This document shows, piece by piece, positions 1 through 64,000 of a stretch of 64,000 nt of DNA. Under the pieces are notes generated by a model. The model was given only the letters and a program-made list of their open reading frames with translations. It had not been told where the DNA came from and did no database searches. This DNA is from Gammaproteobacteria bacterium (GTDB lineage: Bacteria > Pseudomonadota > Gammaproteobacteria > Eutrophobiales > Eutrophobiaceae). The stretch is from the NCBI GenBank assembly GCA_947480335.1, contig CANKCB010000001.1:124001-188000 (forward strand). The letters run 5' to 3'. How positions within the stretch are numbered: the stretch's first letter is position 1; each line of letters begins with the position of its first letter. Both the position numbers and the translations under genes were made by a program.

Positions 1-965
1 ATCTGAGCGAGCGCCAGACCATATTTAAGTGTTACCACGTCGTCACGGAATTCACCTTGATCCAGTATGCCTTGATAATACTTGATGGCATCCAATGGCG
101 ACTTATAGGAACGCACCAGCAATTTAGTACGGATGAATTGATAGGTCTGACTCTCGTTATAGGTAAGATTCTTTGGCAAATCATTTACACGTGCCTGAGA
201 ATCTGAAATACGGTTTACTGTTAACGGATGCGTTCTCAGGAATTCCGGTGCTTGTGAAGCATAGGTAGAGTTGCGTTGCAGCTTGGTAAAAAAAGCTGGC
301 ATTCCGTTCGGATCAAAATCCGAACGTTGCAATAACTGCATGCCGATTCGGTCTGCTTCTTCTTCATTGCCACGGGTAAAATTGATTTGAGCCTGGGCTG
401 CACCACCTTGCACAGCCATCATCGCCGCTGCACCGGCATCCGGGTTCTGTGATGCAATAAGGATAGCGCCGAGCATCGCTGCCATGATCGGAATGCTCAT
501 TTTCTGGGTCATTTCCGCAGAACGCGCCATATGGTGCTGGGTAACGTGAGCAATTTCATGTGCGATGACGCCAGCAAGTTCGCTCTCGGATTCGGAGCTG
601 GTTATCGTGCCGGTATTGATCCCGACAATGCCGCCCGGCGCAGCAAAGGCATTGATAGCGTTGTCATTAACCACAAAAAAGGTAAACAGCTGGCTGCTGT
701 TGTCACTTTGGGCAACCAGACGGTAGCCTATCGACTGAATATAGGTTTCAACTTCCGGATCGCCGATGATATCGGTCTGACGACGTATTTGATTGAGGAA
801 TGCCTGTCCCAGACGTCGTTCATATTCGGGACTAAGGATGCTGCCGGTAGATTCACCGATATCCGGCAAATCCAACGTAGTGACAGCCGAGACGGTTGCA
901 CTGATAAGCAACAGACAAAAAATAAGTTGTCCGGGTAGTCGTTGCATTAATTTATTATGTACCAT
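1..965 (-). CDS. bepA: BepA/YfgC-like periplasmic M48 metalloprotease (3' part cut by window edge)
   Basis: Zinc metalloprotease of the M48 family, resembling BepA (YfgC), which assists or degrades outer-membrane proteins in the periplasm. About 320 N-terminal residues are in the window; the C-terminal TPR part lies beyond base 1. The protein opens with a hydrophobic signal peptide. HEIAH, the zinc-binding HExxH helix, lies near residues 136-140, followed by the NEEEAD segment that carries the third ligand. The start is uncertain: ATG at 965 gives a longer basic signal sequence and ATG at 947 a shorter one, and neither has a clear ribosome binding site. It is divergent from the phosphofructokinase gene. 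Family assignment is firm; the BepA name rests on the signal peptide plus the active-site context. Confidence 0.85.
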   Translation of the reverse strand, partial: MVHNKLMQRLPGQLIFCLLLISATVSAVTTLDLPDIGESTGSILSPEYERRLGQAFLNQIRRQTDIIGDPEVETYIQSIGYRLVAQSDNSSQLFTFFVVNDNAINAFAAPGGIVGINTGTITSSESESELAGVIAHEIAHVTQHHMARSAEMTQKMSIPIMAAMLGAILIASQNPDAGAAAMMAVQGGAAQAQINFTRGNEEEADRIGMQLLQRSDFDPNGMPAFFTKLQRNSTYASQAPEFLRTHPLTVNRISDSQARVNDLPKNLTYNESQTYQFIRTKLLVRSYKSPLDAIKYYQGILDQGEFRDDVVTLKYGLALAQ

Positions 966-1117
966 AGCGCTTTTGAGTCTGTGCGTGGACCGTGGTTCAA
1001 TGTTTTTCAGGTTTTCTGCCTGGATATATAAATCAGATAACGTCCAGACTGACAGTTTAGCATACCTCTAACAGGGTAAAACGGATCGAAAATACGATTA
1101 TCTGGAGAGAAAACAGG

Positions 1118-2383
1118 ATGGGTGAAGCCAAAAATGCGTTTTATGCACAATCCGGCGGGGTAACGGCAGTCATAAATGCCAGCGCCTGCGGTGTGATACA
1201 GACGGCAAGACAACACCGTGACAAGATTGCGAATGTCTATGCCGGCCGAAACGGAATTATCGGTGCATTGACAGAAGATCTGATCGATACCGGTCTTGAG
1301 GACGATGCGTCGATAGCGGCGCTCCGGTATACCCCTTCGGGTGCCTTTGGTTCCTGTCGTTACAAACTGAAAGGTCTGGTCGAAAGCAAGGCGCAGTATG
1401 AGCGACTGATAGAAGTCTTCAAGGCGCATAATATCGGGTACTTTTTTTACAATGGCGGTGGAGACTCTGCCGATACCTGCCATAAGGTTTCACAGCTGTC
1501 CGACACGCTCGGATATCCGGTGCAGGCGATACATGTGCCCAAGACCGTAGATAATGATTTGCCGGTAACTGATAACTGCCCGGGATTTGGTTCAGTGGCT
1601 AAATATATCGCCGTCTCTACACGCGAAGCCTCTTACGACGTACAATCGATGGCCCTGACCTCCACCAAGGTGTTCGTAATCGAGGTGATGGGTCGTCATG
1701 CAGGCTGGATTGCTGCAGCAGGGGCATTGGCCGCAGACAGCGAAAATGATATCCCGGTCGTCATTCTGTTTCCGGAGGTCCGGTTTGACCAGCAGCGGTT
1801 TCTCGATCTGGTCAAAGCAAACGTCGAAAAATACGGGTATTGTTCCGTTGTCGTGTCCGAAGGGGCCAAATGGCCAGATGGCCGGTTCCTATCCGAACAA
1901 GGTACCCGCGATGCTTTCGGACATGCGCAACTCGGTGGCGCAGCGCCGATAGTCGCGAATATGGTCAAACAGGCTCTGGGCTATAAATATCACTGGGCGG
2001 TTGCAGATTACCTGCAAAGAGCGGCTCGTCATATCGCCTCAAAGACCGATGTCGAACAGGCGTATGCGCTGGGCAAGGCGGCGGTAGAACTGGCGTTGCA
2101 GGGTGCCAATGCGGTCATGCCGACCATTGTGCGTAAGTCTGATACGCCCTACCGCTGGGAAGTCGGTTCGGTTGAGTTGTCTAAAGTGGCTAATGTCGAG
2201 AAATTTATGCCGCCCGAATTCATCAGTAAGGACGGATTCGGTATTACAGATGTCTGTCGACGCTATTTATTGCCGTTAATACAGGGTGAAGATTATCCGC
2301 CGTATCTGGACGGTACGCCCCGATACGTCAGGCTGAAAAATACGGCTGTGCCGAAAAAATTGAAAACTGGCTTCAAAATTTGA
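1118..2383 (+). CDS. pfp: Pyrophosphate-dependent 6-phosphofructokinase
   Basis: Reversible phosphorylation of fructose 6-phosphate with PPi as donor; cytoplasmic glycolysis/gluconeogenesis. The 421-residue protein has GGGDS at 113-117, PKTVDND at 141-147 and MGRHAGW at 191-197. Asp116 and Lys142 sit where ATP-dependent enzymes have glycine, the known signature of PPi specificity. The start is supported by a GGAG-type site just upstream. The next gene is a proton-pumping pyrophosphatase, so both enzymes draw on the same PPi pool, as reported in methanotrophs and sulfur-oxidising symbionts, where the enzyme may also act on sedoheptulose phosphates in the Calvin cycle. PPi dependence is read from residues, not measured. 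Confidence 0.93.
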   Translation: MGEAKNAFYAQSGGVTAVINASACGVIQTARQHRDKIANVYAGRNGIIGALTEDLIDTGLEDDASIAALRYTPSGAFGSCRYKLKGLVESKAQYERLIEVFKAHNIGYFFYNGGGDSADTCHKVSQLSDTLGYPVQAIHVPKTVDNDLPVTDNCPGFGSVAKYIAVSTREASYDVQSMALTSTKVFVIEVMGRHAGWIAAAGALAADSENDIPVVILFPEVRFDQQRFLDLVKANVEKYGYCSVVVSEGAKWPDGRFLSEQGTRDAFGHAQLGGAAPIVANMVKQALGYKYHWAVADYLQRAARHIASKTDVEQAYALGKAAVELALQGANAVMPTIVRKSDTPYRWEVGSVELSKVANVEKFMPPEFISKDGFGITDVCRRYLLPLIQGEDYPPYLDGTPRYVRLKNTAVPKKLKTGFKI

Positions 2384-2463
2384 ACCGGATACGCTTTTTA
2401 TGGGTATAAAGACTGGTTTTTCAGCAGTTTGATAAGTACACTAGCCGCGTTTTTGTGACCTGG

Positions 2464-2484
2464 GGGGCAAGCTGCCCCTCTTTT
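2464..2484 (+). terminator. Rho-independent terminator after pfp
   Basis: GGGGCA and TGCCCC form a 6-bp GC-rich stem with a 3-nt loop, followed by TCTTTT. It lies about 80 bp after the pfp stop and 30 bp before hppA. It may be a full or partial terminator, allowing separate control of hppA, which has its own AAGGGGAA ribosome binding site. Confidence 0.6.
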
Positions 2485-2516
2485 GTTAACTACACACTCC
2501 TAAGGGGAATTTTTAC

Positions 2517-4544
2517 ATGTCACCATTAGTTTTTGCCCTGTTATGCGGCGTATTCGCGATTGCTTATGGCATTTGGTCAGTGCTGTGGATTCTCAAGCAG
2601 CCGGAAGGAAATCCGCGTATGCGCGAGATTGCCCTGGCCATTCAGCAAGGTGCCTCGGCCTACCTTAACCGCCAGTACACAACGATCAGCATTGTTGGTG
2701 CCATCCTGTTTATTGCATTGGGATTCGCGTTGGGCTGGTATACCGCGTTTGGTTTTCTGGTAGGCGCTGTGTTTTCTGGTGCGGCCGGTTACATCGGTAT
2801 GAATATATCCGTGCGTGCGAATCTACGTACAGCCGAAGCGGCCAATAAGGGCCTGAATGCGGCCTTGCAGGTGGCTTTCCGCGGTGGTGCCATTACCGGC
2901 ATGCTGGTGGTTGGTCTCGGTCTGATAGGTGTGGCAGGATATTACGCTATTCTTTTGCAAATGGGTCTGGACTCGGAAACGGCCTTGCATGCAATGGTGG
3001 GTCTTGCGTTCGGAAGCTCATTAATCTCGATATTTGCCCGATTGGGTGGTGGTATTTTTACCAAAGGTGCTGACGTCGGTGCTGATCTGGTGGGTAAGGT
3101 TGAAGCAGGCATCCCTGAAGATGACCCGCGTAACCCGGCGGTAATTGCGGATAACGTAGGTGACAACGTAGGCGATTGCGCTGGTATGGCTGCAGATTTG
3201 TTCGAGACTTATGCGGTGACAGTGGTCGCCACTATGTTACTCGGCGGTTTGATGATGAAGGATGCCGGAGAAAGCGCTGTCCTCTATCCACTGGTTCTCG
3301 GCGGTGTGTCAGTGATTGCTTCGGTAATCGGTACTTTCTTCGTCAAGACCAGTGAAGGTGGTTCGATTATGGGCGCCTTGTATAAGGGTCTGATTGTTGC
3401 GGGCGTACTCTCGGCCATAGGTTTCTATTTTGTGACCAACAGCATGATGGGTGCAAATGCTGGTGCGATGTACGGTTGTACATTGATAGGGCTGGCGCTG
3501 ACTGCCGCGATGGTATGGATTACGGAATACTATACCGGCACACAGTATCCACCCGTGCGTCATATTGCACAGGCTTCAACCACCGGCCACGGCACTAACA
3601 TCATTGCCGGTCTGGGTGTATCGATGCGCTCGACTGCCTGGCCAGTACTCGCTGTCTGCTCCAGTATTTATGGTGCCTATGATCTGGCCGGTATTTATGG
3701 ACTGGCGATTGCCGCGACATCAATGTTGTCGATGGCTGGCATTATTGTGGCACTGGATGCTTACGGTCCGATTACAGACAACGCCGGTGGTATCGCAGAA
3801 ATGGCCGGTCTGGATGAAAAGATCCGCAATATCACCGACCCGCTCGATGCAGTGGGCAACACAACTAAGGCCGTAACCAAGGGTTATGCGATCGGTTCTG
3901 CCGGTCTGGCCGCGCTGGTGTTGTTTGCTGATTTTACCCACAGTCTGGAAGCGGCCAACAAGCTGGTTGAGTTCAGACTGGATGATCCGGCGGTTATTAT
4001 CGGATTGTTCATTGGTGGTTTGATTCCGTATCTGTTCGGTGCAATGGCGATGGAAGCCGTTGGTCGTGCAGCTGGTTCGGTTGTGGTTGAAGTGCGCCGC
4101 CAGTTCAAGGAAATCAAGGGCATTATGGAAGGTACAACCAAGCCGGACTATTCCCGTGCTGTCGATATGCTGACCAAAGCCGCGATCAAGGAAATGATAG
4201 TACCGTCCCTGTTGCCGGTACTTGCCCCGATTCTGGTGGCGTTTGGCATGACTGCATTGATGGGAGAAGGTGCCGGTGTGCGTGCACTCGGTGGTCTGCT
4301 GGTCGGAACGATCATTACCGGTATCTTTGTTGCTATCTCGATGACTGTCGGTGGTGGTGCCTGGGACAATGCAAAGAAATATATCGAAGATGGACATTTC
4401 GGTGGTAAAGGTAGCGAAGCCCATAAGGCCGCTGTTACTGGAGATACAGTGGGTGATCCGTACAAGGACACAGCGGGTCCTGCTGTGAATCCGTTGATCA
4501 AGATTATCAATATTGTAGCGTTGTTGATCGTACCATTGATCTAA
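2517..4544 (+). CDS. hppA: Membrane-bound proton-translocating pyrophosphatase, K+-independent type
   Basis: Integral membrane PPase that couples PPi hydrolysis (or synthesis) to proton movement. The 675-residue, highly hydrophobic protein is the normal size for the family and should have about 16 membrane helices. The catalytic loop carries [12 protein letters not shown] and [19 protein letters not shown], and the C-terminal part carries [14 protein letters not shown]. The selectivity motif is GNTTKAVT with Lys451 and Thr454; K+-dependent enzymes have Ala and Gly there, so this should be the K+-independent H+ pump. The ribosome binding site AAGGGGAA is strong. It follows pfp on the same strand. 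A repeat begins within a few bases of the stop. Confidence 0.96.
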
Positions 4545-4548
4545 ATAG

Positions 4549-4681
4549 GTGAGGAGTGAGGCGTTAGGAGTTACGGCGCTGATTTGTGTTAGAGCAGTTT
4601 TCTAGAATTTGGTAATACAGACTAAAGTTCTTGACACGTTTAAGTGAGGATCGCAATCACCTCGCTCCTCACTCCTCACTC
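4549..4681. repeat. Inverted pair of GTGAGGAGTGAGG repeats between convergent genes
   Basis: The copy at about 4550-4562 reads GTGAGGAGTGAGG on the plus strand. An extended copy at about 4659-4681 reads the same on the minus strand. They enclose about 95 bp with no gene. The right copy supplies the last codons (Ser-Glu-Glu) and the TGA stop of the aspartoacylase-like gene, and the left copy starts 5 bp after the hppA stop. Related repeats occur at 7155-7316. It could fold as a long hairpin terminating both genes, or be a mobile REP/MITE-like unit. Confidence 0.7.
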
Positions 4682-5694
4682 GGATTCATATAGTTCTGTA
4701 TTTCTTCCAGCTGATCTTCAAGTTCGTAAGTAGTCTTAAAGCGAGCAATGTGAAACAAGGCCTCGCCTTCATTTACCAGCGGGATGTTGGTGCGCCCGAT
4801 AATAATCCCGTTAGCCGTTGCCCGGACCTCTTCTTCCTTTTTGCCAAACGGATCAGAAATAACCCCCATTAGTTCATTCTTGTGCACTGGCTCACCCAGC
4901 GTTTTCATCGCGCGCAAGATTCCACTTTCCGGCGCCCTGACCCAGGTGCTTGATTGCGCAACCAGAGGTTCTAGTTTTTTTGTACGTGCTTTTTTCAGGC
5001 GTGGCAGCATGCCAATCTCACGCATGACCGATAGTATGCCGTCGGTCCCACGTTGTATCGAATCTTCATCAAAGCGCAATGCTTCACCGGCTTCATACAC
5101 AATTACCGTTACCCCGGATTTTTCTGCTGATTCGCGCAATGACCCTGCAACGATACTGGTGTTCAGTATCACCGGTAAAGCAAATGCACGGGCGACACGT
5201 TTGGTTTCCGGGTCGTCCATCAGTGCGCGTATATGTGGCATGTTGTCGCGATGAATAGCCGCAGTGTGCAGATCAATGCCATGCGTACATTTGGCAACGA
5301 TTTCCCGCAAGAATACATTGGCCATTCTTGCTGCGAGTGAACCGGTTTCCGAGCCTGGAAAGGAACGGTTCAAATCTCGCCGGTCAGGCAGATAGCGAGT
5401 CTTGTTGATAAAGCCATAAATATTAACTACTGGCACAGCCAGCAGGGTGCCCTTGAGTGAGTTCATAAGCTTGTTTTTCAGAATACGACGAATGATTTCA
5501 ACCCCGTTGATTTCATCACCGTGCAGGGCACCGGACAGAAATAATGCTGGACCGGACACTTTTCCATGTATGACCTGTACCGGCAGTGTGATTCCGGTAT
5601 GTGTGTACAAATCCGGTACATCCAAATCAACAGTACAACGTTGCCCGGCTTTTACCGAAACCCCGCCAATCACAATGGCTTTACGCATGCTCAA
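4669..5694 (-). CDS. Succinylglutamate desuccinylase/aspartoacylase-family zinc hydrolase
   Basis: M14-like zinc amidohydrolase of the AstE/aspartoacylase family, 341 residues. Zinc-ligand motifs are visible in [11 protein letters not shown] and in [11 protein letters not shown], with the catalytic-type glutamate in VIVYEAGEA. The substrate is unknown; the family removes acyl groups from amino acids. TTG at 5694 overlaps the rimK stop; ATG at 5688, two codons later, is an equally good start, and both imply translational coupling. It is the last gene of a RimB-RimK-hydrolase operon, which suggests a role in ribosomal-protein or peptide tailing rather than arginine catabolism. The final residues and stop are encoded by a GTGAGGAG repeat. 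Confidence 0.85.
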
Positions 5695-6596
5695 CGACCG
5701 CCCTTGGTCCGGGTGTTGCCAACCCGGGCATTTTTTTCAAGAAACTCAATAATAGTGCCGGCAACGTCCTTACCGGTTGCCGTTTCGATTCCTTCCAGTC
5801 CGGGAGAGGAGTTTACCTCTATCACCAGAGGGCCACGGTTGGAGCGCAGGATATCCACTCCACATACATTTAGTCCCATAGTATTTGCGGCACGCACAGC
5901 GGCAGCCCGCTCTTCGCGGGTGGCCGTTACCAGAGTTGCGGTTCCACCCTGATGCAGATTGGATCGAAACTCCCCTTCCTTGCCCTGTCGTTTCATGGCC
6001 GCCACGACTTTTTCGCCAACGACAAAGCAGCGTATGTCTGCCCCTTTGGCTTCTCTGATATATTCTTGTACCAGCACACTTACTTTTAAATCAAGAAACG
6101 ATTCGATAACGCTTTCTGCGGCCTGCTGGGTTTCGGCAAGTACGACACCGACGCCCTGGGTTCCCGAAAGGATCTTGATTACCAGCGGAGCCCCGCCCAC
6201 CATTTTGATCAGATCCTCGATGTCATCCGGTTTATTGGCAAAGCCGGTGATGGGTAATCCGATGCCCTTGCGAGCCAAAAGCTGGCAGGCGCGTAACTTG
6301 TCTCTGGCACGACTGATCGCCACAGATTCATTCAATGGATACACGCCCATCATTTCAAACTGACGCAGCACAGCTGTCCCATAAAAGGTTACCGAAGCTC
6401 CAATGCGCGGAATCACAGCATCAAAGCCAGACATGATTTTGCCCTTGTAATGAATTTCAGGATTGTGCGAGGTAATTCCCATATAACAGCGCAATACATC
6501 CAGCACGTGTACTTCATGTCCGCGTGATCTGGCCGTATCAACCAGTCGTTTTGTTGAATACAGTTTCGTATTTCTTGATAGCAAGGCTATTTTCAT
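5691..6596 (-). CDS. rimK: RimK-family ATP-grasp alpha-L-glutamate ligase
   Basis: ATP-grasp ligase, 301 residues, the size of E. coli RimK, which adds glutamates to the C-terminus of ribosomal protein S6. It starts MKIALLSRN, followed by the pre-ATP-grasp domain. [20 protein letters not shown] near residues 140-160 is the ATP-binding lysine and glycine-rich loop. [12 protein letters not shown] near residue 260-275 holds the metal-binding Glu/Asn pair. It begins 2 bp after the RimB-like gene and overlaps the downstream hydrolase start. Family call is secure; the protein substrate is inferred from RimK homology only. Confidence 0.93.
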
Positions 6597-6598
6597 AT

Positions 6599-7114
6599 TT
6601 ACTTCCGGTTGGTCCGGTTTGGCTTATTATAGACCCGACCCTTACCACGCCCATGTACATACGAGGCTGATGGATCAACTTTTAGCTTACCATTGGTAAT
6701 GGCTGAGCGCCCAAGCAACATCCTGAACATCATGTCTTCCCGGCTGGTCAAGGTCAATTCGATGTTCCATGTGTTAATACCAATACACACGGTTGATTCA
6801 ATCACAAACCGTTCTTCACTATGGCCGCCGGAATCCTTGACCTGTCTTTTCTGTATAACGGGCGCCTCGCAGATCAATTCAATCTGACGTTTGTTGCGTA
6901 AAGGATGTAACCAGAATCTGACATGATCCAAATTGTCCCTGACGAACGGCTCTATACGAAATGCGTGCAGGGCAGAGGTTCTGGCGCCTGTGTCGATCTT
7001 CGCCTTAATCGCAGGTATGCCGAGTTCCGGTAAGGCCACCCATTCGCGCCATCCCAGAATATTGGATGCCAGTGGTGCTTTCAGTCTGGTGGAGCCTGGT
7101 GCAGTTTTAATCAT
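6599..7114 (-). CDS. rimB: RimB-like retropepsin-type protease (PF05618, 'ATP-dependent zinc protease')
   Basis: 171-residue protein of the family long labelled putative ATP-dependent zinc protease and now viewed as a soluble retropepsin-like aspartic protease. [12 protein letters not shown] leads to [15 protein letters not shown], where Asp-Thr-Gly is the aspartic-protease triad. MLLGRSAI near residues 130-138 matches the second conserved block. In Pseudomonas, RimB acts with RimK in S6 glutamylation. Here it is the promoter-proximal gene of rimB-rimK-hydrolase, with only 2 bp to rimK. The C-terminus is basic. The upstream 177 bp contain the repeat pair at 7155-7316. Confidence 0.85.
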
Positions 7115-7154
7115 AGGTGGATTACAACACAGTTTGGGGTGATGAGTAAGTGGT

Positions 7155-7316
7155 TAGGTGTGAGGGGTGAGGAGTAATGGGTGAGGGGTGAGGAGAATAA
7201 GTAAAAGTGTTCTGGCAAACAGGGCGGCAAATGACAGTATCTGAAAATAATTGCTGCATGAAGATGTGAACTTTGAGATTTGCTGAACCCCTCACCCATT
7301 ACTCCTCACTCCTAAC
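7155..7316. repeat. Second inverted GTGAGGGG/GTGAGGAG repeat pair
   Basis: GAGGAGTAATGGGTGAGGGG at 7169-7188 is exactly reverse-complemented at 7288-7307, a 20-bp perfect inverted repeat 99 bp apart. The flanks on both sides add further GTGAGG/TTAGGAG units (7155-7195 and 7308-7316). The right arm lies inside the 3' end of maf and provides its last seven codons and TGA stop. The interior (7201-7287) holds no gene. The architecture matches the pair at 4549-4681: arms facing each other, 95-100 bp apart, one arm ending a minus-strand gene. Confidence 0.78.
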
Positions 7317-7855
7317 AATTCAGCCGTTTCCATCAGCGGCAGCCCCATCACGCCCGAATAACTGCCTTCAAACCGCTGAATAAAACCAGCTGCCTTATCC
7401 TGTATTCCATAGGCACCAGCCTTGTCGAGCGGATGACAGGTATCACAGTAGTCCTGACATTCCTGTAGCGTGAGTGATCGGAACCAGACGCGACTGCTAT
7501 TGACGAGTGTGACGGGAACATCTCTTAAAAGTACCACAGCAGTATGTACCTGATGACCACGTCCGGAAAGTGATTGCAGCATGCGAATCGCGTCATCCCG
7601 GGTTACCGGTTTTCCCAATATGTGATTATCCAGTACGACTTCAGTGTCAGCAGCGAGCACGGGAAGATTCTTTGGCATGGACTGTCTGCAGGCCACCGCT
7701 TTTTCCAGTGCAATTCTTCTGACATAGTCGAGCGCGGATTCTGATGCACCAGGCATTTCATTAATATCCACATCGACCACTTCAAAGTCGATGCCAAGCT
7801 GCTGAAGCAGAAAATTTCTGCGTGGGGAACGGGAGGCCAGATACAGTGTTGTCAT
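7292..7855 (-). CDS. maf: Maf-family nucleoside triphosphate pyrophosphatase (probably dTTP/UTP type)
   Basis: House-cleaning enzyme that hydrolyses non-canonical or excess NTPs to NMP and PPi in the cytoplasm; 187 residues. Conserved blocks are LASRSPRR at the N-terminus, LAADTEVVLD in the middle and DKAGAYGIQ with GSYSGVMGLPL near the C-terminus; the last two fit the YhdE (dTTP/UTP) subgroup rather than YceF. The last residues (LGVRSNG) and the stop codon are encoded by a GTGAGGAG repeat, so the natural C-terminus has probably been replaced. There is no strong ribosome binding site before ATG 7855. Confidence 0.92.
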   Translation of the reverse strand: MTTLYLASRSPRRNFLLQQLGIDFEVVDVDINEMPGASESALDYVRRIALEKAVACRQSMPKNLPVLAADTEVVLDNHILGKPVTRDDAIRMLQSLSGRGHQVHTAVVLLRDVPVTLVNSSRVWFRSLTLQECQDYCDTCHPLDKAGAYGIQDKAAGFIQRFEGSYSGVMGLPLMETAELLGVRSNG

Positions 7856-8002
7856 GGAGGAATCAGTTGCAATTAATATGAACGATATAATATTAGAACA
7901 TGGATTATGACTGAAGAAATCAGGTGTGTGGGTAAAAAAACAGATCGCGGGAATGACGGTTGAAAATTACGAAGTACTTGACGCGCCCAAAACGAAGTTT
8001 CC

Positions 8003-8476
8003 TCACTCCCTGTGATACGGATGATTTTTCAGTATGCTCCAGGCGCGGTAAAGCTGTTCAGCCAGTATTACCCGTACCAGCGCATGTGGCAGGGTAAAAT
8101 CCGATAATGACCAGCGTTCGCTCGAAGCGGCAATGACGGACTCATGCAAACCGTCTGCACCGCCAATGATCAGGCTGGTATTTTCTCCCTGTTCTATCCA
8201 GTCTTGCAGGCGAGCGGACAGTTTCATCGTCGTCTGGCTTTTGCCGGTTTCATCCAGTGCGATAATCCGATCGTGTTCAGGTAATGCTGACAGGATAGCT
8301 TGCGCTTCTTCCTGACGATGACGCTCTACCGTTGAGCTCTTGCTGCGTCTGGCTGGTGTGATCTCCACCAGCTCCAGACATACTTCATGTGAAAGGCGTT
8401 TTTTGTATTCGTTAAAACCTGTCTGAATCCATTCCGGCATGCGTTTGCCGACGGCAACGATGGTGATGCGTATCAC
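8003..8476 (-). CDS. rlmH: 23S rRNA (pseudouridine-1915-N3)-methyltransferase RlmH
   Basis: SPOUT methyltransferase acting on helix 69 of 23S rRNA in the 70S ribosome; 157 residues against 155 in E. coli. ALDETGKSQTT, IIGGADGLHESV and LPHALVRVILAEQLYRAW form the knot and SAM site, and the protein ends in the family's HPYHRE. The start overlaps the rsfS stop (ATGA), so the two are translationally coupled in the conserved nadD-rsfS-rlmH order. Confidence 0.97.
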   Translation of the reverse strand: MIRITIVAVGKRMPEWIQTGFNEYKKRLSHEVCLELVEITPARRSKSSTVERHRQEEAQAILSALPEHDRIIALDETGKSQTTMKLSARLQDWIEQGENTSLIIGGADGLHESVIAASSERWSLSDFTLPHALVRVILAEQLYRAWSILKNHPYHRE

Positions 8477-8838
8477 GCATCCGCATCCGGCTTTTTACGG
8501 GCACGGGTTTTTTTGGGCTCCGGTATCCACAACTTTTCCAGCTGATAATATTCACGGACTTCCGGTTGCATGATATGGACGACAAAATCACCCAGATCCA
8601 CCAGTACCCATTCGCCATCATTCTGGCCTTCGGTGCTTATCACGGGTAATCCGATTTGTTTCGCGGTTTCCAGTACCTTTTCGGCAATTGCCCTGATCTG
8701 ACGATTGGATCGTCCGCTGGCAATTATCATCATGTCTGTGATGGATGTCTGTTTACGTACATCAATGGTCTTGATATTGACAGCCTTCATGTCCTCGAGT
8801 GCTGCAATCAGTTTTTCGCCTGCTTTTTTTGGTGTCAT
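8473..8838 (-). CDS. rsfS: Ribosomal silencing factor RsfS
   Basis: 121-residue Iojap/DUF143 protein that binds ribosomal protein uL14 and blocks subunit joining in starvation. Characteristic segments are TIDVRKQTSITDMMIIASG, STEGQNDGEWVLVDLGDFVVH and the terminal YYQLEKLW. The C-terminal tail is basic (PKKTRARKKPDADA) and overlaps rlmH. It starts 2 bp after the nadD stop. Such an operon position is standard in gammaproteobacteria. Confidence 0.96.
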   Translation of the reverse strand: MTPKKAGEKLIAALEDMKAVNIKTIDVRKQTSITDMMIIASGRSNRQIRAIAEKVLETAKQIGLPVISTEGQNDGEWVLVDLGDFVVHIMQPEVREYYQLEKLWIPEPKKTRARKKPDADA

Positions 8839-8840
8839 GG

Positions 8841-9488
8841 TTATTTTAGATATAGTTTCTGTTTATGGATGTAGGAAAGCACCTGTTCCGGCAGCAGGAA
8901 TTCCGTACTTGCCTGCGCATCGATCAGGTTTCGAATCCTGGTAGATGATATAGCAAGTGACGGGATAGTAATCTTTAGTATTCTTCCTGCCGGGGTGGTG
9001 TGTAAGTCAGCCGGGTTTTCGGTCTGTCTGGTCTGGTACAACTCTGCAATCTGTTTATGTTCAAAGCCAGAATCTGTATCTGGTCTGGTTGCCACGATAA
9101 TATGAACCTGTTCCGGAATCAATTCCCATTGTTTCCATTGATGCAAACCCTGGAAGGCATCCATGCCCATAATCAGGCACAGGGGGATATTACTATACCG
9201 ATGGCGATATTCGCGCACCGTATCGATGGTCCAGGAAATTCCGCCACGTTTTATCTCGATGTCATCAACCTGCAGTTGCTGCACATTATCAATCGCCAGG
9301 CGTAACATCTGCAGTCGATGTTCCGGGCTGGCCAGTATCGGGCCTCGATGCGATGGAGTATGCAAGGGAATCAGCCTGACCGCGGTCAGTCTGGCTGTCT
9401 GAAGGCATTCGATGGCCAGTCTGAGATGACCAATATGGACCGGATCAAATGTTCCACCCAGGATTCCGATGGGACCATTCATAGGCAT
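8841..9488 (-). CDS. nadD: Nicotinate-nucleotide adenylyltransferase
   Basis: Converts nicotinate mononucleotide and ATP to deamido-NAD; 215 residues. GILGGTFDPVHIGHLRLA near residues 8-25 holds the HxGH nucleotidyltransferase motif, and SSTRIRNLI near residue 182 is the ISSTxxR motif. Two in-frame ATGs (9488 and 9482) are possible starts; the second gives MNGPIGILGGTF. It is followed directly by rsfS and preceded by proA. Confidence 0.95.
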   Translation of the reverse strand: MPMNGPIGILGGTFDPVHIGHLRLAIECLQTARLTAVRLIPLHTPSHRGPILASPEHRLQMLRLAIDNVQQLQVDDIEIKRGGISWTIDTVREYRHRYSNIPLCLIMGMDAFQGLHQWKQWELIPEQVHIIVATRPDTDSGFEHKQIAELYQTRQTENPADLHTTPAGRILKITIPSLAISSTRIRNLIDAQASTEFLLPEQVLSYIHKQKLYLK

Positions 9489-9524
9489 GTGTCGGTCAAG
9501 TTAAGAGCGGACGTAGGTGCCTGC

Positions 9525-10781
9525 TCATTTCCTGACGTGTCCATTACCGATCACAATATATTTCTGTGAGGTGAGGCCTTCTAGCCCAACCGGTCCGCGT
9601 GCATGAAACTTGTCCGTACTGATACCAATTTCGGCGCCAAGTCCGTATTCAAATCCATCTGCAAACCGGGTCGAGGCATTCACCATGACCGAGCTGGAGT
9701 CGACCTCGGCGAGAAAGCGTTGAGCGTTGACGAAGTTCTCCGTGACAATAGCATCGGTATGTTTTGAACCATATTGGTCAATATGTTCCAGAGCCTGATC
9801 CAGTCCGCTGACAATACGCAATGACATGATGGGAGCCAGATACTCGGTTGCATAATCCTGGTCGGTGGCTGCCTTGATGTCTGGCAGAATTTTTCTCGAT
9901 TTATCGCAGCCACGGATTTCCACGCCAGCCTTCGCATACAGCGGTGCCAGCTTTGCCAGCACCACAGGGGCAATCGATTCAGCGACCAACAGACATTCCA
10001 TCGCGTTGCAGACACCATAACGATGTGTTTTTGAATTCATGGCAATATCAACCGCCTTGGTCAGATCCGCACTGTCATCAATGTACACATGGCAGATGCC
10101 GTCCAGATGCTTGATGACAGGCATCTTTGCCTGTTCACTCACGCGCTGGATCAGGCCCTTGCCACCGCGGGGGATGATCACGTCCACATATTCGGGCATC
10201 TGTAACAGGTAGCCAACTGCCTCACGATCGGTAGTTTCAATCACTTGCACGGCATCCGCAGGCAGGCCAGCCTGTTTCAGTCCTTGCCGGATACAGGCCG
10301 CAATTGCCTGATTTGAATGTATGGCTTCCGAGCCGCCACGCAGGATAGTGGCATTGCCGGATTTCAGGCATAGACCGGCGGCATCGGCGGTCACATTCGG
10401 TCTGGATTCATAGATGATACCTACTACTCCCAGTGGTACACGCATCTTGCCGACCTGGATACCGGTCGGTCGGTAGTGCATATTACTGACTTCGCCGACT
10501 GGATCAGCCAGTGCGGCAATCTGTTCAAGGCCCTCGGCCATCGCATTGATCCGGGAAGGATTTAACACAAGCCGATCCAGCATCGCCGGTTCAATCCGGT
10601 TTTTTCTGGCAGCGTCCATGTCCAGCGCATTAGCCTGCATCAGGCTGGCAGATTCAGCACGCAGGATGGAAGCAATTCCGGTTAACGCATCGTTCTTCGT
10701 CGCCGTCTGTGCCTTTGCCATCAGACGTGCAGCAGACCGTGCACGTAATCCGGTTTCAGTTATGTATTGCTTTACATTCAT
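9525..10781 (-). CDS. proA: Gamma-glutamyl phosphate reductase
   Basis: NADPH-dependent reduction of gamma-glutamyl phosphate in proline synthesis; cytoplasmic. I place the start at ATG 10781 ([16 protein letters not shown]), giving about 418 residues like E. coli ProA; the reading frame stays open for another 32 codons upstream but those do not resemble the family. The catalytic cysteine lies in [12 protein letters not shown], and [16 protein letters not shown] is the conserved cofactor region. proA next to nadD is common in gammaproteobacteria; no proB is in the window. Confidence 0.95.
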
Positions 10782-10836
10782 AATATTTGTATCGATGTCA
10801 TTATCCGGGTCGGGTTCTTGCCCGAGCACCCTGCGC

Positions 10837-11862
10837 TTATCGTGAGTTTGGATGCAGGTTAACACCTGCCAGCCCAAACAGCAGGCTTTCCATTAATTCC
10901 CAGGGGTTGCGTTTTACCGCACCTTTAAGTGATTTGTCTATCAGAACCGCATCGGCCAGTAATTTATCGAGCTCACGACTGGTAAATCGTGCCAGTACCT
11001 TGTTTATAGCAGTTTGTCGCTGATTCCAGATTTTATAGTCGGAAAACACCCGATCCTTGCTGGCGCCATTGTTAATTTGGGCAGAAATGGCACATAAACG
11101 ACGTAATTCCCACATGATCGCTCCAAACAGCCCCATAGGCTCGATGCCTTCCTGCCGTAAGCCCCGTATCATGCCAGCAATGCGCGTCACTTCACCCATC
11201 AGTGCATGCTCTATCAGCATAAATACGCCATAGCGGGTGCTGTCCGTGACGCTGTCCTGAACCTGTTGCAAGGTTATTTCTTCGCCATCGGTCAACAATA
11301 CCAGTTTATCCAGCTCCTGTTTTGCTGCCAGTAAGTTGCCCTCGGTACGTTGTGCAATCAGTGTAGCGGCAAGCCGGTCTATGCGTTTACCCTGCAACTT
11401 GAGACGTTGAATTATCCATTCTGGCAGGCGAGAAGGTTCAACTGGCCAGATTTGCAGGATGGCGCCCACTTGATCAATGGCCTTGAACCATCGGCTCTGT
11501 TGGCTACGCTTGTCTATCTTCTCCATCGTAATCAGCAAGGTGGTGTCGACCACAGGATTTTCTGCATATCGTGTCAGCACGTCACTGCCTTCCTTGCCGG
11601 CAGACTGGTCGTTCATGCGTAGTTCCAGTAATCGTTTACTGGCAAACAGCGACATGGAGGCGCTTTCCTGTAACAACTGGTTCCATTCAAAACCCTTGTC
11701 GACTGACAGCACGGTGCGTTCTGCCCCGACCTGTTTCGCCTGCTTGCGGATCAGATCAGCCGCTTCCATCATCTGTAATGGCTCGTCACCACTTAGCAGA
11801 TAGATTGGCGCAAGTTCCTTGCGTTGCAGATGGGATGATAATTGGTCGATACCTAGACGCAT
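10837..11862 (-). CDS. holA: DNA polymerase III delta subunit
   Basis: Clamp-loader subunit that opens the beta sliding clamp; 341 residues (E. coli 343). It starts [21 protein letters not shown], and [19 protein letters not shown] is the conserved N-terminal block that contacts the clamp. It follows lptE by 12 bp, the usual leuS-lptE-holA order. Confidence 0.94.
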
Positions 11863-11874
11863 CAGGCAGCTCCG

Positions 11875-12369
11875 TTATTTCTGGACGAGCGCACCCAGAC
11901 GCCGGACGATTTGAGAGGCAGCCTGTTGAATCATTTCCTGTTCAATCTTGTGCTGGTCAGCAACCGATCCGAGCACGGCTGAGTCATCAAAGGTATAGTC
12001 ACGGGTAACGCGTATCGATTGACCGGTCAATAATCCGGTCTGATTGGCATCGGTAACAGACATATTAACGGTCAGCGTCAGCTGATATTCGGTAACCTTG
12101 CCGGTTATAGGCGATACACTAAGCACCGACTTGTTAATGATCTGATCGCTCAACTGCAAACTGTATTCTGGCTTGTCAGCCCCGGTAACAATGGTGCTGC
12201 CCGAAGCCTGTAGCTGTGCGGTCACTGCGCTGGCGGTTTCAGATGCCGAAGTATTGGTGATGGCGATACTGGAAATCCCTGTGACAGTAGCTGTTTGTGA
12301 TCCGCGCAGATGAAACCCGCAGGATGCAGTCAGCATTATCAATATCAGCAGGACGTAGTGTGGTTTCAT
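11875..12369 (-). CDS. lptE: LPS-assembly lipoprotein LptE
   Basis: Outer-membrane lipoprotein that plugs LptD and helps insert lipopolysaccharide; 164 residues. A lipoprotein signal ends in LTASC, with Cys17 as the lipidated residue, followed by GFHLRG, the hallmark start of mature LptE. The body has alternating beta-strand pattern and the end is amphipathic. It lies between leuS and holA. Confidence 0.93.
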   Translation of the reverse strand: MKPHYVLLILIMLTASCGFHLRGSQTATVTGISSIAITNTSASETASAVTAQLQASGSTIVTGADKPEYSLQLSDQIINKSVLSVSPITGKVTEYQLTLTVNMSVTDANQTGLLTGQSIRVTRDYTFDDSAVLGSVADQHKIEQEMIQQAASQIVRRLGALVQK

Positions 12370-12448
12370 GTTTGGTTATCACAGTAATCAGTATGTCCGG
12401 ACAGAATAAAATCATGGGGCTGAACATACAAGGAGATTATAACGTTCA

Positions 12449-15185
<2,737 letters not shown>

Positions 15186-15217
15186 TGTAGCGAACAATCA
15201 AGCAGCAGGATTAAGGT

Positions 15218-15250
15218 AAAAAAAGGGCTTGGACATTGCTGTCCAGGCCC
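15218..15250 (-). terminator. Rho-independent terminator after the ComEA-like gene
   Basis: On the minus strand GGGCCTGGACA and TGTCCAAGCCC form an 11-bp stem with one G-T wobble and a 4-nt loop, followed by seven T residues. It sits about 55 bp after the ComEA-like stop and separates that gene from leuS. Confidence 0.85.
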
Positions 15251-15304
15251 GTTTCGGAGGACGGCTGTTTAGTGACACCTCGAACAGCCGGTATAACTCA
15301 GCTT

Positions 15305-15580
15305 TTACTGGACTGTAGCACTGCCGACGGTCAGCATGTCCTTGTTTGTCTCAATCAGGGACGGGCCGATGCCATCAATTTCAGTCAGACCTTCTACCGA
15401 TTTGAACGGACCGTTTTTTTCCCGCCAGGCAATAATGGCGTCAGCACGTTTTTCACCAATGCCCTTGATCTGCATCAGTGTCTGTTTGTTGGCTGAATTG
15501 ATGTTGATCGGTTCTGCAGCCTGCAAACTCAGGCCCAGTGTGAGTAGTGTGATGAATAACAGTTTGGTGATGGTTTCCAT
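15305..15580 (-). CDS. ComEA-family periplasmic helix-hairpin-helix protein
   Basis: 91-residue secreted protein with a signal peptide (cleavage about AEP after residue 21) and two helix-hairpin-helix units: ININSANKQTLMQIKGIGEKRADAI and the following VEGLTEIDGIGPSLI. ComEA proteins bind DNA in the periplasm during transformation; short solitary homologues (E. coli YbaV type) are widespread and often not proven to act in uptake. It has its own terminator, and no other competence gene is nearby. Confidence 0.88.
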   Translation of the reverse strand: METITKLLFITLLTLGLSLQAAEPININSANKQTLMQIKGIGEKRADAIIAWREKNGPFKSVEGLTEIDGIGPSLIETNKDMLTVGSATVQ

Positions 15581-15756
15581 TTGGTATCTCCTTATTTAAG
15601 TTGTTTAATCCATTACTTCCTTGAACTGCAGGAAAATAATAATCACAACTGGAACAAATTGGAACATACCTCAATTGGAGGATGCTGGAGGTGCTGATTT
15701 AGCGAATATTTTGTCTGCAGGTCTGAAGAGAAAAAAGATGTCAGCGGAAACAACAA

Positions 15757-15796
15757 ACACCAGCCCCGTTGTATGCGGGGCTGGTGTGTAACAGGC
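15757..15796 (-). terminator. Terminator retained behind an outer-membrane protein remnant
   Basis: ACACCAGCCCCG (15757-15768) pairs with CGGGGCTGGTGT (15776-15787), a perfect 12-bp stem with a 7-nt loop. On the minus strand it is followed by TTTGTTGTTT. It lies just after the stop codon of the remnant at 15800-15943. Confidence 0.8.
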
Positions 15797-15799
15797 GAA

Positions 15800-15943
15800 C
15801 TAGAATTTTACATTCAAATCCATACGCAACAGATCCTGATCGGTGCGGATGGCGCTTCTGCTCATGGTGTAATAATCAATTTCAAGCATGACATTCTTAA
15901 CGACCACAAATTCGAGTGTCGTCTGAATCTGGAGCCACTGCAG
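15800..15943 (-). pseudogene. C-terminal remnant of an outer-membrane beta-barrel protein (porin-like)
   Basis: On the minus strand a 47-codon frame ends at a TAG at 15800-15802. Its product has two or three amphipathic strands (TLEFVVVKNVMLEIDYYTM, then DLLRMDLNVKF) and ends in phenylalanine, the classic C-terminal signature recognised by the BAM machinery. The frame is blocked by a TAA at 15944-15946 and nothing upstream continues it. The original terminator is still intact. This looks like the last strands of a porin whose body was deleted; given the neighbouring phoB a phosphate porin is conceivable, but that is a guess. The open frame on the opposite strand (15773-16039) is its shadow. 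Confidence 0.65.
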
Positions 15944-16215
15944 TTACTGTTAGCGGAGAGAAAAGAGCATATAAATACTATAAATCTTTGGCATTTGTCT
16001 TATAACCTGCTTGCACCTCACTTATTTTTATTAAAGTAATATTGAAAATGCGTGTATAGCGTATGACTTGTACATTACTGTACTGATACAATCGACTCGT
16101 TTTCATATTACGAGAACAGGTTAATTACCAATGATTAACAGTCCTTAAATATTAGTTTAATCAAACAGTAATATTTATAGGGTCTAATTCAAACGTGGAA
16201 GATTTCAGAACAACG
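15944..16215. other. AT-rich non-coding stretch upstream of phoB
   Basis: Between the porin remnant and phoB. It should contain the phoB promoter. TTGTACATTACTGTACTG near 16069-16086 has a repeated TGTAC at 10-bp spacing, which is not a good Pho box. Nothing else is recognisable. Confidence 0.4.
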
Positions 16216-16902
16216 ATGAAGGAACGGATACTCGTCATAGAGGATGAAGCTGCTATCCGTGAAATGCTCGGCTATGCGCTAATGAAGGAAGGCTATATCT
16301 TCGAAGAGGCTTCCGATACCGAGGAAGCCAGACTGGTTATAGAGCGTCGTAAGCCGGATTTGATCCTGATGGACTGGATGTTACCCGGATTAAGTGGAGT
16401 CGATTTTGCCAGACGATTGCGTTCGAATATGGAGACCAAGGATATCCCGGTCATCATGTTAACAGCCAAGGGTGAAGAAGCCGACAAGGTGCGTGCGCTG
16501 GACACCGGTTCCGATGATTACATCACCAAACCGTTTTCTACCAAGGAGCTGCTGGCCAGGATCAGGGCCGTTATTCGTCGCACCTCTCCAAAAGACACTC
16601 TCGATGTCATTGAAATACAGGGGTTGCGACTTGATCCCGAAACCTGCCGGGTGCATGCCGGCGATACCATCGTCGATATCAGTCCGACAGAATTCAGACT
16701 GCTCCATTTTTTTATCAAACATCCTGAAAAGGTCTATAATAGGGCTCAACTTCTCGATCAGGTCTGGGGCCAGAATGTTTATGTGGAAGAACGGACTGTC
16801 GATGTTCATATTCGTCGATTGCGTAAAACACTCGAGCCATTCGGGTTCGATAAATTTATCCAGACTGTCAGGAGTTTTGGTTACCGTTTCTCTATCAAAT
16901 AA
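16216..16902 (+). CDS. phoB: Phosphate regulon response regulator PhoB
   Basis: OmpR-family response regulator, 228 residues from ATG 16216 ([18 protein letters not shown]); a GTG at 16195 would add seven residues but has no ribosome binding site. The receiver domain has acidic pocket residues in IEDE, the phosphoacceptor Asp in DWMLPGLSG (about residue 54) and the conserved Lys in TKPFS. The C-terminal winged helix ([22 protein letters not shown]) binds Pho boxes. phoR begins 21 bp later. Confidence 0.95.
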
Positions 16903-16923
16903 GCTGTTTGCCCACTCTGATTC

Positions 16924-18252
16924 ATGAATCAGGATATTTTCCGCATTTCAATTGTACTCTCGGTTGCCCTGCTCGTTGGGTATCTGTCCGATCATATGGC
17001 ATTAACTCTATTTGCAGGGTATCTGGCCTATGCCTATTGGGAGTCAGTATTACTTTCCCGCTTGTTAAAGTGGATGCGTCGCAAGCGCATCGCGAATGCG
17101 CCTGAAGCTGAGGGTCTGGTGGGTGCTATTGCAATGCAGTATGAGGATTTACGAGATCATCACAGGAAACAGAAGCGTCGCCTGGCCAGTTATCTAAAAC
17201 GCTTCAAGGAAGCTACACAAGCCTTACCGGATGCTATTGTTGTGCTGGGGCTAAACGATGAAATCGAATGGGCTAACAGCAAATCCGGTGATTATCTGGG
17301 TATACGCTATCCCCAGGACAGGGGTCAAAGACTGATTAATCTGTTTCGGCATCCCGCGCTGGTAAGTTTCATGAAAGAGGCTCGCGGCAAAAATCCGGGT
17401 ATCGAAAAAAGTCTGGAGTTGGTATCGCCGAACAACCAGGACATGCATCTGGAACTGCGGCTCATATCCTATGGTGATTCAGGCAAGCTGCTGGTAGCAC
17501 GCAATGTCACCACGATTTTCCGGATCAGCCGGATGCGTACGGACTTTATCGCCAATGCTTCGCATGAATTGCGCACGCCTTTAACAGTAATTTCAGGTTA
17601 TCTGGAATCGTTTGAAGATGATTTTACTGAAGAAAAAGATAAGCAGATGCGATCCAAGATCCGGCAGATGCGTGTGCAGGCAGAGCGGATGCGCCGCCTG
17701 ATAGAGGATCTGTTGAAGTTATCCACGCTCGAAACCACTGAGTCACAGAGTGTGCGAGAGCCGGTACGGATACCGGATTTGTTGCGAAGCATTGTAGTGG
17801 AAGCTCGGGCAATCAGCGGTATTTTAAAACATGATTTCCAGCTTGAGTTAGACGAAGGACTCTGGATTGAAGGTGATCGTAACCAGATCTACAGCGCCAT
17901 TTCCAATGTAATTTTTAACGCTGTTCAGCATACCGCAGAACATGGATGTATCACGCTACGCTGGTTTAATGATAGTAATGGCGCCACTCTGGAAGTGATC
18001 GATACCGGTGAGGGAATCAGCGCTGAACACATACCCAGATTGACTGAGCGTTTCTATCGAGTCGATCGGGGGCGATCCCGGGAAAAGGGCGGTACGGGGC
18101 TGGGACTTGCCATCGTCAAACATATTTTATCCAGGCATCAGGCCCGCCTGGAGATAGAAAGTACGCCAGGAGTAGGCAGTACTTTCAGGTTTTGTTTTCC
18201 AAACGCACTCATTCTACACAAGGGGTTGATTGAAGCACGAAGTTTGTCATAA
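16924..18252 (+). CDS. phoR: Phosphate regulon sensor histidine kinase PhoR
   Basis: 442-residue inner-membrane histidine kinase that phosphorylates PhoB when phosphate is low, controlled through PstSCAB and PhoU. Two membrane segments lie in the first 45 residues with almost no periplasmic loop, as in E. coli PhoR. A PAS-like domain follows (about 95-200). The H box is FIANASHELRTPL near residue 210-222, the N box NVIFNAVQHT, and the G boxes DTGEGIS and GTGLGLAIV. It is followed by pstS after 130 bp. Confidence 0.95.
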   Translation: MNQDIFRISIVLSVALLVGYLSDHMALTLFAGYLAYAYWESVLLSRLLKWMRRKRIANAPEAEGLVGAIAMQYEDLRDHHRKQKRRLASYLKRFKEATQALPDAIVVLGLNDEIEWANSKSGDYLGIRYPQDRGQRLINLFRHPALVSFMKEARGKNPGIEKSLELVSPNNQDMHLELRLISYGDSGKLLVARNVTTIFRISRMRTDFIANASHELRTPLTVISGYLESFEDDFTEEKDKQMRSKIRQMRVQAERMRRLIEDLLKLSTLETTESQSVREPVRIPDLLRSIVVEARAISGILKHDFQLELDEGLWIEGDRNQIYSAISNVIFNAVQHTAEHGCITLRWFNDSNGATLEVIDTGEGISAEHIPRLTERFYRVDRGRSREKGGTGLGLAIVKHILSRHQARLEIESTPGVGSTFRFCFPNALILHKGLIEARSLS

Positions 18253-18304
18253 GGTGAGATTAAGGCCGTATAAAATACGAGGTAAATATATATAATTAAC
18301 ACTG

Positions 18305-18322
18305 TTGTCATATTATCGTCAT
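18305..18322 (+). promoter_or_regulatory. Pho box upstream of pstS
   Basis: TTGTCAT-ATTA-TCGTCAT: two 7-bp units with 4-bp A/T spacer, matching CTGTCAT at 6/7 and 5/7. It lies about 60 bp upstream of the pstS start, a usual distance for PhoB activation. Confidence 0.7.
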
Positions 18323-18382
18323 GAGCGCACCGCAGGATGCGGCTGTTGTCTACAGACGAATTAACCGGAGAATACTATTCAA

Positions 18383-19354
18383 ATGAATACATATCTGAAA
18401 TCTATTGCAGGACTGGTACTGGGTATAGGCATCCAGAATTCCGTAGTGGCACAAACCGGGCCCGATGCGTCGCTACCCGATTATGCTAAGCAAAGTGGTA
18501 TTTCAGGAAATTTAATCAGCGTAGGTTCAGACACGCTGGCCAATTTGATGACCCTCTGGGCAGAAGAATTCAAACGCCAGTATCCAAATGTAAATATCCA
18601 AATCCAGGCAGCAGGTTCTTCCACCGCACCGCCGGCGTTGATAGAAGGTACGTCCAACATCGGACCGATGAGCCGGATGATGACTCAGGGTGAAATTGCG
18701 GCGTTCGAAACCAAGCATGGCTATAAACCTACTGCTGTGGGTGTAGCCATCGATGCGCTGGCAGTTTTTGTTCATAAGGATAATCCAATCAAGGGCATGA
18801 CCATTGCTGAAGTGGATGCTGTATTTTCAGCGACACGCAAATGCGGACATAATGAAGACATCCAGAACTGGGGCCAGCTGGGTCTGGATGCTAGCTGGGC
18901 CAGTCGTCCTGTCCAGTTATATGGCAGGAATTCGGTATCAGGTACCTATGGTTATTTCAAGGAACATGCACTGTGCAAGGGTGATTTCAAGAATACCGTA
19001 AATGAACAGCCGGGTTCTGCTTCTGTAGTGCAGGGAATAGCCAAATCGATCAATGGTATGGGTTATTCTGGCATTGGATATAAAACTTCGGGGGTGCTTG
19101 CTGTGCCATTGGCAAGCAAGTCTGGCGAACCGTTTATTGAAGCCACAGCCGAAAACGCAATTTCAGGCAAATATCCGTTATCACGCTTTCTCTATATCTA
19201 TGTGAACAAGCAGCCAAACAGCCCCTTGCCGCCACTGGAAGCCGAATTCCTGAAAATGGTGATGTCCAAGGCCGGGCAAATGGTGGTTATCAAGGATGGT
19301 TATGTACCCTTGCCGGCAAAAGTGGCAGAAAAACAGCTGGGCTTGATTAAGTAA
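18383..19354 (+). CDS. pstS: Phosphate-binding periplasmic protein PstS
   Basis: 323-residue solute-binding protein that delivers phosphate to PstCA. The signal peptide ends near VVA-Q (about residue 24). The ligand loop is seen in [11 protein letters not shown] and in the [24 protein letters not shown] segment, and [18 protein letters not shown] is the second phosphate-contact region. The Pho box at 18305 and the GGAG ribosome binding site support regulated, strong expression. pstCAB is 17 kb away, beyond the gsp operon, whereas pstS and pstCAB are usually adjacent. Confidence 0.94.
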
Positions 19355-19405
19355 CCCTACTGGTCCGGTCCGAATCAGGGGCTGGCCAGAAAAGAAGAGT
19401 GTTAA

Positions 19406-19433
19406 TGTGCCCCGAACAGGGGCACAGTTTTTT
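19406..19433 (+). terminator. Rho-independent terminator after pstS
   Basis: TGTGCCCC and GGGGCACA form an 8-bp stem with loop GAACA, followed by GTTTTTT. It isolates pstS from the gsp operon, so the secretion genes need their own promoter between 19434 and 19594. Confidence 0.92.
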
Positions 19434-19594
19434 GCGTCGTTGTTTACGGGCCCTATGGCGGTTAGAACGAATGCCAGTTAATTGCGCGAAAGTGCAGGGA
19501 TTCGACCAATCATGATAAATACAGGGCTGCCACACTGTATTATCAGGAATCACTGATTGATTATGCAGTAGAGCGTGTTTAAACTGAAATTGCC

Positions 19595-20515
19595 ATGATC
19601 CGCGCTATAAATCCGATAGTGACAACCCTGTTTAACCAGATGACAATAGACCGTATTGTCCGGTTGATTGAGATTTTACTGGTGATAATGCTGGCTGTCG
19701 CTTTGGGCAGACTAGTGATAGATCTGATCCCTGAATCTTCAAAAGTGGTTAGTTTCGTTACTGTCAACTCTGCGCTACAGCCTGACAGTAACTTGCAAAA
19801 TTCAATTGCAAGCCAGGTTGAACAGAATCGTATTACGCCCGAGTTGAAACAGTTGTTCGGTACAACCGCAGATTCCGGTGCCAAACGTGAAGCCATTGAG
19901 GAACCAGTGCAACAGACACGGTTGAACCTGACGTTGAAAGGTATCATTGCCAATCAGGGGGCATCAAACAGCCTGGCGCTAATCGCAGTCAATGGTGGCA
20001 AGGAACAACACTACAAGATAGGCGATACGATTGAAGGCGCCGAGATTATCCGGATTGAATCACGTCGGGTAATCCTGCGACGAAATGGAGTCAATGAGGC
20101 GCTGGATCTGGAAGTCAGGAAGCTGTCCGGTTCAAACCCTGTTACAACCATGCCGGGTCGTGTCAGTTTTGGCAATGGAATACGTACTTTAAGTGATAAT
20201 GAACGAGTAATTCCAAGGACAACACTGTTACAACAGTTGAATAATTTACCTACGTTGATGCAACAGGCGCAGGCTTTACCCTATAGCGAAAACGGACAAC
20301 AAATGGGATTTCGCATCAGCAATCTGGTGCAGGGTAGTGTATTCGATCAACTCGGAATCCGTAATGATGATGTTATACAATCGATCAACGGGTTTCCAGT
20401 CCGCACGGTCGAAGAAGCGATGAGCGCCTACCGTACCCTGACATCAGCCAGTGATTTTCGACTGGCACTGCGCCGGAGTGGTCAGGACGTTAACCTCAAT
20501 ATTTCTGTTCAATAA
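19595..20515 (+). CDS. gspC: Type II secretion protein GspC
   Basis: Inner-membrane GspC, 306 residues, linking the inner platform to the secretin. One membrane helix lies near residues 25-50 (IEILLVIMLAVALGRLV). The homology region lies around 105-165 (LTLKGIIANQ, LIAVNGG, YKIGDTIEGAEI). A C-terminal PDZ domain runs from about 230 (FRISNLVQGSVFDQLGIRNDD). First of twelve co-directional genes, 16 bp before gspD. No clear Pho box in the preceding 160 bp. Confidence 0.93.
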   Translation: MIRAINPIVTTLFNQMTIDRIVRLIEILLVIMLAVALGRLVIDLIPESSKVVSFVTVNSALQPDSNLQNSIASQVEQNRITPELKQLFGTTADSGAKREAIEEPVQQTRLNLTLKGIIANQGASNSLALIAVNGGKEQHYKIGDTIEGAEIIRIESRRVILRRNGVNEALDLEVRKLSGSNPVTTMPGRVSFGNGIRTLSDNERVIPRTTLLQQLNNLPTLMQQAQALPYSENGQQMGFRISNLVQGSVFDQLGIRNDDVIQSINGFPVRTVEEAMSAYRTLTSASDFRLALRRSGQDVNLNISVQ

Positions 20516-20531
20516 AAGCTGATAAAAACGC

Positions 20532-22502
20532 ATGAGTCAAAAACACATCAAAGTATCAAAATATCTGTCGATGGTTTTAAGTCTGTTATTGCTATCGCCA
20601 CTCACGCTTACGGCCCAGCAGGTGAATTTCGATTTTGAAGATGCTGACTTGCGCGCCGTTATCCAGGCAGTGGCCGAGTTTACCGGCAAAAACTTTTTAA
20701 TTGACCCACGGGTACAGGGCAAGGTTACCGTAGTTGCGCCGACGCCGTTGACACAAGAGCAGGCTTACAAGGTATTTCAGGCAGTACTCGAAGTGAATGG
20801 CTTTGTCACAGTTGAAGCAGACGGAGCAGTTAAGATTGTACCGGCTGAAGAGGGCAAGGTCCGGGATACCGGTGTTTATAATGAAGGCGCTCCGGCTGGA
20901 AGTGATGATATGCAGACACGTATTCTGCAGCTCGAGTATGTCAATCCGGAACGACTGGTTCCGGTGTTAAGGCCGCTGGTGCCGGCTTATGGACATCTGG
21001 CAGCTGATATTGAATCATCCTCGTTAATCATTACTGATCGTGCAGCCAATGTCGAACGTATCGTCAGTATTGTAAAAAAACTGGACCGTCCTACACAAAA
21101 TGGCGAACTGGAAGTGATTACGCTGGCCCACGCTTCTGCGGCGGAAATGGCCTCATTAATCGGGAGGCTGTATCCCTCCGTTCCAGAACAGGCAGCGCTT
21201 GGTACTGGAGTGATGGTCATTGAGGATTTGCGTACCAACAGTCTGGTCATCAAAGCTGACGTTGCTACCCGTAAGGAAATCCGCGAGTTGTTGGGTAATC
21301 TGGATATGCCCTCTGCAAACAACGGCGATACCCAGGTAATATTTCTCAATAACGCCGATGCAGAAAATCTGGTCAAGGTATTACAGGAAACGGTAAGCAC
21401 CAGTGGTGAGCAGGCGCCGGCGGCAGCCAATGCGCCGTCCAAAATAAGCATCAAGGCCGATACCGAAACCAACGCGCTGATTGTGCGAGCATCCAAATCC
21501 GAATTCGATGAAATCCGCAAGGTGGTGGCGAGCCTGGATGTGCGCCGCCTGCAAGTCTATGTGGAAGCACTGATTGCCGAAGTCTCAGCTGATGTAGCCC
21601 GTGAGTTCGGTGTGCAGTTGCAAACAGCCGATGGTTTGAGAAATGATAGTAAAGGTGTGATCGGCAGTACCGGCTTTGATGTGGGTACAAGCATTCAGGA
21701 TGTTACGGCCAATCCATTGGCAACCGGTGCCGGCTTAACGCTGGGTTTCATTGATGGGACTGTGCTATTGCCAGATGGCACTGAAGTTATCAATCTGGTA
21801 GGGCTTGCCCGCGCACTTGAAAGCCAGAGTGATGCGAATATTCTTTCTACACCAAATATCCTGACCATGGATAATCAGGAAGCCCAGATAGTAGTGGGCC
21901 AGAACGTGCCATTTGTAACCGGCGCCTACAGCAAAACGGGAGACAGTGGCGGTGCGCTGAATAATCCTTTTCAGACCATTGAGCGTCGTGATGTCGGTTT
22001 GACCTTGCGTATCAAACCGCAAATCACCGAAGGCAGTGCAATCAAGATGGATATCTATCAGGAAGTTTCCAATGTTGCCCAGCGGGGTGAGGCGCAGGAC
22101 ATCGTTACCAACACCCGTTCATTAAAAACGACGATCATTGCTGAGAATAACCGGATGTTGGTATTGGGTGGTTTAATTCAGGATGATATATCACAGAATC
22201 GACAGAAAGTGCCGTTACTGGGCGATATACCGATACTCGGTAACCTGTTTCGCTATCGTAGTAACAAGCGTACCAAAACCAACCTGCTGATATTCCTGCG
22301 TCCACGTATCGTTCGAGGATCGGCAGATATGGACGAGCCCACGCTACACAAGTATGAATATCTGAACCTGCAGTTGTCGGAAAAACTGACCGGCAAAAAA
22401 CCGACTGAACAATCTCCGCCCTTACAGGAATGGGAATATATCGGCCCATCGGTACAACTGAAAACGGATCCTGCCACCGGAGCAGAGGCGCCTCAAAAAT
22501 GA
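20532..22502 (+). CDS. gspD: Type II secretion secretin GspD
   Basis: Outer-membrane secretin, 656 residues with a signal peptide (cleavage near TAQQ). VNFDFEDADLRAVIQAVAEFTGKNF starts the N0 domain, repeated N1-N3 domains follow, and the secretin core includes EAQIVVGQNVPFVTG and RDVGLTLRIKPQI, with the terminal block LLGDIPILGNLFRYRS. The tail is Pro/Gln-rich. It forms the exit pore for folded periplasmic proteins. The stop overlaps the gspE start (ATGA). Confidence 0.96.
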   Translation: MSQKHIKVSKYLSMVLSLLLLSPLTLTAQQVNFDFEDADLRAVIQAVAEFTGKNFLIDPRVQGKVTVVAPTPLTQEQAYKVFQAVLEVNGFVTVEADGAVKIVPAEEGKVRDTGVYNEGAPAGSDDMQTRILQLEYVNPERLVPVLRPLVPAYGHLAADIESSSLIITDRAANVERIVSIVKKLDRPTQNGELEVITLAHASAAEMASLIGRLYPSVPEQAALGTGVMVIEDLRTNSLVIKADVATRKEIRELLGNLDMPSANNGDTQVIFLNNADAENLVKVLQETVSTSGEQAPAAANAPSKISIKADTETNALIVRASKSEFDEIRKVVASLDVRRLQVYVEALIAEVSADVAREFGVQLQTADGLRNDSKGVIGSTGFDVGTSIQDVTANPLATGAGLTLGFIDGTVLLPDGTEVINLVGLARALESQSDANILSTPNILTMDNQEAQIVVGQNVPFVTGAYSKTGDSGGALNNPFQTIERRDVGLTLRIKPQITEGSAIKMDIYQEVSNVAQRGEAQDIVTNTRSLKTTIIAENNRMLVLGGLIQDDISQNRQKVPLLGDIPILGNLFRYRSNKRTKTNLLIFLRPRIVRGSADMDEPTLHKYEYLNLQLSEKLTGKKPTEQSPPLQEWEYIGPSVQLKTDPATGAEAPQK

Positions 22503-24136
22503 ACAAACAAGCTGGCACAGTGCTGGCTGTGTCTGGCAGAAGCGCAGGAAAGACTGTGCAAGTTGAGCCGGAAATCAATCAGTCTGATATCACCATCGAC
22601 GCAATGACTGATCGTGCCAGCCAGCTTGGCTGGGAATGCGACACAAATCCGGATATTGGTCGACTGGATCCGGCCTTTGCTTCCCTGTTTGGATTCAGTC
22701 AGTCGCGCAGACTGGGCATACTGCCTGCCTACCGTACAGGTGATACTAGTATCATCTGGATACGCTCAAATGTTTCCTGGAATACCTGGCTGGAAGTGCA
22801 AGCCGAATTTGGTGCAAGTTTGCGACCTGTCCTGATTACGGATGCTGCTTTTAACAAGGCCTTGCAACGTGCATTCGAGCGTACCGGCGCTGCTGCAAAC
22901 GTGGTCGAGGACATGGGTGAGTCGGTTGATCTTGAAACAGCCTCGGCGGCATTGCCTGAGGACTTGCTGGATAATCAGGATGATGCCCCGATTATCCGCT
23001 TGCTGAATGCCGTAATGACACAGGCGATAGAAGAGGGCGCGTCAGATATCCATGTAGAACCCTTTGAATCGCGCATGGTGATCCGTTATCGGGTTGATGG
23101 AATCCTGCGTGATGTCGTGGAGCCGCCGCGTGCCTTAAGTGGTCGCATTGCGGCGAGAATCAAGGTTATGGCACGACTGGATATTGCAGAACGCCGCGTA
23201 CCACAGGATGGACGTATCAGTTTACGACTCGCTGGCAGAATGGTGGATGTGCGAGTTTCTACCTTACCTACTTATTATGGCGAACGGGTAGTCATGCGTA
23301 TTCTGGAAAAGGAACAGGGCCCGTTAAGCCTGCAGCAAATTGGTATGCCCACTGATACCAGTACCCGTTTCAGCGAATTGATACGTGCGCCTCATGGTAT
23401 CTTTCTGGTAACCGGGCCAACCGGGTCAGGTAAAACCACGACCTTATACGCCGCCTTGCAACAGGTGCGTAGCCCGGAAGTCAATATCATTACTATTGAG
23501 GATCCAATTGAATACGAATTACCCGGTGTAGGACAGATACCGGTGAATACCAAGACAGGCATGAGTTTCGCACGTGGCTTGCGGGCAATCTTGCGGCAGG
23601 ACCCCGATGTGATCATGGTAGGTGAAATCCGCGATCTGGAAACAGCAGAAGTCTCCGTACAGGCCAGCCTGACCGGTCATCTGGTATTTTCCACACTACA
23701 CACGAACGATGCTGCCGGCAGTATTACCCGTATGGTGGATATGGGTGTGGAACCCTATCTGGTAGCATCGAGTTTGTTGGGCGTGATGGCGCAGCGACTG
23801 GTGCGCAAACTCTGCACAGTCTGTCGTCAGCCGCATCTGGCAGATGAAGGCGAACGTCATTTGCTGGGTGTTACAGGCAAAGAAAGTGTAACAATTTACT
23901 ATCCAGGAACCTGTGAGCAATGCGGTTATACCGGTTACCGCGGTCGTACCGGTATCTATGAGTTGATGATTGTGGATGAAAAGGTTCGGCAGCTGATACA
24001 CGATAACCAGAGTGAACAATCCTTGCGTAAACTGGCGCGGGACGAAGGGATGCGCAGTTTACGTGAGGATGGAATAGCCAGAGTGCACGATGGTGATACC
24101 AGTCTGGCTGAAGTGCTCAGGGTAACGCAGGTTTGA
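22499..24136 (+). CDS. gspE: Type II secretion ATPase GspE
   Basis: Cytoplasmic hexameric ATPase, 545 residues from ATG 22499, which overlaps the gspD stop; an in-frame ATG at 22430 is inside gspD and unlikely. Walker A GPTGSGKTTT lies near residues 305-314, the Asp box in ITIEDPIEYEL, Walker B VGEIRDLETAE and the His box STLHTNDAAG. The tetracysteine zinc motif is CTVC and, 29 residues later, CEQC. The N-terminal extension before residue 60 is longer than usual. It energises pseudopilus assembly through GspL and GspF. Confidence 0.96.
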   Translation: MNKQAGTVLAVSGRSAGKTVQVEPEINQSDITIDAMTDRASQLGWECDTNPDIGRLDPAFASLFGFSQSRRLGILPAYRTGDTSIIWIRSNVSWNTWLEVQAEFGASLRPVLITDAAFNKALQRAFERTGAAANVVEDMGESVDLETASAALPEDLLDNQDDAPIIRLLNAVMTQAIEEGASDIHVEPFESRMVIRYRVDGILRDVVEPPRALSGRIAARIKVMARLDIAERRVPQDGRISLRLAGRMVDVRVSTLPTYYGERVVMRILEKEQGPLSLQQIGMPTDTSTRFSELIRAPHGIFLVTGPTGSGKTTTLYAALQQVRSPEVNIITIEDPIEYELPGVGQIPVNTKTGMSFARGLRAILRQDPDVIMVGEIRDLETAEVSVQASLTGHLVFSTLHTNDAAGSITRMVDMGVEPYLVASSLLGVMAQRLVRKLCTVCRQPHLADEGERHLLGVTGKESVTIYYPGTCEQCGYTGYRGRTGIYELMIVDEKVRQLIHDNQSEQSLRKLARDEGMRSLREDGIARVHDGDTSLAEVLRVTQV

Positions 24137-24137
24137 T

Positions 24138-25352
24138 ATGGCAGCATTTGAATACCTTGCGCTTGATGCCAACGGGCGGACCAGCAAAGGTGTTCTGACC
24201 GGAGATTCCCCGAGACAAATCCGTGCATGGTTACGAGATCAGGGATTATTCCCGATCAATGTGGAACCAGTATCCGAGACCAGCCGTAGTCGTGGCCTGA
24301 ATCTATTCAAACGTTCTGTATCAAGCGCAGAGCTCTCGCTGATGACGCGTCAACTGGCCACCCTGGTCAGGGCGGGTATGCCGCTGGAGCAGGCATTACG
24401 TGCTCTGGGAGAACAGACCAGTCATTCACCATTGCAGTCAGTTATTACCGGTGTGCGTGCACATATATCCGAAGGCTTGTCACTGGGTGAAGCACTGGCC
24501 AGATTTCCGGCGACGTTTCCGGCTGTGTACCGTGCCATGGTAGAGGCCGGTGAAGCCAGCGGTCGCCTGGATGAAATTCTCGACAGGCTTGCTGATTATA
24601 CTGAAGAGCAACAATATCTACGTCAGAAGCTCAGCGTAGCGCTGATTTATCCGGTCATTCTGACTACGGTGGCTCTGGTGATTGTTACCGCCTTGTTGAC
24701 CTATGTCGTGCCTGAAGTTGTCAGGGTGTTCGAACAGACAGGACAACAGCTGCCAGTGCTTACCCGCCTGTTGATTACCAGCAGCAGTTTTGTCAGAAAT
24801 AACGGTGTATATCTGTTGACCGGAGTAGCCGGGCTGGGCATGTTGTGGCTCTATCTGTTAACACTGCCGGCTGTAAGATTTCAGCGTGACATGATACTGA
24901 TACGACTGCCGCTAGTCGGTCATCTTTATCAGGTTGTGCATGCTTCCCGTCTGGCGAGGGTACTGGCGATTTTGATCGGTAGTGGCGTGCCCCTGCTTGA
25001 AGCCTTACGCATTGGTGCACAGGTAATCAGTAATTTACCTGTGCATCAGGCGGTAACGGATGCCGCCATATCTGTGCGTGAAGGCGGTCGTTTGCACGAT
25101 ACACTCAAGCGCACAGGATACTTTCCGCCCTTGCTCATACACATGCTGGCGGCTGGGGAAGAAAGTGGTGAACTGGAAAAAATGCTGGAGCGTGCTGCAA
25201 CACATCATGAACGTGAGCTCAGTACTATGGTGGCGGCAGCAACAGCCTTGATTGAGCCGATGCTGATCCTGGTTATGGGTGGCATTGTGCTGGTGATCGT
25301 TCTGGCCATCTTGCTGCCTATCTTTGATATGAACCAGCTGGTCGGACTCTAG
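24138..25352 (+). CDS. gspF: Type II secretion platform protein GspF
   Basis: Polytopic inner-membrane protein, 404 residues. It carries two repeats of the T2SF domain (each with a membrane helix) and a C-terminal helix ending in MGGIVLVIVLAILLPIFDMN. MTRQLATLVRAGMPLEQAL and the later RVLAILIGSGVPLLEAL are the paired conserved motifs. One base separates it from gspE. Confidence 0.95.
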   Translation: MAAFEYLALDANGRTSKGVLTGDSPRQIRAWLRDQGLFPINVEPVSETSRSRGLNLFKRSVSSAELSLMTRQLATLVRAGMPLEQALRALGEQTSHSPLQSVITGVRAHISEGLSLGEALARFPATFPAVYRAMVEAGEASGRLDEILDRLADYTEEQQYLRQKLSVALIYPVILTTVALVIVTALLTYVVPEVVRVFEQTGQQLPVLTRLLITSSSFVRNNGVYLLTGVAGLGMLWLYLLTLPAVRFQRDMILIRLPLVGHLYQVVHASRLARVLAILIGSGVPLLEALRIGAQVISNLPVHQAVTDAAISVREGGRLHDTLKRTGYFPPLLIHMLAAGEESGELEKMLERAATHHERELSTMVAAATALIEPMLILVMGGIVLVIVLAILLPIFDMNQLVGL

Positions 25353-25412
25353 TTCTGGAATAAAGGGTCAATAGTGTGCGCCGGAAGTAGTCCGGTCAGA
25401 CAAACTAGGAGA

Positions 25413-25856
25413 ATGAATGTGAAAAAGCGAATGAAGTATCCTGCCACTGGAAAATGGCAGCAAGGATTTACCCTGATTGAACTGATGGTGGTTGTCGTGA
25501 TTCTGGGAATTCTGGCAGCGGTGGTTGTGCCAAGGGTGATGGATCGTCCGGAGCAAGCGCGGGTCAGCGCTGCACAAAGTAATATACGTGCAATTCGATC
25601 TGCGCTGGATATGTATAAGCTTGATAACCACGCGTATCCGACGACTGATCAGGGTTTACAGGCGCTGGCAGAGCGTCCAGGTACTGAACCTTTGCCGAGT
25701 AACTGGAACAGATATATGGAAAAGGTTCCTGTAGATCCCTGGGGCAAGCCCTTTCTGTATCTGCAACCAGGCAAACAGGCTGATGTAGATGTGTTCAGCG
25801 CCGGGCCGAATGGCCGCAGTGGTGATGAAGACGATATCGGTTCCTGGGATTTATAA
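25413..25856 (+). CDS. gspG: Major pseudopilin GspG
   Basis: Major pseudopilin, about 147 residues. The prepilin signal is QQG-FTLIEL, cleaved after glycine by a prepilin peptidase that is not encoded here. The C-terminal calcium loop appears in AGPNGRSGDEDDIGSWDL, typical of GspG. Possible starts are ATG 25413 or GTG 25419; the latter has an AGGAG site at better spacing. A 60-bp gap separates it from gspF. Confidence 0.95.
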   Translation: MNVKKRMKYPATGKWQQGFTLIELMVVVVILGILAAVVVPRVMDRPEQARVSAAQSNIRAIRSALDMYKLDNHAYPTTDQGLQALAERPGTEPLPSNWNRYMEKVPVDPWGKPFLYLQPGKQADVDVFSAGPNGRSGDEDDIGSWDL

Positions 25857-25873
25857 GCTCCGGTTACAAAAAA

Positions 25874-26368
25874 GTGTTCTTTCTCACTTTTACACCCGCT
25901 TCCAGGCAACGCGGTTTTACCTTGCTGGAGTTGTTGGCGGTCATGGTCATTGTAGTAATACTTGCCAGCCTGGTCGTTCCGCGATTGCATCCAAATCTGG
26001 ATCGAGAAGCCAATGCTAGCGCAGAACGAATGGTGCTTTTAATCAATCAGGCCAGAGAAGAGGCGGTGATGTCGTCGCGAGTCTGGCAAGTAGTTTTCGA
26101 GCCGGACGAACAGAGTTATCGTTTCCTCCAATATGTTGGTAATGAATTTATAGATGTCAGCGCGAGGCCCTTCGCAGGTGAGCAACAGTTGGAAAATGTC
26201 AGCCTGAATCAGCTGGAAATAAATGGTGAAGTCCGTGCTGATACCGGTGAGGTGTATCTTTTCCCTACCGGCGAGCAGGATGCATTCAGACTGATCGTTC
26301 AGGGCGAGCAACAGCAGTTTGTGGTTGTGATGGGGCCGGTCGGCGAGGCGGGTGTGGAAAAACTGTAA
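25874..26368 (+). CDS. gspH: Minor pseudopilin GspH
   Basis: Minor pseudopilin, 164 residues from a GTG start. RQRG-FTLLEL is the prepilin cleavage site and the hydrophobic helix follows (LAVMVIVVILASLVVP). The C-terminal part is beta-rich as in GspH. The start has a weak ribosome binding site. The stop overlaps gspI (TAATG). Confidence 0.85.
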   Translation: MFFLTFTPASRQRGFTLLELLAVMVIVVILASLVVPRLHPNLDREANASAERMVLLINQAREEAVMSSRVWQVVFEPDEQSYRFLQYVGNEFIDVSARPFAGEQQLENVSLNQLEINGEVRADTGEVYLFPTGEQDAFRLIVQGEQQQFVVVMGPVGEAGVEKL

Positions 26369-26787
26369 TGATTACGTATCGCCAACAACATGGTTTCACC
26401 TTGCTGGAAATCCTGGTAGCACTGGCTGTAATGGTGATTGCGATGACCGCCTTATGGAAAGGACTGTCACAGGGAATTGCTGTCAGTCAGGGTTTGCCGG
26501 ATCGAGTGGTGGCACGCTGGGTTGCACAGAACCGGATCACCTTGCGTCAGGCCATGGGAGAATGGCCCGATCCGCGTACCTATACCGGGACAGAGCAGAT
26601 GGGTGGTCAGACGTGGTACTGGCAGGAAAAAGTGGTAAATACCGGACAGGCTCAAATGCGCAGCATCGAAGTCAGTGTAGGGCCCGGTGAAAAAACGATG
26701 CTGATCAGTCTGCAAGGGTTTCTGCATAATACGCAAACCTTGTCGGTGATTGAAGGCAGGCAGACAAACCGGGAGCCGCAAGGTTGA
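26368..26787 (+). CDS. gspI: Minor pseudopilin GspI
   Basis: 139-residue minor pseudopilin with the QQHG-FTLLEI cleavage site near the N-terminus and the long hydrophobic helix LVALAVMVIAMTALW. AQNRITLRQ is the GspI-type motif following the helix. It overlaps gspH by one base and gspJ by four. Confidence 0.9.
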   Translation: MITYRQQHGFTLLEILVALAVMVIAMTALWKGLSQGIAVSQGLPDRVVARWVAQNRITLRQAMGEWPDPRTYTGTEQMGGQTWYWQEKVVNTGQAQMRSIEVSVGPGEKTMLISLQGFLHNTQTLSVIEGRQTNREPQG

Positions 26788-27404
26788 GGGGCCGCGAATG
26801 TGGCATGACGTTGCTCGAAATACTGGTCGCGTTGACGATCTTTATTTTGCTCGCTGGTGCTGGTTATAGCGGATTGCAACAAGGGCTGAATATTGAAGAG
26901 AGTTTGCAACAGCAGCGAATATACTGGCGCCGACTGGATTCGGTTATGACATTGTTCCAGCAGGATTTCGATCAGGCACGCAACCTGTCTCAGCGCATGC
27001 CCTTGTCAGCGACAAGGGCCTTTGTTGGCAGTACCAGTCCGGATCCCTCCGCACAGGGCGAAATCCTGTTGTTTACCCGTGGAGGACATGCTGCTTTCGC
27101 GACTGGGGCGGTCAGTCCATACCAGAAAATTGCCTATCGTTACAGGGATGGTGCCCTGTACCGCGCAAGCTGGCCGAGATTGAATATGCCCGAAGTGTCA
27201 CAAGTCGATGAAGCAGAGTTATTGGGTCAGGTCTCTGCTATTAGTCTTAAATTCATGAATGCGGATCATCAATGGTTTGAGTACTGGCCGATAAGCACTG
27301 GCTCAGCGCAGCCACAAGGTTTGCCGGTATTGGTTGAGTTGACCCTGACGCTGGAGAATGACCAAAGTTACAAGCGAGTGTTTCATGTTGGCATCACCAA
27401 CTGA
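26784..27404 (+). CDS. gspJ: Minor pseudopilin GspJ
   Basis: 206-residue minor pseudopilin of the tip complex. It begins at a TTG at 26784 overlapping the gspI stop. The processing site is ECG-MTLLEIL, unusual in having Met rather than Phe at +1 of the mature protein. Conserved segments DSVMTLFQQDFDQARNL and the C-terminal beta domain match GspJ. Translational coupling is likely, because the TTG has no free ribosome binding site. Confidence 0.88.
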   Translation: MRGRECGMTLLEILVALTIFILLAGAGYSGLQQGLNIEESLQQQRIYWRRLDSVMTLFQQDFDQARNLSQRMPLSATRAFVGSTSPDPSAQGEILLFTRGGHAAFATGAVSPYQKIAYRYRDGALYRASWPRLNMPEVSQVDEAELLGQVSAISLKFMNADHQWFEYWPISTGSAQPQGLPVLVELTLTLENDQSYKRVFHVGITN

Positions 27405-28338
27405 AAGATTTCGCCGGCAACGTGGTGTGGCGTTGATTACGATCTTGTTGATCGTTGCAATACTGACGGCAATTGTGAGTCGAGTCAGTCTGTCCAACCA
27501 GATCTGGGTCAGGCAGGTCAGCAATGGTAACGCTTTGGCGCAGGCGGATCAGGCAACCCGGGCTGCCCGGTACTGGGTGGCCGATATTCTGGAGCAGGAC
27601 AAGAACAATTTTGATGCGCGGACGGAAGTTTGGGCTAGACCATTACCACCTATACCAGCCAGCTGGGGTATATTGATGGGCCGGGTGGAAGACATGCAAT
27701 CCAGATTTAATTTAAATAATCTAGTCAATACAGAAGGTAAGGTTGATAGCGTAGCGATGCAGCAATTTGAAAGAATATTGCGACTACTTGAACTGGAACC
27801 TGGTCTGGCCCAGGCGGTGATAGACTGGATTGATCCGGACACCAGTGTTTCTGGTCTTGGTGGTGCAGAAGACACCTTTTATATAGGTCAGGAAATACCT
27901 TATTTTACAGCAAACCGACCTTTTGAGGACGCGGCTGAACTGCGACTGGTACGCGGAATAGATAATCAGGCCTGGCAAAAACTGGAGCCGTATGTGGCAG
28001 CCTTGCCCGTACAAACTTCGATTAATGTGAATACTGCCAGTAGTGTAGTGTTACTGTCCGCACTGACAGACTGGGAGCTATCAGCCGGATCGATGGAACG
28101 GGTACAGCGGTGGGTGGAACAGGCAGAAAAAAAACCGGCAGAAGATATGAATTATTTTGTGGGTGAATTGCTGGGTGGAGCAGACAAGCCTGTTCCGCCA
28201 GGACTGGGTTCGGCTTCCAGTTATTTTACCGCACACACAGAACTGAATTTTGATAATGTAAATTACCGGATGTCGACGTTATATCAGCGTGATCAGGGCA
28301 GGGTTACTGTGCTGAGACAAAACCGGGAATTGCGCTGA
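27385..28338 (+). CDS. gspK: Minor pseudopilin GspK
   Basis: Largest minor pseudopilin, capping the pseudopilus; about 317 residues when started at ATG 27385, 20 bases inside gspJ. The prepilin site is RQRG-VALITILLIVAIL; GspK characteristically lacks Glu at +5, and this one does too. The helical domain (NLNNLVNTEGKVD, AVIDWIDPD) and the NVNTASSVVLLSAL motif fit the family. Confidence 0.92.
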   Translation: MLASPTERFRRQRGVALITILLIVAILTAIVSRVSLSNQIWVRQVSNGNALAQADQATRAARYWVADILEQDKNNFDARTEVWARPLPPIPASWGILMGRVEDMQSRFNLNNLVNTEGKVDSVAMQQFERILRLLELEPGLAQAVIDWIDPDTSVSGLGGAEDTFYIGQEIPYFTANRPFEDAAELRLVRGIDNQAWQKLEPYVAALPVQTSINVNTASSVVLLSALTDWELSAGSMERVQRWVEQAEKKPAEDMNYFVGELLGGADKPVPPGLGSASSYFTAHTELNFDNVNYRMSTLYQRDQGRVTVLRQNRELR

Positions 28339-28373
28339 CATCGCAGACAACAAAAAGGCCAACTCGGAATCTT

Positions 28374-29627
28374 ATGAGCATACGTGGTGAATATTGGTGG
28401 GTGTATTTGCAGGCCAGCCGTCTGGACTGGGTGCACTGTGTTGCCGGAGAAGGTTTGCCCGTGCAACAAGGCAGCTGTATACAACTTTCTGATTTGCCTG
28501 CACCGGCCGGGTCTACGCTGTTAATTTGTGTGCCGGGAGACAGGGCGCGTATACATAAGGTCAGATTACCTCTGAAAAATCGTAAACGTTTATTGGCCGC
28601 ACTGCCATTTGCTCTGGAAGATCAGTTATTGCATGAACCGAATTCTTACCATCTCGTACCGCTGCCCGCTGATCGTAGCTCGCAGCAGGTACCCGTGGTA
28701 GTGATGGAGCATGTCTGGTTGTCTGCTATTGTGGAAACTTGTCTGCATTCCGGTTGGCAAGTAGCCATGCTGGTACCCGATTATCTGGCCTTGCCAGAAC
28801 CCGAGCCGGACACCTGGTTTCTTGATGCAAGTAGCACCCCCTTGTTATTACGGACTCCGGGTTTGCAAGGAGCCGTATTGACGGGTGTGCTGATGCAAGA
28901 CTCGATTGGCACATTATCTCTGGTGCTGGAGCAAGCTGAAACCCTCCCCCAAAAGCTGAGGGTACGTGTGTGTGATCGCCAGCAATACCAGATTATCAGC
29001 AGCTGGTCCGAGCCTTTGGCTGCGCGCGACATACAACTGGATATACATCTGGAAGAGCGGAGCAGAACTGAATGGATGGCCGGGCTGCCCCAGCCAGCTG
29101 CGGCAGCGAACCTGTTAACAGGGACTTATTCCAGTAACAATCATATGGGACTAAGTACCGAAAAATACCGGATGACTATGATCCTGTTGACTGCATTGAT
29201 TGTTATCAGCGGGGCCCACTGGTTGGTACAAGGTTCGCGATTAAATACAAAATATACACAGTTACAACAATCGATAACTACAACTTACTTGCAGTTATTT
29301 CCCGGCACGAGAAATCTGGTTGATCCGCGTTTCCAGATGGAGCAACAGATCAAAAGCCTGAGGGAACGTCAACAACAAGGTGGCGCAGCAGATTTTTTGT
29401 CGCGACTGAACCAGCTGGCCGGTCAGATCGCTGCAGACCCGGACAATCAGGTACAAAAGATAGATTTTGATGGCAACACTATTTTACTGATAGTCAGTGT
29501 GGCAAATTATGAAGTATTGGAACGCTTGCAGGCGCGGTTGGCAAGCACAGGACCGGTACGTGTTGAAAATGCGGAACTGAAAAATGGCCGCGTTACAGGG
29601 CGAATTCGACTGGGTGGACAAGGATGA
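28374..29627 (+). CDS. gspL: Type II secretion protein GspL
   Basis: Inner-membrane protein linking ATPase GspE to the pseudopilus, 417 residues. The actin-like cytoplasmic domain covers about 1-260 (LPLKNRKRLLAALPFALEDQL is its most conserved block). One membrane helix lies near 265-285 (MILLTALIVISGAHWLV), then a ferredoxin-like periplasmic domain. The stop overlaps gspM. Confidence 0.9.
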   Translation: MSIRGEYWWVYLQASRLDWVHCVAGEGLPVQQGSCIQLSDLPAPAGSTLLICVPGDRARIHKVRLPLKNRKRLLAALPFALEDQLLHEPNSYHLVPLPADRSSQQVPVVVMEHVWLSAIVETCLHSGWQVAMLVPDYLALPEPEPDTWFLDASSTPLLLRTPGLQGAVLTGVLMQDSIGTLSLVLEQAETLPQKLRVRVCDRQQYQIISSWSEPLAARDIQLDIHLEERSRTEWMAGLPQPAAAANLLTGTYSSNNHMGLSTEKYRMTMILLTALIVISGAHWLVQGSRLNTKYTQLQQSITTTYLQLFPGTRNLVDPRFQMEQQIKSLRERQQQGGAADFLSRLNQLAGQIAADPDNQVQKIDFDGNTILLIVSVANYEVLERLQARLASTGPVRVENAELKNGRVTGRIRLGGQG

Positions 29628-30133
29628 TACAGATTGGAAAATATCAGGCCTGGTGGGATCAACGAGCCCGCCGTGAAAAGACAGTACTGATCTGTGGTGC
29701 CGTGTTGGTCTTATGTGTGTGCATCTGGTTAATCATGGAGCCGTTAATTCTTCAAAGACAACGGATGATCGCAGAACTGCCGAAGCTGGAACAGGATCTG
29801 GCCTGGATGCAGGATAACGTCGATCAGGTCAACCGTCTCCGTGGAGGTAATAATGCAGCAACAACGGGCAAGACAGCACTTTCGATTGCACTGGTCGAAG
29901 AAATTATGCGGGATGCCGGAGTGCATGAACAAGTCAGTGAATTACGACCAACCTCTGGCCAGGGTGTAATGGTTAAATTCAGCAAGGTAGCCTATCCGCA
30001 ACTGATGGATTTCCTGTGGCGACTGAAGAACAAGGCAAAGGCACGAGTCACGCTGGCCAGTATCAGTCGTTTGCAGGATCAGGCGGGCATGGTCGAAGCG
30101 AGCCTGTCACTGGGATCTGATGAGAATCAATGA
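29624..30133 (+). CDS. gspM: Type II secretion protein GspM
   Basis: 169-residue bitopic inner-membrane protein with short cytoplasmic N-terminus (WWDQRARREKTVL), one helix (ICGAVLVLCVCIWLIMEPLI) and a periplasmic ferredoxin-like fold. It partners GspL; both overlaps are ATGA junctions. Confidence 0.9.
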   Translation: MIQIGKYQAWWDQRARREKTVLICGAVLVLCVCIWLIMEPLILQRQRMIAELPKLEQDLAWMQDNVDQVNRLRGGNNAATTGKTALSIALVEEIMRDAGVHEQVSELRPTSGQGVMVKFSKVAYPQLMDFLWRLKNKAKARVTLASISRLQDQAGMVEASLSLGSDENQ

Positions 30134-30915
30134 CAGCATACAGCATGCGTTTATGTGTCACCGGCCTGGTGATCTTTCTGCTCACTCTGGTTGTTTATTT
30201 TCCTGCAGACCGCGCGTCCCATTTCCTGAGCGCTTACATTCCTGAAACAGTAATCTGGCAGAAGCTGGATGGCACGCTGTTCGCGCCGACGTTTCACAAC
30301 ACGACTCTGCTGATTACCGATGGACGCCGCTTGCAGCTGGACAGGATACATCTACATCTTTTTAAAATGCCATTGTTTGCCGGTCAGATTAAGTTTCAGT
30401 TTGATGTCGAAGTGGGTGATGGGCAAATCCATGGAACAGCTATATTTAATAAGTCCAGCTGGCAAATTCCAAAACTGGAAGGTGATATAGCTCTGGTGAG
30501 CTTGACTAATATCGCCCCTGAAATGGTAATTGCCGGTGTGGGTGGGCGAGCGATATTCAAGGGTAGTCGTATTGCAGGAGATTTACAGGGCAGGTCAGTC
30601 ACAGGCCAGCTTGATCTGATGATCGAATCCTTGCAACTTGGCATGTTGAACAGTGAAAAGCCTGTGGGTAGCTACATGCTTGTCTTGCAAGGAACAGAGG
30701 ATAAAGGTATTCACGGCACACTGAATACCAAACCTGCAGAGGCGCAGTTATCTGTTCAGGGACAGTTGGCACTAGACCTTAATTTACATGACATCCATTT
30801 CGAAGGCAGGGCTGGTGCGACAGGGAGTGCTACAGATGCTGTAAGAAGTTTATTACCCTTGCTGGGTAATATGGAGAGTGATCAGGCAAATATTGTATGG
30901 CACACCAGACTCTGA
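30130..30915 (+). CDS. gspN: Type II secretion protein GspN
   Basis: 261-residue GspN with a single N-terminal membrane segment (LCVTGLVIFLLTLVVYFPADRA) and a beta-rich periplasmic domain. It is an accessory component found only in some T2SS operons. Last gene of the operon. No gspO (prepilin peptidase), gspA, gspB or gspS lies here, so pilD elsewhere probably processes the pseudopilins. Confidence 0.88.
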   Translation: MTAYSMRLCVTGLVIFLLTLVVYFPADRASHFLSAYIPETVIWQKLDGTLFAPTFHNTTLLITDGRRLQLDRIHLHLFKMPLFAGQIKFQFDVEVGDGQIHGTAIFNKSSWQIPKLEGDIALVSLTNIAPEMVIAGVGGRAIFKGSRIAGDLQGRSVTGQLDLMIESLQLGMLNSEKPVGSYMLVLQGTEDKGIHGTLNTKPAEAQLSVQGQLALDLNLHDIHFEGRAGATGSATDAVRSLLPLLGNMESDQANIVWHTRL

Positions 30916-31268
30916 GCTAAACAGGTATAAGTGTTACATCATCAAACATAATTCAAACCAGTATTTTCAGCTGATTTTTCACTACAAAGTACGACTCACG
31001 TAATCGTATTGTCATTTTTCATTAATCAATCTGTCACACGTCACCAATAGGATGTGCGCGTAAAGTCGGGCATGGGTAATTCACATTACCTTTTCCGGAC
31101 AAACCATAACTAATCCGGACACGGAATTTTGAGCATTAAAAAACTTGCAGATTACTTCTGTTGGATACATCCGGAACAGGATGCCGCATGCCAGCTCTTG
31201 ATGGGCATTAAACCAGTCAATACCAAAGATTTATATTTCACAATCATTACATTTAAGGAGAAATTTTC
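30916..31268 (+). promoter_or_regulatory. Regulatory region upstream of the TonB-dependent receptor
   Basis: 353 bp without a gene. TTGTCAT at 31009 and CTGTCAC at 31031 lie exactly 22 bp apart (two 11-bp Pho-box periods). TCCGGACA occurs twice, starting at 31094 and 31114. An AAGGAG ribosome binding site precedes the receptor ATG. No riboswitch core (cobalamin, FMN, TPP) was recognised. Confidence 0.5.
31009..31037 (+). promoter_or_regulatory. Pho-box-like repeats before the TonB receptor gene
   Basis: Units TTGTCAT (6/7), CATTAAT (poor) and CTGTCAC (perfect for the second-unit consensus) fall on an 11-bp period, at about 31009, 31020 and 31031. The distance to the start codon is about 230 bp, so the transcription start would be well upstream of the ATG. 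Confidence 0.5.
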
Positions 31269-33818
31269 ATGCTAAATCGGTCGCGTCTACATGCCACGCT
31301 TATGTTGGGAGGTCTTGCTTTGAGCATGATCGCCTCACCGGTGTTTGCACAGAAAGCAGATCTGGGGTTGGAAGAAATTGTCGTCACCGCTACCAAGCGT
31401 CAGACCAATCTTCAGGAAACGCCAGTCGCAATATCAGTCATGGACTCAAAGTTCGTCGCTGACCGTCACATCCAGAGCCTGCTCAACCTTGGCGATGGTG
31501 CGATTCCCTCGCTGCGCGTCGCGACTTTCGAAGCGCGCCAGTCTGCACTGACCGTCGGTATCCGTGGTATTGTTCCGTTTGATCAGAACCAGACCGCACG
31601 CGATGCAGGTGTTGGCGTTTATATCGATGGTGTCTATCTCGGCCGTTCGCAGGGTCTGAATGCGGCATTGTTTGACGTTGAGCGCATAGAGGTGCTGCGC
31701 GGACCGCAGGGTTCATTGTTTGGCCGCAACACTGAAGGTGGTGCAGTCAGTATCGTCACCAAGGAACCTACCGGTGAATTCGATGGCAAGGTGAATGCTG
31801 GTTTCGGCAATTACGGCAGCTATGAAGGCCAGGCGCATGTCAATCTCCCGTCATACAGCAATCTTTCGATCAAGTTGGATGGCGTTACCCAGAAACAGGA
31901 CGCAACGACAAAGAATCCGATGGAAGGGGAATATGGCTGGAACTATTTCGACCGTATCGGTGGTCGTATGAGCGCACTGTGGGAGCCGACCGATAATTTC
32001 TCAGCGTTGTTGGCGTTTGATAAAGCAACTGACAAGAACACGCCGTTCTACAGCCAGCTGATTAATTATAATCCGAATAGCCTGCCAGTCGGCGTCTACA
32101 ACGGAACAGTCAGCTCGTCCAACGTACCGAGTCTGGTAGCGCCGACGGGTTCGGCTTGTCCCTGTATCGCGCCGCTTTCACCGCTGGTCTTTGTCAGCGG
32201 CAATAAGCGGATGGACTCCGCCACCGTCGGTGTGCCGCAGGATGCCAGTGTCGACAAGACCTACGGTTTTTCGGGAACGCTGAAATACCAGTTTGCCGAT
32301 GATGTCGAGCTTCGCTCTATCACCGCATGGCGTGGAGTAGACACAATGCAGTGGGACAACTCGGGTGGCCCGGAGCGCACTCCTGCGTTTGTTCCTGGCA
32401 TCGGCACTTCAACCGCTGGTGTTCCCAATGGATTGTTTAGCCGCTACAGCCTTTCGAAACTGACCCAGGATCAGTTCAGTCAGGAATTCCAGATAGTCGG
32501 CAGTGTTCCCATGTTCGACTATGTACTCGGTGTGTACTACTTCAAGGAAGATGCGTTTGAAAAGGCAGCCACGCCGAGTACGAACCGTTGGAATGCGAAC
32601 GGTACCGGTTACACCATACTCAGCGCGTACGCCGGGGATGGTGCTCTTGGCCCATACTCTGCTTCGCCACCGAACCAAATCATCCCTGTCAACTCTGCCT
32701 ACAATCAAGGCTGGGCGGAAGAAGACTGGTTGCTCGGGCGCCGTAGCTGGGCAACAACAAAGTCCTATGCTGGCTTTGCAAATGCAACCTGGCATGCAAC
32801 AGATGTTCTGCACCTGACGGTTGGCGCGCGCTACACCAAGGACAAGCGAGACTTCTTCGCAAACGTGGTCAACGGCGTATATGTTCCGGAACGCAACATC
32901 AAGTTTAACAAGGGGACTATCGACCCGTCAGTGACGCTGGCCTGGGATGCAACCGATGAAGTCAATCTGTACGGCAAGTTTTCGACCGGTTACCGTGCTG
33001 GCGGTGTGAATTCACGTTCGTCAGGTACGCTGTCCTTCGGTCCGGAGAAGGTCAAGGCCTACGAGATCGGTGCAAAGACGGACTTTTTCGACGATAGGGT
33101 ACGTCTGAACCTTGCCGGTTACATCATGGACCGCACCAATACCCAGGTTGACTTTGATTATGTGGACAATTCTGCCCGTGCAGGATTGCACACACAGGAA
33201 ACGCTGAATATAGCGGATACATCAAAGCTGAAGGGTGTCGAGGCGGAGCTGACGGTTCAGGCTACCGACTATCTGACACTGGGTGCTTCCTACGCGTACA
33301 CCAAGGACCATATTCCTGATGCACCGAATCCGCTGCACTTCACTAACAACGGTCCAATTACCGTTGGCACCACCCCACTGTGTACTTCATTTTCCGGTGC
33401 CACTCTTACCGCGAATGCTGGTACCTGCGACAGGTTTGGCTTCATAACACCTGTATTCGTGGTGTTTACACCGAAGAATGCCTATTCAGTCTTCGCCGAC
33501 TATGAGGTAGCAGCCGGGTTCGCCGGTGATGGAGCCAATTTCCGCATCCATCTAGATACAAACTATGCTGGCGAGCAATACAGCTTCCAGGATGAGAGCG
33601 TGTTGACCGAATCGAGTCTCATCGTCAATGGAAATATTACACTGGCTGATATTCCGGTCAGTGCGAATCAGACGATGACCCTCTCACTGTGGAGTCGCAA
33701 CCTGCTTGACGAAGATCATATCTACCGCCGGTCTAATGCGAACAATGCCACACTGGGCGCCTACGGAAATTTCAATGCGCCGCGTACCTTTGGTGCTACG
33801 GCCAGCTTCGATTTCTAA
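31269..33818 (+). CDS. TonB-dependent outer-membrane receptor
   Basis: 849-residue receptor importing a scarce ligand across the outer membrane with TonB-ExbBD energy. Signal peptide ends near VFA-Q; LEEIVVTATKR near residues 34-44 is the TonB box region; the plug contains GVYIDGVYLGRS and VERIEVLRGPQGSLFGRNT; the 22-strand barrel ends in ATASFDF. The sequence style resembles the expanded receptor families of sphingomonads and marine gammaproteobacteria. The ligand is unknown; Pho-box-like units upstream hint at an organophosphate, but that is inference. Codon choice looks more GC-ending than in neighbours, so transfer is possible. It has its own promoter region and terminator. Confidence 0.93.
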   Translation: MLNRSRLHATLMLGGLALSMIASPVFAQKADLGLEEIVVTATKRQTNLQETPVAISVMDSKFVADRHIQSLLNLGDGAIPSLRVATFEARQSALTVGIRGIVPFDQNQTARDAGVGVYIDGVYLGRSQGLNAALFDVERIEVLRGPQGSLFGRNTEGGAVSIVTKEPTGEFDGKVNAGFGNYGSYEGQAHVNLPSYSNLSIKLDGVTQKQDATTKNPMEGEYGWNYFDRIGGRMSALWEPTDNFSALLAFDKATDKNTPFYSQLINYNPNSLPVGVYNGTVSSSNVPSLVAPTGSACPCIAPLSPLVFVSGNKRMDSATVGVPQDASVDKTYGFSGTLKYQFADDVELRSITAWRGVDTMQWDNSGGPERTPAFVPGIGTSTAGVPNGLFSRYSLSKLTQDQFSQEFQIVGSVPMFDYVLGVYYFKEDAFEKAATPSTNRWNANGTGYTILSAYAGDGALGPYSASPPNQIIPVNSAYNQGWAEEDWLLGRRSWATTKSYAGFANATWHATDVLHLTVGARYTKDKRDFFANVVNGVYVPERNIKFNKGTIDPSVTLAWDATDEVNLYGKFSTGYRAGGVNSRSSGTLSFGPEKVKAYEIGAKTDFFDDRVRLNLAGYIMDRTNTQVDFDYVDNSARAGLHTQETLNIADTSKLKGVEAELTVQATDYLTLGASYAYTKDHIPDAPNPLHFTNNGPITVGTTPLCTSFSGATLTANAGTCDRFGFITPVFVVFTPKNAYSVFADYEVAAGFAGDGANFRIHLDTNYAGEQYSFQDESVLTESSLIVNGNITLADIPVSANQTMTLSLWSRNLLDEDHIYRRSNANNATLGAYGNFNAPRTFGATASFDF

Positions 33819-33876
33819 AAGCTTGTAATTTACTGGATCTGAATTCAAAAGGGTCCAGCTAATAATTTCCCTCTTT

Positions 33877-33911
33877 AAGGGGTGACACAGTTTGTCACCC
33901 CTTTCTTTTTT
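33877..33911 (+). terminator. Rho-independent terminator after the TonB receptor
   Basis: AAGGGGTGACA and TGTCACCCCTT form an 11-bp stem with a 5-nt loop, followed by TCTTTTTT. The receptor is therefore a single-gene transcription unit. Confidence 0.93.
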
Positions 33912-33946
33912 ACAAGGCACAATTGTTGTCGAGTCAGGTCAGCATC

Positions 33947-34981
33947 TTAGTATTGAATGCCGATCATTATGGATCCAAAACTGTCCTTGTCTTGCTGGAG
34001 TTCAAATTCACGACCCCGCCAGACTACATTGAAAGAAAAATATACAGGCAGACTTGACTGACCGAATCCAAGTACGACACCCGTTGCCAGATCATGAACG
34101 AAGGGCCGTTTTTTCACAGACATACTGTCTACAAATGTATTACCGTCCAGAAAAATATTCTGTGCAACAGCGCGACCCTGAATTTCGGCAAACCACATCC
34201 AGTCAAATTCCTGTTTACGGATCGGTATATAGCTGTTACTACCTGACAGTCCAGGCTGGATCCTCAGTGGGACATCCTGTTCAGGCAGATAATTACCAAT
34301 GCGGAATACTGTGCCGATTCCAGCATCCGTAAAAGCATTGCCCAAGTTAAATCCAGTTCGAGGTATTAAATCTGATTTTAGTGAGTCCAGTTCGAACAGG
34401 GTCAGAAACCAGCTGCGAGAGTAACGAATCAGTAGAGTCGGCTCATTATGTAACTGATTGTCCCATCCGCCAGGTTTCGGATCGTCGACAAGTTTATGTA
34501 TGAGCTTTTGTCCCTGTTCAGCCAGAGCAACCGGACCGACTATGCCGAGATTAACGGCGATATCTTCGATCATTCCGGGTTGGTGTGAACTTACCGACAA
34601 CTCGCCATATATCCATCCGGCATAGGGTCGATCTTCCGGCACAGGATTGCTGGTCAGGAAATATTCCGGCGTATAGATGTTTTGACCGAAGGCGATTTCA
34701 AATTGGCGTGACTGCGGATTTGAATCGAATAAAGAGAAATAATCGGGCCATATAAACCAGCCGTCTACATTTTTTTGTTGCAGACTGTGGGCTATCCTGA
34801 TTCCATTCGTATAGTGTCGATCCTGTCCGTCAGGGGCATAAATGTCGTTTTCGGCAATGACGGAATAATATTGTGGACGATTCTGATCTGACTGGACCGG
34901 GTTAGCAACAACTCCCGGGGATATGCAGATCATCACAGAGTAATACAAATAATATTCTGGTGTGGAACGGCCAGGCATCAT
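33947..34981 (-). CDS. LpxR-like outer-membrane lipid A 3-O-deacylase (DUF2219)
   Basis: 344-residue outer-membrane barrel of the DUF2219/LpxR family, which removes the 3-O acyl chain of lipid A. ENDIYAPDGQDRHYTNGI near residues 45-62 carries the conserved Asn, Asp and Thr; RPYAGWIYGELSV and LIHKLVDDPKPGGWDNQL are the next family blocks, the latter with the putative catalytic His. The C-terminus ends in an aromatic residue (IGIQY) as expected for a barrel. Hydrophobic N-terminus (about 8-28) acts as signal peptide. Divergent from the small secreted protein across 95 bp holding a Pho box. Activity on lipid A is inferred from family only. Confidence 0.82.
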   Translation of the reverse strand: MMPGRSTPEYYLYYSVMICISPGVVANPVQSDQNRPQYYSVIAENDIYAPDGQDRHYTNGIRIAHSLQQKNVDGWFIWPDYFSLFDSNPQSRQFEIAFGQNIYTPEYFLTSNPVPEDRPYAGWIYGELSVSSHQPGMIEDIAVNLGIVGPVALAEQGQKLIHKLVDDPKPGGWDNQLHNEPTLLIRYSRSWFLTLFELDSLKSDLIPRTGFNLGNAFTDAGIGTVFRIGNYLPEQDVPLRIQPGLSGSNSYIPIRKQEFDWMWFAEIQGRAVAQNIFLDGNTFVDSMSVKKRPFVHDLATGVVLGFGQSSLPVYFSFNVVWRGREFELQQDKDSFGSIMIGIQY

Positions 34982-35009
34982 CTCAGGTAATTTCCGTCTG
35001 TATCAGTCA

Positions 35010-35027
35010 TTGTCATATCACTGTAAT
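35010..35027 (+). promoter_or_regulatory. Pho box in the LpxR-like/secreted-protein divergent promoter
   Basis: TTGTCAT-ATCA-CTGTAAT: two 7-bp units (6/7 each to CTGTCAT) with a 4-bp spacer. It lies 29 bp from the LpxR-like start and 50 bp from the secreted-protein start, so it could serve either gene. Confidence 0.6.
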
Positions 35028-35076
35028 AATGAAAACGTATAAAGTCATTTATATATTCAATTATGACAGAGTAATA

Positions 35077-35520
35077 ATGCGTACAAGAATCCTGATTTTT
35101 ACCATATTGTTGACTGCTGTACAGGCTGTGTTTGCTGGCAGGCCAGATAGTCTCCGTTCAGCAGATGTCATCAGCACTCAAGTAATAACCCACTGTGAGG
35201 TTCCTGTCGAGTTCAGTGACAGGCATCAGTATGTCGCGCTCGAAGTGACCCGGGAACTGGCTCAGCCCGAATCGATACAACTTACGCTGGTAAGGCAGTC
35301 AGATAATAATTACGACGTATTGGTCGGTGGAGATTCTGTAAAAGCGAAGGGTAGTCTGGACAAGCTGCCGTCAGGTGAAAACCCTGTGCATCTGGTGTTT
35401 AACAATGGTTCCGGCATGGAACATTTTCTGTTTATGCTGAATCCGGATGGGTCAGGAGAACTGATGTGGTCGAGCGCTACAGTGAGCGCTCTGACCACAT
35501 GTACTGCAGGTTTAGATTAA
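35077..35520 (+). CDS. Small secreted protein of unknown function
   Basis: 147 residues from ATG 35077, with a clear signal peptide (MRTRILIFTILLTAVQAVFA, cleaved before Gly). Upstream in-frame ATGs at 34960 and 35029 would overlap the divergent promoter or spoil the signal peptide. The mature part has two cysteines (THCEVPV and TTCTAG) that could form a disulfide. I recognise no family. It shares a promoter region and Pho box with the LpxR-like gene, suggesting an envelope role in phosphate shortage. Confidence 0.7.
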   Translation: MRTRILIFTILLTAVQAVFAGRPDSLRSADVISTQVITHCEVPVEFSDRHQYVALEVTRELAQPESIQLTLVRQSDNNYDVLVGGDSVKAKGSLDKLPSGENPVHLVFNNGSGMEHFLFMLNPDGSGELMWSSATVSALTTCTAGLD

Positions 35521-35540
35521 ATCTAGCGATTGCAATCTTG

Positions 35541-35891
35541 TTATTCGGCTGCCAGTTTGGCGATACCACGGCGGGCGACGGTTTTTACTGACTCGGATTT
35601 TCCGGATGCCAGATCGGCATAAGGATTGGCTTTTAGTGTCAGGATCTTGTTATAGGTATCCTGCGCCTTAACGTTATCACCGGTCTTGTTATAGACAAAG
35701 GCCAGATTTAGCAGCGCATATGGGTCATTCGGGTTTTCAGCGAGTATGGCCAAAAGCCCCTGCTCAGCATCAGCAAACTTCCCTTTGGCAATTGCTTCAG
35801 CTTGATAGGAAGTATTGTCTTCAGCATAGCCAGCAACAGCAAAGCCGGCCAAAGAAATGAGTACCAACACTGTATTGATTAATTTGTTCAT
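35541..35891 (-). CDS. Small periplasmic TPR protein
   Basis: 116-residue protein with a signal peptide ending near YAE and about two tetratricopeptide repeats (AEQGLLAILAENPNDPYALLNLAFVYNKTG, positions about 42-72, then AQDTYNKILTLKANP). Partner unknown. Pho-box-like repeats in minus orientation lie 69-86 bp upstream of its start, so it probably belongs to the phosphate regulon. Confidence 0.75.
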   Translation of the reverse strand: MNKLINTVLVLISLAGFAVAGYAEDNTSYQAEAIAKGKFADAEQGLLAILAENPNDPYALLNLAFVYNKTGDNVKAQDTYNKILTLKANPYADLASGKSESVKTVARRGIAKLAAE

Positions 35892-36251
35892 GGTTCAAAT
35901 ACCTCCAGAATATTGACAGTAAAAGAGACCTTGTAAAGTCCAGGTAACAGAACACATTTGTTACAGTTTTATTACAATTGTGACTATTATATTACTTTCT
36001 CTGAATTGTATTGTTATATTTTTATTACAATCTAGCGGTAACTATAGCCTCTGCAACTATATAATGTCACGCGTCAGTTGGGGTACTGGTTTGACGGAAA
36101 GCTTCACTGATGAACAGGTCATGTAGATACATCATCAGTTAACAGATAGACCTTATTTGTAATCCGGATGGCAATGACAAATTCAGAAGCAAATTATTCA
36201 ATGTTCAGGTTACGTAACATTTATGTCATTAAATACACCTAGACTTGCACA
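35892..36251. promoter_or_regulatory. Divergent regulatory region between the TPR gene and pstC
   Basis: 360 bp, AT-rich. It contains Pho-box-like sites at 35960-35977 and 36013-36030, both best read on the minus strand. For pstC only weak matches appear (ATTTATGTCATTAAA near 36220). pstC has no obvious ribosome binding site. An ATG at 36065 opens a 20-codon frame without a ribosome binding site. Confidence 0.45.
35960..35977 (-). promoter_or_regulatory. Pho box upstream of the TPR gene
   Basis: Minus strand reads TTGTAAT-AAAA-CTGTAAC, with a further TGTTCTG unit 11 bp downstream. The 11-mer TTGTAATAAAA recurs at 36020-36030. The CTGTAA variant matches the second unit at 35021. Confidence 0.55.
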
Positions 36252-38531
36252 ATGTCAGTGAACAATACAGAAAGCTACTTGCCCGATTTTAACAATGCGG
36301 CAGCGCAACGATATCGTCATTATCGCAAGATAAAGGACGTTTTTATCCGTTATTTGATGGCGATTGGCGGTATTGGTGTAATCGCTGCAATTGTAATGAT
36401 TGCACTGTATCTGGTCTGGGTAGTGATCCCACTGTTCATGCCCGCACGACTGGATCAGTTGGCTTCGTATGCGATACCTGGGGGTAGTGACAAGTCAACC
36501 ATCTATTACGCCATGGAAGAACAGCATGAAATTGGTATGCGTGTGATGGATGGCGGCAACATAGTCTTTTTCAATACGCAAACTGGTGCGTTAATTGGCA
36601 AGGAGTCTGTGCTGCGAGACAAGCGACGATCTGTGACAGCCTTTGCAGTTGGTGACCCTACCCAAAGAGTAATGGTGTTTGGTCTGGATAATGGTACGGT
36701 TTTATTGCGTGGGCATCAGTACTCTGTGACTTATCCGGACAATCAAAGACTGATAACTCCCTCTGTATTCAATTTGTTCGATGGTAAGGCCGTAGTAATC
36801 GACTCCAGACACAAACCTCTGGTGCTGGTCTCGGCGCAATCGGATGAGACTCAGACTACTGTTGCGGCGGTAACCAACGATAACCGTCTATTGCTGGTGA
36901 ATCTGGCGGTGCAAACCGGGTTTCTCGGTGACAGTTCGACAGTAGAAAGAACCGAACAGTCTATTCAAATTAACAGTAGTGCAAAAATCACCCATCTGGT
37001 TCTGGATGTGGAGCAGCGCGATCTGTATTTTGCTGATGATAAAGGCTGGTTGTATTTCTACGATATCAGTGACAAGTCAGCTCCTCAGCTGGTTGAACGA
37101 GTCAGGACAAGTCATAACAACGCCGCAATTACTGCATTGCAGTTTCTGAGTGGAGGTATCTCTGTACTGGTTGGTAACAGTGATGGAACGATTACACAAT
37201 GGTTCCCGGTCCGCGATGGTAGTAACAGTTATACCCTGCAAAATGTGCGTAGTTTTGATTCGCAGAGTTCTGCCATTCTGGCCATAGCACCAGAATATTT
37301 TCGCAAGGGTATGCTCGCGCTGGATAAAGATGGCAATCTCGGCGTCTATCATGCAACAGCACACCGTACCGTCAAGCTGGTGCAGGTCAATGCCGGCCCG
37401 GATAGCCTGTTGGCTATCGCTCCCAGGGCCAATGCTGTGCTGGTAGAGGGCAAGGATAAAACCTTGCAGTTCTGGAAGCTGGAAAACAATCATCCAGAAG
37501 TATCCTGGAGCTCGCTCTGGGGCAAGGTCTGGTATGAAAGCCGTGATCGTCCCGAATATATCTGGCAGTCGTCTTCTGCCAGTAGTGACTTTGAGCCAAA
37601 GTTCAGTTTGACGCCGCTGGCCTTTGGTACATTAAAAGCCTCATTTTATGCAATGTTATTTGCGGTTCCGTTAGCAATTATGGGTGCAATCTATACTGCC
37701 TATTTCATGTCAGCGGGTATGCGTAATCTGGTAAAACCAACGATTGAAATTATGGCTGCACTACCCACAGTGATATTGGGATTTCTGGCAGGATTATGGT
37801 TTGCGCCGATAGTAGAGGCGTATCTGCCGGCGATGTTTCTGATTTTTATTGCTGTGCCACTTTCAATACTGTTCACCGCCTGGGCATGGTACAAGTTGCC
37901 GCAGTTTATCCGTCTGAAAGTGCCTGCCGGCTCAGAAGCGATGATTTTGATTCCGGTGATCATGCTGGTGACAGCAGTCGTATTTGCGGCGAGCAAACCA
38001 ATCGAATTATGGTTGTTTGGCGGTAATCTGCCGTTGTGGATGGGTGAACATCTGGGTATTACCTATGATCAGCGCAACTCCTTTATCGTGGGTATAGCGA
38101 TTGGTTTTGCCGTCATCCCCACCATATTCTCCATCAGTGAAGATGCCATCTTTGGTGTACCCAGACACCTGACTACAGGCTCTCTTGCCCTGGGTGCCAC
38201 ACCGTGGCAGACGATGGCCAGAGTGATTTTGCTCACCGCCAGCCCCGGCATTTTTTCAGCCATCATGATAGGACTGGGACGTGCCATTGGCGAGACGATG
38301 ATCGTGGTAATGGCAACCGGGAATACCGCCATTATGGATTTTAATATGTTCCAGGGATTTCGCGCCCTTTCGGCAAATATTGCGGTCGAGATGCCTGAAT
38401 CAGAGCTGGGTAGCACGCATTATCGTGTATTGTTTCTGGCCGGATTGGTATTGTTTATGGCCACCTTTATGTTTAACACCGTTGCTGAAGTGGTCAGGCA
38501 ACGACTACGTACGAAATACAGCACATTATGA
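36252..38531 (+). CDS. pstC: Phosphate ABC transporter permease PstC, long form with beta-propeller insert
   Basis: 759 residues, more than twice the E. coli length (319). After a first membrane helix (about 34-62) comes a periplasmic block of about 350 residues with WD-like repeats (DNRLLLVNLAVQT, VLVGNSDGTITQWF, LVEGKDKTLQFWKL). The permease core starts near residue 455 (LAFGTLKASFYAMLFAVPLAI). The ABC-contact EAA-type loop is in [22 protein letters not shown]. Long PstC proteins are known from Pseudomonas. The stop overlaps pstA (ATGA). Confidence 0.94.
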   Translation: MSVNNTESYLPDFNNAAAQRYRHYRKIKDVFIRYLMAIGGIGVIAAIVMIALYLVWVVIPLFMPARLDQLASYAIPGGSDKSTIYYAMEEQHEIGMRVMDGGNIVFFNTQTGALIGKESVLRDKRRSVTAFAVGDPTQRVMVFGLDNGTVLLRGHQYSVTYPDNQRLITPSVFNLFDGKAVVIDSRHKPLVLVSAQSDETQTTVAAVTNDNRLLLVNLAVQTGFLGDSSTVERTEQSIQINSSAKITHLVLDVEQRDLYFADDKGWLYFYDISDKSAPQLVERVRTSHNNAAITALQFLSGGISVLVGNSDGTITQWFPVRDGSNSYTLQNVRSFDSQSSAILAIAPEYFRKGMLALDKDGNLGVYHATAHRTVKLVQVNAGPDSLLAIAPRANAVLVEGKDKTLQFWKLENNHPEVSWSSLWGKVWYESRDRPEYIWQSSSASSDFEPKFSLTPLAFGTLKASFYAMLFAVPLAIMGAIYTAYFMSAGMRNLVKPTIEIMAALPTVILGFLAGLWFAPIVEAYLPAMFLIFIAVPLSILFTAWAWYKLPQFIRLKVPAGSEAMILIPVIMLVTAVVFAASKPIELWLFGGNLPLWMGEHLGITYDQRNSFIVGIAIGFAVIPTIFSISEDAIFGVPRHLTTGSLALGATPWQTMARVILLTASPGIFSAIMIGLGRAIGETMIVVMATGNTAIMDFNMFQGFRALSANIAVEMPESELGSTHYRVLFLAGLVLFMATFMFNTVAEVVRQRLRTKYSTL

Positions 38532-40201
38532 TTTCTGTAAGATTAAAAAATTGGCTCGATTCCGGAACACCATATATCTGGCTGAATGCTGGTGCGGTCA
38601 GTGTATCGGTACTACTTGTTGTAGGTCTGTTAACCCTGATTGCAGTACGAGGTCTGGGGCATTTCTGGCCCAAGGCCATTGCCGAATTTGAGTACACCGA
38701 TGCGGCCGCTAGCATCACGCGTATCGTTGGAGAAATTGTTGAACAGGAAAATGTACCAAGGGCGAGGCTAGCGGAAATCGACGCACGCATTCCCGATAAT
38801 GCAGAGTATATCGACCGTTACCTGATTAAGACGGGTAATCGTGATCATTTAGGAATGGATTTTCGTTGGGTGGTGGCTACCGGAATGTCCGACCTGGCTT
38901 ATCCAGAGGATCTGGTCGCCATTGAGCGACGTGAATGGGGCAATATGTATGGTTCTTTACTCGCACTTAAAATAGATGGAAAAGAAGATGCCAGCGCTGG
39001 TTCGCCAGTCTGGGAAAGATTCCAGCAAGCCATAGCATCTACCCAGTTGTTACATGATCAGATTGAATATATCGAGAAAGACCTGATCGGGGACATCAAT
39101 TACAGAATTGAACGTCTGAGATTAAGACAAAACCGGCTGGCAATGTCTGGAACGAACAACCAACTGGCACTGGAGCAGATAAAACAGGAACAGCAAACAC
39201 TGCAACAGCAATTTGACAGTTATACGGAAGAACTGTCCGGTCTATACGCTCAGCTGGCACAGTATAGCATTACAGTGAGAATCTCGGACGGTACCGAGGT
39301 GGAGTTATCGTTAGGTCAGGTGGTGCGTGCTTATCAACCCAACGCCATGTCGATCTTTGGCAAGATACATTTCTACATCGAAAAACTCTGGGAGTTTGTT
39401 TCAGATGAGCCGCGTGAGGCCAATACCGAGGGTGGTATCTTTCCGGCAATTTTCGGTACCGTGATGATGGTATTAATCATGTCAATTTTGGTCACCCCGT
39501 TTGGTGTGATTGCCGCTGTTTACTTGCGTGAGTATGCAAAGCAAGGGATGTTGGTCCGTATTATACGAATTGCAGTAAATAACCTAGCAGGTGTGCCTTC
39601 TGTCGTTTATGGGGTGTTTGGTCTCGGGTTCTTTGTCTACTTTATCGGTGGCAATATTGACGAACTGTTTTTTTCCGACACCTTGCCTTCACCTACATTC
39701 GGTACCCCCGGATTATTATGGGCCTCACTGACATTGGCAATTTTGACAGTTCCAGTTGTTATCGTATCGACCGAGGAAGGGCTGTCACGGGTGCCCCGTT
39801 CCATACGTGAAGGCAGTCTCGCTCTCGGGGCGACCAAGGCGGAAACATTGATGCGAACTGTATTGCCTATGACGGCATCGGCCATGATGACCGGCTTGAT
39901 TCTGGCTATTGCCCGCGCTGCGGGTGAAGTAGCGCCATTAATGATGGTCGGCGTGGTCAAACTTGCGCCATCATTACCACTGGATGGTCATATGCCCTTC
40001 CTGCATCTGGAACGGAAATTCATGCATTTGGGATTTCATATCTATGATGTCGGCTTCCAGAGCCCGAATGTCGAGGCAGCCAGGCCGTTGGTATTTGCTA
40101 CCGCAATGCTACTGGTGTTAATAATTATTTTTTTAAACTTGGCAGCTATCCATATTAGAAATAAGCTAAGGGAGAAGTACCGTGCTTCAGAGCAGCATTA
40201 G
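38528..40201 (+). CDS. pstA: Phosphate ABC transporter permease PstA, long form
   Basis: 557 residues. One helix (about 17-40), then a periplasmic domain of about 260 residues with a Gln-rich coiled coil (around 185-235: [17 protein letters not shown]), then the permease core from about 300 ([20 protein letters not shown]). The ATPase-contact loop is [23 protein letters not shown]. Paired with long PstC, so the two probably form an enlarged periplasmic assembly around PstS. The stop lies 20 bp before the best pstB start. Confidence 0.93.
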
Positions 40202-40220
40202 CCAGATGAGCAGGAATGAT

Positions 40221-41072
40221 ATGAACCAACAGGAAGAACAACAGCGCAATGTAAGAACACATGCTATTGATCCGGATATTATCAATAAGCCCTCAAACCG
40301 GGCAATGCTGGATAATGAAAAAATCTGCATTGAAGTCAATAATTTCAGTTTTTATTATGGTCACAATCAGGCGTTGAAGTCTGTCAATCTGAAAATTCCT
40401 GAAAAGCGTGTAACTGCATTTATTGGTCCGAGTGGTTGCGGCAAATCAACGCTATTGCGTTGCTTCAATCGGATGAATGATCTGATTGATCATGTGCGTG
40501 TTGAAGGCGAAGTTACCTTGCATGCCCAGAATATATTCGACAAGTCAGTCAATGTGTCGGAATTACGCCGGCGGGTCGGAATGGTGTTCCAGAAACCAAA
40601 TCCATTCCCAAAGTCTATTTATGAGAATGTGGCCTATGGTCTGCGTATACAGGGTATCAAGAACCGTCGGGTGCTGGATGAGGCCGTGGAAAAGTCCTTA
40701 CGCAGTGCGGCGTTGTGGGAAGAAGTAAAAGACCGTCTTGATGCGAATGCAATGGGCTTGTCGGGTGGGCAGCAACAGCGTCTGGTTATCGCCAGGGCTA
40801 TCGCAATCGAGCCGGAAGTATTATTGCTCGACGAGCCAGCTTCCGCGCTGGATCCTATCTCCACACTGAAAATTGAGGAGCTGATTTACGAGCTCAAATC
40901 AAAATATACTATCGTCATTGTGACGCATAATATGCAGCAGGCCGCGCGCGTTTCAGACTATACTGCCTATATGTATCTGGGTGAATTAATCGAGTTTAAT
41001 GATACCAGCACGCTGTTTACCAAGCCCTGGCAAAAAATGACCGAGGACTATATTACCGGAAGACATGGTTAG
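40221..41072 (+). CDS. pstB: Phosphate ABC transporter ATPase PstB
   Basis: ATPase subunit, 283 residues from ATG 40221, chosen for the AGGA site five bases upstream; the in-frame GTG at 40182 would overlap pstA. Walker [13 protein letters not shown] loop [12 protein letters not shown], signature LSGGQQQRL and Walker [13 protein letters not shown] are all present. N-terminal 45 residues precede the family core. Works with PhoU in signalling to PhoR. Confidence 0.97.
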
Positions 41073-41093
41073 TCGACGCGACGGAGAATTCTT

Positions 41094-41801
41094 ATGACCA
41101 GTATCAGTCAACACATATCCAAACAGTTTGATAATGACCTTGAAAATATCCGTAGCCAGGTTCTGGCCATGGGTGGACTGGTCGAACAACAATTGACCGG
41201 CTCTATCACGGCATTGATTGAGTCCGATCTGGAAATTGCCGAGAATGTAATCAAGTCTGAATTCAACGTGAACCGGTTTGAGGTGTCTATTGATGAGGAA
41301 TGTACCCGAATACTGGCTAAACGACAGCCGGCAGCAGTCGATTTGCGACTGATCATGGCCGTTATCAAGACGATTACCGACCTGGAACGAATTGGGGACG
41401 AGGCTGAAAAAATTGCGAGAATGGCAGTCAGGCTTTCGGAAAAGAATGCGCCCAAAGCCTATTACATAGGTCTGAAAGCGATGGGTAATCTGGTTAATCA
41501 CATGGTGCATGATGCGCTGGACGCGTTTGCACGAATGGATTCGAGAGCAGCGCTCAGTGTCGCCAGCAAGGAGCCTACCTCGGATGATCAGTATGTGGCT
41601 ATACTCAGGCAACTGATCACTTATATGATGGAAGATCCGCGTAACATCACCAGCTCAATGGATGTAATCTGGAGTGCGCGTGCGATGGAGCGTATCGGTG
41701 ACCATGCCAGAAATATTTGCGAGTATGTAATCTATTTTGTTGAGGGTAAGGATGTGCGCCATATCAGCATTGAGGAAATGGAGAAGGAAGTAAATTCGTA
41801 A
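41094..41801 (+). CDS. phoU: Phosphate signalling regulator PhoU
   Basis: 235-residue helical protein with two PhoU repeats, each holding a metal-binding E/D-x3-D-type motif (RIGDEAEKIARMAVRL and RIGDHARNICEYVIYF). It links PstB state to PhoR and restrains uptake. It follows pstB by 21 bp. Confidence 0.96.
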   Translation: MTSISQHISKQFDNDLENIRSQVLAMGGLVEQQLTGSITALIESDLEIAENVIKSEFNVNRFEVSIDEECTRILAKRQPAAVDLRLIMAVIKTITDLERIGDEAEKIARMAVRLSEKNAPKAYYIGLKAMGNLVNHMVHDALDAFARMDSRAALSVASKEPTSDDQYVAILRQLITYMMEDPRNITSSMDVIWSARAMERIGDHARNICEYVIYFVEGKDVRHISIEEMEKEVNS

Positions 41802-41875
41802 CGTGAAATCTTTCTTCATTAGTGAGTGGAATTTCAGGACATTCAGACAGCAGCTGACAGACCAGAAGATTCTGT

Positions 41876-43945
41876 ATGGGTAGCACCAATCTAAACAGGC
41901 CAGAGCTCTATATTAATCGTGAGCTCAGCCTTCTCGAATTTAACCGCAGGGTAATCGCCCAGGCCAGTGACGAAACTGTTCCATTGCTGGAACGGTTGAG
42001 GTTTCTGTGCATCGCCAGTACCAATCTGGACGAATTTTTTGAAATTCGGGTTTCCGGGATCAAACAACAAATCAAATATGGTTCGGTACAGTCAGGTCCT
42101 GATAATCTTTCGGCGACAGAGGTATTCAATCGAGTCAATCAGGTCGCACATGAGCTGGTTCAGGAACAATACCGGGTCCTGAATGATCTGATTACCCCGG
42201 CTTTGGCAAAGCAGAAAATACGGGTGCTGCGGCGCGACGACTGGATACCCAGTATCGATAGATGGGTGAAACGTTATTTTAACAGCAACGTTTTACCGGT
42301 ACTCAGTCCAATCGGGCTGGATCCGTCGCATCCGTTTCCTCGCGTACTGAACAAGAACCTGTATTTCATCATTTCGCTGGAGGGCAAGGATGCTTTCGGC
42401 CGGGAAACCGATCTGGCCATCGTACAGGCGCCTCGATCCCTGCCGCGCGTTGTCCCGGTCACCTCCGAACATACCGGTGGGCCAAACGATTTTATACTGT
42501 TGTCATCAATAATAGATGCACACGTCAATGATTTGTTTCCAGGAATGAAAGTTACTGGCTGTTACCAGTTTAAGGTAACCCGGGATGGTGACTTGTTTGT
42601 AGACAGTGAGGAAGTTGACGATTTATTGCGTGCTCTGGAAGGTGAACTGCCGTCACGACGATTCAGTGATGCCGTGAGACTGGAAGTTGATGATAATTGT
42701 CCTGAAGCATTGAGTGCCTTTTTATTACAAAAATTTGATTTGCATGAATCCGATCTGTACAAGGTAAACGGCCCGGTCAATTTGCACAGGCTGGATGCCA
42801 TCCTGGATCTGGTTAATCGACCGGAGCTGGTGTATCCGGGATTCACACCCGATATTCCTCCCAGACTGCAAAAAAGTGAGAATATTTTTGATACGATGCG
42901 CAACGGCGATATTCTGCTCTATCACCCGTTCCAGTCATTTGCGCCAGTGGTCGATTTCCTGAAACAGGCGGCAAATGATCCAAATGTATTATCAATCAAG
43001 CAAACCCTTTACCGAACCGGAGTTGATTCTGCCATTGTGGAGGCATTGAAAGATGCCGCGCGTATCGGCAAGGAAGTAACGGTCGTCATTGAACTGCTTG
43101 CGCGCTTTGATGAAGAAACCAATATTGAAATGGCGAACGATCTGCAGGAAGTCGGGGCGCATGTCGTCTATGGTATTGTTGGTTTCAAGACCCATGCCAA
43201 AATGTGTATGGTAGTACGTCGGGAAGGCAGGACATTACGACGCTATGTGCATCTGGGTACCGGCAACTATCATTCCCGTACTGCCCGTATTTATACGGAC
43301 TATGGACTGTTTACCTGTGACAAGGATATTGGTCTGGATGTAAACCGGTTATTCCTGCAGTTAACAGGCCTGGGTAAGGCTGGCAAGTTAAAGAAACTGT
43401 TGCAGTCTCCCTTTACCTTGCTCAAGCGTATGCTTGACTTGATTGATCGCGAGGCACGGTATGCACTGGACAAGAAGCCAGCCAGAATTATTCTGAAGAT
43501 GAATGCGCTGGTTGATCCGGACCTGATACGTGCACTGTATGCCGCTTCACAGGCTGGAGTAAAAATCGATTTGATTATCCGTGGCATTTGTTGTTTGCGT
43601 CCGGGTATCAAGGGTGTGTCAGAAAATATCCACGTACGATCGATTGTGGGTCGGTTTCTTGAACATTCACGAGTATTTTATTTTTACCATGGTGGCGATG
43701 AATTGCTGTTTTGTTCCAGTGCCGACTGGATGCCAAGAAACATGCATAACCGCGTTGAGACCTGCTTCCCGATAGATGAAAAACGCCCAAGGGATCAGGT
43801 AATGACTTATGGCCTGAATAATTATCTGGCGGATAATTGTCAGGCATGGATTATGCAGGGTGATGGCACCTATAAGCGACAGAAACCCGGTAACAGTAAA
43901 CCGAAATCTGCTCAGCAAATTGCACTGGAATATTTTTGCGAATAA
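41876..43945 (+). CDS. ppk1: Polyphosphate kinase 1
   Basis: Synthesises polyphosphate from ATP; 689 residues like E. coli. The N-terminal domain starts INRELSLLEFNRRV. Catalytic histidines are visible in GFKTHAKMCMVV (about 440) and GRFLEHSRVFYF (about 597), with HLGTGNYHSRTARIYTDYG between them. Located 74 bp after phoU on the same strand, so uptake and storage may be co-expressed. Convergent with ppx. Confidence 0.96.
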   Translation: MGSTNLNRPELYINRELSLLEFNRRVIAQASDETVPLLERLRFLCIASTNLDEFFEIRVSGIKQQIKYGSVQSGPDNLSATEVFNRVNQVAHELVQEQYRVLNDLITPALAKQKIRVLRRDDWIPSIDRWVKRYFNSNVLPVLSPIGLDPSHPFPRVLNKNLYFIISLEGKDAFGRETDLAIVQAPRSLPRVVPVTSEHTGGPNDFILLSSIIDAHVNDLFPGMKVTGCYQFKVTRDGDLFVDSEEVDDLLRALEGELPSRRFSDAVRLEVDDNCPEALSAFLLQKFDLHESDLYKVNGPVNLHRLDAILDLVNRPELVYPGFTPDIPPRLQKSENIFDTMRNGDILLYHPFQSFAPVVDFLKQAANDPNVLSIKQTLYRTGVDSAIVEALKDAARIGKEVTVVIELLARFDEETNIEMANDLQEVGAHVVYGIVGFKTHAKMCMVVRREGRTLRRYVHLGTGNYHSRTARIYTDYGLFTCDKDIGLDVNRLFLQLTGLGKAGKLKKLLQSPFTLLKRMLDLIDREARYALDKKPARIILKMNALVDPDLIRALYAASQAGVKIDLIIRGICCLRPGIKGVSENIHVRSIVGRFLEHSRVFYFYHGGDELLFCSSADWMPRNMHNRVETCFPIDEKRPRDQVMTYGLNNYLADNCQAWIMQGDGTYKRQKPGNSKPKSAQQIALEYFCE

Positions 43946-43969
43946 ACGTCAGGGTAGTCCGGCTTCAGA

Positions 43970-45472
43970 TCAATCTGAACTGTAACTCAGTCTGTATTGT
44001 ATCGACTTGATATAATCTTCTTCCGAATCCAGATCCGCTCGTGTTAACGGATTTTTTTGCAGCCAGCGCCCGGGGAACAGTATTCTTAAGGTTTTATTGG
44101 TTACTTTTACCGACAATCTGGGCGGGTTTGCATTCAAATGGCTTCGGTTCAACAATACCGCCAGACGTAACAGCAGTGTTAATTTGATAACCAAGGGCCG
44201 TTCATCCGTGGGTAGCAGGTTGATTTCATCCTGCGGTAGTTTGCGTCTGTGGCTACGAATTAACAAAGCCAACCTGAATTGATCCTGTCTTGAAAATCCG
44301 GCCATGTCGGAGTTGGCAACCAGATAAGCGCCATGCCGATGGTGCTGTGCATGGGCGATGGCCATCCCTATCTCATGCAGGCTTGCTGCCCATTCCAGAT
44401 ATTTCAGGTCAGTCTTGCGGTCCAGTTTCCAGCTGTCTGCAACCTGTCTGAATAACTGCACGACGGTTTTTTTGACGCGGTTTGCCTGGTTTATGTCGAT
44501 ATTGTAGCGCTTGGCGAGCTCGTCAATGGTTCTGTCGCGTATATCGCGGTCATGCAGACGACCTATCGAATCATAGAGCAGGCCTTCACGTAACGCACCG
44601 TCTGATACATCCAGCCGTTCAATATCAAATGCCTCAAATATGCCGCACAGGATCGCAACGCCTCCGCCAAATACAGGTTTACGATTGTCTGCAAGTCCAG
44701 GTAATTCCAGCTTGTTGATGCTGCGGGTACGAATCAATTCATCTTTCAGCTTGTCCAGAGCATTGCGGCTGATGCCATTTTTACTCCAACCCTTGTTGTT
44801 AACAATACTGTTGATGGTGAGTATGGTGCCGGAAGAACCAATGGCTTTTTGCCAGCCGGTTTTCTTGTAGGTATTTTCTACGGTTTCAAGTTCCTGGCGT
44901 ACGGCAAGAATTGCATTCTGCATACTATTGCCAGTGATGTTGCCCGAGGCGAAGAAACGCCGGCTCATATTGACACAACCCATGTAATGGCTTTCCATTT
45001 TATAGGTTTCAAAACCCTTGCCGATGATGAGTTCTGTGCTGCCACCACCAATGTCGATGACCAGACGCTTGCTGGTATTGTCATACACAGAGTGTGCTAC
45101 ACCAAGATAGATGAGTCGTGCTTCCTCAAGCCCGGAAATGATTTCGATAGGATGCCCCAATGCCTTGTGGGCGCGGGCAATAAAACGCTTGCCGTTTTTG
45201 GCCTGACGTAGCGTGTTGGTGCCGACGACCCTGACATTGACCCGACGGATCTCACGTATACGCTGCCCGAATTCTTCCAGGCATATCAATGCACGTAGCA
45301 TCGATTCTTCTGTCAGCATATCATTCGCATCCAGTCCCGAGGCTAGCTGGGTCATTCTTTTGATGCGATCTATAATCTTGATACGTTCATCAGCATAACT
45401 GGCAACTATCATATGAAAACTGTTGGATCCAAGATCAACTGCGGCGTAGGTTTCTGTCAGTTTTTTGCTCAT
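43970..45472 (-). CDS. ppx: Exopolyphosphatase / pppGpp phosphohydrolase
   Basis: ASKHA phosphatase of the Ppx/GppA family, 500 residues. AVDLGSNSFHMIV at the N-terminus and DIGGGSTELIIG near residue 140-152 form the phosphate-binding loops; the C-terminal HD-like domain (about 320-480, with WAASLHEIGMAIAHAQHH) is present. Degrades polyphosphate, possibly also pppGpp; family members cannot be split on sequence alone. Only 24 bp separates it from the ppk1 stop; sixA is divergent. Confidence 0.93.
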   Translation of the reverse strand: MSKKLTETYAAVDLGSNSFHMIVASYADERIKIIDRIKRMTQLASGLDANDMLTEESMLRALICLEEFGQRIREIRRVNVRVVGTNTLRQAKNGKRFIARAHKALGHPIEIISGLEEARLIYLGVAHSVYDNTSKRLVIDIGGGSTELIIGKGFETYKMESHYMGCVNMSRRFFASGNITGNSMQNAILAVRQELETVENTYKKTGWQKAIGSSGTILTINSIVNNKGWSKNGISRNALDKLKDELIRTRSINKLELPGLADNRKPVFGGGVAILCGIFEAFDIERLDVSDGALREGLLYDSIGRLHDRDIRDRTIDELAKRYNIDINQANRVKKTVVQLFRQVADSWKLDRKTDLKYLEWAASLHEIGMAIAHAQHHRHGAYLVANSDMAGFSRQDQFRLALLIRSHRRKLPQDEINLLPTDERPLVIKLTLLLRLAVLLNRSHLNANPPRLSVKVTNKTLRILFPGRWLQKNPLTRADLDSEEDYIKSIQYRLSYSSD

Positions 45473-45516
45473 GCTGATCCTGCTGCTTCCTGTTTACGAT
45501 AGGTAAGGAGATTATT

Positions 45517-46041
45517 ATGACAAATCATGAAAATTACCACCTGCTATTGATGCGTCATGGCAAAGCAGACCGTGATAGCGGGGTAAAGCGGGATTTTGAT
45601 CGTCAACTAACCAGCCGGGGCAGGCGGGATGTCGGCAACATTTCCCGCTGGATGTTATTGCAGCAGTGGATTCCAGACAAAATTGTCAGCTCCCCTGCCC
45701 AACGGACCCGTGAGACAGCATTGCTGGTCGCAGGCGAACTGCAACTGAATGCCGACAGTATCATATGGGATAGTGCCATCTATAACGCCTCACTAGACGC
45801 ATTGTTGAAGGTGCTGAACAAACAGTTTGTACAGAGTCACTGTTTGTTGTTAATCGGTCACAATCCCGGGCTCGACAGTTTGTTAACGCGTTTGTCGCGT
45901 ACAGTGCCACCCAGGACAGGGGCTGGAAAGTTGATGACCACTTCTGCGCTCGGTATTCTGGATTATGGAAACCAGCCAATAGAAACCGGAGCCAAATCGG
46001 CACAACTGACCCAGCTGTTGCGACCTCGGGATCTGGGGTAA
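45517..46041 (+). CDS. sixA: SixA-like phosphohistidine phosphatase
   Basis: 174-residue histidine-phosphatase-superfamily protein. LLLMRHGKADRD has the catalytic RHG motif, RQLTSRGRRDV and SSPAQRTRETA the second arginine and LLIGHNPGLDSLL the second histidine. SixA removes phosphate from phosphohistidine in phosphorelay proteins such as NPr. Divergent from ppx over 44 bp with a GGAG site. Confidence 0.88.
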   Translation: MTNHENYHLLLMRHGKADRDSGVKRDFDRQLTSRGRRDVGNISRWMLLQQWIPDKIVSSPAQRTRETALLVAGELQLNADSIIWDSAIYNASLDALLKVLNKQFVQSHCLLLIGHNPGLDSLLTRLSRTVPPRTGAGKLMTTSALGILDYGNQPIETGAKSAQLTQLLRPRDLG

Positions 46042-46049
46042 ATCGGCGG

Positions 46050-46880
46050 CTATTTTTCGCCGATGATGTAGGCAATCCAGCTGGCATCGGCTTCGCCTTT
46101 TACAGATTTGGTGAAGATACCATTGCCTTTGCCATCCTTGCTCGTACCTTCCCAGTAAACAGATGCACGAAAACCGGCTTCCTTGAGCATTTCCGTAATT
46201 TCAGGCAGGGTCCAGATTCTCCAGTCATAAGTAAAGGCCTTGTTGATTTCCGAGCCATCACTGAATCTGAAATGTATATGAAACAATCCGTCACCGGTAA
46301 TTGGATTGTAGCGGTGCTGGTCCCACACATAGGTAAAGCCCTTGTAACGGGTGCTTTCCAGCATTTCCTTGTAGGCTTCCTGTCCACCAAAACTGTCCAT
46401 AAAGAAAACACCATCACGGTTCAGGCTGGCATAGATATGACGAAAATAGGCAACCATTTCCTTTCTGGTCTTGAAAATCCAGTAGCTGAAATTCATGGCG
46501 AGTACGATGTCCGCCGGAGGGGTTTTAACCGTCCTGACATCATTGCGATAAATGGTAATCCGTTGCTGTTGCTGTGAATCCAGTTTGGATAGCTTGTTCG
46601 CCTTGCCCCAGGCCAGTACGTCACGGTCCAGATCCACGCAATAGGCCAGATTGTTCTTACGCCGGCGTACCCATTCACAGGAGGTGTTCATGGTGCCGCA
46701 AAAATCCTCGCGCAGTGTTTGAGCGTTACGACCACGCAGTTTTTTATAGGTTTGGTCGACAAAATCAATTTCCGATTCGACACACTGAACGGCATTCTCA
46801 TAAAGCTGGTGTATATCTGCACGGGCAGCCAGAGTTCCGGGCGCGGGTTTAACGATTTTCTGTTTTTTAGGAGGATTCAT
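46050..46880 (-). CDS. Class I SAM-dependent methyltransferase
   Basis: 276 residues with a Rossmann-like SAM domain. REDFCGTMNTSCEWV replaces the usual glycine-rich loop, AYCVDLDRDVLAWG is the acidic motif II and ADIVLAMNFSYWIFKT motif IV. Basic N-terminus (PPKKQKIVKPAP). Substrate unknown. Convergent with sixA and divergent from the M16 pair. Confidence 0.8.
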   Translation of the reverse strand: MNPPKKQKIVKPAPGTLAARADIHQLYENAVQCVESEIDFVDQTYKKLRGRNAQTLREDFCGTMNTSCEWVRRRKNNLAYCVDLDRDVLAWGKANKLSKLDSQQQQRITIYRNDVRTVKTPPADIVLAMNFSYWIFKTRKEMVAYFRHIYASLNRDGVFFMDSFGGQEAYKEMLESTRYKGFTYVWDQHRYNPITGDGLFHIHFRFSDGSEINKAFTYDWRIWTLPEITEMLKEAGFRASVYWEGTSKDGKGNGIFTKSVKGEADASWIAYIIGEK

Positions 46881-47085
46881 CGGTAGTCCATATTGTAAGA
46901 AACGGGTGTTTTTATTCCGGCGCGAATTCTAACTCATGCCAACACAGCTGCATACTGTGCTGTTTGATCCGGTGACCCGGTCAGTACATATCATTACTGG
47001 CAGATTTACTGCTAAAATAACGGAAATGAATTAATGTTACCGAAATTTGTCAGTTCTATTGGTTACTATCTCGGGAGATCAACAC

Positions 47086-48468
47086 GTGCTCAAGTCGATT
47101 CTGGCGATTATTCTCTGTCTGTGCAGCACCCTGGCTACGGCGCAGGTTAACGAGTACGTTCTGAAAAACGGACTCAAATTGCTGGTAAAGGAAGACCACC
47201 GTGCTCCGGTGGTGGTGTCACAGGTCTGGTACAAGGTCGGTTCCAGTTATGAATATGACGGGCTGACCGGAGTTTCTCATGCCCTTGAACATATGATGTT
47301 CAAGGGGACCAAAAAGCACGGAGAAGGAGAGTTCTCGCGCATCATTGCTGAGAATGGGGGTAGTGAAAACGCGTTTACGGGTGATGATTACACCTGTTAT
47401 TTCCAGACCATGGAAAAATCACGGCTGGCGATCAGTTTTGAACTGGAAGCTGACCGCATGCGTAACCTTACCTTGCCGGAAGATGAGTTTCTCAAGGAAA
47501 TTGAGGTGGTCATGGAAGAGAGGCGCATGCGAACGGAAGACAATCCGAATGCGTATATGCGGGAAGTGGCCAATGCCACTGCCTTTCAGTCCAGCCCTTA
47601 TCGTCAGCCCGTGATAGGCTGGATGGCCGATCTGAAATCAATGAAGATCCAGCATCTGCGCGACTGGTACAAGCTCTGGTATGCCCCTAATAATGCCACG
47701 GTAGTCGTGGTCGGTGATGTCGAGTCTGAGGAAGTCTATGCGCTCGCAAAGAAATATTTTGCGTCACTGAAAAAGGAGAACATCATTCCGCCCTCGCCCA
47801 GACCGGAAGTACACCAGTCCGGGATGAAGCGCGTGATTGTAAAACGTCAGGCAGAAGTGCCCCAGTTGAATATGGCGTGGAAAACTCCGGGATTGATTTC
47901 AGCGGCGGGACCAAAACCTTCAGTAGAAATCTGGGAACCCTACGCGCTGGAAGTATTGTCCGGCATACTCAGTGGTGGTAATAGTGCCAGGTTCGAATCC
48001 AGACTGGTACGTGGACAGCAGGTTGCTGCAGGTGTTGGTAGCGATTATCAACTTACGGGTCGTTTTGACGGATTGTTCAGTGTCAGTGCAACGCCGGCCC
48101 AGAACAGGACGATTGCCGAGCTGGAGGCAGCAATTACCGAACAGATTCAGCAGTTGAGCGAACATGAAGTTTCTGCCGAGGAGTTGCTGAGAATCAAGGC
48201 GCAGGTAGTTTCCAGTGATGTATATCAACGGGATTCGGCGTTCTATCAGGCAATGGTGCTCGGTACATTTGAAACAGTGGGCCTGGGTTGGAAGCAGGCC
48301 GATGAGTATGTAAACCAGGTTCAGCAAATAACGGCAGCGCAAGTGCAGGCCGTGGCCAAAAAATATCTGGTAGATGACCAGTTGACAGTTACTGTGCTGG
48401 ATCCTCTACCCATGGATGCTGCGGCGGCACCGGTGCCGGCTGCTATGGGAGATCAAAATGTACGCTAA
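47086..48468 (+). CDS. M16 family zinc peptidase, active subunit
   Basis: Secreted M16 protease, about 460 residues from GTG 47086 (preceded by GGGAG), with a signal peptide ending TATAQ. The inverted zinc motif is HALEHMM (HxxEH) and the distant Glu ligand lies in EIEVVMEERRMR about 75 residues later. Followed directly by a second M16 gene lacking this motif; such pairs form heterodimers in which only one subunit is catalytic. Substrate unknown. Confidence 0.93.
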   Translation: MLKSILAIILCLCSTLATAQVNEYVLKNGLKLLVKEDHRAPVVVSQVWYKVGSSYEYDGLTGVSHALEHMMFKGTKKHGEGEFSRIIAENGGSENAFTGDDYTCYFQTMEKSRLAISFELEADRMRNLTLPEDEFLKEIEVVMEERRMRTEDNPNAYMREVANATAFQSSPYRQPVIGWMADLKSMKIQHLRDWYKLWYAPNNATVVVVGDVESEEVYALAKKYFASLKKENIIPPSPRPEVHQSGMKRVIVKRQAEVPQLNMAWKTPGLISAAGPKPSVEIWEPYALEVLSGILSGGNSARFESRLVRGQQVAAGVGSDYQLTGRFDGLFSVSATPAQNRTIAELEAAITEQIQQLSEHEVSAEELLRIKAQVVSSDVYQRDSAFYQAMVLGTFETVGLGWKQADEYVNQVQQITAAQVQAVAKKYLVDDQLTVTVLDPLPMDAAAAPVPAAMGDQNVR

Positions 48469-49774
48469 GTTTTTACTGTTACTCGCGCTGGTCTCGTTCA
48501 ATGCGATAGCCGCGCCTGAAATCCAGACCTGGCAGACCAATCGTGGAATCAAGGTCTATTTTGTCCGAACAGAACAATTGCCGATACTGGACATACAAGT
48601 GGTCTTTGATGCGGGTAGCGTGCGCGACCCGGTAGATAAACGGGGTCTGTCCTTACTGGTCAACAGTTTGCTGGATCAGGCGGCTGGTGGGCAGGACGCG
48701 GATCAAATCAGCGCCGGATTCGAGGGCTACGGTGCGGAATATTCAGCACAATCCGGATATGACTCTGCCTCCGTATCAATACGTAGTCTGTCCGATAGCG
48801 ACCGTTTGCAACCGGCCCTGGCTAATCTGCATACCGTGCTTACCCGACCGGATTTCCGCGAGGCGGATCTGGAACGTCAACGCAATCAGGTACTGGTCGG
48901 CTTGCAACGCAACCAGCAATCACCATCTGATATCGCTGAAGAAAAATTTCTGGCGGCCATTTATAAGGATCATCCGTATGCGTACCTGAATGAAGGCACA
49001 GTTGAGTCTCTGGCGAAAATCACACATGATGATCTGGTGACATTTCATGCCAGCCTCTATACCGCCAGTAATGCAATGGTGACGATAGTAGGCAATACCG
49101 ACAGGGCAGGGGCCGAAGCAATTGCAGTACAACTGACCGGCGATTTGCCAGAAGGTGTGAAGCCAGCACCGATGGATTCGGTCAGACCCTTGGCGGCGGC
49201 CGAGTCGATCAGTATTGCTCATCCGTCTTCACAGGTGCATATCCTGATTGGACAACCGGGTATGCGGTATGGTGATCCCGATTATTTTCCGTTGTATGTG
49301 GGTAACCATATCCTCGGTGGCAACGGACTGGTATCGCGGATTTCAGATGAAGTACGCGAGAAGCGTGGATTGTCCTACAGTGCAGGCAGTTATTTTGCTC
49401 CGCGTCGTGATATGGGACCATTCCTTGCCAGTATCCAGGTGCGAGGTGATCAGGCGGCTGAGGGACTGGCTGTCCTGAAAAAAACCATCTCCGATTTTAT
49501 TGCACAGGGTCCGACGGCCGAGGAACTGGATGCGGTGAAGAAAAATATTACAGGTGGCTTCCCCTTGCGTATCGACAGTAACAAGAAAATTTCCGGTTAT
49601 CTGTCAGTAATCGGGTTCTATGGTTTGCCACTTGATTATCTGGACAGGTTCAATGATCGTATCGAGTCGATTACGGTAGAACAAATCAAGGATGCGTTTA
49701 CTCGACGTATTGACAGCAATAAGTTTGTAACGGTGCAGGTAGGTCCGGTAGCGCAGACCGGCTCCGGCAACTGA
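48458..49774 (+). CDS. M16 family peptidase-like subunit without zinc motif
   Basis: 438 residues from ATG 48458, after a GGAGA site and overlapping the upstream gene by 11 bp. A signal peptide (KFLLLLALVSFNAIAA) is present. The position equivalent to HxxEH reads RGLSLLVNSLL, so zinc cannot bind. The substrate-binding C-terminal part (REKRGLSYSAGSYF) is conserved, as in the inactive partner of mitochondrial-processing-peptidase-like pairs. Confidence 0.92.
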   Translation: MYAKFLLLLALVSFNAIAAPEIQTWQTNRGIKVYFVRTEQLPILDIQVVFDAGSVRDPVDKRGLSLLVNSLLDQAAGGQDADQISAGFEGYGAEYSAQSGYDSASVSIRSLSDSDRLQPALANLHTVLTRPDFREADLERQRNQVLVGLQRNQQSPSDIAEEKFLAAIYKDHPYAYLNEGTVESLAKITHDDLVTFHASLYTASNAMVTIVGNTDRAGAEAIAVQLTGDLPEGVKPAPMDSVRPLAAAESISIAHPSSQVHILIGQPGMRYGDPDYFPLYVGNHILGGNGLVSRISDEVREKRGLSYSAGSYFAPRRDMGPFLASIQVRGDQAAEGLAVLKKTISDFIAQGPTAEELDAVKKNITGGFPLRIDSNKKISGYLSVIGFYGLPLDYLDRFNDRIESITVEQIKDAFTRRIDSNKFVTVQVGPVAQTGSGN

Positions 49775-49786
49775 TCCGCCTGTGCC

Positions 49787-51087
<1,301 letters not shown>

Positions 51088-51131
51088 AAAAAAATGAACA
51101 GGCAGGACTTTATGCATCAGGAGCGCAGACC

Positions 51132-52820
51132 ATGACAACGATGAGCCGGTATCTACTGCTAGGCTTGCTGGTTATTGCAACCGTTGGTCGAGCGGATCAA
51201 CCTCAGTATGCTGCCGTGGCCAGTGCCCATCCGCTAGCTACTGAGGCCGGTCTGGAAATCCTGCGTCAGGGAGGCAATGCCTTTGATGCGGCAGTGGCCA
51301 TCAGTGCGGCTCTGGCCGTGGTGGAGCCTTCCGGTTCCGGTTTGGGTGGTGGAGGTTTCTGGCTACTGCACCGACAAAGTGATAACAAGGAAGTCATGAT
51401 CGATGGTCGGGAGAAAGCACCCGGATATGCTAATGCCCGCATGTATCTGGATGAAAAGGATGAAGTAAAACCAAGAGCCTCGCTGGACGGCCCACTCGCC
51501 GGTGGCATTCCGGGTGTGCCGGCTGCAATAGTCTATATCGCCATGAATTATGGTCGCCTGCCACTCGCAACCAGTCTGGCGCCGGCTATCCGTTATGCTC
51601 GGGATGGATTTGCTATTACCGAGGGATTACAAAAGGCGATAAAGGGTCGGTCGGATGTGATGTCGCAATACCCTCCGTCTGCCGCTATTTTCCTGCCTGA
51701 CGGCAAGGTGCCGGAAGCCGGGCAGGTGCTGGTACAAACTGATCTAGCCAATACCTTGCAATCGATTGCTGACAAGGGACTCGCCGGTTTTTATTACGGT
51801 GATATGGCCGCCAAACTGATACAGGGTATGCAACAGTTTGGTGGTATCTGGAGCCTGCAGGATCTGGAGCAGTATAGTGTGCTGGAACGGTTGCCACAAA
51901 AATTTACCTACCGTGATATATCGGTAGTCTCAGCTTCGCCGCCATCTTCCGGTGGTATCGTCATGGCAGAGACATTGAAAATCCTTGAGCATTTCGATTT
52001 GCGTGCGATGGATCGTATCACCCGGGTACATTATGTTGTTGAGGCACTGCGTCGTGCCTATCGTGATCGGTCTGTGTATCTGGGTGACCCGGATTTTATC
52101 AAGGTACCAGTGGATCGTTTGCTGGATCCGGATTATATCGAGGCGATGGCAATGACCATCAGTGCGGACAAGGCCACGCCCAGTGATGAACTGGGTGAAA
52201 ATCCGGGTCCGAAACAATCGGGTGAATCGACAACACATTTTTCCATTCTCGATACCGAGGGTAATCGGGTTGCTGCCACGCTAAGCGTGAATCTGACGAT
52301 GGGCTCCGGATTTGTTATTCCAGGTACCGGTGTACTAGTAAATAATGAAATGGATGATTTTTCCATCAAATCAGGCATACCCAACTCCTACGGGCTGGTA
52401 GGTTTTGAAGCCAATGCGATAGCGCCTGGAAAACGGCCCTTGTCCAGTATGTCTCCTACCTTCGTGGAATCATCTGACAGAATCGGTTTGCTCGGCACGC
52501 CCGGAGGCAGCCGCATTATCTCGATGGTATTGCTGGGTATCCTTGATTTTGCCGATGGTCAGTTACCCGAGTCCTGGGTGGATTTGCCCCGCTATCATCA
52601 CCAATACAAACCGGATGTCGTCCTGTATGAGCCCGCTGCATTCAATCAACAGGAACAGCAACAATTGAAAGCAATGGGTTATGAGTTGCGTGAATCAAAC
52701 CGGCTCTATGGTGATATGCATGCTGTGATGTGGGATAAGCGTACCGGGTATGTCTACGCTGAATCTGACAAGCGTGGCGAAGGCGCCGCCAGAATATTAA
52801 AACCGGAAAGCAAACCCTAG
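51132..52820 (+). CDS. ggt: Gamma-glutamyltranspeptidase
   Basis: Periplasmic enzyme cleaving gamma-glutamyl bonds of glutathione; 562 residues with a signal peptide (cleavage near GRA-D). The autoprocessing nucleophile is Thr367 in ESTTHFSIL, dividing the chain into a large and a 196-residue small subunit. GTPGGSRIISMV is the conserved oxyanion region. The last 4 bp overlap the convergent mutM end. Confidence 0.95.
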   Translation: MTTMSRYLLLGLLVIATVGRADQPQYAAVASAHPLATEAGLEILRQGGNAFDAAVAISAALAVVEPSGSGLGGGGFWLLHRQSDNKEVMIDGREKAPGYANARMYLDEKDEVKPRASLDGPLAGGIPGVPAAIVYIAMNYGRLPLATSLAPAIRYARDGFAITEGLQKAIKGRSDVMSQYPPSAAIFLPDGKVPEAGQVLVQTDLANTLQSIADKGLAGFYYGDMAAKLIQGMQQFGGIWSLQDLEQYSVLERLPQKFTYRDISVVSASPPSSGGIVMAETLKILEHFDLRAMDRITRVHYVVEALRRAYRDRSVYLGDPDFIKVPVDRLLDPDYIEAMAMTISADKATPSDELGENPGPKQSGESTTHFSILDTEGNRVAATLSVNLTMGSGFVIPGTGVLVNNEMDDFSIKSGIPNSYGLVGFEANAIAPGKRPLSSMSPTFVESSDRIGLLGTPGGSRIISMVLLGILDFADGQLPESWVDLPRYHHQYKPDVVLYEPAAFNQQEQQQLKAMGYELRESNRLYGDMHAVMWDKRTGYVYAESDKRGEGAARILKPESKP

Positions 52821-53632
52821 CACTGACAATGAGTACAATAATACGTCGCACGCTGGTTTATGTTGCGATGTTTGATTAAGTTGCCACAAACATGACACGG
52901 TTGTCTTTTCCTGCCATACACATTTAATGTCTGTTGAAAGTAGCCTGGACTGCCATCACTGTTGACGAAGTCGCGCAGTGTGGTACCTCCCTGACGGATG
53001 GCTCGTTTCAGTATTTGTTTTATACAGGCAGCCAGTTTGGTATAACGCGGCAGAGAGAGCTTGCCAGCCGGAACGTCCGGTCGGATGCCGGCAAGAAACA
53101 AGGCTTCATTCGCATAGATGTTACCGACACCGACCACCGTATGACTGTCCATAATGAATAGCTTGACTGCCTGTGTACGGTTGCGTGACAGCTTGTACAG
53201 ATAGGTGCCGGTAAAATTCCGCTGCAGGGGTTCTGGCCCGAGATTGATCAGCAGTTTGTGTTGATTCGGATCATCCGTTGTCCACAGTACGCATCCAAAT
53301 CGTCGCGGGTCGTGTAGTCGCATGCACTGGCCTGTATCAAACAGTAGTTCAAAATGATCATGTTTTCTGTAGGGCGTATCTTTCTCAACAATGCGTAAAC
53401 TGCCAGACATGCCCAGATGCAGAAGCAAATGGCCATGCTCAAATTCGACCAGAATATATTTACCACGTCGGGTCACATGCTGGACAGTGTGGTCACGCAG
53501 GATGCTGTTCAGTTTGGCCGGGACAGGCCAGCGCAACCTGCCATCCCTGATAGTTACTTTCAATACTGTATTTTGCAGGATATGGGGACGGATGCCGCGA
53601 CAGGCTGTTTCGATTTCAGGTAATTCAGGCAT
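52817..53632 (-). CDS. mutM: Formamidopyrimidine-DNA glycosylase
   Basis: Base-excision repair of 8-oxoguanine; 271 residues. MPELPEIE gives the catalytic N-terminal Pro and Glu3, RRGKYILVEF the conserved lysine, and the C-terminal zinc finger has CHVC and CTHC. Its 3' end overlaps ggt by 4 bp tail-to-tail. Confidence 0.97.
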   Translation of the reverse strand: MPELPEIETACRGIRPHILQNTVLKVTIRDGRLRWPVPAKLNSILRDHTVQHVTRRGKYILVEFEHGHLLLHLGMSGSLRIVEKDTPYRKHDHFELLFDTGQCMRLHDPRRFGCVLWTTDDPNQHKLLINLGPEPLQRNFTGTYLYKLSRNRTQAVKLFIMDSHTVVGVGNIYANEALFLAGIRPDVPAGKLSLPRYTKLAACIKQILKRAIRQGGTTLRDFVNSDGSPGYFQQTLNVYGRKRQPCHVCGNLIKHRNINQRATYYCTHCQC

Positions 53633-53637
53633 GGAAT

Positions 53638-54474
53638 CTAGTTGGCCATTTGCATCAGGCCGAGTACTTCGGTCATCTGAGCCGGGAAATGATAGACGAA
53701 ACTTGTACCTTTGCGCCGGAGCAATAGTTCAGGAGTCTGTGCCAACACCGATATTTGCACAGGTTCGCCATTGTCGGCTACCAGTGTAATGGTTGATTCT
53801 ATATCGGTTTCATCACTGATACTTACCCTGTCAGTTACCAACTGAGTCCACTGTTTGCCAATATCTTCAACCAGTGTAGCAGGTGCTCGAGGAGTCCCTC
53901 CGACCTCGGTCCAGCGCGTGTTGGTAATTTCCAGTTGCAAATCTGGAAGCTGTATACTTTTCAGGTTGACAGTAGCAGGAACAATGTGGACCTCCGCAAA
54001 AAATTCAGCGTCCTGTAACAGTTGTGGATACAGTCTGTCTTCAATCAGATAGATGTTTTGTCGATTTTCTATATAACGACTGTTGTCCAACGGACTGGTA
54101 CCGCCAAAACGGAATATCTGTGAATCGAAGCTCAGTGTTACCGGATTGTCCACAAGACCCAGTTTGGCAGGTTCAGCTGAGACCGTACTGATGCTGACAG
54201 TTTGCAATAACTCCAGCAGAGAGCTGATCCGAAATGGGTTGGCGGCAATCTGGATCGGTGCGGTAATCAACCAGCCCGCTTCTGACTTACGCAGCAATAT
54301 ATCCGGTTTGCCCGGGCGTGACAGATGAATTTCGCTGATAGTATCCGGACTCAATGTGCTAACTAGCGCAGGTAATTCGGTTGCAGGTGCCGACGGTTCA
54401 GTCCGGATCAGGAATATGAACAATCCAACTACCAGCGCGAGTAAAACCAGATTCAGTACAATTCTATAGGGCAT
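53638..54474 (-). CDS. DUF4340-domain protein of a Gld-type ABC operon
   Basis: 278 residues. One N-terminal membrane helix (LNLVLLALVVGLFIFLI) anchors a periplasmic beta-rich DUF4340 domain (SEIHLSRPGKPDILLRK, SAEPAKLGLVDNPVTLSF). Such proteins always accompany the GldG-like subunit; function unknown. Fourth gene of the operon, 6 bp after the GldG-like gene. Confidence 0.82.
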   Translation of the reverse strand: MPYRIVLNLVLLALVVGLFIFLIRTEPSAPATELPALVSTLSPDTISEIHLSRPGKPDILLRKSEAGWLITAPIQIAANPFRISSLLELLQTVSISTVSAEPAKLGLVDNPVTLSFDSQIFRFGGTSPLDNSRYIENRQNIYLIEDRLYPQLLQDAEFFAEVHIVPATVNLKSIQLPDLQLEITNTRWTEVGGTPRAPATLVEDIGKQWTQLVTDRVSISDETDIESTITLVADNGEPVQISVLAQTPELLLRRKGTSFVYHFPAQMTEVLGLMQMAN

Positions 54475-54480
54475 TTGGTT

Positions 54481-55851
54481 CTAACTGCGTTTGCGACGCC
54501 ACCAGAGTGTAGTACCCGTCAATACCAGTAGCAATGGCAATACGATCAGGAAAAAGATACCGATAACCCCAATAGTGACAGAGGAGAGTGTCAGTTGTGT
54601 GTCGGTGGCAATACGTACGGGGATATCGATCAGATTATTTTCTTCTGCCAGCCATTGGACAAGACGTAAACCAAAATCCTGATTACCAGCATTGCCAAGG
54701 AACTGGTTGGAAACAAAATCACCATCACCAATCACAATCACGCGCTGCTGTTTGCCAGTTGGGTCAGACTTGTCCAGCGGGCGTTCCAGTGCCATGCCGA
54801 TGGTTAATGGTCCCTGCTGATCAGCGCCCGCATCAAACTGGCTGTTTGCATCCAGTGGGCCGGTTTCAAGCCAGGTGTGTGTGCCGGTAGTCAGTAACGG
54901 TGTACTGGTCCAGTTTGAGTTATTGATGCTGGATAGGGCTGTTGCACGAGGAAACAAGGTGGTAAAACCGAAACCTTTCACCGCGTCGTGCTGGCCATAA
55001 AGACTGGCGGTGATCATGGTAATGCCGGGATCAGTTATTCCGACCAGTTTACCGGCCACATCAATGACTGTACCCGTTGCAATCTTTATACCCAGATAAT
55101 CTGCGATAGGCTGTGTAAAAGCCGGTTCGTCCGGATCCACCAGCCAAAGTAACTTGCCTCCCTTTTGCAGGTACTGGATCAGCAAATCGTTCTCGCCTGG
55201 TAACAGCGGTACTCTGGGGCCGGCCAGCACCACGAACGAGGTATTGTCCGGAATCGCACTGACTTCACTCAGGTTCAGAGGGTGGATTTGATAGCCGCGT
55301 GTTTCCAGCGTCTTGCCCCATTCACCCAGATCATGGTTGGCCTGTCCAAGCGGATTACGTTCACCGTGTCCTTCAATAAAGGCCAACCAGGTTTCTCCGG
55401 AACGGGACAAGCGGATCAATGCATTGATAAAGGCCGATTCAGTGGCCTCCCGCAGATGCTCGGTGCGTCCCTGATAATGAATAAGCAGCTCACCATTGAT
55501 GCTGATACCTTGTTCACGGATTTCATCTGGCACAGTATCCGGATTCTGGAAGCGAAAGCTCAGGTCAGGTTTGATGCGCTGGAATTTTTCAATGAATAAA
55601 CGGATTGCCTTGCGAAAATCTGTCTGCTCGCGTGCATATGAAACAACGGTGATCGGACCGTCCGTGCGTTCCAGTACCTGAATGCTGGCCTCGGCCAGTG
55701 TGTGTCGCCCATTGCGAGTCCAGTCTATTACCAGTGGATAGCGGGTGCTGGCCCAGGCCAGTAGTGTTGCCAGTGCGATTAAAAGTACCAGCATGACCAG
55801 ACTGTTCATACGATAGCTGTTGGCAGACAGACGTTTGGAAGCTGGTTTCAT
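54481..55851 (-). CDS. GldG-like ABC transporter auxiliary protein
   Basis: 456 residues of the ABC_transp_aux family: N-terminal helix (VMLVLLIALATLLAWAST), large periplasmic domain with a GATase-like segment (FVVLAGPRVPLLPGENDLL, LLWLVDPDEPA), and a C-terminal helix (IGIFFLIVLPLLLVLTG) followed by a basic tail. In Bacteroidota gliders GldG works with GldA and GldF; in non-gliding proteobacteria the role is unknown. Confidence 0.88.
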   Translation of the reverse strand: MKPASKRLSANSYRMNSLVMLVLLIALATLLAWASTRYPLVIDWTRNGRHTLAEASIQVLERTDGPITVVSYAREQTDFRKAIRLFIEKFQRIKPDLSFRFQNPDTVPDEIREQGISINGELLIHYQGRTEHLREATESAFINALIRLSRSGETWLAFIEGHGERNPLGQANHDLGEWGKTLETRGYQIHPLNLSEVSAIPDNTSFVVLAGPRVPLLPGENDLLIQYLQKGGKLLWLVDPDEPAFTQPIADYLGIKIATGTVIDVAGKLVGITDPGITMITASLYGQHDAVKGFGFTTLFPRATALSSINNSNWTSTPLLTTGTHTWLETGPLDANSQFDAGADQQGPLTIGMALERPLDKSDPTGKQQRVIVIGDGDFVSNQFLGNAGNQDFGLRLVQWLAEENNLIDIPVRIATDTQLTLSSVTIGVIGIFFLIVLPLLLVLTGTTLWWRRKRS

Positions 55852-55863
55852 CGGCAGGCCAAT

Positions 55864-56607
55864 CTAGGGATGTGTCCTGAGCGCATCGATACGCCAGATA
55901 CCAAGTAATAGAAATGAAGATGTCAGGATTAGGAAACTGGCGAGATCAACAGAGTTGAACAGTCCAGCAGTGAAATTATTGTAATGCTGTAACAGGGACA
56001 GATAACTGGCTACTGAACTAATCGTGTTTGTGTCATCACTGCCAGCAAGATGACTGGTCCATAACATTAGTAGTAGCATCAGTGTACAAACAGCCGCGAT
56101 AACCGGTTGTCTGAATAAGGTTGATACAAATACGCCTGCTGCTGTAAATGTACCTGTCAGTAACAGCAGGCCCAGCAATGCCGACGCCAACTGGCCAAAG
56201 TCCAATGTTGTGCCCAATGCCAGACTCGCAGGCATCAGACTGACCATAAATACAATGCCACACATAAACAGATACAGGCCGACAAATTTGCCTAGCACCA
56301 GACTGGTGATCGTAATCGGTGAAGACAGCAACAGTTTGATTGTGCCACTACGCAATTCTTCGCTGAACAAACGCATGGTTAAAAAAGGAGTAATCAGTAA
56401 CAGGATCAATCCACTGCTCTGATAAAATCCGGCGATCACGACTTCGGTCAGACCGTGGCCATTGTAGTTGTCAGGTTGTTGTAGATAGCGGGTGAGGAAA
56501 ATGTAGAATAATAATGCATGTATGAACTGGATGATGGCAAGCACGGTCCAGGCAAGTGGGGACAGTAGTAAGCGACGCAATTCAAAGCTTGCGATATTCT
56601 GTATCAT
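55864..56607 (-). CDS. ABC-2 type permease (GldF-like)
   Basis: 247 residues, six predicted helices. FELRRLLLSPLAWTVLA and FSEELRSGTIKLLLSSPITI are the conserved ABC-2 membrane elements. It overlaps the ATPase gene (ATGA). Forms the membrane channel of the operon's transporter. Confidence 0.9.
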   Translation of the reverse strand: MIQNIASFELRRLLLSPLAWTVLAIIQFIHALLFYIFLTRYLQQPDNYNGHGLTEVVIAGFYQSSGLILLLITPFLTMRLFSEELRSGTIKLLLSSPITITSLVLGKFVGLYLFMCGIVFMVSLMPASLALGTTLDFGQLASALLGLLLLTGTFTAAGVFVSTLFRQPVIAAVCTLMLLLMLWTSHLAGSDDTNTISSVASYLSLLQHYNNFTAGLFNSVDLASFLILTSSFLLLGIWRIDALRTHP

Positions 56608-57347
56608 GCCGTTTGGGCCTTTGCGGTGGAATGCGCTGTGCCAGTTAGTTGCAGATAAGTCTGCTCCAGCGGTTGCGTCAGTTTCGTCATAACACTGTCC
56701 AGTACCACTGTGCCAGCTTGCAGGATGAGTACACGGTCACAGGTGGTTTCTGCCTCGGCGAGCATGTGTGTAGACAGGATAATGCTGTGATGCTTGCCCA
56801 TCTCGCGGATCAATTCACGAATTTCAATCATCTGGTTCGGATCCACTCCCGAGCTAGGCTCGTCCAGAATGATCACTGCCGGTTCGTGTATCAGTGCCTG
56901 GGCAATTCCGATACGCTGCTGATACCCTTTTGACAGGTTGCCTATCAGGCGTTTGCCTACCTCAGTCAAACCACACTTTTGTTTGCTGGTATCGATACAG
57001 GTCACGAGTCTGTTTGATTGGATACCGCGTAATCTGCCACTGTAAGCCAGATATTCATCAACGGTGCAATCTGGATAAACCGGTGGTTGTTCTGGCAGGT
57101 AACCCAGATGTTGTTTGGCCTGCAAAGGTTGTTCGATGATGTCAAAGCCGGCGATGGAAATTGCGCCGGAGGAAGCGGCCATGACACCGCAAATAATTTG
57201 CATCAGTGTACTTTTGCCTGCACCGTTTGGCCCTAAAAAACACACAATTTCACCGCGATGAATGGTAAAGCAGATATTGTCTAGGGCCAGGCGCTGGCCA
57301 TAATAGCGGGAAATACTGGCGGCAGTTATCAGGGGGGAATTCGTCAT
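56604..57347 (-). CDS. ABC transporter ATPase (GldA-like)
   Basis: 247 residues with Walker A FLGPNGAGKST, signature LSKGYQQRIGIAQALI and Walker B VIILDEPSSGVDP. First gene of the four-gene operon and divergent from the desaturase gene. Substrate unknown. Confidence 0.92.
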   Translation of the reverse strand: MTNSPLITAASISRYYGQRLALDNICFTIHRGEIVCFLGPNGAGKSTLMQIICGVMAASSGAISIAGFDIIEQPLQAKQHLGYLPEQPPVYPDCTVDEYLAYSGRLRGIQSNRLVTCIDTSKQKCGLTEVGKRLIGNLSKGYQQRIGIAQALIHEPAVIILDEPSSGVDPNQMIEIRELIREMGKHHSIILSTHMLAEAETTCDRVLILQAGTVVLDSVMTKLTQPLEQTYLQLTGTAHSTAKAQTA

Positions 57348-57571
57348 GGATAAATATTTTTTGGATTTTCTCCGCCGTTACAACGCTGTCTGTCTGAATC
57401 CTGACAGCCGGGGTAATATAAACGTAATTGTACTCTATCGCGACCAGAGAGTGCTCAAACCGAACGGCTAATTTAATGGGTATCTTTACCAAATACTATT
57501 ACAATATACCCGGTGCAGTCTGACCATCTTTTAACTTCAATCTAGTCAAATATTTGATTTGGGGGAACTGA

Positions 57572-58738
57572 ATGTTTCATGCTTTGCCAGTCTGGCTATA
57601 TGTTGTTATTACTCTGGGTCTGACCCATATCACCATTGCGTCGGTGACCATTTACCTGCATCGTCATCAGGCACATCGGGCGCTGGATTTACATCCGCTT
57701 TGCAGTCATTTTTTCAGATTCTGGTTATGGTTAACCACCGGAACCGTCACCCGGCAATGGGTCGCCATACACAGAAAGCACCATGCCAAGGTTGAAACGG
57801 CCGAGGATCCGCATAGTCCTCAACAGGTCGGCATTACCAGGGTATTACTGGAAGGCGCCGAACTGTACAAACGCGAAGCCGCCAACCTGCAGACCCTGCA
57901 ACAATATGGCCATGATACGCCGGACGACTGGCTGGAAAGAAATGTGTATGACAGTCATTCCTACTTCGGAATAGTCATAATGCTGATGATCGATCTGCTG
58001 TTATTTGGCGCGATAGGTATCACCATCTGGGCTGTGCAGATGATCTGGATACCGGTTTTTGCTGCTGGCATTATTAATGGTGCCGGTCACTGGTGGGGTT
58101 ACCGTAATTTTGAACCGGCTGATGCTTCGACCAATATACTCCCGATAGGCGTGTTAATTGGCGGGGAAGAACTGCATAACAATCATCATGCTTTTGCCAG
58201 TTCTGCGCGGTTTTCCTCAGCCTGGTATGAAATTGATGTGGGTTGGTACTATATACGCCTGATGCAGGCATTCAGATTGGCCAGAGTCAGAAAGGTGGCC
58301 CCACGTCCGGTGCTCGATTATAAAAACCAGACTATAGATTTAGACACAGTAAAAGCGCTGGCGAGCTATCGCATGCATGTGATGTCACGCTATGCCCGTG
58401 ATGTGGTACGACACGTATGCCGGGATGAAAAGGCTCGTGCAGACAAGGTCGGCAGACAGGTATTGCGTCGCGGCCGGAAATTTTTGGTTCGTCATCATCT
58501 GTTACTGGATGAAGCGTCCCGTCACCGGTTGGACGCCGTGCTGGCCGAGAGCGATGCGTTGAAGGTAGTGTATGAATTCAGCCAGCGTTTGCAGTCTATC
58601 TGGCATATGAAAACGGCGAGCCACGAAACGCTGTTACAGTCGTTGCAGGACTGGTGTCACCACGCAGAACCATCAAGGCGTATAGATTGCAGGAAGCGTG
58701 AGGTACAACACCGGCACAGGCTGGGCCTGTGCCGGTAA
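57572..58738 (+). CDS. desA: Membrane fatty-acid desaturase (delta-9 acyl type)
   Basis: 388 residues. Histidine boxes are HRHQAH (30-35), HRKHH (67-71) and HNNHH (about 203-207), the di-iron signature of acyl-lipid/acyl-CoA desaturases. Four hydrophobic segments surround them. The C-terminal 130 residues are basic and soluble, longer than the minimal family. Its last nine codons form one arm of a perfect hairpin. GGGGGAA site before ATG. Confidence 0.9.
   Translation: MFHALPVWLYVVITLGLTHITIASVTIYLHRHQAHRALDLHPLCSHFFRFWLWLTTGTVTRQWVAIHRKHHAKVETAEDPHSPQQVGITRVLLEGAELYKREAANLQTLQQYGHDTPDDWLERNVYDSHSYFGIVIMLMIDLLLFGAIGITIWAVQMIWIPVFAAGIINGAGHWWGYRNFEPADASTNILPIGVLIGGEELHNNHHAFASSARFSSAWYEIDVGWYYIRLMQAFRLARVRKVAPRPVLDYKNQTIDLDTVKALASYRMHVMSRYARDVVRHVCRDEKARADKVGRQVLRRGRKFLVRHHLLLDEASRHRLDAVLAESDALKVVYEFSQRLQSIWHMKTASHETLLQSLQDWCHHAEPSRRIDCRKREVQHRHRLGLCR
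58710..58736. terminator. Perfect 12-bp hairpin at the desA/rpmG convergence
   Basis: ACCGGCACAGGC and GCCTGTGCCGGT with a 3-nt loop. It lies within the last codons and stop of desA and just after the rpmG stop. No clean T tract on either side, but the position suggests bidirectional termination. Confidence 0.55.
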
Positions 58739-58741
58739 AAA

Positions 58742-58909
58742 CTATTTGATTTTTGCTTCCTTGTAGACGACGTGTTTACGTACAACCGGATCGTATTTCT
58801 TCATTTCCATCTTGTCCGGCATGTTGCGCTTGTTTTTGGTCGTGGTGTAATAGTGTCCGGTCCCTTCTGAAGAAACCAGTTTGATTTTTTCACGTGCACT
58901 CTTGGCCAT
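58742..58909 (-). CDS. rpmG: 50S ribosomal protein L33
   Basis: 55 residues, too short for a standard ORF cut-off, matching E. coli L33 almost throughout ([14 protein letters not shown] at the start, [10 protein letters not shown] at the end). Zinc cysteines are absent, as in the C-minus form. Nine bases after rpmB. Confidence 0.97.
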
Positions 58910-58918
58910 ATAATTTCC

Positions 58919-59155
58919 TTATACCTTGATGCCGCGGGCGCGGATATCTGCCAGCACGGTGTCTATGCCGTTCTTATCGATCGTTCTTAAGCCATTGCTG
59001 CTGACCGTAAGGTTGACCCAGCGGCTTTCACTTTCTACCCAGAACCGGCGATCATGCAGGTTCGGTAAAAAACGGCGTTTGGTTTTATTGTTCGCATGGG
59101 AAACATTATTGCCGTACATCGGCTTTTTCCCGGTTACCTGACAAATTCGCGACAT
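58919..59155 (-). CDS. rpmB: 50S ribosomal protein L28
   Basis: 78 residues from ATG 59155 ([20 protein letters not shown]); the frame is open upstream but the extra 18 codons are not part of the family. Operon rpmB-rpmG as in other gammaproteobacteria. Confidence 0.97.
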
Positions 59156-59316
59156 CGTTGCAATCCCAGACATTATTAAAAGAGGGCGGATTTTACATGG
59201 ATTGTCCAATTACGCCAAGCTGATCATGTAGGTATGCAGTTTATTCACCCAAAGACTGGTATCAGCTATAGCCAGACGCGATCGACATTTATAAATAGTA
59301 TATAAAAAACAGTGCC

Positions 59317-60891
59317 TTAGGATTTAAGCTGTTGTTTCAGGTGTTCGGACAGCCTCAAGCTGGTCGCGATCAGGGTCAGGGTAGGATTAGCGCAACCGGC
59401 TGTCGTGAAAACCGACGCCCCGGCCACAAACAGATTGGCGATCCCGTGGATTTTGCTGTCGGAATCAACCACACCCTGTTTGGGGTGATCATGCATACGA
59501 GTCGTGCCCATATGATGCCAGCCGCCGCTGAGAAACTCAGGCCATTCCTTGTCGGAAGTGTCTATCAGCCAGTCGAGCAGTTTGATTCGGCCGATACCGC
59601 TGCGACCGGTTTCGCGTGCCAGAATTTCACACGATTTACGGATCGAATATTTATCAATCTCCGAGAGCTGCCAGTTCAGTCTGGCCCGGGGCACTCCCAG
59701 TGCGTCCTTGTCTGTACCCAGACTCACACGGGATTCCCGGTTCGGTGATTGTTCGTGTCGGCAGGACAGCCGGAAAGTCTGCACGGTCGACAGTGCCGGC
59801 GCAGGCTTGGTTGTTACTGGTTTATCAGCCTGTTTAATCTCTGACTTGTCTGGTAGCGGTGGGTTGGCCGCGGGTTCATCGGAATAGCGCAGGATCACTT
59901 CAGCCGGAAACTCCTGGAACGTGCCTCTCGGACTTTCACCTACACCGCCTGGACTCAGGCTGACTGAACCGTTCAGTAACTGGTGCTCTCTTTGCATCGT
60001 CCGGGACAGTATCAACTCACCGCGTGAGCGGGTCTGACCGTAATTCAACAGGTACATTTTGAGCGGCCAGGGACGTTGCATCACCAGTTCCGCCACCGGC
60101 ATTTCCACATGTTCCATGAAATAACGCCCGACCAGATCGTGATCATTGCCAAGTCCGGCGGGGGCACGCTTATTGGATGCGAGTAACAGTCGTGCATTCT
60201 GAATCGAACCACAGGCCAGAATATAGTAACGCGCTTTTACTTGATGTTGCTTGCCCTCGATCGTGCGAAAGCTGACACCCTCTATCGAGTTGACGGATTC
60301 ATTGGATCGAATTTCGCTGACATTAGCATACGTGTACAAATGCACATTGCTGGCGTTCACGATCGCGTCGCGGTATTTGTTACCAAAGCGTGTGGGCGGA
60401 CTGAATTGCCACATCTTGGTTTGTACATTGTGCGGTGAATATGGCAGCCGGGTGATATCCGGATCCTGTTGTTCCCAGTAAGAGGGGTCATATTGATAAG
60501 GGCCTAGCTCGACCAGCTGTTGTGCCCGTTCATAATACGGATCAAGTTGTTTGCGCGTGATCGGCCAGCCACTGTGCGGTACCCAGGAACGTTTCTGGAA
60601 ATCCAGTGGATCCAGCGGCGCACAGAATCCGGCCCAGTGCCCGGTGGTGCCGCCAAAATAATGCAGTCGTGCCGCTTCAAGCGGATAGTAGGGTTTGCCG
60701 GTGATCTCGCCACGATACAAATCCTGCATCCTGGCTTCCAGATTGAAGCCACCACCCTCCAGCAAGATTACCTTTGCGGCGTGTTGTTGCCAGTCCAGCG
60801 CAATCGCGATGCCTGCAGCCCCGGCGCCGATAATACAGATGTCGCCTTCAATCAGACTGTTATCACTTAATTCACGCGCATCAATATGCAT
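59317..60891 (-). CDS. GMC-family FAD-dependent oxidoreductase
   Basis: 524 residues. FAD-binding motif IIGAGAAGIAIALDW near residue 20-34; substrate loop HYFGGTTGHWAGFC; active-site WHHMGTTRMH and NPTLTLIATSLRLS in the C-terminal domain supply the catalytic His and Asn. A charged/proline-rich insert (about 335-375, KPVTTKPAPAL) interrupts the middle. No export signal of its own; the next upstream gene encodes a Tat-signal partner. Substrate could be a sugar, alcohol or cell-wall derivative. Confidence 0.88.
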   Translation of the reverse strand: MHIDARELSDNSLIEGDICIIGAGAAGIAIALDWQQHAAKVILLEGGGFNLEARMQDLYRGEITGKPYYPLEAARLHYFGGTTGHWAGFCAPLDPLDFQKRSWVPHSGWPITRKQLDPYYERAQQLVELGPYQYDPSYWEQQDPDITRLPYSPHNVQTKMWQFSPPTRFGNKYRDAIVNASNVHLYTYANVSEIRSNESVNSIEGVSFRTIEGKQHQVKARYYILACGSIQNARLLLASNKRAPAGLGNDHDLVGRYFMEHVEMPVAELVMQRPWPLKMYLLNYGQTRSRGELILSRTMQREHQLLNGSVSLSPGGVGESPRGTFQEFPAEVILRYSDEPAANPPLPDKSEIKQADKPVTTKPAPALSTVQTFRLSCRHEQSPNRESRVSLGTDKDALGVPRARLNWQLSEIDKYSIRKSCEILARETGRSGIGRIKLLDWLIDTSDKEWPEFLSGGWHHMGTTRMHDHPKQGVVDSDSKIHGIANLFVAGASVFTTAGCANPTLTLIATSLRLSEHLKQQLKS

Positions 60892-60899
60892 GGTCAGAA

Positions 60900-61280
60900 T
60901 CAGGAATGCAGTAAGGAAAACAGGGCCGCCTGTCGTGCTTCAGTTCTCGACAGCATCCAGCCGTTCAGCAATATCGTTTCATCATTAGCAAAATCGCGCG
61001 CCACCTTTCGAGCAATCTGTTTAGACTCGTTATGTGTGTTGCTGGAACCTGCTTGTTGTCTGATCTTGGAGGATAGTGTCGTAATGCTGGCTTCGTGTGG
61101 GAACTGTTGCAGATAGCATTGTCCCAGTGCCACTATATATTCACGATCGCCGAGAAATGATAATAACTCCGGGCCTGCCAGCGTTGCAGGATCAAGTGTA
61201 GTCGTGCTGAAGCTCGCCAGCAGCGGCTGACTGACAGCCAATAATCCGGTGGTACTAATAAGAAAACGTCGTCTGTTCAT
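60900..61280 (-). CDS. Tat-exported small subunit of the GMC oxidoreductase
   Basis: 126 residues with a twin-arginine signal (MNRRRFLISTTGLLAVSQPL). It resembles the gluconate 2-dehydrogenase subunit 3 family, whose members carry their GMC partner through Tat by hitchhiking. Eight bases before the GMC gene; no cytochrome c subunit follows. Confidence 0.78.
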   Translation of the reverse strand: MNRRRFLISTTGLLAVSQPLLASFSTTTLDPATLAGPELLSFLGDREYIVALGQCYLQQFPHEASITTLSSKIRQQAGSSNTHNESKQIARKVARDFANDETILLNGWMLSRTEARQAALFSLLHS

Positions 61281-61490
61281 TGTCAGTCCATTATCGTTTA
61301 ATTGTTTAAGCGGTCAATGTTCTTTTACAGTGCCAACAACGAATGCGGGATATCATATCTCTTCATCAGGATAGGCAACTATCCATCGTACTATTTTGAT
61401 CAATTCAATATGATCTCTATGGAATGATATCATCAATCTACAGAGCTCTGTCATGTTCTACTCTCATCAAATCATCCGCTAGTTCTTTTG
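61281..61490. other. Intergenic stretch between cbbR 3' end and the GMC operon
   Basis: 210 bp, AT-rich. It holds the GMC operon promoter region. A 10-bp palindrome ATGATATCAT at 61424-61433 is the only evident motif. Confidence 0.35.
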
Positions 61491-62423
61491 TTACTTTCGT
61501 AACAGTTTGAGTAACCGGCTTTGACCAACAGTATTCACATATTCCAGAAATGTATTTGCTACAACCGATAAGCGCTTGGCCTTAAGATGCGCCAGATGCC
61601 AGTTGGTCTGAATCGGTAGCCTGCTGACCTTGAGCTCACCAAGCCCCTCTCGTCCGCCAAATGCCAGCGTATGACTCGATAGTATTGATGTGCCCAGGCC
61701 GGAGATAACGGCCTGCTTGATCGCCTCGTTACTTTCAATAGTCATTCGTATGTTCAGCGTAATTCCCTGCTTACGCATAAATTCCTCAATGGCATGACGT
61801 GTACCGGAACCTTTTTCACGCATAAGAAAGGGGTGCCTGGCAAATTCCTTCAGGCTTATTTGTCGAGATCTGCTCAAAGGATGATTCTGTGGAGCGATGG
61901 CAACCAAAGGGTTCGGTAAAAATTCGTGCAGGGCAATATGCTGATCCTTGGGGGGATGGCTGAATACATTGAAATCATCCTTCCCTTCCAGAAGTCGATC
62001 GATAATCTGTTCACGGTTAGCGACTTTCAATTCAATGTCGATGTCTGGATAACGGCGACAGAAATCACCAATCAGGTGAGGAATAAAATATTTAGATGTA
62101 GTGACCACGCCAAGTCGTAATTTGCCTGCCTTGAGCCCTTTTAGATCGGCAAGATGCATATCAAGGTTATCAAGTTTATCCAGTATTTCCCTTGCCGCAG
62201 CTATTACAGCATTCCCTGCCGCTGTGAATTTAAGCTTGCGACCGACCTGATCGTAAAGTGGTATACCGATAGAGTCTGATAGCTTCTTAAGTTGCATGGA
62301 AACCGTAGGTTGGGTTAGATACAAATTTTCAGAGGCGACTGTAATCGATCCATGTTCATAGACGGCCAGCAATATTTCCAGCTGTCGAAAGGTGCCAATG
62401 TAAGCGTGAAGTCGTGAAGCCAT
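61491..62423 (-). CDS. cbbR: CbbR-type LysR regulator
   Basis: 310-residue LysR regulator. Winged helix in residues 1-60 (FRQLEILLAVYEHGSITVAS, LYLTQPTVSMQLKKLS); effector domain from about 90 (LRLGVVTTSKYFIPHLIGDF) close to CbbR/CmpR, whose ligands are Calvin-cycle or photorespiratory metabolites and NADPH. Divergent from the small-membrane-protein/sbtA operon across a region with a long inverted repeat. Confidence 0.88.
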   Translation of the reverse strand: MASRLHAYIGTFRQLEILLAVYEHGSITVASENLYLTQPTVSMQLKKLSDSIGIPLYDQVGRKLKFTAAGNAVIAAAREILDKLDNLDMHLADLKGLKAGKLRLGVVTTSKYFIPHLIGDFCRRYPDIDIELKVANREQIIDRLLEGKDDFNVFSHPPKDQHIALHEFLPNPLVAIAPQNHPLSRSRQISLKEFARHPFLMREKGSGTRHAIEEFMRKQGITLNIRMTIESNEAIKQAVISGLGTSILSSHTLAFGGREGLGELKVSRLPIQTNWHLAHLKAKRLSVVANTFLEYVNTVGQSRLLKLLRK

Positions 62424-62434
62424 GAATTCTCAAC

Positions 62435-62486
62435 ACATAGATAAATATGTATACATTATATAAATATTATCTATTTTTATCTATGT
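62435..62486. promoter_or_regulatory. Inverted repeat operator for the CbbR/SbtA divergon
   Basis: ACATAGATAAA at 62435-62445 and its exact complement TTTATCTATGT at 62476-62486, 30 bp between; TATCTAT also occurs twice at 62468-62484. LysR dimers bind such paired half-sites between divergent genes. Confidence 0.7.
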
Positions 62487-62537
62487 ATATTTCCGTGCAT
62501 GATGACCTCCAGCCAGATTGTTACCAGGAGACATTTC

Positions 62538-62744
62538 ATGAATCAGTATTCGTTTGTGTTTGAATTGACAAATGCCGGCGTGCTGGCGGCTTGCGGAAGT
62601 TGGTTGTACATCGAAGCTTATGCCGGTCCCGGGTTGCTAATTGTCAGCGGTATTCTGTTTGGTTTGACCCTGGGCTTTCGAGTAAAACAGGTGCAGCTGG
62701 TGTTATTCCCGAATGGTCAAAGAATCGCTGAATCCATACAGTAG
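62538..62744 (+). CDS. Small two-helix membrane protein upstream of sbtA
   Basis: 68 residues from ATG 62538, chosen for the AGGAGA site; in-frame ATGs at 62499/62502 lack one. Two hydrophobic segments (about 8-26 and 29-47) with a short Gly/Pro turn and a basic-to-polar tail. It resembles no family I can name; it is not the PII-like SbtB. Its stop is 9 bp before sbtA, which has no ribosome binding site of its own, so it is likely translationally coupled. Confidence 0.75.
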   Translation: MNQYSFVFELTNAGVLAACGSWLYIEAYAGPGLLIVSGILFGLTLGFRVKQVQLVLFPNGQRIAESIQ

Positions 62745-62753
62745 CACCGTAAA

Positions 62754-63695
62754 ATGAAAATTGACGTGGTAATTGCATTTTTCATGTTGGGGTTGTTTGC
62801 CCGTCTGGTAAAGGCGCGCTTTGATTTCCCCCCAGCGCTTTATCAGTCAATCATTATTTTCCTGCTTATAAGCATTGGCCTGAAAGGCGGGATTGCGCTC
62901 AGTGCGCATAATAGCGACGGACTCTTGTTGCAGTCACTGGCCGTAATCACCATCGGTATTGTATTGCCGTTGATTGCATTTCCAGTACTACACAAAATAG
63001 GTGGTCTGGGTCGAGATGACGCGGCATCCATTGCCGCACATTATGGCTCCGTGAGTGTCGGCACCTACGCCGTTGCGATTACCTATCTGGATGCAAGGGG
63101 TATTACATTTGAACCTTACTTTCCTTTATTCGTTGCATTGCTTGAGGTCCCTGCTATTGCCGTAGGGATCTGTTTGGCCCGGAATCATAACCAGCGAGTT
63201 GAATTTCGAAAGGTACTGCATGAAGTCTTTTTCAATCAGGGTGTTTTGTTACTGGTAGGTGGGCTGATTATAGGTTGGCTGGCGGGTGAAGCTAACACCG
63301 CTAAAATCATGCCATTGTTTCGGGATCTGTTTCAGGGTGTGCTGGCGTTATTCCTGTTAAATATGGGCTTGGTGGCAGCAGAGAAGCTGGGGTCTATCAA
63401 ACAGTATGGTTCGTTTATTGCAAGTTTTGCCGTAGTCATGCCACTTACAGGTGCCATGGTCGGTGCGCTGACAGGTCATCTGCTGGGTCTATCTACTGGT
63501 GGAATAATCATGCTAGCGACTCTGGCATCAAGTGCATCTTACATTGCCGTCCCGGCAGCAATGGCTGTAGCCATTCCCGCGGCCAATCAGAGCATCTCTA
63601 TGACCGCCTCGCTGGCGATAACATTCCCATTTAATGTTTTGGTTGGCATCCCGCTGTACACGTCGTTGCTGACTACCGTCTTCAAATCAGCTTAA
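62754..63695 (+). CDS. sbtA: SbtA-type sodium-dependent bicarbonate transporter
   Basis: 313-residue inner-membrane transporter (PF05982, DUF897), about ten helices; cyanobacterial SbtA is about 370. Conserved halves include LLISIGLKGGIALS, SIAAHYGSVSVGTYAVAI and SSASYIAVPAAMAVAIP, whose Ser-rich loops bind bicarbonate/Na+. The cytoplasmic loop after TM5 (RNHNQRVEFRKVLHE) is shorter. Next to a CbbR gene, supporting a CO2-fixation role. Confidence 0.93.
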   Translation: MKIDVVIAFFMLGLFARLVKARFDFPPALYQSIIIFLLISIGLKGGIALSAHNSDGLLLQSLAVITIGIVLPLIAFPVLHKIGGLGRDDAASIAAHYGSVSVGTYAVAITYLDARGITFEPYFPLFVALLEVPAIAVGICLARNHNQRVEFRKVLHEVFFNQGVLLLVGGLIIGWLAGEANTAKIMPLFRDLFQGVLALFLLNMGLVAAEKLGSIKQYGSFIASFAVVMPLTGAMVGALTGHLLGLSTGGIIMLATLASSASYIAVPAAMAVAIPAANQSISMTASLAITFPFNVLVGIPLYTSLLTTVFKSA

Positions 63696-63712
63696 CTAAC
63701 CAGAGAAAATAG

Positions 63713-64000
63713 ATGATGAAACAAGCGATAAGCCCGGTCAGCATTATTATGGGATCACGTTCAGACTGGGAAACCATGAAGGCGGCCACTGAACCGCTGG
63801 TTTCACTGGATGTACCCTATACTGCACGAGTCGTTTCAGCCCATAGAACTCCTGCCCGCTTGTATGAGTTTGCAACACAAGCCCATCTGCATGGAGTCAA
63901 GGTTATCATTGCAGGAGCGGGTGGCTCAGCTCATCTGGCCGGTATGGCCGCCGCACTGACGCATCTTCCGGTTATTGCTGTCCCAGTGCAAAGTCGGCAC
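63713..64000 (+). CDS. purE: N5-carboxyaminoimidazole ribonucleotide mutase, 3' end cut
   Basis: First 96 codons of PurE class [29 protein letters not shown] and [18 protein letters not shown] are the family's active-site blocks. Start ATG 63713 or 63716. Converts the product of the bicarbonate-using PurK; it lies 17 bp after sbtA. Confidence 0.97.

Follow-up and report, generated by a model that had tools for sequence, protein, structure and literature searches.

PhoB recognizes the sequence CTGTCAT-A(AT)A(TA)-CTGT(CA)A(CT) (excerpt of PMC3465305), and the pho box of Escherichia coli usually lies near the -10 element, where it replaces the -35 (excerpt of PMC4971064). According to a passage of PMC6358824, PhoB/R alters the LPS core in E. 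coli through WaaH and EptC. Outer-membrane hydrolases are raised via PhoBR, namely pldA in UPEC and apeE in Salmonella (excerpt of PMC12351708), and in Vibrio cholerae more vesicles are released when phosphate is limiting, partly via PhoB (excerpt of PMC13157583). Control of the lipid A deacylase gene lpxR has been reported by MicF and, in Yersinia, by PhoP/Q and RovA (excerpt of PMC4651636), and EHEC lpxR is under Ler and Pch (excerpt of PMC7649339). Among the matches listed in open-licence PMC text, no paper linking PhoB to lpxR was found.

The locus described here can be compared with these systems. Its putative promoter resembles PhoB-activated promoters of E. coli in carrying an 18-bp two-unit direct repeat as a -35 substitute, but unlike them it precedes a lineage-restricted orphan gene with a divergent lpxR. 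The LpxR protein encoded beside it shares its family (PF09982), predicted fold and catalytic residues with Salmonella LpxR (PDB 3fid); its Pho setting differs, as no PhoB-, PstC- or PstS-like neighbour was found within the stored flanks of 80 named LpxR loci. WaaH and EptC change inner-core residues whereas LpxR acts on lipid A acyl chains, LPS being what they have in common. PldA and ApeE belong to other families and are induced, while the lpxR gene of this locus is, judging from the arrangement of its promoter region, more likely blocked or untouched.

A Pho box within a Pho cluster

In the window, by which we mean the whole 64,000-nucleotide stretch of DNA that was analysed, the following features are found around the box.

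16195-16902, + strand: phoB (TIGR02154 over cut-off)
16924-18252, + strand: phoR (TIGR02966 over cut-off)
18305-18322, + strand: Pho box before pstS (score 17.47, 0.12 expected)
18383-19354, + strand: pstS (TIGR02136 over cut-off)
19595-30915, + strand: type II secretion genes separating pstS from the TonB receptor (gspC identified by NCBIfam, the rest named by eye)
31009-31037, + strand: three Pho-like half-sites (TTGTCAT, CATTAAT and CTGTCAC) upstream of the TonB receptor
31269-33818, + strand: TonB-dependent receptor (PF00593 and PF07715 over cut-off)
33947-34981, - strand: lpxR, predicted LpxR-family outer-membrane lipid A deacylase (PF09982)
35010-35027, + strand: Pho box, two direct half-sites (TTGTCAT and CTGTAAT, separated by ATCA) directed at the orphan gene
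35038-35043, + strand: -10-like hexamer TATAAA, separated from the box by exactly 10 bp (proposed promoter of the orphan; identical hexamer and spacing in G009)
35077-35520, + strand: orphan gene, 147 residues, signal-peptide-like N-terminus (by eye)
35541-35891, - strand: small TPR protein, matching PF14559 and PF13431 above cut-off and preceded by a Pho box of its own
35960-35977, - strand: Pho box TTGTAATAAAACTGTAAC before the TPR gene (score 20.66, best in the window)
36212-36229, + strand: Pho-like box upstream of pstC, ending 22 bp before the ATG and with TAGACT at 10 bp
36252-38531, + strand: pstC, large form of 759 residues (name based on its place and on a PF00528 match slightly below cut-off, 24.8 versus 26.4 bits)
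38528-40201, + strand: pstA (PF00528 over cut-off)
40218-41072, + strand: pstB (PF00005 over cut-off)
41094-41801, + strand: phoU (PF01895 over cut-off)
41876-43945, + strand: ppk
43970-45472, - strand: ppx-like exopolyphosphatase

The order is phoB-phoR-pstS, the type II secretion genes, the TonB receptor, lpxR, the orphan, the TPR gene and pstCAB-phoU-ppk-ppx. With phoBR and pstS on one side and pstCAB-phoU-ppk on the other, the box is thus located inside the Pho cluster itself, a stronger Pho setting than in the sequence-only reading, which did not mention these genes.

That reading had proposed a two-unit Pho box in a 95-bp divergent promoter, and both elements are present. The 18-mer on the + strand at 35010-35027, TTGTCATATCACTGTAAT, consists of two 7-bp direct repeats like CTGTCAT with 4-base spacing, and it is enclosed in the 95-bp gap (34982-35076) between the lpxR-like ORF and the orphan ATG at 35077. 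Using a weight matrix that was set beforehand from the E. coli PhoB consensus (given in the excerpt of PMC3465305), the site scored 20.14, the second highest value anywhere in the 64-kb window, both strands included, and sites scoring at least 20.14 arose by chance with a mean of 0.005 in 200 dinucleotide shuffles of the window. The box of the TPR gene ranked first, that of pstS third and that of pstC fourth. A loose pattern (up to three mismatches in 13 specified bases) matched 24 times in the window against 21.2 expected, so that this class is not above chance; 35010-35027 was its sole site with no mismatch, but the pattern had been copied from the same site. The strict pattern YTGTMAYNNNNNTGTMAY matched seven times in the 2.42-Mb genome, compared with one match for a control made of the pattern backwards. 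Two of the seven fall within 1 kb here (35010-35027 and the TPR-gene box), two are inside long ORFs, one lies upstream of a gene whose product matches PhoX (E 2.5e-34), one is near a contig end, where inspection by eye suggests that it might run into the beginning of a lipoprotein-like frame, and the last lies between two genes that by eye resemble those of an NtrC-type regulator and a signalling protein. Given these data, 35010-35027 is almost certainly a PhoB site, to which PhoB would be expected to bind. The site before the PhoX alkaline phosphatase-like gene (L160, G000:C2:203493-203510) marks an independent likely member of the Pho regulon.

Other parts of the cluster were examined in the same manner. 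The pstC box scores 14.60, which alone is not above chance (0.8 expected), but in G009 and G010 the equivalent position carries a box scoring 16.43. Its position 22 bp before the ATG, together with TAGACT at 10 bp in three genomes (window 36212-36252; L106 7895-7935; L144 330-370), predicts a leaderless or nearly leaderless pstC transcript. PstC itself is unusually long (759 residues), with weak, below-cut-off matches to beta-propeller models, and its relatives occur in 36/53 family genomes at an E threshold of 1e-30. No site upstream of the window's phoB was among the 25 best matrix scores; G009 has strong boxes just upstream of phoB. The single 18-mers before the TonB receptor score 12.07 and 11.08, neither above chance alone. 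Pho-like half-sites precede TonB-dependent receptors at the same cluster place in the window (31009-31037), L106 (14703-14720) and L144 (6745-6762). The G009 and G010 receptors look different from that of the window (only the G009 one was scanned, giving no Pfam match), and a large lipoprotein-like gene lies downstream of the receptor in both genomes. The Hxc type II secretion system of Pseudomonas aeruginosa is tied to the Pho response; compared with it, the secretion genes here lie between pstS and the TonB receptor. Counterparts of gspC, gspD and gspN are found in the same cluster of G009, and these genes may export phosphatases under phosphate control.

The two sides of the divergent gap

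The orphan protein has a signal-peptide-like start, by eye, which agrees with its earlier description as a secreted protein, and has no Pfam family over cut-off. The gene is present in 5/53 family genomes, with homologues of 53% identity in G009 and 50% in G010 and weak ones in G015 and G012, and no homologue was found in the 368 other genomes of a class sample that holds few family members. It adjoins pst genes in this genome (G000), G009 and G010 and lies near phoBR-pst in G015. Its fold model, built from four sequences, has a mean pLDDT of 42.9, too low for a confident fold.

On this side of the gap, the box has the placement of a -35 substitute, with TATAAA at 10 bp, kept in G009. The G000 and G009 sequences share a block comprising the box, the 10-bp spacer and TATAAAG in which 32 of 36 columns are identical, against 7 of 27 on the lpxR-side flank (9 of them gaps in G009), the block edges for both counts having been picked after the alignment was seen. 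Conservation of the site, which the sequence-only reading had suggested as a check, is therefore found in this pair for the box and TATAAA and is missing on the lpxR side. In G010 and the distant G012, TAAAGT lies exactly 10 bp from the orphan box, and the pstC boxes have TATAAG (G007), TATGCT (G008) or TAGACT (G000, G009 and G010). Overall, a hexamer matching TATAAT at 4 or more of 6 positions occurs at exactly 10 bp for all nine boxes facing the orphan or pstC, which are related and not independent (random expectation 0.087 per site), and for none of the four that face lpxR or its remnant. Only one of seven other oriented boxes (pstS, three TPR and three TonB receptor) reaches 4/6 at this distance, so 10-bp spacing is no general rule here. 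No box was found for the G015 orphan among the seven best of an 11-kb stretch, and a scan of viral contigs for the promoter block found nothing. As judged from orientation and spacing, the box very probably serves the orphan gene.

The same site had been read as common to both genes. However, in all four genomes that carry lpxR or its remnant in the cluster, the box is directed at the orphan or pstC and not at lpxR; in G007 and at the remnant of G008 it faces pstC, which there is the divergent neighbour of lpxR. Placement as a -35 substitute for lpxR is not seen: 0/4 reach 4/6 at 10 bp and only 1/4 (G007) does so at 9 to 11 bp. The lpxR-side hexamers at 10 bp match TATAAT in 0, 1, 1 and 1 of 6 positions (G000, G009, G007 and the G008 remnant, respectively), and the best over 9 to 11 bp in 2, 3, 4 and 3, the G007 hexamer being TATCAC at 9 bp. 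With this orientation, no lpxR-side -10 at 10 bp and a box that persists without lpxR, a shared site is not supported. The best box-like scores directed at lpxR are 7.24 (window), 8.31 (G009) and 10.09 (G007); for maxima of mononucleotide-shuffled upstream sequences, the median is 3.5 and the 95th percentile 10.5. The G007 18-mer, near that percentile, overlaps the box and is followed by TATTAT 8 bp on, so a two-way PhoB promoter is most conceivable in G007. The box of G007 is itself weak (13.77, third in a 20-kb stretch).

The lpxR start codon is 28 bp from the box edge in the window and 19 and 16 bp in the other orthologues, so the transcript probably begins in or near the PhoB site; later in-frame starts are present in G009 and G007. 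We also considered that lpxR might be too close to the box to be activated. This argument is weakened by the pstC box, which lies 22 bp from the ATG in three genomes, so that a short distance is compatible with activation. Read towards lpxR, the downstream half-site in reverse complement could serve as a poor -35 (ATTACA in the window and G009, GTTACA in G007), with the poor to fair -10 candidates GATACA, ATTAAT and TATTAT after 17, 16 and 18 bp, respectively. The G009 and G007 pairs were listed by a promoter scan at 8 and 9 of 12, while the window pair, read by eye, scores 7, its GATACA being weak (3/6). The window has a second pair overlapping the box, ATGACT-17-TACAGT, with a score of 8. 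Several pairs with equal or better scores lie further upstream in each genome, so the choice of an lpxR promoter is not forced. These pairs give a slender footing for proposing repression of lpxR.

LpxR and its lineage

The data support the assignment of the lpxR product to the LpxR family. The protein matches PF09982 with an E value of 2.7e-85 (286.6 bits versus a cut-off of 26) and keeps the catalytic residues N45, D46, T58, Q158 and H162. In ten aligned members, N45, D46, Q158 and H162 are invariant and T58 is T or S; Q and H are in register with 3fid, while N, D and T were assigned visually from the motif. These positions are numbered N9, D10, S34, Q118 and H122 in an excerpt of PMC3486919, according to which alanine changes at them abolished the activity of Yersinia LpxR on E. 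coli lipid A. The window protein has T in place of the active-site S. Its fold model (mean pLDDT 73, pTM 0.74) gave 3fid_A as the first match (Foldseek E 6.5e-18, TM 0.68 by query and 0.77 by target). The protein is thus a credible predicted deacylase, which would remove 3'-acyloxyacyl chains.

LpxR was found at E 1e-10 or better in 21/53 family genomes, and widening the search from family to order added no genome to these 53. Close relatives of the window protein occur only in G009 (61%) and G007 (47%), both beside pst; other family copies are 31-36% identical to it, among the matches listed. At the corresponding position, G008 carries a remnant of 100 residues (35% identical to residues 16-101, E 5.6e-7), and G010 has a co-oriented gene there instead of lpxR but retains the box. 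The cluster-linked gene is therefore intact in three, a remnant in one and absent in one of the five genomes of the genus. A family-type LpxR is present in G007, G008 and G010 and was not found in G009. The family-type copy of this genome (L001, G000:C9:58266-59297) contains an in-frame TAG, for which an assembly error is possible.

A tree built by a quick method from 53 chosen rows (22 of 80 named loci, 8 of 9 class loci, 20 family copies and the three cluster copies) groups the three cluster-linked LpxR together (SH-aLRT 100), well apart from a clade formed by the 20 family copies (96). The nearest row to the cluster-linked proteins is L156, on a long branch, and 14 LpxR matches outside this genome in a class-wide sample of 369 genomes are 33-42% identical (E 1e-44 or better). 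A lateral origin of the cluster-linked lpxR would be the simple reading of this topology.

Among 111 other LpxR loci (80 and 31), a box scoring above 11 occurs only at the two cluster-linked orthologues. The best upstream box-like score was 10.92 for the 80 loci of named genomes, whose scan began at the match start and not at the start codon and covered fewer than 350 bases upstream of L047, L050, L066 and L099. In the 31-locus set, L011, with only 41 bases in view, is in effect outside the scan, and some genomes of the two sets may be the same organisms. None of the 80 loci has a PhoB-, PstC- or PstS-like neighbour in the stored flanks of up to 6 kb, some much shorter, and the Pho proteins of the window found only generic similarity (23-39% identity) at 100 loci (the 80 plus 20 with 1.5-kb flanks). 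PhoB/PhoR-like neighbours at L061 and L083 were rejected, as the regulators best fit OmpR and the kinases CpxA or EnvZ, with none over the PhoB or PhoR cut-off; these two LpxR loci with regulator matches carry OmpR/CpxR-like proteins, not PhoB. A general link between lpxR and Pho was thus not seen across LpxR loci outside the cluster.

How the box may act on its two neighbours

We somewhat favor a reading in which the orphan promoter is PhoB-activated and lpxR is a laterally acquired neighbor in the Pho cluster that, if regulated, is most likely blocked by PhoB. It builds on the box, its orientation, spacing, conservation and linkage, and on the separate lpxR lineage described above. Under phosphate starvation, PhoB on the box would recruit RNA polymerase to the orphan gene, the two direct half-sites replacing the -35 and TATAAA 10 bp downstream acting as the -10. 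The gene for the putative lipid A 3'-O-deacylase would have settled in the cluster by lateral acquisition, landing back to back with the PhoB promoter of either pstC or the orphan, depending on the relative. The lpxR promoter, if rightly guessed, overlaps the box, so PhoB would block it and not induce it. LpxR would then be made at plentiful phosphate and be off at scarce phosphate, if it is phosphate-controlled at all. Against this reading, lpxR lies beside pst in 4/5 genus genomes (one as a remnant), a linkage that could reflect selection for joint activation.

It is quite plausible, if short of an even chance, that lpxR is an indifferent neighbor, constitutive or under another regulator, and that only the orphan and pst genes respond to PhoB. 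The box is retained without lpxR in G010 and for the distant orphan in G012, and lpxR is elsewhere controlled by MicF, PhoP/Q and RovA, or Ler and Pch (excerpts of PMC4651636 and PMC7649339), but the start codon within 28, 19 and 16 bp of the box edge in three orthologues speaks against indifference.

The regulatory half of our favored reading, a two-way switch with lpxR repressed by PhoB, is a tentative proposal. Promoter-like pairs towards lpxR overlap the box in 3/3 intact orthologues, yet their hexamers are weak and were picked after the box was seen. Phosphate control of lpxR through linkage and promoter overlap is possible, and the sequence suggests repression at low phosphate as its sign, with no control about as likely. 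In its most specific form, which we regard as doubtful, the captured foreign lpxR would use its neighbor's PhoB operator as a -35, making one PhoB dimer a two-way switch.

It is rather unlikely that one box activates both genes and that lipid A is deacylated at low phosphate, a model in line with the sequence-only reading. The tight lpxR-pst linkage in the genus, the lpxR-directed box-like 18-mer of G007, followed after 8 bp by TATTAT, the divergent pairs of E. coli with a common putative PhoB site (excerpt of PMC3465305) and the PhoB-linked hydrolase genes pldA and apeE (excerpt of PMC12351708) would all fit such joint activation. It is countered by the box orientation, the lack of an lpxR-side -10 at 10 bp in 4/4 cases, the unconserved lpxR side in the one aligned pair (G000 and G009) and lpxR-directed scores that all stay below the shuffled 95th percentile. 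Finally, a chance match, for which the commonness of loose matches (24 found, 21 expected) might speak, is hardly credible and was rejected given the score (0.005 expected), the rarity of strict matches in the genome (seven), the cluster setting and conservation in G009.

Returning to the favored reading, the orphan gene is a clean new candidate for the Pho regulon. If the two-way switch is true, high phosphate would lead to trimmed lipid A, and low phosphate would turn on the orphan or pstC and leave lipid A fully acylated. The captured lpxR would then have replaced the family-type gene, whose copy here is interrupted and of which G009 yielded none. The locus offers a precise case in which lipid A acylation may depend on phosphate supply, and the sign predicted for it is the reverse of that in the joint-activation model.
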